Shown here: positions 1 through 34,561 of the stretch, piece after piece
Layout: each line of letters starts with the position of its first letter
How positions within the stretch are numbered: the stretch's first letter is position 1
Origin: Clostridia bacterium
GTDB taxonomy: Bacteria; Bacillota; Clostridia; Oscillospirales; CAG-272
NCBI GenBank assembly: GCA_017467085.1
Contig: JAFTSW010000004.1
Coordinates: 1-34,561, forward strand
Length of the DNA stretch: 34,561 bases
Reading direction: 5' to 3'
Notes under the pieces: model-generated
Database searches by the model: none
Told to the model about the DNA's origin: nothing
Seen by the model: the letters and a program-made list of their open reading frames with translations, nothing else
Program-made: the position numbers and the translations under genes

Positions 1-76
1 CGGTCTGATACGTCAGACGTTCAACGGCATCCACCACCTCCTCGGACATCAACAAGGAGTAAACGTTCTTTTTCAT
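1..76 (-). CDS. Probable ribbon-helix-helix (CopG-like) protein, N-terminal fragment
   Basis: Only the first 25 codons are inside the window; the gene runs off the left edge. The reading begins MKKNVYSLLMSEEVVDAVER. This resembles the N-terminal beta strand and first helix of small ribbon-helix-helix DNA-binding proteins common in Clostridia. The ATG at 76 is preceded by GAAAGGAAG at a good distance and by a near-perfect sigma-A promoter (separate entry), so it is a real gene start. With so little sequence, the family call is a recognition-based guess. A function (regulator or antitoxin-like) cannot be given. Confidence 0.5.
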   Translation of the reverse strand, partial: MKKNVYSLLMSEEVVDAVERLTYQT

Positions 77-107
77 ATAGTCTTCCTTTCTATTATTTCC
101 TATTTGT

Positions 108-136
108 ATTTTACCATTCTTTTTTAATTTTGTCAA
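108..136 (-). promoter_or_regulatory. Sigma-A promoter for the ribbon-helix-helix gene
   Basis: On the minus strand, TTGACA (131-136) and TAAAAT (108-113) are separated by exactly 17 bp. The -35 is consensus and the -10 matches 5 of 6. It lies about 30 bp upstream of the start codon at 76. Confidence 0.85.
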
Positions 137-175
137 TAGGTTTATATAATTTGATTTACAAATTATTATACAAAG

Positions 176-210
176 CAAAAAAATATTGCTATGCCGAAGC
201 ATAGCAATAT
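176..210 (-). terminator. Intrinsic terminator of glutamine synthetase
   Basis: A perfect 12-bp inverted repeat (183-194 and 199-210) lies just after the glnN stop. On the minus strand the loop is TTCG closed by C-G, the extra-stable UUCG tetraloop, and the stem is followed by a run of T. Confidence 0.9.
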
Positions 211-225
211 GGATATGAATATAAA

Positions 226-2322
226 TCAGCAAACGCCGTACAGCAGGTCGCCGTAGGTAGGAATAGGCCAGAAATCTCTGTCGGTGACGGTTTCCGCCTC
301 GTCGATAACGGCGCGCAAGCCCTCCATAGCGGGGCAAATCTCGTCACGCACACGGGCGGCGCGGCGGGCAACGTCCTTCTCCTTGCGAATGCTTTGCACG
401 GCTTCGCCCAAGGCGTCGGCGCGCTTGAAGGCATCCTCCGTCAAGGCGGTGAGCTTTTCTACCAGAACGCGCTCGTAGGACTCGGCAGATTCCGCAACGG
501 AAATCTGGTGCTTATAATAGAGGGATTCTGCTAAGAACTTGGAATACTTGCAAATAGCGGGTATCAGCTCGCGCTTTGCCATTTCCACCATAGTAGAGGC
601 TTCAATCAGATTGATTTTGCAATAGTTGCTAAGACCAATGCGGTAACGGGCTGTAATTTCCTGCTCATTAAACACCTTATGCTTGGTAAAGAGCGCCAAA
701 TTCTTCTCGTCGGCAAAATGGGCGTAGGCATCAGGGGTGGTAGGAAGATTCAAGAGCCCCCTCTTCTCTGCCTCGGCAACCCAAACGGCGTCATAGCCGT
801 TGCCGTTGAAGATAATGCGCTTGTGATTGCAGATGGTTTCCTTGATAAGCTGATGAAGCGCCTCTTGGAAGTTCTCGGCATTCTCCAAAACCTCGGCAAA
901 GCCCGAAAGCACCTCGGCAACTGCGGTATTGAGCATAACATTGGGGGGTGCCACGGATGCGGAGGAGCCCAACATACGGAACTCAAACTTGTTACCCGTG
1001 AAGGCGAAGGGAGAGGTACGGTTTCTGTCCGTGGTATCCTTGGGGAATTTGGGCAGAACGTGAACGCCGATACGCATCTGGGTCTTTTCCTGGGCAGTAT
1101 AGGCGGTTTCCTCCTCGATAGACTTCAAAATAGAGGCAAGCTCATCTCCAATAAAGACGGAAATGATATTGGGAGGCGCCTCGTGACCGCCAAGGCGATG
1201 GTCATTGCCTGCGCTTGCCGTAGAAATACGAAGCAAATCCTGGTACTCGTCTACCGCCTTGATAACGGCGCAGAAGAAAAGCAGAAACTGGGCGTTCTCG
1301 TGAGGCGTTTCACCGGGTTCAAAGAGATTGACGCCCGTATTGGTGGACATTGCCCAGTTATTGTGCTTACCCGAGCCATTGACACCCTCAAAGGGCTTTT
1401 CGTGCAAAAGGCATACCATACCGTGCCGTCTGGCGATTTTTTGCATCATCTCCATAGTCAGCTGGTTATGGTCAGTGGCAATATTGGCGGTGGTAAAGAT
1501 GGGCGCCAGCTCGTGCTGCGCGGGAGCCGCCTCGTTGTGCTTGGTTTTAGCTAAAACGCCAAGCTTCCAAAGCTCGGTATCCAACTCCTCCATAAACGCC
1601 TGCACCTTGGGCTTAATGGTGCCATAGTAATGGTCATCCAGCTCCTGTCCCTTGGAGGGCTTAGCGCCGAAGAGAGTACGTCCTGTGTACATCAGGTCCT
1701 TGCGCTCGTTGTGCATAGCGGCATCCACCAGAAAATACTCCTGCTCGGGGCCTACGGTGGTATGAATAGAGGTCACGTCCTCGTTACCGAAGAGGTGCAG
1801 CACACGCAGCGCTTGCTTGTTCAGCGCTTCCATAGAACGCATTAAGGGCGTTTTTTCATCCAGTGCTTCTCCACCCCAGGAGCAGAAGGCGGTAGGAATG
1901 TACAGTACATTATCCTTTACGAATGCGTAGGAGGTAGGGTCCCAAGCGGTATAACCGCGCGCCTCAAAGGTGGCACGCAAGCCGCCCGAGGGGAAGGAGG
2001 AGGCGTCTGACTCGCCGCGGACAAGCTCCTTGCCGCTGAACTCCATTAAAACCTTTCCCTCCTCTGAGGGAGAAATAAAGCTATCGTGCTTCTCGGCGGT
2101 GACACCCGTCATAGGCTGGAACCAATGGGTAAAGTGAGTTGCACCCTTTTCGATTGCCCAGTCCTTCATAGCATTAGCGACCACATTGGCAACATCTAAC
2201 TTCAAGCTCCTGCCGTCCCGAATGGTCTTTTTAATAGACAGATAAATGTCCTCAGGAAGGCGGCTTTTCATTTCGGCATCGCCGAACACCATCGTACCGA
2301 AAAATTCAGATACGTTTGTCAT
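226..2322 (-). CDS. glnN: Type III glutamine synthetase (GSIII)
   Basis: This enzyme forms glutamine from glutamate, ammonia and ATP in the cytoplasm and is the main ammonium-assimilation step in many anaerobes. The 698-aa length fits GSIII (about 700 aa), not GSI (about 450 aa). Visible signatures are GPEQEYF (191-197), the [16 protein letters not shown] block (about 261-276) and NGSGKHNNW (about 315-323), the last being the ATP/glutamate-binding region. The start is an ATG preceded by AGAAAGGAT. The gene is monocistronic: it has its own consensus promoter and a UUCG terminator right after the stop. It is divergent from the LUD-domain gene. No glnR or PII gene is in the window, so nitrogen control cannot be read here. 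The symbol glnN follows common usage for GSIII. Confidence 0.95.
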
Positions 2323-2338
2323 AGATTGTATCCTTTCT

Positions 2339-2367
2339 ACCCTTTTGCATTCCTGCCTGCAAGGGGT
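2339..2367 (-). promoter_or_regulatory. Leader hairpin in the glnN 5' UTR
   Basis: An imperfect inverted repeat (ACCCTTTTGCA / TGCAAGGGGT) can form a roughly 10-bp stem with one bulge and an 8-nt loop. It sits between the predicted transcription start (about 2380) and the ribosome binding site. No T-run follows, so it is not a terminator. Its role is unknown. It could stabilise the mRNA or bind a regulator; ANTAR-type antiterminators bind paired hairpins, but only one is seen. Confidence 0.4.
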
Positions 2368-2386
2368 ATATTTCTATTACCTTACT

Positions 2387-2415
2387 ATTATACCTATACT
2401 TGAAAAAAATGTCAA
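2387..2415 (-). promoter_or_regulatory. Sigma-A promoter of glnN
   Basis: On the minus strand, TTGACA (2410-2415) and TATAAT (2387-2392) are both full consensus with a 17-bp spacer. The -35 is overlapped by an inverted repeat CTTGA-N8-TCAAG (2399-2416) that could be an operator. That is a suggestion from symmetry only. Confidence 0.9.
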
Positions 2416-2422
2416 GAATGAA

Positions 2423-2451
2423 TTGACTTTTCTTTGCCAATATGCTATCAT
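2423..2451 (+). promoter_or_regulatory. Sigma-A promoter of the LUD-domain gene
   Basis: TTGACT (2423-2428) and TATCAT (2446-2451), each 5 of 6 to consensus, are separated by 17 bp. This -35 lies only 7 bp from the -35 of the divergent glnN promoter. Confidence 0.8.
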
Positions 2452-2506
2452 TTTATTGCAAAAAGCCCCTTCTTTGAACATTTTTATCACAAGGATGGAT
2501 ATACAT

Positions 2507-3115
2507 ATGGAAAATTTTGAAGCCGTCAAAAGAAATTTGGAGAAAAGGCATTTTGAGGTTTATCTTGCCAAGAGCAGTGACGATGCCCGCACCTTAGCGC
2601 TTTCTCTCATTCCCAAGGGCAGCTCCGTCACCTGGGGCGGCACGATGACCCTTCACGAAATCGGACTTTCCGATGCCTTAAAGGCAGAGGACTACCACGT
2701 GTATGACCGTGACCTCGTTCCCCCTTCGGAAAAGCAGGCTTTTGTTGAGGCACATTTCTTTTCCGACTGGTTTATTATGAGCGCCAATGCTATTACGGAG
2801 GACGGAGAGCTTTTGAATATGGACGGCAGAGGCAATCGGGTCGCTGCCTTAATCTACGGTCCAAAAAACGTGCTTGTCATTGCGGGCAAAAACAAGCTGG
2901 TGAAAACCTTTGAGGATGGCGTTCGCCGTGTTAGAGAATACGCTGCTCCCAAAAACGCCCAGCGCTTCTCTATCGCCACGCCCTGCAAGCAATGCGGAGA
3001 ATGCAAGGACTGCCTTTCTCCCGACTCCATTTGCGCCCAGTTCGTCAGAACGCGCCTTTCCTTCCCCGCAGGAAGAATCAAGGTCATTCTGGTGGACGAG
3101 GATTTGGGATATTGA
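2507..3115 (+). CDS. LUD-domain (DUF162, LutC/YkgG-like) protein
   Basis: This 202-aa protein belongs to the LUD superfamily, named for lactate-utilisation subunits LutB and LutC. The hallmark is the NAITEDGELLNMDGRGNRVA stretch (about residues 94-112). A C-terminal cysteine cluster follows (Cys160, 163, 166, 169, 176), a C-x2-C-x2-C-x2-C pattern suited to an Fe-S cluster or metal. Stand-alone LUD proteins of this size are frequent in Clostridia and mostly uncharacterised. No lutA or lutB partner is present, so a lactate-oxidation role is not supported here. I chose ATG 2507 because AAGGATGG lies about 9 nt upstream. An in-frame ATG at 2495 has no such site, and the open frame running further upstream crosses the promoters. 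It is a single-gene unit ended by a hairpin terminator. Confidence 0.85.
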   Translation: MENFEAVKRNLEKRHFEVYLAKSSDDARTLALSLIPKGSSVTWGGTMTLHEIGLSDALKAEDYHVYDRDLVPPSEKQAFVEAHFFSDWFIMSANAITEDGELLNMDGRGNRVAALIYGPKNVLVIAGKNKLVKTFEDGVRRVREYAAPKNAQRFSIATPCKQCGECKDCLSPDSICAQFVRTRLSFPAGRIKVILVDEDLGY

Positions 3116-3121
3116 TAAAGG

Positions 3122-3158
3122 AAAAGCAGATACGCAAGCAAAGGCGCATCTGCTTTTT
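3122..3158 (+). terminator. Intrinsic terminator of the LUD-domain gene
   Basis: The arms are 3122-3135 and 3144-3157, with one mismatch in 14 bp and T-rich sequence at the 3' side. It begins 7 nt after the stop codon. Confidence 0.85.
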
Positions 3159-3185
3159 TACTGACTGCTTCCATACTGCTTCAAA

Positions 3186-3228
3186 AAGCAATCGCCTTGG
3201 TGCGCACATACGCACCAAGGCGATTTTT
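3186..3228 (-). terminator. Strong terminator of the seven-gene ABC/DUF5696 operon (bidirectional)
   Basis: A perfect 15-bp inverted repeat (3190-3204 and 3211-3225) with a 6-nt loop starts about 14 bp beyond the last stop of the operon. T-tracts flank both sides (TTTTT at 3224-3228; AAAAA at 3183-3187, read as T on the minus strand). It can therefore stop transcripts from either direction in this convergent junction. Confidence 0.92.
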
Positions 3229-3239
3229 GGTTACATAGA

Positions 3240-4322
3240 TTATCCAACCAAGCCGGAACGCTCGATACCCTGTACCAGATATTTCTGGCAGAAGAGGTAT
3301 ACGACAACCAGAGGCATAATAATCATAATGCCCGCTGTGTTTTCAATAGCGGTTTCATATAATTCCTTGGCAGCGTAACCACCGCTCATTTCCAAGGAAG
3401 GAGGAATGTTCTCCCAAATGTTCGGCATCAGCCAAACATCGTTGTTCAAGAAGAATACCTTGGTGTAGAAATCGTCCGTCCACTGCCACGAGAAGGAGAA
3501 CAGGAAAATCGTTATCATCATCGGGACAGAAAGCGGCAGAATGATTTGGAAGAAGGTACGGAAGGTATTAGAGCCGTCCACATACGCAGATTCCTCCAGC
3601 TCATCAGGCACGCCACGGAAGAACTGACGCATCATAAAGATGTACAATCCGTTCTTGAAGCCTAAGCCGCAGATGGAAAGGACAATCAAGGGGACGAAGG
3701 TATCCATTGCGTTGGGCGTAAAGCCGTTGGCAAAGCCTCCGTTAAAGATACCCGTGACAAACTTAAACAGACCCGGGATACCAAGTGCCTGAACGCCACC
3801 GAGGTCAAAGCGACGGAAATGCGCCCACATAGAGAGCTTCAAGGTCTGGTGAGGCACAATCATCGTGAAGATAACCAGTGCGAACAACAGCGTATTACCC
3901 TTGAATTTGAACTTGGCAAGACCGTAACCAATCAAGCAGGTCACGAAGGTTTGCAGAATTGCCACCACCAGGGACAAGAGCGTGGTGTTGAGGAATGCCT
4001 CAAAATAGCGGTTTTCCACAGCAATCGCCTTGTAGATATTGAGGGTGAAATTCTTAGGAATGATATTAACGGTAGGGTCTACAAAATCGGAGGGGGACAT
4101 GAAGGAGCCCGCGATTTTGGAGAAGAAGGGGAACAAAATGACGTAGGAAATACCAATCATCAAAATCAGACGGAAGATATACCAAACGACATTCTTCAGG
4201 AAGTAAACAGAGAAAACTTTTTTCTTCATCCGTTCGAGCCAAGGCGTTTTGCCTTCAAAGTCAACACGGATTCTTTTTTTGCTTTCTTTCATAACTCTTA
4301 CGTTATTTTGCGTGTTATCCAT
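3240..4322 (-). CDS. Carbohydrate ABC transporter permease, MalG type (second pair)
   Basis: This is an inner-membrane permease subunit of a CUT1-type sugar importer. It has 360 aa with a hydrophilic N-terminal tail of about 40 residues and then roughly six membrane helices. The cytoplasmic EAA loop that docks the ATPase is clear: ELEESAYVDG...IILP (about 241-263). It is longer than typical MalG homologues (about 280 aa), owing to the tail and to a glycine-rich periplasmic insert near 175-205. The start has AAGGAGG about 10 nt upstream, and 14 bp separate it from the preceding permease. It is the last gene of the operon. Its partner is the MalF-type subunit at 4337-5398. The substrate is unknown. 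Confidence 0.92.
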   Translation of the reverse strand: MDNTQNNVRVMKESKKRIRVDFEGKTPWLERMKKKVFSVYFLKNVVWYIFRLILMIGISYVILFPFFSKIAGSFMSPSDFVDPTVNIIPKNFTLNIYKAIAVENRYFEAFLNTTLLSLVVAILQTFVTCLIGYGLAKFKFKGNTLLFALVIFTMIVPHQTLKLSMWAHFRRFDLGGVQALGIPGLFKFVTGIFNGGFANGFTPNAMDTFVPLIVLSICGLGFKNGLYIFMMRQFFRGVPDELEESAYVDGSNTFRTFFQIILPLSVPMMITIFLFSFSWQWTDDFYTKVFFLNNDVWLMPNIWENIPPSLEMSGGYAAKELYETAIENTAGIMIIMPLVVVYLFCQKYLVQGIERSGLVG

Positions 4323-4336
4323 GCTCTTTTACCTCC

Positions 4337-5398
4337 TTAATCCCGTTTTTGATAGAAAATGAACGAGCGCAGCAATAAGAAAATAAGTCCGATAATTGCT
4401 ATAATAACTAAGAAGTAAATCCAGGACATTGCCGTGGACAGCTCCTTGCCCGTTTCATAGGTCTGCGCAATATACGACATAACGATATTACTGTCGGAAG
4501 TAAAGGAGTCAATAATCGTATATACCGCGTTAACCAAAATCATAGGGCTAATCATCGGGAAGGTTATCTTCCAGAAGGTTTCCCACGCCGTTGCACCCTC
4601 AATGCTGGACGCCTCGTAAATCGAGGGAGAAATACCCTGCAAGCCACCCAAGAAAATCAACATCTGAACACCGGAGCGGTTTACAATATTGAAGATGTTG
4701 TTTACAGCGCCTGCTACGTATTCTACGAGCCCCGAGCCAATCTTGATGCCTTGGAAAAGCTTCTCAATATCCATCGCGGAAACGATTTCCGAAGCACCGC
4801 CCGTGGCACCCGTGGAAATACCTCCGTCGGCATTACCCATCTGCGTAGAAAGAATATCTGCTGCGTTGATAGCTTCCATCAAGCCCGTAGACAAAATAAC
4901 AGGCACGAAGAAGATAGCACGGAATGCCGCACGGCCGACCATTCTCTGGTTCAGAATGATAGCAACGAAGAGGGAGAAAATCAGAATCATAGGCGTGTCA
5001 ACAACCAGCTGCTGAATACCCGCAACCAGCTTTTGCACAAACTGGGAATCCTCCAAAAGCGCTGCGTTATAGAACGCCAAGCCCTTCCATTGTACCGAAC
5101 CCGTCACAAGATCCAACTGGAAGAAGGAATAGCAAATAGAGTCCAGGATAATAGGAAGATAAATCAAGACGAAGCCCGCAACGAAGGGCAATACGAAGAA
5201 CCAGCCCTCGCGCGCCTTCTTCTTGTCCAGAGAGGCAGGGCGCTTTTTCTTGGCAGGAACCGCAAGGGCGCCGCCCTCCGAGGGGACCTTGCCCCCCGTG
5301 AAGCGTGCCTTAACGGTTTGGAACAGATTGACCGTTCCCGTTTTTACCGTTTGAAAGAGTGCGGAAACTTTTTCTTTTACAGTATTCAAAAACTTCAT
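4337..5398 (-). CDS. Sugar ABC transporter permease, MalF type (second pair)
   Basis: This 353-aa membrane subunit pairs with the MalG-type permease that follows. The N-terminal 60 residues are cytoplasmic and lysine-rich and contain a short duplication (LFQTVK at about 14-19 and 25-30). Membrane helices begin near residue 66. The EAA motif is IYEASSIEGA...ITFP (about 260-281). A Gly/Ser/Ala-rich extracytoplasmic loop (about 185-240) is larger than in most MalF-like permeases of Gram-positives. The start is supported by AGGAGGAAA. The gap to the upstream DUF5696-like gene is only 19 bp, so cotranscription is likely. No ATP-binding subunit is encoded nearby. Confidence 0.92.
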   Translation of the reverse strand: MKFLNTVKEKVSALFQTVKTGTVNLFQTVKARFTGGKVPSEGGALAVPAKKKRPASLDKKKAREGWFFVLPFVAGFVLIYLPIILDSICYSFFQLDLVTGSVQWKGLAFYNAALLEDSQFVQKLVAGIQQLVVDTPMILIFSLFVAIILNQRMVGRAAFRAIFFVPVILSTGLMEAINAADILSTQMGNADGGISTGATGGASEIVSAMDIEKLFQGIKIGSGLVEYVAGAVNNIFNIVNRSGVQMLIFLGGLQGISPSIYEASSIEGATAWETFWKITFPMISPMILVNAVYTIIDSFTSDSNIVMSYIAQTYETGKELSTAMSWIYFLVIIAIIGLIFLLLRSFIFYQKRD

Positions 5399-5417
5399 TT
5401 CAAAATTTCCTCCTCTC

Positions 5418-8400
5418 TCAATTATTGGCGTCTACGAGCGTATTTCCGTTAATCTGACGGAAGCCGTAGGAAGACACCACGAATGCTTCGCCTCCGTTGA
5501 CGCCCTCGAGTTTTACCTCAACGTCAAAGAGGTTGTAGTTGATAACGAAACGCACGGTTTCGGTGCCCTTCTGATAGGTAACCATTACCAGGTCATCGGA
5601 GTTTACCGTATAAAGCGTAGCCTTATAATCGGCGCCATCCGTTGCGAAGGAATCGGTTACAGAGGGCAAGAACTCAATGCCTTCAATGGCGTTCATCGTC
5701 AGAACGAAAGCGCCGGTAGCATCACCCTTAAAGGAATTTGCGGCGGCAAACTCCTCAATGAGCTTAATTTGCTTAGCAGTGGGCTCATAGCCGTCGCCAA
5801 GAATGGCGTCAAGGCTGGCAATCAGCGCAGCCGCATCCACGACAACACCGACCTTGATGCCGTCATAAGTGGGAAGAGGCTGACCGGACTGCTTGATTTG
5901 CCATACGGCAGCAACATTCGCCTTATCCGTTTCAGTCAGCTCCTCGCCAAGGCGATACGTGATATCAGCCTCAACGGCAGCCAAGGAAGCGGCACCCGCA
6001 TTGATGGCGTTGACAGCCATCTGCTTCACATTCAGCTCACGAAGAGCCGTTCCCTTCAAGCTTGCATACTTGTTGGTAAGGAAGCTTGCCAGTCTGTCAT
6101 TGATTTTTTCCAGCTCCTTATCGCGCTCCCCTTCTGCGGTTACACGCTCACCAATCAAGAACTTGTGGTCCTCGATGGTGTAGGTCTGCAAAGCAGCAAG
6201 GGCATTATTCAAGGTGCCGTATTTTTCAACGACGTCATTGAACCAAATGTCAAAGCGCAAGGAATAATACTGGCTCAGGTAGCTATCCTCCTTCATCAAA
6301 TTGGTGTTTTGATAGGAGAGGAGGTAGTAGAGGTACGCGCCGTTTTCAATGGACTTCAACAGCTGATAATCGCCATCTCCCGCCTCATTGATAACAGAGC
6401 CTGCGTACTGCTCATAGCCGTGCAAAACGATTCCCCAGAAAGGAACGGTCTTGCTTTCAAAGGTATACTTACTGGAATCAATAGGAGCACCGAGCAGGTG
6501 GTCCAGATAGCGGAGCGTATATATGTTGCCGCCCTCGGACATCACGGAACCATAGCTCTTTTCCAGATAAGACAGGGTTTCGGAAATTGTGCCCTTTGCA
6601 TCTTCTCTGTTCTGCGGATTGTCCTCGTTAAAGTCGGAGTTCAAATCGCTTGCCATGGTGGATACGGAGATACCTATGGGGTTGAACTTGGAGAACTTCG
6701 CAGAGAATTTCTCTACCAGGCTGAAAATCGAAGAGGGAGAGATGCAAATATCGAAATAAGAAGAGAATTCCTGGTATACGGGGTCATAGATTTGCTTGGA
6801 GCAATATCTGTCATCAACGGCCTTAGCGGCGTTTCGCTTCAGATTGATACCGCCTTCACCCAAATACGAAAAGTCGAACTCAGGATATACGCCGAAGCCT
6901 TTCTCGGTCGCATGGGCAATCAGGTCAGTGAAGCCGCCCTTGCCGCCCAAGGCTCTTACCCATTTCAGCTTCTTAGGATACTTAGCAATCAAGCCACCGT
7001 TTGCGTAGCCTGTCAGCTTGAAATTGATGTTTTTCACACCTTTCAGAGCCAAGGCGTCGTACATTTTTTCTACGTCTTCAAAGGTAGTCAAGGGAGTGTC
7101 CACCGTTACGGGGAAGGACAAAACCTTTTTAACCGTCTTGATGGAGCCAAAGGTTTCAATGTAAATGGGTGTATCCGCTTTCACATCAGCTTCGGTCAAG
7201 GCAGCGATGTAACCGCCCGAAACCAGGTATTCGCGATAAGCCTTTGCCATACCGACATAGCTTGCCTCGTAATAGGGGATGTCATAGCTTACAGTAGAGG
7301 CTGCTGTCTCCAATACACTCTTATCGCTTTCATCGTGAAGCATCACGATTTTCAAGCGATAGGTGCCCTCATACTTCTTATCCGAAACAACCGTCCATTC
7401 GGTGTTGTCACCGACGGAGATAGCGTCCATCATATTGTACGTATCGTAGGGACGGGGGAAGAAGGTGGTATAGGCAGAAGCATAGTAATGGTTGTTAGAG
7501 GCGAAGGATACCGAAATATCGGCAAGAGAGTCGCCCTCTTCCATAATGGCGATAAAGCCGCCATCCTTACCGTTTTTGTTTTGCTGAATACCGTAAACAG
7601 GCATACGGATAATCTCAGAATGCTTTGCGTCCTCATCAATGGAGTAGTACGCATAGTCCTCACCGTACACGGCGGCAGTCAAATCCACAACCGTACTGTC
7701 TGCTTCGTTGGTGGAGGAGTAGAATTCCTTAAATTCAACCAAAGCGCCGCTTCCGTCCGGGAAGAACACATACCCCTCGTTATTCAGGTTCCCTGCTCCA
7801 AAATACTGAAGCATTCTGACATATTGCAGGGTGTAAGTGCTTTCATCAAAGCGAATGCTGGTTGCGGGTAAGGAAATCGCCAAACCGTCCTTTTGCAGGG
7901 TATATTCCAACGCCATGCGGAAGACGGGATTTTGCTGGTTAATCTGAACGTAACCGGTTCTGCTGTTGATTTCGTCCAAAAGCTCCTGGTCAAAATCGGT
8001 CAGATAGGTACGAATAGCGTTTTCCAGATACGCCTTCTCCATTTCGGTTATAACGGTGTTTTTATCACCGAAGGAACCGTCGGACAGAATGTAGTAAACG
8101 CTGTGGTCATCGGTAACCTCTTGCCCGTTGATAGAAACGATAACGTTTCTCTCAAGTGCCTCTGTTTCATCAATGACTACTTCCTCATATTGCACCTGCC
8201 CAGCATCTAAGGCCTCCTTAAATGCCTCATCCGTTACGTCGTAAACGGTGCCATCCGCTACCGTGATGTTACCGAATTTCTTGTATTGCTTACGAATTTC
8301 CTCGATGTCGGCAAGCTGCATCTCGACAGCATTCCATTCCACGAACCAAATTTGCATACGGTCCACTTCATTTTTAATGGCTGCGTACACCTTGGAATCT

Positions 8401-9017
8401 ATGGTAAATTCTGCCTCAATCTCATCTCTCTTGTCAATCAAGGGAATCAACACATGCGTACGGAAATCGTCTGCTACAACAGCACCGGGCAAAAGGTAAG
8501 TGGTGCTTAAGCGACCCATAACGTACTCAACGCGAATACCGTTGGTAATGTTCTTGACGGTAATCTGGTTGCGGTTAGCAGCTTCCACAAAGCTATAGAA
8601 GGTTTTTTCCTTATCCTCGTTGTCGCGGAAGGAAACCTCAATCTGAGAAAGCAGACGTGTGATAGTATTATCGGTAGAATACTTATCGCTACCCTTCTTC
8701 AGATTGGTGAAATCATAGGGATTGGAGGTTAAAATCTCACCAGTGGCAATGTTTTTGTAAGCGACCTCGCCCGTAAAGCGATTGCAGTACAGCTCATAGC
8801 CGTACTGACGCGCCATCAAAAGCATATTTTTATCACCCGCAAGCTTCTCCGCTCCGGTTTTATACGCTTGGTTAAATGCAAAGTCTAGCGCTTCGAGATA
8901 GTTGCCGGTTTCAGGCGTTCCGCCGATGATTTCAGCGGAAACATTGACAGTAATCAAAGAGCTCAAGCAACCAACAAGCATCAAAAGAGCAAGAACAGAC
9001 GAAATTATTCTTTTCAT
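5418..9017 (-). CDS. Large exported DUF5696-like protein, possible glycosidase-like TIM barrel
   Basis: This is a 1199-aa exported protein. The N terminus is a signal peptide (about 1-28). It contains LVGC at 14-17, a fair lipobox, and also an alanine cleavage site near VSAE, so lipoprotein versus secreted is unresolved. The FPDGSGALVEF stretch (about 419-429) and the neighbourhood match what I recall of DUF5696 proteins encoded beside sugar permeases in Clostridia and Paenibacillus. Residues 1-600 look beta-rich. Residues about 620-860 alternate helices with hydrophobic strands and aromatic/acidic loops (YPEFDFSYLG), as in glycoside-hydrolase-like TIM barrels. The C terminus (about 960-1199) has helical then beta segments. 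No catalytic pair can be assigned by eye. Its position between the two transporter halves suggests it processes or binds the imported glycan outside the cell; this is inference. Confidence 0.75.
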   Translation of the reverse strand: MKRIISSVLALLMLVGCLSSLITVNVSAEIIGGTPETGNYLEALDFAFNQAYKTGAEKLAGDKNMLLMARQYGYELYCNRFTGEVAYKNIATGEILTSNPYDFTNLKKGSDKYSTDNTITRLLSQIEVSFRDNEDKEKTFYSFVEAANRNQITVKNITNGIRVEYVMGRLSTTYLLPGAVVADDFRTHVLIPLIDKRDEIEAEFTIDSKVYAAIKNEVDRMQIWFVEWNAVEMQLADIEEIRKQYKKFGNITVADGTVYDVTDEAFKEALDAGQVQYEEVVIDETEALERNVIVSINGQEVTDDHSVYYILSDGSFGDKNTVITEMEKAYLENAIRTYLTDFDQELLDEINSRTGYVQINQQNPVFRMALEYTLQKDGLAISLPATSIRFDESTYTLQYVRMLQYFGAGNLNNEGYVFFPDGSGALVEFKEFYSSTNEADSTVVDLTAAVYGEDYAYYSIDEDAKHSEIIRMPVYGIQQNKNGKDGGFIAIMEEGDSLADISVSFASNNHYYASAYTTFFPRPYDTYNMMDAISVGDNTEWTVVSDKKYEGTYRLKIVMLHDESDKSVLETAASTVSYDIPYYEASYVGMAKAYREYLVSGGYIAALTEADVKADTPIYIETFGSIKTVKKVLSFPVTVDTPLTTFEDVEKMYDALALKGVKNINFKLTGYANGGLIAKYPKKLKWVRALGGKGGFTDLIAHATEKGFGVYPEFDFSYLGEGGINLKRNAAKAVDDRYCSKQIYDPVYQEFSSYFDICISPSSIFSLVEKFSAKFSKFNPIGISVSTMASDLNSDFNEDNPQNREDAKGTISETLSYLEKSYGSVMSEGGNIYTLRYLDHLLGAPIDSSKYTFESKTVPFWGIVLHGYEQYAGSVINEAGDGDYQLLKSIENGAYLYYLLSYQNTNLMKEDSYLSQYYSLRFDIWFNDVVEKYGTLNNALAALQTYTIEDHKFLIGERVTAEGERDKELEKINDRLASFLTNKYASLKGTALRELNVKQMAVNAINAGAASLAAVEADITYRLGEELTETDKANVAAVWQIKQSGQPLPTYDGIKVGVVVDAAALIASLDAILGDGYEPTAKQIKLIEEFAAANSFKGDATGAFVLTMNAIEGIEFLPSVTDSFATDGADYKATLYTVNSDDLVMVTYQKGTETVRFVINYNLFDVEVKLEGVNGGEAFVVSSYGFRQINGNTLVDANN

Positions 9018-9040
9018 TTTTTTCTCTCCTTCTCTTACTC

Positions 9041-11344
9041 TTATACTCGATAGCTTATCTCCGTTACGATAGAGGTAACGAAGGTCAGCATTTTACCAAC
9101 AAGGCTGGAAAACAGAAATCCAACGAACATAATGATTGCCATACCAAGGATGGTTCCCAAGCAAGTAATCAAATTCTTGCCGAAGGAATAACCGTGGGTA
9201 ACCATAGTGCCGAAGAAAATAAGCAACAATGCCCAAACATAGCCGACAACCGTAATCATCGAAACGATGGCCGCTTCCTCGAAGGTCACCACATTAGAAA
9301 GAATAGTGGAGATAATCAAAAGGAAGGGCAAGGGAGCCAGCGCATAGGACGAAGCGATGAAGACATCCTTAAAGGAGCCCTCGCCGTCGAACAGCGTTGT
9401 CAAGCACCAGTTTGCGATAACCCAAAGGGCAAAGGGCAAAATCACAGAAATAAGCTGTGCGAAAATAGTGGAATATTCGCCCGTGGGGTTCATTATGTAA
9501 CCCGTACCGATGGACTGGTAGTAGAAGCCGACAACAACAAGACCGAGAATAGTCAAGGCGGCGCGTACAGAGCCACGGCGCTCGTGCTTCAAATCCCAGA
9601 AGCCATCGAAGGGGTGGAAAATAATGTGGAATACATACATGAGCTCCTGCACATAGGTTTTTCTACCGACACCGAGGAGCGCAACCTTATCGTTGTACTT
9701 CTTAGCAAAGCGGAACAGGAAGGAAATGCCTACAACCACGAGAACGATGACAATAGGAATGAGAATGAACCAGTCAGCCAACCAATCCTTTCGGATTTCC
9801 TTGTAGGCATCAGACCAGTTTTCATCGTCATACGCTGCGGACAGATATTCCATCGACAGCTCGTAGCCCGTCTTGTCATATTCTCTGTTGATTTTCAGCT
9901 CTTCCCCATCGGGCTTTCCGTTAACGGTATGCTTCACTACCACATTGTTTTCATAAACGGCAACATCGCTTTCTTTGTAATAGGACTGCCCGTCTACGGA
10001 AACGAACACAGCATCACCCTGTCTGGCATAGGCCTTACCTACGCCGATATAGGCAGAGTCGAAGTTGTTGTTAAAACGGAGAACCTCCAGCCAAGCCGTA
10101 ACGGCGGCACCGTAGGTACGGTTGTTCTCGCACGCCAAGGCAGCAATCAAAAGGTCGCCGTATTGGGTTCTCTTATAAACAGTAAAGGTGTTAGCCTTTT
10201 TATCCAGCACCAAAAGCTTGCCGTCCTGGTAGGTCAATTCGGAGATTTCCTGCATATTACCCAGCTGAATACCCTTATCACCGAAGGCGTACAGCAATAC
10301 GCCGTTCTGGTCATAGGTGAAGATTTTACTTCTCTTGAAGTCAGCGATAGACCAGGTGCCCTCGTCGCCAATCGCAACGTCAACGATGTTGGAGGCGCCC
10401 GTAGGAGCGTTCAGGTTGGTGGAGAAGCTCTGTACGTCAACCTCACCGCCGGGTCCGAAGAAGCCGTTACGCTTCATAACCTCGTCACCGTTGGAGTTCA
10501 GCTTCTTGACGGCAGCATAGTCGGCGCTATTGTTGTCAATAGAGCCCTGCTGCTCACCGCTGTCCACATAGCTGTTACTGGTTACGTAGATAAAGCCTTC
10601 CTCGTCGATGGTGATGTTATTGAAGGGCTTGGACAGGTTCTGCACCTGAGAGTTACGCTGCTCCTCAGTCTGGAAACGGCGCCAGATGATGTCAAGGATA
10701 TTGTAGGAGGCGTTCTGCGCACCGATAAAGCCGGTAAACAGACCCTCGCTGGTCATTACAATAACGCCCTCGGAGGTTTCGGAGGATACAACGTAAATCT
10801 TGCCGTACTGGTCAACAGCCATAGAGATGGGCTTGTATGCCGTGTCAGTTCCAAAGAGCGTGCCGTAAGGCTTTTCAATGGTTCTGACAAAGCTTCCCTC
10901 TTTATCGAAGATAACGATACGCGCCTTGGCAGTATCGCAGACGTAGATGAATTCGTCATTGACGAACACACCCGCGCAACCGCTCAAGGAGTCATTAAAT
11001 CCGTTATTATCGAAGGACTGCAGAACAAACTTGTAGCTGTAATTGACCCCCTCTAACACAACGATTCTGTTGTTACTGGGGTCAGCGATGTACACATTTC
11101 CGTCCTTGTCAACCTCAATATCAGTGGGAGAACTGAAGTTGGCAAAGCCTGCAGGCGCATTGGGAATGTCCATAAAGCCAACGGAACGGATGGGCGTGTA
11201 TGCCGAGGGAGAATACAGGGCAAATCCCTCGGAGGAGTAGGTGTAGGTCTGATACGGCTCTTGCGCAAAGGAGGCAAAGGAGCCAAGCATCATCACCATC
11301 ACCAGCATCAGAAGCAGGAGAGTAACGATTTTATTCTTTTTCAT
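9041..11344 (-). CDS. NHL beta-propeller / TPR-like / Yip1 membrane protein
   Basis: This 767-aa protein has a signal peptide (about 1-27). Repeated NHL-type blades follow (about 65-395; e.g. PTDIEVDKDGNVYIADPSNN at 73-92), forming an extracytoplasmic propeller. Next is a TPR-like helical segment (about 398-520), then a membrane anchor (about 525-546) and a Yip1-type multi-helix domain (about 565-760, starting HIIFHPFDGFWDLKHERRG). The helical segment is interrupted by a hydrophilic beta-rich insert (about 443-490). This architecture recurs, as far as I know, in Clostridia and Paenibacillus operons with DUF5696 proteins and sugar permeases, but I know of no tested function. A plausible role is a membrane-anchored scaffold or sensor for the transporter. 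The start has AAGGAGGG upstream; the preceding permease ends 12 bp away. Confidence 0.82.
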   Translation of the reverse strand: MKKNKIVTLLLLMLVMVMMLGSFASFAQEPYQTYTYSSEGFALYSPSAYTPIRSVGFMDIPNAPAGFANFSSPTDIEVDKDGNVYIADPSNNRIVVLEGVNYSYKFVLQSFDNNGFNDSLSGCAGVFVNDEFIYVCDTAKARIVIFDKEGSFVRTIEKPYGTLFGTDTAYKPISMAVDQYGKIYVVSSETSEGVIVMTSEGLFTGFIGAQNASYNILDIIWRRFQTEEQRNSQVQNLSKPFNNITIDEEGFIYVTSNSYVDSGEQQGSIDNNSADYAAVKKLNSNGDEVMKRNGFFGPGGEVDVQSFSTNLNAPTGASNIVDVAIGDEGTWSIADFKRSKIFTYDQNGVLLYAFGDKGIQLGNMQEISELTYQDGKLLVLDKKANTFTVYKRTQYGDLLIAALACENNRTYGAAVTAWLEVLRFNNNFDSAYIGVGKAYARQGDAVFVSVDGQSYYKESDVAVYENNVVVKHTVNGKPDGEELKINREYDKTGYELSMEYLSAAYDDENWSDAYKEIRKDWLADWFILIPIVIVLVVVGISFLFRFAKKYNDKVALLGVGRKTYVQELMYVFHIIFHPFDGFWDLKHERRGSVRAALTILGLVVVGFYYQSIGTGYIMNPTGEYSTIFAQLISVILPFALWVIANWCLTTLFDGEGSFKDVFIASSYALAPLPFLLIISTILSNVVTFEEAAIVSMITVVGYVWALLLIFFGTMVTHGYSFGKNLITCLGTILGMAIIMFVGFLFSSLVGKMLTFVTSIVTEISYRV

Positions 11345-11356
11345 ATGTTTCCCTCC

Positions 11357-12232
11357 TTAATCCTTCATACCGGAAGAGCCCATCGTTTCAATAATCTGGC
11401 TCTGGCTCAAAACGAATACCGTGATAGGTACCAGCATCATAACAACCGTCGCAGCGGCAGAAGCACCCGCACGGGCAATACCCGCCGTTACAACCTGCGA
11501 AATGGCGTAGTTGAAGGTTTTCAACTGCTCCGAGTGAATGTAAATGGAAGCACCGGAGTTCCAAAGTCCCTTAAAGGACTCGATAATCAAGGTCAGCCAA
11601 GCAGGCTTAACCATAGGCATCGCAATAACCCAGAAGGTACGGAACTCAGAGGCACCGTCCAGACGGGCGGATTCCAGAACCGCATCGGAAACGGTAGATT
11701 CCATAAACTGCTTCATCAAGTAAAGACCCATTGTGCCTGCTAAAGCGGGAACGATTAAAGCCAAATAGGTGTCAATCATGTTCAAGGCGGTCATAATGAT
11801 AAAATTGGAAAGCTGGTTAACCGTTTGATGGAACATCAAGGACAAAACGACAATTTGGAAAAGAATGTTTCTTCCCGGGAACTTGATTTTTGCCAAGGCA
11901 TAAGCTGCCATGGAAGCAAGCAAAAGGTTACCGAAGGTACCTGTCAAGGAAATGAACACCGTGTTAAAGATATAACGGGAGAACGGTACCCAGGATTCGT
12001 TCATCAGCTGGAACAAATCCGAAAAGTTCATTAAGGTCGGGCTCTTTACAAGAAATCTCGGCGGGAACATCCACAGCTCGTCAAGAGGCTTCAAGGACTG
12101 CGAGATAACGTAAAGCATCGGTATAAACATGAATGCGCCCAAAATTACCAAAAGAACGGTAATGCCCGCATCGCCACCTGCGGAACGGTTAAGGACGACT
12201 TTATGACGGCGTGTTCTTAATTTTGCACTCAT
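11357..12232 (-). CDS. Carbohydrate ABC transporter permease, MalG type (first pair)
   Basis: This CUT1-family inner-membrane subunit has 291 aa from the chosen start, the usual MalG length. It shows six hydrophobic helices and the EAA loop LESARLDGASEF...IAMP in the last third. I start it at ATG 12232, one base after the upstream gene's stop, because AAAGGTGGG lies about 8 nt before it. The longest open frame would begin at 12271 inside the preceding gene without a good ribosome site. The near-zero spacing implies translational coupling to the MalF-type partner. It belongs to the seven-gene operon; the substrate is unknown. Confidence 0.93.
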   Translation of the reverse strand: MSAKLRTRRHKVVLNRSAGGDAGITVLLVILGAFMFIPMLYVISQSLKPLDELWMFPPRFLVKSPTLMNFSDLFQLMNESWVPFSRYIFNTVFISLTGTFGNLLLASMAAYALAKIKFPGRNILFQIVVLSLMFHQTVNQLSNFIIMTALNMIDTYLALIVPALAGTMGLYLMKQFMESTVSDAVLESARLDGASEFRTFWVIAMPMVKPAWLTLIIESFKGLWNSGASIYIHSEQLKTFNYAISQVVTAGIARAGASAAATVVMMLVPITVFVLSQSQIIETMGSSGMKD

Positions 12233-12233
12233 A

Positions 12234-13178
12234 TCACTGTCCCACCTTTGAAAGCGCTTTTTTGATGACAATGTTACAGGTCATCATGATTAAGAATAAG
12301 AATACTGCGATTGCGGATGCATATCCGACCTCGTAGCGCTGGCCGGCAAAGTCATCCAGATGGTGCATGATGGTGTGCGCCGCATAGTCTACCGAGGGGA
12401 AGCCCGCCAAGGCAGTAACGATAGCACCGAAGCCGAAGGACTGGGTAATCGAAAGCACGGCACCGAACATCAGCTGAGGACGCATGGAAGGCAGGGTTAT
12501 GTACCAAAGCTCCTGCCAACGGTTCTTGATACCGTCCACGGCGCCTGCCTCATACTGCGAGCGGTCAACCGTTTGAAGACCTGCAATGAAGGACAGGAAC
12601 GCGGTTCCCAGAGAGGTCCACAGGGCAACGACGATACAAAGCGGCATTACCCAGCTGGCGTTCTGGAAGAACATAATGGGGGTATCAATAATGTTCAGGT
12701 TCAACAGCGTACCGTTTACCCAACCGTAGGAGTCACTGGAGAACAGAATCGTCCAAACGATGTAAACAGAGCCGGAAATGGAGGGAGCGTAGAAAATCAA
12801 AGTAACAACCGCACGGATTTTCGGCTCCAGCTCGTTAATGAACCAAGCAACCAGGAAGGACAAAAGATAGGAAACAGGTCCCGTGATGGCTGCAAAAATC
12901 AACGTATTTTTACAAGCAATGATAAAGATGTCGTCCTCCAGGAACAGGTGGATATAGTTGTTCATACCAACCCAAACGGGAGGCTCAAGCATATTAAACT
13001 CCGTAAAGCTGAAAAAGATAGACAGCATAACGGGGAAAACGGTAAACACGAAAAACAGTAGAAAGAAGGGAGCGCACATCAGATAGGCAACTTTATTGCG
13101 TTTCATCTCTTTCCATGTCCATTGCGCCATTGTCATATCCTTGCGGGATACAGGACGCTTTGCTTCATTCTGTGACAT
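12234..13178 (-). CDS. Sugar ABC transporter permease, MalF type (first pair)
   Basis: This 314-aa permease has an N-terminal cytoplasmic tail of about 30 residues, the first helix near 32-55, and the EAA motif YEAGAVDGIKNRW...ITLP. The length and pattern match MalF-like subunits of Gram-positive sugar importers, which lack the long MalF P2 loop. AAAAGGAG precedes the ATG. It is the first membrane gene after the solute-binding protein (38-bp gap), so this pair is the most likely direct partner of that protein. The C-terminal codons contain a cre-like GAAAGCGCTTT palindrome, which I take as coding coincidence. Confidence 0.93.
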   Translation of the reverse strand: MSQNEAKRPVSRKDMTMAQWTWKEMKRNKVAYLMCAPFFLLFFVFTVFPVMLSIFFSFTEFNMLEPPVWVGMNNYIHLFLEDDIFIIACKNTLIFAAITGPVSYLLSFLVAWFINELEPKIRAVVTLIFYAPSISGSVYIVWTILFSSDSYGWVNGTLLNLNIIDTPIMFFQNASWVMPLCIVVALWTSLGTAFLSFIAGLQTVDRSQYEAGAVDGIKNRWQELWYITLPSMRPQLMFGAVLSITQSFGFGAIVTALAGFPSVDYAAHTIMHHLDDFAGQRYEVGYASAIAVFLFLIMMTCNIVIKKALSKVGQ

Positions 13179-13216
13179 GTACTTTTTCTCCTTTTAATCT
13201 TAAAGTATCGCTTGGA

Positions 13217-16200
13217 TTACTGGTTGTTCTTCTCTAAGCGGGCTTCCTCAGGGGTCTGACCCGATTCAAGAGTAGGTAATCCAAACTCTTCTCTCTTTCG
13301 TGTAATTTCTTGGTTGATGGCGTTGATGTAACTCTGCAGTGCCTCAACCGCGTCCGCGCCGTCATTGTAAGCATCCAAGAAAGCAAATTTGGTGTAACGG
13401 GCGATAATGTAGCTTCCGGGGTAGTTGGGAATAGCGGAAAGGTTCTCAAACTGGGCAAGCAGACTTGCAAGCTCGGAGGCACTCCAGGACAGCTCAGCCA
13501 ATGCCTGAATGTTTGCGGAGTCATACTTGGCGGCAGGGCCAACCAAGGCAACCATTTCGTTACCGTACTGTGCCTGCACAGAGCCCTGTGCCTGCCACTT
13601 CATATATTCCCAAGTGGCTTCGGGAGCTTCGCATCCGTACAGCATAACCGTCGCGGTTACCGTTACGAAGGAGTCATTGTTTACGGTTCCGTCATCGCGA
13701 ACCATACCGGGAATATTGGTAAATGCCCAAAGTCCGCGAATTTCGGTAGCAAACACGACCAACGTGTTATAAGTAGTTGCGTAGTCGGCAATCAAAATCG
13801 GAATTTCACCAGTTCTCAAACGGTTAGGTCCGTCAAATGCCGTGGGGAAGGAATAGTCAGTGTAGAGTCTGGAGCAGAACTGGAATGCGTTCAGAGCAAT
13901 ATCGGTATCAAGACCGATTGCGGCGCCCGCATAGTCGGGGTCATCGGTGTATCTCCAGAGGTTACCGCCAAACTGATAGAGGAATACGTTAATGGCAAAT
14001 TCATAGCCAAGACCAATCTGCATGTTGTTTGCCTGCAAGGTGGGGATGGTTGCCAAAACTTCGTCCCAGGTTTCGGGAACGTCAATCTGAAGCTCTGCCA
14101 GAACGTCACGTCTGTAGAACATCATCTGGATACTCGCCTTCTCGGGCAAGCCATAGCTCTTTCCGAAGAGGCTGATAGGAATCATTGTGGCTGCGTTAAA
14201 GGAAATCTTAGAGGAGTCAACGAGCTCGTCTTTTTCATTGTAGTAGAAGGTGGTGCGGTCAACGATTTTATCCTTCTCTGTTTCCGCAACCTCGTTACCG
14301 TTGGCATCAACCGGAACGTTTGTTCTGTAATAGCTGTAGCCAAGAGCATCCTTGAAGCCGTCAAGTCCCTCAATGCTCACGATGGCGTTACGGATAGCGT
14401 AGTTGATAACGCTTGCCGCATCAAGACCGATATAGGAATCAGGTCCCTTCTTTGCCAAAACGGAGGGGAGCAGTGTTGTCGCCGTAACCAGCTTTAGGTT
14501 AACCGCGATATTGTTCTTGGGGGTAAAGTCATTGTTGATAAGGTTACGCCAAATCTGGGACTGGTCACGTCCGTATGCAATCCAAACCTCGATGGTGGGA
14601 ATTTCTGCCTCGCTATCGGTAACGCCCATTGCGTTATAGTCAACGAAGAAGCTGGCGATAAAGGAGGTAAACTCATACCAGAAGGACTGGAAGATATTGG
14701 CGTTTGCCTTAGGCATAGCAGCCTCAGGGGACTGGATGGTGTAATAGTCAACCGTCAAGGACTGTGCCTTCGCGCTATTAATCCAAGTACCGAGAGTACC
14801 GATGTAGGATTTCAGGTTAGCAAGGTTAGGCGCGATTTCGTCCTCGTAGGTACCCATTCTTTCCAGCAAACGGTAGATGGTTTCCAGGGTCGCGATATTG
14901 GAGCCGGAGGTTCCGCAGATAGCAACCATGTTGTCTGCCTGCTGCTTCAGAATCGTCGCCTGAATCAAAAGCTGACGAATAGTAGAGGGCATTACGCTGG
15001 AGAAGTTATAGTCGCGGTACTGGTCGGGAGAAGCGCCCGTCAGCTTCAGGATTTCAAGATAGCAATCGTTGATAGCAGACAGAGAGCTTTCAATGGTTTC
15101 CAGAATGGCGGCCATGTCGCCAAGACCAACCTCCATACACAGGGTGTAGGTAACGCCTTCCTCAAAGTAGAAGGAGAGCGTATCTTCTCCGTTATTCAAG
15201 GCACCAACCTGCCAGTTGTTGGCATAGTTGAAGCGCGCATAGTAGCACTCGTCATAAGGTACGGAAGGCGTTCCGTCCTCATAACCGTACTCGCCGCCCG
15301 CAAGCTTGATAACACGGGTGGTGAACATACCCTGCAGAGCAGTCTGCTTGAAACGGGCTACAATATTATATATACCGCTCTCGGACACCTGGAAGGTATA
15401 GGATGCCCACTGTCCGTTGGTAGAATAGCTGGAAGCACCAATGGTATTGATTTTCTGAGAGAAGGAATCAATAGGAGCGGTCAAGGAAGACGAACGGTCG
15501 TTGGCAGGATATACTGCGGTATCGGATACAAAATCGGGGGTTTCAGCGCGAAGATATACAATTTCGGCATTGGGAGAAGCATTGGTATAGCCCTTCTCTG
15601 CCCATTCAGCCTTGTAATCCTCAAGGGACTTCAGCTCCTCCACGGGGAAAAGCGTGATAGAGGTGATAACGAGGGGCTCCTTCGTGCCAACCAAAGAAAG
15701 GGAGCGGGTCCCTGCCTTGAAGAAGAATTGGAAGGGCTCGTTGTAGAAGCCGTCGATATCGGTGCATTCATATGTACGCTTTGCGGACACCTGGCTGATG
15801 TCAGGACGAATGTCATTCCCGTTGACGTCAGCGTCAAAGGTGTTATTGCCGTTTTCATCCTTCTTCACATAATCATATTTCCAGACCTTGGAGAATGCCA
15901 AGGAGCGTGCCTCATCAAAGGGAACGACGCCGTCCAAATAGAGCTTGCGCTCGATGCCGGAGTTTTTCCCTTCAACGGTGTGATACTCAATGCGGATACC
16001 GTAAAGGCCCTCTTGCGCTTCGGAAATATCAAAGGTCCAGGTAACCTCGCCAACTTCAGGCAGGTACAAGCCCGTCTGTCCGTTGGGAAGCTCATACTCG
16101 TACACCTTATTTTTCAAATCGGTGCTATTGAGCAAGTCCTTTGCCGTATAGTTAAGAACGGGAATAGGGATTTCATTCTCTCCCTTCTTCGCCTGGTCCT

Positions 16201-16372
16201 TAATGCAGCCTGCCAGATAGTTTCCGTAGGATTCAGCAGTCAAGGACGCCAAAAGCTCAGAGTAAGAGTCCTCCGTTGCACCAGATGCGGCAGAAGTGCT
16301 TACGCCTCCGACTCCTACCAGCATACACAGGGCAAGAAGAACCGCCACGAGTTTTGTCCAACGTGTCTTCAT
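13217..16372 (-). CDS. Giant extracellular solute-binding protein with N-terminal carbohydrate-binding-like domains
   Basis: This 1051-aa exported protein is the first gene of the operon. A signal peptide (about 1-29, cleavage near STSAA) has no convincing lipobox. Residues about 75-245 form a beta-rich module (GEVTWTFDISEAQEGLYGIR) and about 300-420 a second one (NGQWASYTFQVSESGIYNIV); both look like galactose-binding-fold/CBM6-type modules. A helical stretch (about 420-540) follows. The C-terminal part (about 592-1030) reads as a family 1 solute-binding fold, with VLAELQIDVPETWDEV and a later WEYMKWQ segment. Ordinary sugar-binding proteins have 400-550 aa, so this is about twice the usual length. 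Without a lipobox, its tether to the cell is unclear. It probably captures an oligosaccharide or glycan for the adjacent permeases. AAGGAAG precedes the ATG. Confidence 0.88.
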   Translation of the reverse strand: MKTRWTKLVAVLLALCMLVGVGGVSTSAASGATEDSYSELLASLTAESYGNYLAGCIKDQAKKGENEIPIPVLNYTAKDLLNSTDLKNKVYEYELPNGQTGLYLPEVGEVTWTFDISEAQEGLYGIRIEYHTVEGKNSGIERKLYLDGVVPFDEARSLAFSKVWKYDYVKKDENGNNTFDADVNGNDIRPDISQVSAKRTYECTDIDGFYNEPFQFFFKAGTRSLSLVGTKEPLVITSITLFPVEELKSLEDYKAEWAEKGYTNASPNAEIVYLRAETPDFVSDTAVYPANDRSSSLTAPIDSFSQKINTIGASSYSTNGQWASYTFQVSESGIYNIVARFKQTALQGMFTTRVIKLAGGEYGYEDGTPSVPYDECYYARFNYANNWQVGALNNGEDTLSFYFEEGVTYTLCMEVGLGDMAAILETIESSLSAINDCYLEILKLTGASPDQYRDYNFSSVMPSTIRQLLIQATILKQQADNMVAICGTSGSNIATLETIYRLLERMGTYEDEIAPNLANLKSYIGTLGTWINSAKAQSLTVDYYTIQSPEAAMPKANANIFQSFWYEFTSFIASFFVDYNAMGVTDSEAEIPTIEVWIAYGRDQSQIWRNLINNDFTPKNNIAVNLKLVTATTLLPSVLAKKGPDSYIGLDAASVINYAIRNAIVSIEGLDGFKDALGYSYYRTNVPVDANGNEVAETEKDKIVDRTTFYYNEKDELVDSSKISFNAATMIPISLFGKSYGLPEKASIQMMFYRRDVLAELQIDVPETWDEVLATIPTLQANNMQIGLGYEFAINVFLYQFGGNLWRYTDDPDYAGAAIGLDTDIALNAFQFCSRLYTDYSFPTAFDGPNRLRTGEIPILIADYATTYNTLVVFATEIRGLWAFTNIPGMVRDDGTVNNDSFVTVTATVMLYGCEAPEATWEYMKWQAQGSVQAQYGNEMVALVGPAAKYDSANIQALAELSWSASELASLLAQFENLSAIPNYPGSYIIARYTKFAFLDAYNDGADAVEALQSYINAINQEITRKREEFGLPTLESGQTPEEARLEKNNQ

Positions 16373-16410
16373 GTGTGTCTTCCTTCCAGTTTTTTGTGAA
16401 TTGATAAGCC

Positions 16411-16445
16411 ACTATGGCACAAAAAGGGCATAAATCGGCCATAGT
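16411..16445 (-). promoter_or_regulatory. Leader hairpin upstream of the solute-binding protein gene
   Basis: A perfect 8-bp inverted repeat, ACTATGGC (16411-16418) and GCCATAGT (16438-16445), with a 19-nt loop lies in the predicted 5' UTR, downstream of the promoter and about 40 bp before the start codon. There is no T-run, so it is not a terminator. It may be an RNA element or a DNA operator. Confidence 0.4.
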
Positions 16446-16462
16446 TAAATTATCTCCTTTAT

Positions 16463-16491
16463 ATAATAACATTTCTTTCTTTGGTTGTCAA
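16463..16491 (-). promoter_or_regulatory. Sigma-A promoter of the seven-gene ABC/DUF5696 operon
   Basis: On the minus strand, TTGACA (16486-16491) and TATTAT (16463-16468) are separated by 17 bp. The expected transcript start is near 16456, giving a leader of about 80 nt before the solute-binding protein. No other convincing promoter was noticed within the operon. Confidence 0.87.
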
Positions 16492-16622
16492 GCATCAAAA
16501 AAACCTTTTTTTCGCTTTGAAATCTTATTTTTTTCAAAAAAATCAAAAAAGCCCTTCACCTGTCCCTCACATTTTCCGCACGAATGCTCTTGGGCATTTT
16601 GTATATGTAAATATTTTTTACT

Positions 16623-16669
16623 AAAAACAGCCAAAAATGCGGCTTTTTGCCGAATTTTTGGCTGTTTTT
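16623..16669 (-). terminator. Terminator of mnmA (bidirectional hairpin)
   Basis: A 16-bp perfect inverted repeat (16623-16638 and 16654-16669) is extended by an inner CGGC/GCCG stem with a T5 loop (A5 on the minus strand). Its A5 and T5 ends allow termination on either strand. It lies about 190 bp beyond the mnmA stop and also insulates the ABC operon promoter. Confidence 0.75.
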
Positions 16670-16749
16670 GATATATCGTGTAAATTGTATTTACCAAAAG
16701 CACAGAATTACCTGATTTAACCAATTTGTTTTTGCTATCTTTTATTGTC

Positions 16750-16835
16750 ATTTTGCACAAATTTTTGGGTAAATTTTCTACATGGTAGCATTTTGCACAA
16801 AAATGAAGGATTTTTTTGTATTTTGCTTAAAAATG
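16750..16835. repeat. Three phased direct repeats of ATTTTGCNNAAA
   Basis: Copies start at 16750, 16790 and 16820. Copies 1 and 2 share CATTTTGCACAAA exactly (13 bp). Copies 2 and 3 share ATTTTGC-NN-AAAAATG. The start-to-start spacings of 40 and 30 bp are whole helical turns, so the copies face the same side of the DNA. The core TTTGCACAAA has partial dyad symmetry. They may be protein-binding sites, but the region is AT-rich and chance is not excluded. Confidence 0.45.
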
Positions 16836-16861
16836 CCAAAATTAACCGTTTTTCTGCCACT

Positions 16862-17890
16862 TTATGACAAATTTATGAATCCGCCTGCCAAAACGCACTC
16901 ACCATCATATATAACGGCGGATTGTCCCGGTGTCAATCCCGAAAAGCCTTCAGCGCTATGCACACGATATCTTCTGTTCCCTTCTGAGGACAAGCCCACC
17001 AAAACAGGCTTAGCCAAATACCGTATTTTAACGGTCAATTGGGTTGCTTGCGTCAAATCCAGAGCCGAGGTCGCACCCGAAAAGATAACGTCATCTATAT
17101 AAAAGGAAGACTTTTCTTCTTTTTTATCCGATAGATACACGGTGTTCGTTTCAGGGTCTATCTGCCGTACAAAAAGTCGGGACGAGGCGGAAACCCCCAA
17201 GCCCTTGCGCTGACCGACCGTATAATGAATGATTCCCTTGTGCCGTCCAAGCACTCTTCCCGCGTCATCAACGAAATTGCCCTCCCGGCACTTGCCGCAG
17301 GCTCTTTCTATATAATCGGTATACTTTTCGCCCTGTATGAAGCAAATTTCCTGGCTTTCCTTTTCCTTGGCGGCCTCAAGCGCAAGAGAATCCGCCTGCC
17401 TTTGTACCTCGTTTTTTTCGAGCTCTCCCAACGGCAAAAGGAGATTTTCCAAGATATCCTGCGTTACGCGATAAAGAAAATAAGACTGGTCCTTGCGCGC
17501 GTCAATTCCCTTCGCAATCGCATACCTTCCCCGACGGCGCACAACGCGCGCATAGTGTCCTGTCGCAATTTTATCAAATCCAAGAGATTTTGCCGTTTCC
17601 CAAAGGAAGCGAAGCTTAATCTCGGCGTTGCAGCGGATACAAGGGTTCGGCGTCCTCCCCTTCCTATATTCATCGCAAAAGTCCAAAACGATTCTTTCGT
17701 AAAAAGCATCCTGACAATCCACAATATGCAAAGGAATGCCCAAAGCGTCTGCCGTGCGCTTTGCCTTTTCCACCTCGGAGTACGGATGCATACGCAAAAT
17801 AGCGCCCTCCACCTCGTAGCCCTGCTGTTTCAGAAGCGCCGCGGCATAGGAGCTGTCGACGCCGCCGCTCATCCCTAAAAGAACCTTCAT
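16862..17890 (-). CDS. mnmA: tRNA-specific 2-thiouridylase MnmA
   Basis: This cytoplasmic enzyme thiolates uridine 34 in the wobble position of tRNA-Lys, -Glu and -Gln using ATP and sulfur relayed from a cysteine desulfurase. The 342-aa length is normal. The ATP-pyrophosphatase P-loop SGGVDSS is at 8-14. Catalytic Cys84 (NPCIRCN) and Cys183 (EICFIQG) are present, as are GHYARV, KDQSYFLY and YTVGQRKGLG. I start at ATG 17890, which has GGAGGAGAT just upstream. The open frame extends to 18031 as a hydrophobic stretch that crosses the divergent glucokinase promoter and is not plausible as protein. No desulfurase gene is adjacent. Its own promoter was not clearly seen. Confidence 0.96.
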   Translation of the reverse strand: MKVLLGMSGGVDSSYAAALLKQQGYEVEGAILRMHPYSEVEKAKRTADALGIPLHIVDCQDAFYERIVLDFCDEYRKGRTPNPCIRCNAEIKLRFLWETAKSLGFDKIATGHYARVVRRRGRYAIAKGIDARKDQSYFLYRVTQDILENLLLPLGELEKNEVQRQADSLALEAAKEKESQEICFIQGEKYTDYIERACGKCREGNFVDDAGRVLGRHKGIIHYTVGQRKGLGVSASSRLFVRQIDPETNTVYLSDKKEEKSSFYIDDVIFSGATSALDLTQATQLTVKIRYLAKPVLVGLSSEGNRRYRVHSAEGFSGLTPGQSAVIYDGECVLAGGFINLS

Positions 17891-17978
17891 ACTATCTCCT
17901 CCACTCTGAAACGTTTTCTTTAATAAAAAAAGGCGTGATAAAAAGCCGATAAAAAAGCCGAAGCTTTCCAGAAAGGTA

Positions 17979-18007
17979 TTGACAACAAAAATAAAAACGG
18001 CTATAAT
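17979..18007 (+). promoter_or_regulatory. Consensus sigma-A promoter of the ROK glucokinase gene
   Basis: TTGACA (17979-17984) and TATAAT (18002-18007) are both perfect consensus with a 17-bp spacer. The start codon follows about 36 bp downstream. An AAACGTTT palindrome (17909-17916) lies about 65 bp upstream of the -35 and could be a LacI-type half-operator, but this is weak. Confidence 0.93.
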
Positions 18008-18042
18008 AAAACAAGGAATACAAAATAACAAAGGAGTTTGCT

Positions 18043-19008
18043 ATGTATTATATCGGTGTTGATCTTGGCGGTACGAATATTGCCGTCGGTATCGTAGACG
18101 AAAGCTTCAAAATCATTTCCAAGGGAAGCACCCCCACTTGCCCCAACCGTGACGGCGAGCTGATTATCAAGGATATGGCACTTTTAACAGAAAGACTGTT
18201 AAAGGAGGCGTCCATTCCCCTTTCCGAGGTTGCCTACGTAGGAATTGCGTCCCCCGGCTCCGTGGACCCCGACAAAGGAACCATCGAATACGCCAACAAC
18301 CTTCCCTTTTCTCAGTTCCCTATCGCAAAATGCTTCCAGAAATACCTGGCAATTCCTAAGGTATACGTGGAGAACGATGCCAATGCGGCGGCTCTGGGCG
18401 AGGCGCTGGCAGGCGTTGCTAAGGGAACGAAGAATTCCGTTATGATTACCCTCGGCACAGGTGTTGGCGGCGGTATCATCATTGACGGAAAGGTATATTC
18501 CGGCTTTAATCACGCGGCAGGCGAGCTTGGTCACACCGTTATTCACTTTAACGGACGCCCCTGCTCCTGCGGAAGAAAGGGCTGTTGGGAGGCATATTCC
18601 TCTGCCACCGCCTTGACTGCCTTGACGAAGGAAAAGATTGCCGAATGCAAGGAAAAGGGCATTCACACCCTTTTGATTACCGAATTCAACAACACCGGCA
18701 AGGTGTCCGCCCGTACCGCATTTGCGGCTATGAAGAAGGGCGACAAGGCTGCCAAGGAGGTTGTTGACTACTATATTGAAAATCTTGCCTGCGGCATCAC
18801 CAACATGATTAGCACCTTCCGCCCCGAGATTCTTTCCATTGGCGGCGGTATTTGCAACGAGAAGGACTATTTGCTCCAGCCGTTGCTGAAAATCGTGTAC
18901 GGTGAGGCTCTTCCCTGCGACGGTGACAACCAGACCAAAATCAAAATTGCCGCCCTGGGCAACGATGCCGGTATTATCGGTGCCGCTTGTCTTGGTATGC
19001 AAAATTAA
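18043..19008 (+). CDS. glk: ROK-family glucokinase
   Basis: This cytoplasmic enzyme phosphorylates glucose (or a related hexose) with ATP, feeding imported or hydrolysed sugar into glycolysis. It has 321 aa. The N-terminal phosphate-binding motif is GVDLGGTN (5-12). The catalytic aspartate is in ENDAN (Asp112). The ROK signature and zinc site are His164 and Cys174/176/181 in CSCGRKGCWEAY. There is no N-terminal helix-turn-helix, so it is a kinase rather than a ROK repressor. AAAGGAG precedes the ATG. It is monocistronic, with a consensus promoter and a tight terminator. It lies about 1.7 kb beyond the sugar-uptake operon and divergent from mnmA. A link to the imported sugar is plausible but not shown. 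N-acetylmannosamine or fructose kinase activity cannot be excluded. Confidence 0.92.
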   Translation: MYYIGVDLGGTNIAVGIVDESFKIISKGSTPTCPNRDGELIIKDMALLTERLLKEASIPLSEVAYVGIASPGSVDPDKGTIEYANNLPFSQFPIAKCFQKYLAIPKVYVENDANAAALGEALAGVAKGTKNSVMITLGTGVGGGIIIDGKVYSGFNHAAGELGHTVIHFNGRPCSCGRKGCWEAYSSATALTALTKEKIAECKEKGIHTLLITEFNNTGKVSARTAFAAMKKGDKAAKEVVDYYIENLACGITNMISTFRPEILSIGGGICNEKDYLLQPLLKIVYGEALPCDGDNQTKIKIAALGNDAGIIGAACLGMQN

Positions 19009-19020
19009 AGCTTTATTTTC

Positions 19021-19052
19021 AACGGCTGACGCAAAAGCGTCAGCCGTTTTTT
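19021..19052 (+). terminator. Intrinsic terminator of the glucokinase gene
   Basis: A perfect 12-bp stem (19021-19032 and 19037-19048) has an AAAA loop and runs directly into T6, 12 nt after the stop. It also lies at the convergent end of the ABC exporter gene. Confidence 0.94.
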
Positions 19053-19056
19053 ATTA

Positions 19057-21036
19057 TCAGGAATTGGCGTTTTCCCCATCCTGCTTCTCATCGGGGCGCA
19101 AATAATGCTCTGCCTGGGTGGAAAAGAGGTGATGGTATTCCCCTTTTTTCTCCATCAGCTGTCTATGGTTGCCCATTTCCGAAATGGCGCCGTTATTCAG
19201 AACGATAATTTTATCGGCTCTTGTGGCGCTGGAAAGGCGGTGAGAAACGAAAATGGAAATTTTGTTGTCGGACAGGGCGGCAAAGCGGTTGAAAATCTCC
19301 TCCTCTGCCAGAGGGTCAAGAGAGGCGGTAGGCTCGTCCAAAATCAGAATATCGGAGTCCTTATAGAAGGCACGGGCAATAGAGAGCTTTTGCCACTGTC
19401 CGATGGAAAGCTCGATACCGTCCTCCTCAAAATACCGCATTAGGGGCGTATCGTACTGCAAGGGCAGCTTTTCGATATAATCGGCGGCGTTACCAAAGGT
19501 TGCCGCTTTTTTGATTCTTTCCTCCTCCATTTCGGAGAAAACGTCACCGTAATGGACGTTTTCCTTGACGGTAACGGCGTATTTGCCGAAATCCTGGAAG
19601 ATGATACCAAACATCTCGTAAAGCTTGGCAACGTCATATTCCTTGATGTTGACGCCATCAAGCAAAATCTCTCCCTCGGTAGGGTCATACAGACGGGTTA
19701 AGAGCTTAATCAAGGTGGTTTTCCCTGCCCCGTTCAAGCCCACCAGCACAACGCTCTCGCCTGCCTCAATTTTGAAGCTGACATCCTTGATAACCTTGCG
19801 CTCGGTACCGGGATAGGCAAAGGACACGTGCGAAAACTCAATGGTGTGGGGGCTGTGACGAAGGGGCTCCCTGGCAGGAGAAGCGGTAGGTGTCACGGTG
19901 GCTTCTTCCTTCATAAAGACCATCATATTGTCGATAAAGAGGGTTCCCTCGTATATGGTAGCCGTCGCGGCAACCAAGGTGGTCACGTACCCCGCAATAG
20001 AGCTAAGCGCGCCTGTATAGAGTGAATAATCGCCGATGGTGGCGCCGCCGTTGACTACGTGAAAGGCAACGTAGGCAAAGACTGCCAAGTGCGCCGCCAG
20101 GGAAAGGAGGGAGAACAGAATCTGCCAAAGCCCTTCCTTGAAAATCAAGCTGCGGAAGCCCTTGAAATAGCGGGAAAATACCTGCTTGTATTTCCCGATA
20201 AAGGTATCGGAAAGCCCCATCAAGCGGATTTCCTTCGCCTTATCCTTATCCACCATCAGCTCGGAGAAATAGTTCATCTGACGTCTGTCCTTAGAATGGT
20301 GACGCATATAGCGGAACTGCTTATGACGGTACACGTAGGAAATGATAGCGCCGGGCAGCGCCATCACGGCGATAAAGAGGGGCGCTAAAGGATGCAAGGA
20401 GAACAGCACCACCGCAAAGCCTATCACACTAATTGCGGCACTGATAACGTTGAAGGTGGAGCGCATAATGGAAATCGGGCGCATACCCGCTTCTCTGTTG
20501 GCGTTTTCCAGCTTTTCGTAAAAGGCGGGTCTATCGAAGCTGGCAAGGTCCACCGTTTTTGCCTTCTCGATGATTTTCACCTTGATATGGTTGCAAACCA
20601 GCTCGCCTGCCAGGTTATTGACCGTGGTAGAAAAAAGCCCTAAAAGCTTATTGACAAAGCGATAGGCAAAATAGACCAATAGCAGAACAAGAACGGTATG
20701 GAACAAGGGAGAAAAAATGCTCTCTATGGGCATTTCCCCTGCCTTAACCGCCGCTATAATGGATTCGGTATTCAACAAATCCGATACAGCGTTAACCAAG
20801 TCCTTGGATATATAAGCGCCCAAAACGGGCAGAAAACCGTCGCAAATGCAGCAAACGGACATTAAAATCAGTATGAAGGGGCTGGTTTCCCAAACCAGGC
20901 GAATGATATAGGAAAAGCGCGCAAAGAAGCTCCCTACCGTGCGTACGAGCCAGGCAGGAACGTCCTTTATTCCTTTGGGTCTATCCTTCTGATATGCGCC
21001 TCCGCGTCCGGGGGGCGGCATAAAGCGTCTGTCCAT
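19057..21036 (-). CDS. ABC transporter, fused membrane and ATPase domains (exporter type)
   Basis: This 659-aa half-transporter probably works as a homodimer to export a lipid, peptide or drug-like substrate. The first 40 residues are a Pro/Gly/Arg-rich cytoplasmic tail. Membrane helices span about 50-370. The nucleotide-binding domain (about 398-640) has Walker A GLNGAGKTT (433-441), Walker B ILILDEP (563-569), and an H-loop in FVSHRL. The signature is LSIGQ (543-547) instead of the usual LSGGQ, followed by WQKLSIARAF as in a known subgroup of exporters. As a single gene with no heterodimer partner, substrate prediction is not possible. AAAGGAG is upstream of the start. It is probably cotranscribed with the phosphodiesterase gene 27 bp upstream. 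Confidence 0.9.
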   Translation of the reverse strand: MDRRFMPPPGRGGAYQKDRPKGIKDVPAWLVRTVGSFFARFSYIIRLVWETSPFILILMSVCCICDGFLPVLGAYISKDLVNAVSDLLNTESIIAAVKAGEMPIESIFSPLFHTVLVLLLVYFAYRFVNKLLGLFSTTVNNLAGELVCNHIKVKIIEKAKTVDLASFDRPAFYEKLENANREAGMRPISIMRSTFNVISAAISVIGFAVVLFSLHPLAPLFIAVMALPGAIISYVYRHKQFRYMRHHSKDRRQMNYFSELMVDKDKAKEIRLMGLSDTFIGKYKQVFSRYFKGFRSLIFKEGLWQILFSLLSLAAHLAVFAYVAFHVVNGGATIGDYSLYTGALSSIAGYVTTLVAATATIYEGTLFIDNMMVFMKEEATVTPTASPAREPLRHSPHTIEFSHVSFAYPGTERKVIKDVSFKIEAGESVVLVGLNGAGKTTLIKLLTRLYDPTEGEILLDGVNIKEYDVAKLYEMFGIIFQDFGKYAVTVKENVHYGDVFSEMEEERIKKAATFGNAADYIEKLPLQYDTPLMRYFEEDGIELSIGQWQKLSIARAFYKDSDILILDEPTASLDPLAEEEIFNRFAALSDNKISIFVSHRLSSATRADKIIVLNNGAISEMGNHRQLMEKKGEYHHLFSTQAEHYLRPDEKQDGENANS

Positions 21037-21063
21037 TCTTTTCTATATCTCCTTTGTCACAAG

Positions 21064-21555
21064 TTATATCTCACCGTGAGAAAGTAAAAAGCTTCCGTTC
21101 CGTATTTCAATCACGCCGTAGTGATACCTTCCGTCCGCCTTCATTCCGATGCTTCCGGGGTTAAAAAGCGCCACAGTCCTATCCCCGATGCTCTCATAGC
21201 GCTCGGTAGGAATATGGGTGTGTCCGAACACGGCAATATCGGCGGTTTGTCTTTTTGCCGCCGACAGAAGGGCGCCAAGGCTATGCTTAACACCGTACAA
21301 ATGCCCGTGAGTCAAGAGGATGGAAACACCGCCAACGGTGAAAAAATCCTCCTCGGGAAAGCCGTCAAGGGAGCCAAAGTCGCAGTTTCCCCGCACAGCG
21401 CGCACGGGAAGCCGGGGATATTCATAGGAAATACGGGTAAAATCCATAATACCGTCGCCGCAGAAAAGCAGCATTGCCGCATTTTTATGCCCTTCAATAG
21501 CTTGCAGCATAGGCAAGGGACGGTTATGAGAATCAGAAAAAACCAAGATTTCCAT
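21064..21555 (-). CDS. YfcE/MJ0936-type metallophosphoesterase
   Basis: This 163-aa calcineurin-like phosphoesterase has the small single-domain fold that hydrolyses phosphodiesters with two metal ions. All metal-ligand motifs are visible: FSDSH at the N terminus, CGDGI, RGNCD, LTHGH and GHTH, in family order. The physiological substrate of this family is not settled. I start at ATG 21555 (MEILVFSDSHN) because AAGGAG lies just before it. The 18-residue upstream extension has no ribosome site and would enter the divergent promoter region. It is probably the first gene of a two-gene unit with the ABC exporter. Confidence 0.9.
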   Translation of the reverse strand: MEILVFSDSHNRPLPMLQAIEGHKNAAMLLFCGDGIMDFTRISYEYPRLPVRAVRGNCDFGSLDGFPEEDFFTVGGVSILLTHGHLYGVKHSLGALLSAAKRQTADIAVFGHTHIPTERYESIGDRTVALFNPGSIGMKADGRYHYGVIEIRNGSFLLSHGEI

Positions 21556-21608
21556 AGGACTCCTTTTTGTAAAGCGCCGCCCTGCGTCACGCAACGAAAG
21601 AGGCGGCA

Positions 21609-21614
21609 TATAAT
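21609..21614 (+). promoter_or_regulatory. Possible -10 box for the three small-protein genes
   Basis: TATAAT lies 31 bp before the first start codon, but no good sigma-A -35 sits at the right distance (GTCACG at 21586-21591). Read as CATATAAT (21607-21614), it also resembles the -10 of sporulation sigma-E promoters. Only the -10 is convincing. Confidence 0.35.
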
Positions 21615-21645
21615 GGAAGCAAGACCAATAAAAGAGGTGATTGAT

Positions 21646-21876
21646 ATGTCCTTCAACTCTGACGCATTGCGCGAATTGCTTTCCAAATCCGACCGAGAGC
21701 TTTGGATGACGCTACGCATCATTGCCGCCAAAAGCGGCGTTTCCTTGCCCGAGGCGCAGCCAAGCGAGGCAGAAATGACCCGTTTGCGCTCTGCCTTTTC
21801 GGGCGCCGCCAATCATTCGTATGAAGAGGCAGCGAGGCTTCTACAAGCATACAGAAAGGGAAAAGGCACACCATGA
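21646..21876 (+). CDS. Small uncharacterised protein (76 aa), first of three
   Basis: I do not recognise this gene. The start at ATG 21646 follows AGAGGTGATTG. The longer open frame upstream is the antisense of the phosphodiesterase gene. The protein is helical and charged. The first part (NSDALRELLSKSDRELWMTL) resembles a short helical hairpin, followed by a proline-containing linker and a second amphipathic pair ending ARLLQAYRKGKGTP. No signal peptide, membrane segment or cysteine is seen. It overlaps the next gene by 4 bp (ATGA), a sign of translational coupling. I recall similar sets of tiny proteins in Clostridia but cannot name a family. Confidence 0.72.
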   Translation: MSFNSDALRELLSKSDRELWMTLRIIAAKSGVSLPEAQPSEAEMTRLRSAFSGAANHSYEEAARLLQAYRKGKGTP

Positions 21877-22208
21877 CACAAAACGATATGCCTGACTTAT
21901 CAGGGCTTCTTTCGGGGCTTTTGAAAAATCCCGAGGCGTTGGCGGCGCTTGGCTCTGTTTTGGGGCAATCGGGCGCCTTTACGCCGCCCCACCACGAGGA
22001 AAGAGAGCCACCTCCAAGGCATCCGCCCAAGGACAAAGGAAATCCCAGAAAAAATCTGCTTTTGGCGCTCAAGCCGTTTTTGTCGCCTGAGCGGCAACGC
22101 GCGCTTGATTTGATTCTGCTGCTCCAGGACACCATGGAGATGTTCCGCAAGGAGCAAGGAAAGAAGGGGGATAGCTATGTATGCCCGTCGATACCCTCCT
22201 CCCACTGA
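21873..22208 (+). CDS. Small uncharacterised protein (111 aa), second of three
   Basis: I do not recognise this gene. It has an N-terminal helical segment (DLSGLLSGLLKNPEALAALG), a long His/Pro/Glu-rich disordered linker (about 35-57), and a conserved-looking C-terminal helix pair (KNLLLALKPFLSPERQRALD, then LILLLQDTMEMF). The overall shape of short helix, linker and charged helix recurs, to my memory, in small clostridial proteins of unknown function. There is no signal peptide. It starts inside the end of the previous gene (ATGA overlap) and its last 32 bp overlap the third gene, so all three should be made together. Confidence 0.7.
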   Translation: MTQNDMPDLSGLLSGLLKNPEALAALGSVLGQSGAFTPPHHEEREPPPRHPPKDKGNPRKNLLLALKPFLSPERQRALDLILLLQDTMEMFRKEQGKKGDSYVCPSIPSSH

Positions 22209-22500
22209 GGAGATTACCGTTCCCGAAAACTACAGCGGAAGCCAATTTGAGCGCCCGAGCGCCCGTGAAGAGGTAAAGGAACGTGAGGCGTCTGCCCCAC
22301 AGGAGCCGTGCTATACGGATTCTCCCGCCCTTTCCGAAGCGGAATGCCAGGGAGAGGCGCCCCTTCCCTGTTACGAAGACGTTAAAGCGGCGCCCTCTGT
22401 ACTTGGAGAGGACATTCTTCTCCTATTGGCGCTCCTGCTTTCCGAAAGCAAGCTGGGCGAGAACATAGAATTTCTTTTGATGCTGCTTTTGTTGTTTTGA
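22177..22500 (+). CDS. Small uncharacterised protein (107 aa) with leucine-rich hydrophobic C terminus, third of three
   Basis: I do not recognise this gene. The first 75 residues are Pro/Glu/Tyr-rich and probably disordered (MYARRYPPPTEEITVPENYS). The end is strikingly hydrophobic: EDILLLLALLLSES, a short charged break KLGEN, then a second run of Leu/Phe up to the stop. The two hydrophobic stretches (about 78-89 and 98-107) are short for membrane helices and may form a hairpin or drive assembly. AAGGGGGAT precedes the ATG inside the previous gene. A terminator follows 2 nt after the stop. Association with spore coats is possible, but this is speculation from composition. Confidence 0.68.
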   Translation: MYARRYPPPTEEITVPENYSGSQFERPSAREEVKEREASAPQEPCYTDSPALSEAECQGEAPLPCYEDVKAAPSVLGEDILLLLALLLSESKLGENIEFLLMLLLLF

Positions 22501-22502
22501 TG

Positions 22503-22535
22503 GAACGGCTGTCCTTGTGACAGCCGTTCTTTTTT
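22503..22535 (+). terminator. Intrinsic terminator of the three small-protein genes
   Basis: A perfect 11-bp stem (22503-22513 and 22519-22529) with a 5-nt loop is followed by T6. It begins 2 nt past the stop. The minus-strand side has no T-run, so it does not serve polC. Confidence 0.94.
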
Positions 22536-25500
22536 AGAAAAGCGAAATCTGGTTGGTTTCGGAGAGGCCGTCCAGGGCGCCACAGCGCCGAAGCATCGCA
22601 ATAACAGATTTACTGAGTCCCGCGCGCTGGCGAAGCTCCTCAATGGAGAAAATTTCGCCCTCGTTTCTGCACTGTACGATTTTTTCGGCGGCGCTGATGC
22701 CCAAGCCGCCCAAGGAATTAAAGGGCATACGGATGCTGCCGTCCTCGGGCAAGAAGGCGGTGGCATCCGACTTCATCAAGTTGACCGGCAGGAATTTTAC
22801 ACCGCGGCAAAGCGCTTCACGCACAAGCAGCAGCGTCGTATGCTGCTCAAGCTCCTTTTGCGTCGGCTTTTCCTCGCTCTTCTCGATTGCCTCTAACACG
22901 GCGTTAATGCCGGGAATACCGCCCATCACAATCTCGGCGTCGAAGCCGCCGGGAGCCACCGTCAGAAACGCAGCGTAGAACTCCATAGGATAATAAATCT
23001 TGTACCAGCCCAAGCGGATAGCGGACATAACGTATGCCGCCGCATGCGCCTTGGGGAACATATACTTGATTTTTTTACAGGAGGCAATATACCACTCGGG
23101 CACGCCGTGCGCCAGCATGGCTTCCTCGTATTCGGGCTTCAAGCCCTTACCCTTACGCACGTCCTCCATAATCTTGAACGCCATTCCGTTGTCCATTTCG
23201 TGGCGAATCAGATACAGCATAATACCGTCACGGGTTCCCACTACCTGGGAAATATCGCAGATACCCTCTTTAATCAAATCCTGGGCATTGCCAAGCCAAA
23301 CGTCCGTTCCGTGGGTCAAGCCCGAAATCTGCATAAGGTCGGCGAAGTTCTTGGGCTTTGCGTCCACCAATACCTGCTGAATGAAGCTGGTACCCATCTC
23401 GGGCAGCCCGTAGGTGCCAAGAGGACAGCCGATTTGCTCAGGGGTTACCCCCAGGGGCGCGGTAGACTTAAACAGCTCGTAAATGGAGCCATCGTTCATT
23501 TTCACATCCAAGACGCTGGTATTGGTGTATCTTTCCAGCATTTTATACTTGGTGGGCATATCGTGTCCAAGCTCGTCCAGCTTCAGAATGGTATCGTGCA
23601 AAAATTCAAAGGGAAAATGGGTGGTGATAATATCGGAGGAGGCATCGTCCGCAGGGTGCTGCACGGGGGTAAAATCGTGCACATCGTATTCCGTCGGCAC
23701 AACGATGATGCCGCCAGGGTGCTGACCCGTGGTACGCTTTACGCCGATACAGCGGGAAATGATGTGGGAAACCTCTGCCTTGGGAAGCTCGATTTTTCTA
23801 TCCTCCAGATACTTGGAAACGAAACCGAAGGCGGTCTTGGAGGCAAGGGTACCCAGAGTTCCCGCACGGAACACGTGCCCCTCACCAAACAGCTCCTCGG
23901 TGTATTTATGGACGCGCGGCTGCACGTCACCCGAGAAGTTCAAGTCAATATCGGGGGACTTATCGCCGTAGAAGCCAAGGAAGGTTTCAAAGGGGATATC
24001 CTGCCCGTCCGAATACATAGGCGTATGACAGTGGGGACATTCACGGTCAGGCATATCAAAGCCCGAGCCGTAGGAGCCGTCCGTTACAAATTCATTGTAA
24101 CGGCACTTGGGGCAACGCCAATGGGGCGGCAGAGGGTTTACCTCGGAGATGCCCGACATAATAGCAACAAAGGAGGAGCCTACCGAGCCACGGGAGCCGA
24201 CCAAATAGCCCTGCTGCTCGCTATACGCCACCAGCTTCTGGGCAATCATATACAGCACAGCAAAGCCGTGCTTGATAATAGAGTCAAGCTCCTTTTGCAG
24301 ACGGTTTTTTACAAGCTCGGGGATTTCCCCGTTAAAGCCGTACCAATCCATCGCTCTGTCCCAGCAAAGCCTTTGCAGCTCCTCCTCGGAGCCGGGAATA
24401 CTGGGGGTATAGGTGCCCTTGGGGATAGGACGGAGCTTTTCAATGGAGTCGGCAATCTTGTTGGTGTTTTCCACCACGACCTCGTATGCCAGCTCCTCAC
24501 CGAGATAGGAGAATTCCTCCAGCATTTCCTCAGTGGTACGCATATAAATGCCCGTATCCTTGTCGGCATCCTTGAACTTTTGCCCTGCCAACAGGATTTT
24601 TCTGTAAATCTCATCCTCCTTGTTGGGGAAATGGGCGTCACAGGTAGCAACCGTCAGCTTGCCAAGCTTTTTGCCTAAGGCAATAATACGGCGGTTGATT
24701 GCCTTCAGCTCCTCCACGCTTCCGACGCCTCTTCCCTCCGCGCCAATCAAAAAGAGATTGTTGCAAAGGGGTTGGATTTCAAAATAATCGTAGAAGGAGG
24801 CGATTTTTTCAATTTCGTCCTCAGAGCGATTGTCCAAAATGGCGCTGTACAGCTCTCCCGCCTCACAGGCAGAGCCTATTAAAAGCCCTTCTCTATGCTT
24901 CTCAATTTCGGAGCGAGGAATACGGGGTCTTTTGTAATAATACTGCAAATAGCTTTTGGAAATCAGCTGATAGAGATTCTTTAAGCCCACCTGGTTCTGG
25001 GCGTAGATAATCATATGATAGGGACGAAGCTTTAACGGGTCAGAGTTTTCGCTCATGGCCTCCGCCAGGGCATCATAATCACGGACGCCCTCCTTGGAAA
25101 GGCGCGCCAACATCTCCTTGAATATGAGAGAAAGCACCTCGGCATCGTCCACCGCACGGTGGTGATGAAAGTCGCCCAGGTTATAATGGTTGGCGATAGA
25201 ATCCAGGGTATGCTTCTTTAAGCCTGCGTTTACGTACTGGGACACGGCAATGGTATCCAAGGACGGATTATGGAATTCGAAGCCGTGCTTCTCGGAAGCG
25301 GCACGGATAAAGCCCGTATCAAATTTGGCGTTATGGGCAACCAAAAGCGCATCGCCGCAAAAATCGAGAAACCTGGCAAGCACCTCCTTCACGGGTGGCG
25401 CATCCTTTACCATATCATCAGTAATAGAGGTAAGCTCCGTGATTTTGGCGGGAATGGGAATACCGGGATTAGAGAAGCTGCTGAAGCGCTCCACAATTTC

Positions 25501-26931
25501 ACCGTTTTCCATTTTCACGGCGCCAAATTCGATAATTTCGCAGGAGGTGGGGGAAAGACCTGTGGTTTCCAGGTCAAAGATAACGGTTGTCTGGTTATAA
25601 TCGCTTTTAGCAACGCCCGAGATAGCGGTTGCCTCGTCATTGACGTAATACGCCTCCATACCGTAGAGAATCTTCAAGTCGGGTGCCTTCTTCTCTGCCG
25701 CCAGCATAACCTCTGGGAACGCCTGTACGTTGCCGTGGTCCGTTACACCGATGGCAGGATGCCCGTAACGGGTGGCAAGCTCCACTACCTCCCCGGGATG
25801 AATAATAGCGTCCATAGCGGACATAACGGTATGTAAATGCAGCTCTACCCTCTTTTTCTCAGCGTTATCCTTCTTTTTCAAGCGCTTAACGCTCTTGATA
25901 GCGCGGAAGGAGAGGAAGGTTTGCCCGTCAAACTTGTCCACCTGGAGCTGACCGTAGACGGCAATGCATTTTCCCGCCCCTAAATCCTTGATAAAGCCCG
26001 CTTCCTCCTTGGGGACGTGATGCTTGATATACATAGAGCCGCTTCCGTCATAAATACCAATGGTTGTCTGCACCTTGGTGCCGTCGCGGCTATCCTTGGT
26101 GGTGACCTCAAAGACCTCGCCCACCACTGTCACGGAGCCACGGGAGGCGGTGATACTGTTGATGGAAACGATATTGCCCGTGGAAAACTCATTTCCGTAA
26201 AGAAGGGATGCCTCGGCAAGTCCAAACGTCATCGTGCCGATGGTGCAGACATCATTTTCAACCGTTGCATTTTCCTCTCGGTTATCGATATTCTTTCTTT
26301 GCTCAAAGTCGGCGTGTGAGTCATCCTCTTCCGCCTTGGCGGCGCTTTGCATCTGCGCGCGGAACGCCTCCAGCGCCTGTCTGTCAGATTCCCGCAGAGC
26401 TTCTGCCTTTTTGCTTTCACGCTCTGCCGTCTTTTCTCTTGCGTGCTCATCCGAGCAAATGAAAACCCGTCTTACCACGTTAAAGCGGCTTTCCAGGATT
26501 TTGGTGAGAACGTCCGTGGTTCCCGAGGTGTTCATAAAATCAATGGCGCTTTGCATAAAGGGGATGGTAATACGTAAGCACTCTCCATCGTCCTCAAAGG
26601 TGGCGCTCGAAAAGAAGCCACGGGTGATGGCGCCGACCTTTACTGCCTCCTCTAAAACGTCCTCCATATATGGCGTTTTGAAAAGCGCGGCAGGAAAGGA
26701 CGGCAAAATTCTCGCCGATACCAGCTCGTAGGTTTCGCACAGATGGGCTTCAATCTCGTAAAGCGTAGCCCCGCGAATAACCACGGGAAAGCTTGCCAGT
26801 ATCTCTATTCTATTGTCCTTTTTTGAGTGACGCAAAAGCACGTTTTCCGCTAAGGAAAGGACTTCACGCTCCTCTTCGCTGTAAGGCTTATATTTTTTGA
26901 AATAGTCAAAAAAGCCCTTATTTTCTGCCAT
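22534..26931 (-). CDS. polC: DNA polymerase III alpha subunit, PolC type
   Basis: This is the replicative DNA polymerase of Firmicutes, with built-in 3'-5' proofreading. It has 1465 aa, a normal length. In order: N-terminal domain (1-160); charged linker; OB-fold (about 248-350); PHP domain with HLHTVMSAMD (365-374), interrupted as usual by the DnaQ-like exonuclease with DLETTG (453-458), HNAKFDTGF (533-541) and HRAVDDAEV (591-599); then the polymerase core. The core shows GSRGSVGSS (912-920), a four-Cys zinc site (Cys940, 943, 965, 968) and the palm aspartates in SPDIDLNF (Asp994, Asp996). All catalytic groups are present. It is the last gene of the pyrH cluster, 27 bp after ispG, with GAAGGAAG before the start. 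No terminator of its own is evident after the stop. Confidence 0.98.
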   Translation of the reverse strand: MAENKGFFDYFKKYKPYSEEEREVLSLAENVLLRHSKKDNRIEILASFPVVIRGATLYEIEAHLCETYELVSARILPSFPAALFKTPYMEDVLEEAVKVGAITRGFFSSATFEDDGECLRITIPFMQSAIDFMNTSGTTDVLTKILESRFNVVRRVFICSDEHAREKTAERESKKAEALRESDRQALEAFRAQMQSAAKAEEDDSHADFEQRKNIDNREENATVENDVCTIGTMTFGLAEASLLYGNEFSTGNIVSINSITASRGSVTVVGEVFEVTTKDSRDGTKVQTTIGIYDGSGSMYIKHHVPKEEAGFIKDLGAGKCIAVYGQLQVDKFDGQTFLSFRAIKSVKRLKKKDNAEKKRVELHLHTVMSAMDAIIHPGEVVELATRYGHPAIGVTDHGNVQAFPEVMLAAEKKAPDLKILYGMEAYYVNDEATAISGVAKSDYNQTTVIFDLETTGLSPTSCEIIEFGAVKMENGEIVERFSSFSNPGIPIPAKITELTSITDDMVKDAPPVKEVLARFLDFCGDALLVAHNAKFDTGFIRAASEKHGFEFHNPSLDTIAVSQYVNAGLKKHTLDSIANHYNLGDFHHHRAVDDAEVLSLIFKEMLARLSKEGVRDYDALAEAMSENSDPLKLRPYHMIIYAQNQVGLKNLYQLISKSYLQYYYKRPRIPRSEIEKHREGLLIGSACEAGELYSAILDNRSEDEIEKIASFYDYFEIQPLCNNLFLIGAEGRGVGSVEELKAINRRIIALGKKLGKLTVATCDAHFPNKEDEIYRKILLAGQKFKDADKDTGIYMRTTEEMLEEFSYLGEELAYEVVVENTNKIADSIEKLRPIPKGTYTPSIPGSEEELQRLCWDRAMDWYGFNGEIPELVKNRLQKELDSIIKHGFAVLYMIAQKLVAYSEQQGYLVGSRGSVGSSFVAIMSGISEVNPLPPHWRCPKCRYNEFVTDGSYGSGFDMPDRECPHCHTPMYSDGQDIPFETFLGFYGDKSPDIDLNFSGDVQPRVHKYTEELFGEGHVFRAGTLGTLASKTAFGFVSKYLEDRKIELPKAEVSHIISRCIGVKRTTGQHPGGIIVVPTEYDVHDFTPVQHPADDASSDIITTHFPFEFLHDTILKLDELGHDMPTKYKMLERYTNTSVLDVKMNDGSIYELFKSTAPLGVTPEQIGCPLGTYGLPEMGTSFIQQVLVDAKPKNFADLMQISGLTHGTDVWLGNAQDLIKEGICDISQVVGTRDGIMLYLIRHEMDNGMAFKIMEDVRKGKGLKPEYEEAMLAHGVPEWYIASCKKIKYMFPKAHAAAYVMSAIRLGWYKIYYPMEFYAAFLTVAPGGFDAEIVMGGIPGINAVLEAIEKSEEKPTQKELEQHTTLLLVREALCRGVKFLPVNLMKSDATAFLPEDGSIRMPFNSLGGLGISAAEKIVQCRNEGEIFSIEELRQRAGLSKSVIAMLRRCGALDGLSETNQISLF

Positions 26932-26958
26932 TATATTTGCTACTTCCTTCTTGTAATC

Positions 26959-28050
26959 TTAAAGCTTTGCTTGAAATGCCTTGATTTCCGTAATCAAGGC
27001 GGGGATAATCTCCTCTGCCTTTACCTTGCCGATAGGCTTGCCGTAACGGAACAAAAGCCCCTCGCCAATACCGCCTGCCACGCCGATATCCGCCTCGCGC
27101 GCCTCGCCGGGGCCGTTGACAGCGCACCCCATAAAGGCGACCTTGATAGGTACCTTACGCAGCGAAAGCCTGTCCACCTCTTTTTCAAAGGCGGAAAGGA
27201 GGGCAATCAAATCAATCTGGGTTCTACCGCAGGTGGGACAGGAAACGATATCCATTTGCTTGTCGGGCAAAAGTCCGAGGGCGCTTAAAATGGCGCGTCC
27301 CTGCTTGACCTCCAAAACGGGGTCTGCCGTTAAGGACACACGCAAAGTGTCCCCAATCCCCTCGGAAAGGAGGGTGCCGATGCCGATGGCGCTCTTGATG
27401 CTTCCCTGCGCTTCTCCTCCTGCCTCGGTGACACCGATGTGCAGGGGATAGTCGCACATATTCGCCAAAAGGCGGTTGGCAGCAATCATATCCGACACGG
27501 TAGACGCCTTGACCGACAAGGCGATATCGGAAAAGCCCACCTCCTCTAAGAGCGAGGCGTGGTACATCGCGCTTTCTGCCAAGGCGGCAGGGGTCGGCGC
27601 GCCGTGCTTTTCCAAAATGCTCTTTTCCAAGGAGCCGCTATTGACCCCAATTCTGATGGGAACGCCACGGGAGGCGCAGGCGGTCGCCACCTTTTCCACA
27701 CGGTCGCGGCTGCCGATATTGCCCGGGTTGATGCGGATTTTATCCGCACCTGCCTCCACCGCCGCCAGGGCGATGCGGTAATCAAAATGAATATCCGCTA
27801 CCAGCGGCACGCCAAGCGCCTGTTGCTTCAAGGCGGCAAGGGCGTCAGCGGCGGCAAGGTCAGGCAGGGCTAAGCGAACGACGTCGCACCCTGCTGCCTT
27901 TAAGGCGAGAATTTGCTGACGGGTAGCGTCTACATGATGGGTATCCGTATTGGTCATAGACTGCACGGAAATGGGCGCTCCGTTGCCAATGGCAACGCCG
28001 CCAACCTTGATTTCCTTGCTCTTGCGTCTGGTAAAGACCGCCTCCGTCAT
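26959..28050 (-). CDS. ispG: 4-hydroxy-3-methylbut-2-enyl diphosphate synthase (flavodoxin)
   Basis: This [4Fe-4S] enzyme of the MEP isoprenoid pathway converts the cyclic diphosphate made by IspF to HMBPP. It has 363 aa, the typical length of the bacterial form without the plant insert. The cluster ligands Cys271, Cys274 (SCPTCGR) and Cys309 (GCAVNGPGEA), with Glu316, are all present. The N-terminal TIM barrel shows VQSMTNTDT and KIRINPGNIG. I start at ATG 28050 (MTEAVFTRRK), 7-8 nt after AAGGAGG; the 7-codon extension to 28071 touches the rseP stop and lacks a ribosome site. It sits between rseP and polC, a familiar Firmicutes order. Confidence 0.97.
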   Translation of the reverse strand: MTEAVFTRRKSKEIKVGGVAIGNGAPISVQSMTNTDTHHVDATRQQILALKAAGCDVVRLALPDLAAADALAALKQQALGVPLVADIHFDYRIALAAVEAGADKIRINPGNIGSRDRVEKVATACASRGVPIRIGVNSGSLEKSILEKHGAPTPAALAESAMYHASLLEEVGFSDIALSVKASTVSDMIAANRLLANMCDYPLHIGVTEAGGEAQGSIKSAIGIGTLLSEGIGDTLRVSLTADPVLEVKQGRAILSALGLLPDKQMDIVSCPTCGRTQIDLIALLSAFEKEVDRLSLRKVPIKVAFMGCAVNGPGEAREADIGVAGGIGEGLLFRYGKPIGKVKAEEIIPALITEIKAFQAKL

Positions 28051-28070
28051 ATCAAATCCTCCTTGATGCA

Positions 28071-29135
28071 TTATTTAGATGCGAAAAAAATCGTGCGAAT
28101 GTCCTTGAACATAATTAAAACTGCCAAAAGCAGTAAAAGTATCATACCGATACCGTGAATTTTGGCTTCTAATTCTCTTGGCACAGGCTTTCTCCGTATC
28201 ATTTCAATGAGAACGAATACCAACCGCCCACCGTCCAGGGCAGGCAGGGGGAAAAGATTGACAATGCCAAGGTTGATGCTGATAATGGATACCATATAAA
28301 GAAGGGGAACAAAGCCGTAGGAAACCGCCTCGCCCACGGTGGAGGTAATGCCGATGGGGCCGCTGACTGCCTCCACGCCGAAGCGCCCTGTGACTAAGTC
28401 AAAGAGGGATTCCCATACCATCCGTACCGTACAAACGCTTCTCCAGAAGGTGTGCTTTATGACCGAGGAAAAGCTCTTAGACTCCTCGTACAGGCTGAAA
28501 TCACGCTCACCGACTATCTGCCCTGTGGTAACGGATGTAGGAAAGGTAACGTTCAGGGTCACATACTCGCCATCACGCAGCACCACAACCTCCAAAGGCT
28601 CGATGCCGTTGCGTAAAATTTCATAATCCAGCTCCATAGAGGTGTGAACACGCTTGCCGCCGATGGATACCACGGTATCGCCGCTTTGCAAGCCGTAATC
28701 TCCCGTAAAGACCTCCTCGTTGCGGATTTCCTCGGGAAAGCCTGCCACAACGGTGGAGCCAAGCTGGCTGGACACCACCACGGCGAACATCAGCACAACG
28801 CCGATAATCAAATTGACAACGCCGCCTGCCGCCATAATGATAAAGCGCTTCCAGGGCTTTTGGTTGCTTAACGCCTGCGGGTCCTCGGAGAGCGCCGCAT
28901 CGTCCTTTCCCTCCTCTGCCATACTGACGTATCCGCCAAAGGGGAACATACAAAGCTTATAGCGAATGCCGCTTTTCTTGGAATCGTACCAGGCAAGCTT
29001 GGGGCCCATACCGATAGAAAACTCGTACACCTTAACGCCAAAGGCTCTTGCTGCCAAAAAATGTCCCAACTCGTGTGTAAATATCAAAAAGCCAAAAACC
29101 AAAACTGCTACCAAAACGGTAAGAATTGTGCTCAT
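28071..29135 (-). CDS. rseP: RIP metalloprotease RseP-like (site-2 protease)
   Basis: This integral-membrane zinc protease cuts transmembrane segments of substrates such as anti-sigma factors or signal-peptide remnants. It has 354 aa with an N-terminal helix carrying HELGH (21-25) and a single PDZ domain (about 128-200; LQSGDTVVSIGG). The third zinc ligand is in NLFPLPALDGG (293-303), and a C-terminal helix follows. One PDZ domain is the usual Gram-positive form (RasP type). The start has AGAAAGGAAAA upstream. It lies between dxr and ispG, where this gene is found in most Firmicutes. The substrate cannot be told; the symbol follows family usage. Confidence 0.95.
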   Translation of the reverse strand: MSTILTVLVAVLVFGFLIFTHELGHFLAARAFGVKVYEFSIGMGPKLAWYDSKKSGIRYKLCMFPFGGYVSMAEEGKDDAALSEDPQALSNQKPWKRFIIMAAGGVVNLIIGVVLMFAVVVSSQLGSTVVAGFPEEIRNEEVFTGDYGLQSGDTVVSIGGKRVHTSMELDYEILRNGIEPLEVVVLRDGEYVTLNVTFPTSVTTGQIVGERDFSLYEESKSFSSVIKHTFWRSVCTVRMVWESLFDLVTGRFGVEAVSGPIGITSTVGEAVSYGFVPLLYMVSIISINLGIVNLFPLPALDGGRLVFVLIEMIRRKPVPRELEAKIHGIGMILLLLLAVLIMFKDIRTIFFASK

Positions 29136-29174
29136 GGATTTTCCTTTCTGTTTCGTACTGTTGCTTATACGGCA

Positions 29175-30344
29175 TTATAAGGACGCCATATATTCCCTTG
29201 CCCGTATTCTTGCTTCATCCGCAAGAGCGAGGCGCTCCGAGAGTGTCTTTGCCGCTTTTGCCTCGGGCATCGCATTCACCAATGCCTCCACCACCTCGGA
29301 AATCTGATAAAAACGGATTTTTTCGGACAGGAAGGCGGCAACCGCCTCCTCGTTGACGGCGTTCAAAAGCGCAGGCACCGCCCCGCCTGCCTCAATGGCA
29401 CGGAATGCCAAGGGCAAAAGGGGAAAGACCTCGCCGTCAGGCTCAAAGAAGGTAAGCTTCCCTACCTCGGTTAAGGAGAGAGGCTTGATAACCCCTGCAG
29501 CACGGCAAGGATAGGTCAGCGCGTACTGCACACAAAGACGCATATCGGGGTTGCCTAACTGCGCAATAATGGCAGAATCAATATATTCCACAGCGGAATG
29601 TATTATGCTTTCACGGTGCACCACCACCTTGACCTGGGAGGGCGTAACGTCAAACAGGCGCACAGCCTCAATAACCTCGAAGCCCTTGTTCATCAGGGTA
29701 GCGGAATCTACCGTTATTTTGGCGCCCATCTTCCAGGTAGGATGCGAAAGGGTTGCCGCCTTATCCACGCGGCGAAGCGCATCCTTGGAATAGCCAAAGA
29801 AGGGACCGCCCGATGCTGTCAGAAGTATAGAGCGAACCTCCTCCCTGCGACCGCAGGCAAGACATTGAAAGATGGCGCTATGCTCACTGTCAACGGGAAT
29901 AATGGCAGCGCCGCTTTTTTCGGCGATGGCGTTGACAAGATCCCCCGCGATAACCATGGTTTCCTTGTTGGCAAGACCAACCTGCTTGCCGCTTTCTACC
30001 GCCGCTATGGCAGGCATAAGCCCCGCCTCGCCCAAAATCGAATGAATGACAACGGGCGCCTCGGTTTCCTTAATGGCGTCAAGCAACGCTTCCTTGCCAC
30101 TAAGCACCCGTGTTGCCGTATCCTTCACACAGAGGGCAAGCGCCTTTGCCGCCCCTTCATCCGTCATGACGAAGACCGAAGGCGCAAAGCGCCGCACTAA
30201 ATTCTCGGCAGAGTCCACGCTTTTGTGGGCGCTCATCAAGGATACGGGAACGCCCGCCTTCTCTGCTACGTCCAGTGCCTGGGTTCCGACAGAGCCCGTA
30301 GCGCCCAAAACCGCCACAGAGGAGGGATATATATTGTCTTGCAT
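29175..30344 (-). CDS. dxr: 1-deoxy-D-xylulose 5-phosphate reductoisomerase
   Basis: This enzyme catalyses the first committed MEP-pathway step, converting DXP to methylerythritol phosphate with NADPH and a divalent metal. It has 389 aa. The NADPH-binding motif is VLGATGSVG near the N terminus. Substrate and metal motifs are SEHSAIFQCL, SGGPFFGY, MNKGFEVIEA and HRESIIHSAVEY. All are intact, so an active enzyme is expected. The start is preceded by GAGGAAGG. A hairpin with a T-run lies between cdsA and this gene (separate entry), so its expression may be partly uncoupled from the upstream genes. Confidence 0.97.
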   Translation of the reverse strand: MQDNIYPSSVAVLGATGSVGTQALDVAEKAGVPVSLMSAHKSVDSAENLVRRFAPSVFVMTDEGAAKALALCVKDTATRVLSGKEALLDAIKETEAPVVIHSILGEAGLMPAIAAVESGKQVGLANKETMVIAGDLVNAIAEKSGAAIIPVDSEHSAIFQCLACGRREEVRSILLTASGGPFFGYSKDALRRVDKAATLSHPTWKMGAKITVDSATLMNKGFEVIEAVRLFDVTPSQVKVVVHRESIIHSAVEYIDSAIIAQLGNPDMRLCVQYALTYPCRAAGVIKPLSLTEVGKLTFFEPDGEVFPLLPLAFRAIEAGGAVPALLNAVNEEAVAAFLSEKIRFYQISEVVEALVNAMPEAKAAKTLSERLALADEARIRAREYMASL

Positions 30345-30371
30345 AGAAAAGCACCTTCCTCAAATTCAGTA

Positions 30372-30403
30372 TAAAAAGGGGGTGTCACGCTTCCGTAACA
30401 CCC
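30372..30403 (-). terminator. Terminator-like hairpin between cdsA and dxr
   Basis: On the minus strand, a stem GGGTGT-T-ACG / CGT-G-ACACCC (10 pairs, one wobble) with loop GAAG is followed by CCTTTTT. This has the form of an intrinsic terminator or attenuator inside the operon. Readthrough would have to supply dxr, rseP, ispG and polC unless they have another promoter, which I did not find. Confidence 0.6.
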
Positions 30404-30451
30404 TCGCACTTTACCATTGTTAAACCGCCTGCAAGGGTTCTTGCCCTACGG

Positions 30452-31279
30452 CTAAATAAACCTTACAAGCTCCACGAAAAACAGAAGGAGGGGCGACACG
30501 GGAAGCATAGAGTCAAAGCGGTCTATGATGCCGCCGTGTCCGGGCAGAATATTGCCAAAGTCCTTCAGGTTGTTCTCGCGCTTAATAACAGAGGCAGCCA
30601 AATCGCCTACCTGGGATATGACGGAAATGACGAAGCCGCTGATGCCAAAGAACAGATAGTTGGGCGCAAAGGAGAAGAAGTGCTGGAGGATGAAGGCGTA
30701 AAGCAGGAAGAACAAGACACAGAAGAGTGCGCCTCCAATGCTTCCCTCCACCGTCTTTTTGGGGCTGATTTCGGGACAAAGCTTGTGCTTGCCGAAGAAA
30801 TAACCCGTAAAATATGCCATAATATCGGTTATCCAAGCGCCGATAAATGCCAAGAGGAATAAGTACGCGCCGTTATCCAAGCGGCGAAGCAGCGCCAACG
30901 TCGTGAATCCCACAACAACGTAGATTACGCTGATAGCCAGCTGCGCCAGAACGGCAAAGCGCTCGTGATTTCTGGAAAAGACGCAAACGCCGAAATAGTA
31001 CAGAATGAGGACGAAGGAAACGATGGAAACGAAGCAAACGTAGTACGCCGTGCTTTCTTTCCAGAGAAAATGAGATAGCAAGGGCAAAGCCAAGGCGTAC
31101 AGGTACGTGGGTACCGCCAGGCGGATGCGCTTTTTGGCGCCAAAGCAGGATAAAAGCTCATAGGCGCCTACCAGGCTACACAGACAGCACGCAATGGGAA
31201 ATACGATGGTCCCCGAGAAAAACAAAACGGGAAATAAGACCAGACACCCAATCAGTGCGGTGATAATGCGTTGTTTCAT
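30452..31279 (-). CDS. cdsA: Phosphatidate cytidylyltransferase
   Basis: This integral-membrane enzyme makes CDP-diacylglycerol from phosphatidate and CTP, the precursor of all bacterial phospholipids. It has 275 aa and about eight hydrophobic helices. The CdsA signature is complete near the C terminus: SQVGDLAASVIKRENNLKDF followed by GNILPGHGGIIDRFDSML, with the metal-binding Asp residues. The start has GAGGACG upstream, a modest site. About 106 bp separate it from uppS, a gap containing a small TCGCT/AGCGA hairpin (31319-31331) and no gene. Confidence 0.96.
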   Translation of the reverse strand: MKQRIITALIGCLVLFPVLFFSGTIVFPIACCLCSLVGAYELLSCFGAKKRIRLAVPTYLYALALPLLSHFLWKESTAYYVCFVSIVSFVLILYYFGVCVFSRNHERFAVLAQLAISVIYVVVGFTTLALLRRLDNGAYLFLLAFIGAWITDIMAYFTGYFFGKHKLCPEISPKKTVEGSIGGALFCVLFFLLYAFILQHFFSFAPNYLFFGISGFVISVISQVGDLAASVIKRENNLKDFGNILPGHGGIIDRFDSMLPVSPLLLFFVELVRFI

Positions 31280-31385
31280 AATAATTACGTCCTCAGTCTT
31301 GCAAATATCGTGACGGTCTCGCTATAAGCGAAGCCACAAAAGCACCAACGCGAGAGAGCCTGTCAGCCCTCTTATTTACGCAGCT

Positions 31386-32099
31386 TTACTGCACGCCGCC
31401 GAAGCGACGCTCACGGGCACCGAACTCCGAGAGAGCCTTATCTAACTCCTCCTCCGAAAAATCGGGCCAAAGCGTTTTGGTGAAATAATACTCGGCATAC
31501 GCCGATTGCCAAATCAAAAAGTTGGAGATGCGGATATCGCCCCCTGTTCTTACCACCAAATCCAAGGCAGGAGAGGCGGCGGTATACAGGTGGGCAGAAA
31601 TATCGTCCTCCGTGATATCCGTCTTCCCTTCTGCGGCAAGCTGACGGAAGGCATAAACCAACTCGTCACGCCCACCGTAGTTAAAGGCGATATTCAGTAT
31701 ATGGGTTTTATGCTTGGACTTTTCCTCCACAGCCTCTGCTTTTTTGCGAAGCGCGGGGCTGAGCCTGTCCTTGCTGCCGATAAAAATAATGCGAATATCG
31801 TTGTCGGCAAGCGTCTTTTCCGCATACCGCAGGTATTGTCCCATCAGCTTCATAATGGCGTTGACCTCCGCCTCGGGACGGGACCAGTTCTCGGTGGAAA
31901 AGGCGTATACCGTGACAGCCTCAATGCCGCGGGCAAAGCAAGCGCGAACGATGGTATCAAAGACCTTGGCGCCCTCGGCATGCCCCTTCTGACGCGGAAG
32001 ACCGCGGCGCTTTGCCCATCTTCCGTTTCCGTCCATAATAAACGCAATGTGGCGCACAGGGGAGGTTGGCGCCTTTGCCGTTTTCGTATCCTGCACCAA
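31386..32099 (-). CDS. uppS: Undecaprenyl diphosphate synthase (isoprenyl transferase)
   Basis: This cis-prenyltransferase condenses IPP units onto FPP to make the C55 carrier lipid used for peptidoglycan and teichoic acid export. It has 237 aa. The catalytic Asp23 is in MDGNGRWAKRRG, followed by STENWSRP, GGRDEL and RTGGDIRISNFLIWQ (the usual GEQRLSNF box, slightly varied). The start is unusual: there is no ATG. TTG at 32099 directly follows the frr stop, and GTG at 32096 is next. GGAG lies 6 and 9 nt before them respectively, so either could be used. The zero spacing indicates translational coupling to frr. Confidence 0.96.
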   Translation of the reverse strand: MVQDTKTAKAPTSPVRHIAFIMDGNGRWAKRRGLPRQKGHAEGAKVFDTIVRACFARGIEAVTVYAFSTENWSRPEAEVNAIMKLMGQYLRYAEKTLADNDIRIIFIGSKDRLSPALRKKAEAVEEKSKHKTHILNIAFNYGGRDELVYAFRQLAAEGKTDITEDDISAHLYTAASPALDLVVRTGGDIRISNFLIWQSAYAEYYFTKTLWPDFSEEELDKALSEFGARERRFGGVQ

Positions 32100-32654
32100 T
32101 TAAATCTCCATAATGTCCTTGGTCTTGGCGGCGGTCATATTGTCGACCTCCTTGATATAACGGTCAGTCAAATCCTGCACCGCCTTATCGCTTGCCTTCA
32201 CCTCGTCCTCGGTCATTTCGGACTTCTTCTTCATTTCCTTGGTGGCATCGTTTGCCTCACGGCGCACGTTACGAATGGCAACCTTAGCGTCCTCACCGTA
32301 CTTGGCAATCTGCTTTGCCATTTCCTTACGGCGTTCCTCGGTCAGCTGAGGGAATACCAGACGGATAACACGCCCGTCGTTCATAGGGGTGATACCCAAA
32401 TCAGAAGCCAGAATGGCCTTTTCAATGGCCTTGACGGTGGTGGCATCCCAAGGCTGAATCACAAGAGTTCTTGCGTCGGCTGCCTTTATCTCAGCCATCT
32501 GGCTGATGGGGGTAGGAGAGCCGTAATATTCAAATTTGATGGGAGAAAGCACATCTGCCGTTGCGCGACCTGCGCGCATGGTAGAAAGGGTGTATGCGTA
32601 GCTATCCAGGGTCTTCTTCATTTTTGCCTCATAGGGCTTGCAATCGAGTTTCAT
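32100..32654 (-). CDS. frr: Ribosome recycling factor
   Basis: This cytoplasmic factor splits post-termination ribosomes together with EF-G. The 184-aa length is exactly typical. Conserved features include the tRNA-like three-helix body, STMRAGRA near the N terminus, the SPTPISQMAEI segment, LVIQPWD and RVIRLVFPQLTEERR. AGAAGGAG lies 6-7 nt before the ATG. It is 36 bp downstream of pyrH and abuts uppS. Confidence 0.98.
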   Translation of the reverse strand: MKLDCKPYEAKMKKTLDSYAYTLSTMRAGRATADVLSPIKFEYYGSPTPISQMAEIKAADARTLVIQPWDATTVKAIEKAILASDLGITPMNDGRVIRLVFPQLTEERRKEMAKQIAKYGEDAKVAIRNVRREANDATKEMKKKSEMTEDEVKASDKAVQDLTDRYIKEVDNMTAAKTKDIMEI

Positions 32655-32690
32655 ATTGTTCTCCTTCTATGTCAGAAATGTTTTTATCTA

Positions 32691-33404
32691 TCAGTCGCCA
32701 ATCAGGGTACCAAGCTTTTCACCCATAACAGCCTTATAAATGTTATCGGGATTGGAAAGCCCAAACGCCAGAACGGGGATATGCTTATCCATACAAAAGG
32801 CGGTTGCCGTGAAATCAAGGGCGGAAAGACCCTTGCTCAAAATCTCACGGTAGGAAATGCTGTCAAGAGGCTTGGCAGTAGAATCCTTGCGAGGATCGGC
32901 GGTATAGATAGCATCGATGTTCTTTGCCATCAAAACCACATCTGCCCCGATTTCCGCGGCGCGGACGGCTGCCGCCGTATCGGTGGAAAGGAAGGGGATG
33001 CCAAGTCCGCATCCGAAAATCACAACCTTGCCGCTTTCTAAGTATTCAATAGCCTTGTCACGGAAGAAGGGCTCCGCAAAGCGCTCCATTGCCACCGCCG
33101 TCATCACACGGGCATCAATGCCACAGCGGATAAAGGCATCCTGCAGGGCGATAGAGTTAATAGCCGTTGCCAGCATACCCATAGAGTCGGCACGCGTAGC
33201 GTCCATATCGCTACCCTGGCGGCCGCGCCAAATGTTGCCTGCGCCCACAATCACACCGATTTGAACGCCCTCGGCCAAGCATTTCTTCAAGACCTCTGCC
33301 ACCGTTTTTACAAAGTCATCGTTGAGAATGCCGCTACCTCCCGCAGCCAACGCCTCTCCCGACAGCTTCAACAAAACGCGGCGGTATTTTGGATTGGTTT
33401 TCAT
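32691..33404 (-). CDS. pyrH: Uridylate kinase (UMP kinase)
   Basis: This cytoplasmic enzyme phosphorylates UMP to UDP, feeding RNA, DNA and sugar-nucleotide synthesis. It has 237 aa of the amino-acid-kinase fold, with LLKLSGEAL near the N terminus, GAGNIWRGRQG, MDATRADSMGMLAT and the nucleotide-binding NPDNI close to the C terminus. It opens the housekeeping cluster, preceded by its own promoter and a leader of about 110 nt. rpsB and tsf, which often stand upstream, are not here. AAGGGAAGGA precedes the ATG. Confidence 0.98.
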   Translation of the reverse strand: MKTNPKYRRVLLKLSGEALAAGGSGILNDDFVKTVAEVLKKCLAEGVQIGVIVGAGNIWRGRQGSDMDATRADSMGMLATAINSIALQDAFIRCGIDARVMTAVAMERFAEPFFRDKAIEYLESGKVVIFGCGLGIPFLSTDTAAAVRAAEIGADVVLMAKNIDAIYTADPRKDSTAKPLDSISYREILSKGLSALDFTATAFCMDKHIPVLAFGLSNPDNIYKAVMGEKLGTLIGD

Positions 33405-33500
33405 AAGTCCTTCCCTTTTCCCCGTTAGGGGCCTTTCTTTCCGAGCAGAGCCGTCAAGGACAGTCCTGCTTCCTTGCCCAAAGCGATGCTCTTTTGAATT
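33405..33500 (-). promoter_or_regulatory. Structured leader upstream of pyrH
   Basis: The roughly 110-nt leader contains a CAAGGA-N10-TCCTTG hairpin (33455-33476) and a short CCCC-N4-GGGG hairpin (33420-33431) just before the ribosome site. The two could modulate translation of pyrH. I see no known riboswitch or PyrR-binding signature, and no open frame. Confidence 0.35.
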
Positions 33501-33527
33501 TTGAAGTCGCTATAATTTACTATCTCA

Positions 33528-33556
33528 TATTATTTTACTTCATTCTTGCGAATTTG
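33528..33556 (-). promoter_or_regulatory. Sigma-A promoter of the pyrH cluster
   Basis: On the minus strand, TTTACA and TAAAAT (each 5 of 6 to consensus) are separated by 17 bp, about 125 bp upstream of the pyrH start. A second TGTTTACAAA copy lies about 30 bp further upstream and may be an upstream element or chance. Confidence 0.75.
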
Positions 33557-33597
33557 TAAACACCCTTTTGAAAAAATGTTTGTAAACATTTTGCAAT

Positions 33598-34251
33598 TTA
33601 TGCGTCTTGCCCTCGAATGGCGCAAATTGCCTCGGCATAATCCGCTTTTTTGAACACAGAGGAGCCCGCCACCAAGGCGTCCGCCCCTGCGGCAATAGCC
33701 AAGGGCGCATTCTCCGCGTGAATGCCGCCGTCAATTTCAAGCAGCACGGAGGCGCCGCTGTTCTGAATATCCTGCTTCAAGAGGTGCATCTTCTCCAAGG
33801 TTTCGGGAATAAGCTTCTGTCCACCGAAGCCGGGCTCTACCGACATAATCAAAACCAAGTCACAAAGGGAAAGATAGGGCAAAACCGCTTCCTTTGGCGT
33901 TTTGGGCTTGATGGAGAGTCCTGCCTTGACACCCTGCTCCCGAATGGCGGCAAGGGTTGCCGCCACGTCGCGGCACGCCTCTACGTGCACGGTTATCAGG
34001 TCGGCACCCGCCTTCACGAAGGAGGAGATATAACGAATAGGCTCCTCAATCATCAGATGCACGTCAAAAAACAAGGAGGTTTTATCACGCAAGGAGGCGA
34101 TAACGTCCGCCCCGAAGCTGATGTTGGGCACAAAGGCGCCGTCCATCACGTCCAAATGCAGCCAATCGGCTCCTGCTCTTTCAATCGCGGCAGCCTCCTC
34201 GCCCAAGCGAGAAAAATCAGCCGCCAAAAGCGAAGGCGCAATTTTAACCAT
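33598..34251 (-). CDS. rpe: Ribulose-phosphate 3-epimerase
   Basis: This cytoplasmic pentose-phosphate enzyme interconverts ribulose 5-phosphate and xylulose 5-phosphate. It has 217 aa and a TIM barrel. Metal and catalytic residues are in place: Ser7 (APSLLAAD), His32 and Asp34 (LHLDVMDG), His65 (DVHLMIE) and the late EIDGGI Asp. I start at ATG 34251 (MVKIAPSL), preceded by AAAGGG; the 25-residue extension upstream has no ribosome site and does not look like this family. In many Firmicutes rpe sits in the prpC-prkC-rsgA-rpe group; here it stands alone beside ispF. Confidence 0.95.
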   Translation of the reverse strand: MVKIAPSLLAADFSRLGEEAAAIERAGADWLHLDVMDGAFVPNISFGADVIASLRDKTSLFFDVHLMIEEPIRYISSFVKAGADLITVHVEACRDVAATLAAIREQGVKAGLSIKPKTPKEAVLPYLSLCDLVLIMSVEPGFGGQKLIPETLEKMHLLKQDIQNSGASVLLEIDGGIHAENAPLAIAAGADALVAGSSVFKKADYAEAICAIRGQDA

Positions 34252-34337
34252 TTTTTCTAACCCTTTCCATATGATTTTTTTACAAAAGGCGGTAAGAAAG
34301 CTGTGACTCTTCCCTGCCTTTTCCATATTCTGTTAAA
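34252..34337 (+). promoter_or_regulatory. Possible promoter of the structured RNA
   Basis: GTGACT (34303-34308) and TATTCT (34326-34331), each 4 of 6 to consensus, are separated by 17 bp. They would start transcription near 34338, exactly at the G-rich 5' arm of the first RNA stem. The match is modest. The rest of the stretch holds the rpe ribosome site on the other strand. Confidence 0.4.
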
Positions 34338-34481
34338 GGGGCTTGACGTTTTCATACAACCCAAGCACTTGGCTGAAAGCCCGTATCCCCTACCCGTTCG
34401 CCGATAGAAAAGCCAAGGAAGCGCCCACCAACCGAACGGAAGGATACTGCAAGGACTGTCGGAAACGGCAGTCCGTTTTTT
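34338..34481 (+). ncRNA. Candidate structured RNA of unknown class, with terminator
   Basis: This roughly 140-nt segment, antisense to its flanking genes, folds without mismatches into several stems. Stem A is GGGCTT (34339-34344) with AAGCCC (34377-34382). Stem B is GTATCC (34383-34388) with GGATAC (34442-34447), directly abutting A. Stem C, inside B, is CCGTTCG (34394-34400) with CGAACGG (34433-34439). The loops of A and C can kiss through CTTGGCT (34368-34374) and AGCCAAG (34411-34417). It ends in a terminator hairpin (34453-34474) with a GAAA loop and a T6 run. The wobble pair in that hairpin and the T-run fit the plus strand only. It does not match the RNase P, tmRNA, SRP, 6S or riboswitch consensus elements I can recall. 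Confidence 0.55.
34453..34481 (+). terminator. Terminator of the structured RNA
   Basis: A 9-pair stem (34453-34461 and 34466-34474, one G-T wobble) capped by a GAAA tetraloop is followed by G and T6. The T-run reaches into the convergent ispF stop codon. Confidence 0.88.
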
Positions 34482-34561
34482 ATGCGTTTTTATCGGAGCG
34501 AGGCACGCAGATACAAACCGCGTGGGCGGCGATGCCCTCCTTTTGCCCTGTAAAGCCGAGC
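34480..34561 (-). CDS. ispF: 2-C-methyl-D-erythritol 2,4-cyclodiphosphate synthase, C-terminal fragment
   Basis: Only the last 26 codons and the stop are in the window. The fragment reads LGFTGQKEGIAAHAVCICVP and ends RSDKNA. The GFTG-x-x-EGIAA-x-AV pattern is the conserved C terminus of IspF, the MEP-pathway enzyme that closes the cyclic diphosphate later used by IspG. The tail after the conserved strand is slightly longer than usual. A longer IspDF fusion cannot be excluded because the rest lies beyond the edge. No terminator on this strand separates it clearly from rpe, so readthrough into rpe is possible. Confidence 0.82.
   Translation of the reverse strand, partial: LGFTGQKEGIAAHAVCICVPRSDKNA

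Follow-up and report, generated by a model that had tools for sequence, protein, structure and literature searches.

Introduction

In Bacteroidota, SusCD systems couple the capture of glycans at the cell surface to their uptake. The closest described relatives of the locus analyzed here are ABC importers of the CUT1 type. Those of Bacillus subtilis, Streptococcus pneumoniae, and Caldicellulosiruptor bescii share an MsmX/MsmK ATPase and, as far as excerpts of the cited work describe them, resemble our locus in their MalF/MalG permeases, their sugar solute-binding protein (SBP), and an ATPase encoded outside the operon (PMC8579813). Single parts of the locus have precedents as well. Lin1841 of Listeria innocua, an SBP of solved structure (PDB 5ysb), is described in part of its source as having beta-1,2-glucooligosaccharide as its cargo (PMC12369401). 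According to portions of two further papers, the Yip1-family protein YknW modulates the assembly of an ABC transporter (PMC4887032), and BawG is perhaps a second precedent for Yip1 proteins as ABC accessories (PMC10707071).

Here, we analyzed a 34,561-nucleotide stretch of DNA (the window) from a Clostridia bacterium of the order Oscillospirales (assembly GCA_017467085.1, contig JAFTSW010000004.1), which carries a cassette of seven genes with two permease pairs. The parts belong to known families. Their fixed arrangement as a double cassette, and what DUF5696 (PF18952) does in it, appear to be undescribed: we found no description of either in openly licensed PMC papers, and the C. bescii papers (including PMC8579813) do not name the cassette in the parts covered.

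Results

Layout of the operon and its surroundings

Seven minus-strand open reading frames run from 16372 to 3240, at the positions reported by a first-pass annotation made from the sequence alone. They are transcribed in the order giant SBP (1051 aa), permease F1 (314 aa), permease G1, NHL-Yip1 protein (767 aa), DUF5696 protein (1199 aa), permease F2 (353 aa), and permease G2 (360 aa). The features, in that order, are as follows.

16463 to 16491, minus strand: promoter-like site, TTGACA-17-TATTAT with TG before the -10 element, 11 of 12 positions; consensus match only
13217 to 16372, minus strand: giant SBP with a signal peptide-like start that has no lipobox, two tandem repeats, a linker, and a C-terminal sugar SBP domain
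15638 to 16060, minus strand: first N-terminal repeat of the giant SBP, about residues 105 to 245 (internal duplication by hhalign; CBM35 in relatives)
15098 to 15415, minus strand: second N-terminal repeat, about residues 320 to 425 (hhalign; CBM6/GH115_C in relatives)
13217 to 14605, minus strand: solute-binding domain, from about residue 590 to the end (profile match to sugar SBPs)
12234 to 13178, minus strand: permease F1, UgpA/MalF type (Pfam, NCBIfam)
11357 to 12232, minus strand: permease G1, UgpE/MalG type (NCBIfam)
9041 to 11344, minus strand: NHL-Yip1 membrane protein with a signal peptide-like start, an NHL propeller, a hydrophobic segment, and a Yip1 domain
9122 to 9628, minus strand: Yip1 domain, residues 573 to 741 (PF04893, 6.9e-16)
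5418 to 9017, minus strand: DUF5696 protein with a signal peptide-like start and a lipobox-like LVGC (PF18952, 1.5e-135)
6156 to 7955, minus strand: DUF5696 domain, which in part shows a weak likeness to glycosidase barrels (Pfam; profile comparisons)
4337 to 5398, minus strand: permease F2 (Pfam, NCBIfam)
3240 to 4322, minus strand: permease G2 (Pfam, NCBIfam)
3190 to 3225, minus strand: intrinsic terminator-like hairpin of 16 pairs with a T-rich tail, also listed on the plus strand; consensus match only

The intergenic gaps are, in order, 38, 1, 12, 23, 19, and 14 bp, in keeping with the first-pass description of a seven-gene operon whose gaps all stay under 40 bp. These values place the start of G1 at the ATG at 12232, 1 bp past the F1 stop. 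We prefer it to the listed TTG at 12271, which gives a 38-bp overlap with F1; the caller takes the first start of each frame, which makes some N termini too long. That annotation had also bracketed the operon with one promoter and one terminator. Both signals lie where it put them, but promoter-like sites matching 10 of 12 positions occur inside the operon, on the minus strand, at 15901 and 8437, so that a single transcript can be no more than a prediction. Across both strands from 2800 to 17200, promoter-like sites number 25 (15.6 expected) and terminator-like sites 14 (16.6 expected). A riboswitch in the leader was considered and rejected, as positions 16365 to 16462 fold no better than shuffled sequences (z = -0.86), and a search of the window against Rfam gave no family that came up to its gathering score. 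PHROGs gave no match to the three large proteins.

Pfam identified neither an ATPase nor a regulator among the seven genes, as the first reading had claimed. The operon is flanked by a convergent LUD-domain gene and by mnmA, with genes for a glutamine synthetase III and a ROK-family kinase beyond. The combination that marks a polysaccharide utilization locus, a glycoside hydrolase and a regulator beside the transporter, is absent from the scanned window genes and present in some relatives outside the taxonomic family.

Binding protein and permeases

Pfam gave no match to the 1051-aa giant SBP, and its NCBIfam match to the GanS SBP is weak. The tandem repeats were detected by hhalign with a probability of 99.7% (E = 4e-26). 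In single relatives the repeat region matches CBM35 (2e-6), CBM6 (3e-5), and GH115_C (7e-6); the window protein matches none of them. Since a direct comparison of the giant SBP profile with three CBM35/CBM6 domains is weak (7.7% probability), we base the label "CBM-like" on the Pfam matches of the relatives and on the internal repeat. A profile of 63 giant SBPs matches sugar SBPs in the PDB, with Lin1841 as the best (E = 2.4e-22), and the window protein by itself reaches that structure at an E value of only 0.0012. Transfer of the beta-1,2-glucooligosaccharide cargo from Lin1841 was rejected as too distant because of this single-sequence value. Just before the SBP domain lies a conserved hydrophobic segment (residues 563 to 580), in which F571, S574, and F575 are invariant across the 63 rows.

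The giant SBP of the window has no lipobox-like site, and a lenient pattern finds one in 15 of 108 giant SBPs of the taxonomic family and 1 of 22 from the phylum; the pattern is a weak test, since only 11 of 27 ordinary SBPs used as a control pass it. With a stricter pattern the counts are 7/123 for the family, 0/22 for the phylum, and 7/29 for ordinary SBPs. Such rarity is odd for the receptor of a monoderm.

By their sequences, the four permeases are predicted to be of the CUT1 type, forming MalF/MalG-type pairs in which the EAA coupling motif for the ATPase can be read in every member. BPD_transp_1 exceeds the Pfam cut-off (26.4 bits) in three of them, and the fourth, G1 (taken as 11357 to 12271), scores 21.1 bits, or 26.5 in the genome search. 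UgpA, UgpE, MalF, and MalG models match F1, G1, F2, and G2, all below the NCBI equivalog cut-offs. Our own pattern for the EAA motif is present in 155/156 G1, 150/168 F2, 141/164 G2, and 113/153 F1 proteins. G2 is longer than G1, with medians in the taxonomic family of 354 versus 291 aa.

The DUF5696 protein

PF18952 scores 453.5 bits on the window protein against a curated cut-off of 25.6. Given its LVGC, the protein may be lipidated; lipobox-like sites are found in 12/127 family and 10/30 phylum DUF5696 proteins with the lenient pattern and in 9/142 and 8/30 with the stricter one.

The first-pass annotation had suggested that the substrate may be cleaved outside the cell. The candidate for such a role, the DUF5696 protein, has only a weak likeness to glycosidase barrels. 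GH13 and DUF6259 proteins turn up as cross-matches of the Pfam DUF5696 model (E values of 5.3e-6 to 0.0012), and hhalign with an alignment of phylum DUF5696 proteins gives a probability of 90% for DUF6259 (a template of 2 sequences) and 82% for GH13 (a template of 4 sequences). With an alignment from the taxonomic family, the probability for DUF6259 drops to 22%, and the link is weakened further because our own DUF5696 profile recovers none of the cross-matches of the Pfam model. A profile scan of the window protein gave no GH13 match: DUF5696 alone was reported at E ≤ 10, in a search in which the HMMER filters drop most weak matches. By sequence, DUF5696 has no solved relative, as PDB searches returned only implausible matches for its profile (best, interferon gamma at 0.0067) and no match for one relative.

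The catalytic nucleophile of GH13 is an Asp on strand 4. In a low-confidence alignment, its place is taken by R in one phylum protein (locus L104) and, by transfer, by S in the window. Counting proteins of 700 to 1500 aa only, D421, D454, D795, R804, N831, N877, E891, and H951 are kept in at least 87% of 125 family and 30 phylum DUF5696 proteins, and E621 and D715 are conserved in the taxonomic family only. We weighed whether DUF5696 might be exported as an active glycosidase and cut polymer beside the pumps. The acidic residues D421, D454, D795, and E891, shared by family and phylum, and the cross-matches with their high hhalign probabilities would suit such an enzyme, but the residues at the nucleophile place, the narrow conservation of E621 and D715, and the loss of the signal with the family alignment and with our own profile make it a doubtful proposition.

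ATPase and binding proteins of the assembly

The assembly that contains the window spans 1.94 Mb at 94% completeness, and the missing part could hold a second SBP or ATPase. The assembly encodes one MalK/MsmX-type ATPase (OB_MalK, 377 aa), on a separate contig and unlinked to the operon, just as the first reading had anticipated. Within the genus, 20 of 21 genomes have at least one such ATPase and 13 have exactly one; in 12 ATPase loci of up to 3.2 kb (the ATPase frame being found in 11), permease and SBP profiles gave no match. We infer that this ATPase would drive both permease pairs.

BPD_transp_1 matches 11 proteins of the assembly, four of them in the operon. SBP_bac_1 has three matches, namely, the giant SBP, one SBP adjoining a permease pair on contig C28, and a Pot-type protein on contig C53; the two SBP_bac_8 matches are the same C28 and C53 genes. 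Within these two families, the assembly holds no spare SBP for F2-G2.

Conservation within the taxonomic family

PF18952 exceeds its curated cut-off in 264/295 genomes of the taxonomic family, 104/197 of the order, and 39/398 of the phylum (own genome included). At E ≤ 0.001, with weak cross-matches included, the numbers are 273, 109, and 46, and 150 of the 152 good family genomes and 69 of the 71 genera have a match. By our own count of the listing, 258/295 family genomes and 147/152 good ones have a match below 1e-20. Most family genomes carry the cassette, some of them only 1.3 to 1.6 Mb in size.

Gene order was compared across 141 family loci, comprising the window, 60 loci picked, like 30 phylum loci, from the listed matches (mostly strong ones), and the best 80 of 543 confirmed loci, with duplicates among them. 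The seven genes stand in the exact order in 124 of the 141, counting parts cut at an end; the remaining 17 run into a contig end, two of these with DUF5696 in two frames. The prediction that the seven genes would prove to be conserved together thus holds. As the sets of 60 and 80 overlap, gaps and correlations were computed on the 104 loci that are distinct. Their median gaps are 39, 1, 13, 19, 16, and 14 bp, and gaps above 100 bp separate SBP from F1 in 8 loci, F1 from G1 in 1, and G1 from NHL in 1. The best 80 of the 543 loci come mostly from metagenome-assembled genomes (MAGs) of Clostridia, Clostridiales, Oscillospiraceae, and Ruminococcus, many of them from deer, goat, sheep, and other guts.

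Among 117 flanking genes, tRNA 2-thiouridylase is the top family (10 genes), alanyl-tRNA synthetases account for 6, and sugar kinases comprise 4 ROK, 2 FGGY, and 2 PfkB proteins; mnmA is found in at least 13 of 111 distinct loci. The housekeeping neighbors in this family give no help on the cargo. Of the 113 Pfam families in these flanking genes, the 25 that are listed include no glycosidase, and the glycan link consequently comes from distant relatives.

Cassettes outside the family

Beyond the family, the comparison covered 30 phylum loci (L104 to L133); the 25 genomes that they come from have strong DUF5696 matches. All eight parts, with NHL and Yip1 often being two genes, are whole in 21 distinct loci, and in five (L118, L121, L123, L127, and L133) SBP-F1-G1 is placed after G2. 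At least one SBP of ordinary size lies in the fetched stretch of 24/30 phylum loci (not always adjacent, and in L125 on the other strand), compared with only 4/60 family loci. The 82 neighboring proteins of the phylum loci include 17 SBP_bac_1 proteins, 4 GDSL lipases, 3 GH26, 2 GH3, and 2 apiosidases; GH30, GH2, and GH43 also occur beside cassettes outside the taxonomic family.

Only 2 of 72,556 plasmid records have a match, Butyrivibrio fibrisolvens pNP243 and a Paenibacillus cellulosilyticus plasmid. Both have the order SBP, F1, G1, NHL and/or YIP1, DUF5696, F2, G2, annotated piecemeal. They differ from the window in their extra SBPs and in a GH43 with a two-component system, or ugpC, and pNP243 has NHL and YIP1 as two genes where the window has one.

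The giant SBP and DUF5696 recur together. In 37 of 37 phylum genomes (of 398) with a DUF5696 match below 1e-100, the N-terminal model of the giant SBP was matched too, including genomes in which the halves are unlinked; 36 of these matches are below 1e-100, and that of genome G397, cut at a contig start, is at 4.8e-33. A strong giant SBP without DUF5696 was found in two genomes (G398 and G448), both on contigs shorter than 4.4 kb. Weaker N-terminal matches occur in seven more genomes, five of them from family f19 and with shorter relatives, and the one f19 relative inspected (L244) is without an SBP domain. Another phylum family, f93, may be Caldicellulosiruptor. The SBP-F1-G1 half occurs alone at L241 and L245, and at L110 the NHL/Yip1-DUF5696-F2-G2 half is found without the first in the stretch.

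Correlated evolution of the cassette proteins

A mirror-tree comparison of protein distances across the 104 distinct family loci (ranges from 200 bootstraps of loci; rank correlations agree) splits the cassette into SBP, F1, and G1 on one side and NHL, DUF5696, F2, and G2 on the other. Like pairs correlate at 0.84 (0.81 to 0.88) for F1-G1 and 0.80 (0.74 to 0.85) for F2-G2, against 0.30 (0.21 to 0.43) for F1-G2 and 0.41 (0.30 to 0.54) for F2-G1, values that give no support to the mixed assembly of the pairs that had been suggested at first. DUF5696 correlates at 0.82 with pair 2 and 0.32 with pair 1. The SBP correlates at 0.82 with pair 1 and 0.58 with pair 2 (2.5th percentile of the bootstrap difference, 0.15); its values with DUF5696 (0.60) and NHL (0.67) are above those of F1 and G1 (0.32 and 0.42). 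Yip1 is tied clearly to neither pair (0.51 and 0.61). Among 21 phylum loci the split is shallow, with like pairs at 0.92 and 0.88 and cross pairs at 0.77 and 0.78. Correlated distances are a sign of shared history, not of contact. The initial picture of two permease pairs with one binding protein is not supported as written: the giant SBP evolves together with F1-G1, and the partners with which F2-G2 evolves are DUF5696 and NHL.

Discussion

We think it somewhat likely that the operon encodes a two-pump surface glycan importer running on one ATPase, in which the SBP serves pair 1 and DUF5696 serves pair 2. F1-G1 and F2-G2 would form two CUT1-type heterodimers. Each would have a large extracellular partner of its own, and the single MsmX-type ATPase encoded in the genome would power the two of them. 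Glycan would be captured by the two N-terminal modules of the giant SBP and then, presumably, handed over to F1-G1 through the SBP domain. Pair F2-G2 may have its receptor or processor in the exported DUF5696 protein, which perhaps contains a glycosidase-like barrel, and NHL-Yip1 may be a membrane scaffold that keeps the parts together with its propeller outside. The cargo would be a plant-type oligo- or polysaccharide, since the sugar-type parts and the hemicellulose neighbors in relatives point there.

A bolder version of this reading, which we offer tentatively, is that of a coupled machine of monoderms. Here, the two-module SBP would catch the glycan, a glycosidase-like DUF5696 receptor on the NHL-Yip1 scaffold would process or hold it, and two interdependent ABC pumps would share the ATPase. 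Such a machine would be a functional counterpart of SusCD assembled from ABC components, and DUF5696 would then represent a new kind of import receptor.

It is also conceivable, if unlikely, that two separate importers with different cargos are merely cotranscribed, one made of SBP-F1-G1 and the other of F2-G2 with an SBP encoded elsewhere. The different histories of the halves in the taxonomic family, the loci with one half alone (L241, L245, and L110), and the ordinary SBPs often near the cassette in relatives would all fit separate importers. They would leave unexplained the seven-gene order kept across the taxonomic family and the giant SBP found in every phylum genome with a strong DUF5696 match, even where the halves are separate, and the SBP that F2-G2 would call for has no candidate in the assembly within the two families searched.

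We judge it rather improbable that the cassette has a housekeeping role, handling a polymer of the cell's own envelope or another widely needed solute instead of glycan food. Its presence in most family genomes, down to those of 1.3 to 1.6 Mb, and the tRNA 2-thiouridylase, alanyl-tRNA synthetase, and mnmA genes at its flanks are what one would expect of such a role, but the SBP domain and permeases come from sugar families, sugar kinases are also among the flanking genes, and hemicellulose enzymes stand beside relatives outside the taxonomic family. Finally, we consider improbable the first-pass view that one giant SBP feeds both pairs, a view in which DUF5696 and NHL-Yip1 would be accessories of the SBP. 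The SBP is the sole one in the operon, no spare one of the two families searched is present in the assembly, and its correlations with the second half are higher than those of F1 and G1, which keeps such sharing conceivable, but it is not the best reading because pair 2 evolves with DUF5696 and NHL, the SBP itself follows pair 1 more closely, and an additional ordinary SBP is usually near outside the family.

The reading that we favor concerns a cassette carried by most sampled genomes of a largely gut-derived family of Clostridia MAGs and recurring across the phylum, sometimes beside hemicellulose enzymes; we found no role assigned to any of its three large proteins. The cassette may account for the way in which gut bacteria with small genomes and few sugar transporters obtain their food. 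If pair 2 truly uses DUF5696 instead of an SBP, this would be a new receptor type for ABC importers, and the cassette gives bacterial Yip1 domains a testable job.

Among known systems, SusCD resembles the proposed role of the cassette in coupling glycan capture at the surface to uptake, and differs in its parts, as none of the seven genes matches a SusC or SusD family in Pfam or NCBIfam. YknWXYZ likewise has a Yip1 protein as the accessory of an ABC transporter; in the portion of its description available, it is an exporter for a peptide toxin and no NHL part is mentioned (PMC4887032), whereas the cassette combines CUT1-type import permeases with NHL. By profile, no solved structure is a better match to the SBP domain than Lin1841, a 397-aa chain without N-terminal repeats, of which the giant SBP has two. 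Compared with the CUT1 systems that use MsmX or MsmK, the cassette stands apart in its two permease pairs, in a giant SBP that carries two repeats, and in having two more exported or membrane proteins as partners, all in a fixed order.

Features flanking the cassette

The seven-gene cassette and its surroundings include the following:

2246-3115, convergent to the cassette: LUD-domain gene
Within 16372-16462, the leader from the promoter to the giant solute-binding protein (SBP) gene: inverted repeat CTATGGC/GCCATAG
18043-19008, strand opposite to the cassette: ROK-family kinase gene, glucokinase-like and just below the NCBIfam cut-off

Because the terminator hairpin at 3190-3225 was detected on both strands, it may also terminate the convergent LUD-domain gene. 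The inverted repeat could be an operator; the leader that carries it folds no better than shuffled sequences. Two genes upstream of the cassette lies the ROK-family kinase gene, for which an imported sugar could provide the substrate. Among relatives, ROK genes account for 4 of 117 flanking genes.

Variation among relatives

Genomes of one family in the phylum sample, f19 (G301 and others, e.g., that of locus L244), encode shorter relatives of the giant SBP N-terminal part, with open frames of 396 to 561 amino acids. The SBP domain is absent from the one such protein inspected, which suggests that the N-terminal part may occur as a separate surface protein. In other relatives, two frames instead of one encode DUF5696 (at L158 and L211) or the giant SBP (at L171), reflecting either sequencing error or decay. 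On a Paenibacillus cellulosilyticus plasmid (L220), the cassette is accompanied by ugpC and four LLM-class flavin oxidoreductases, neighbors that hint at a cargo there other than plain sugar.
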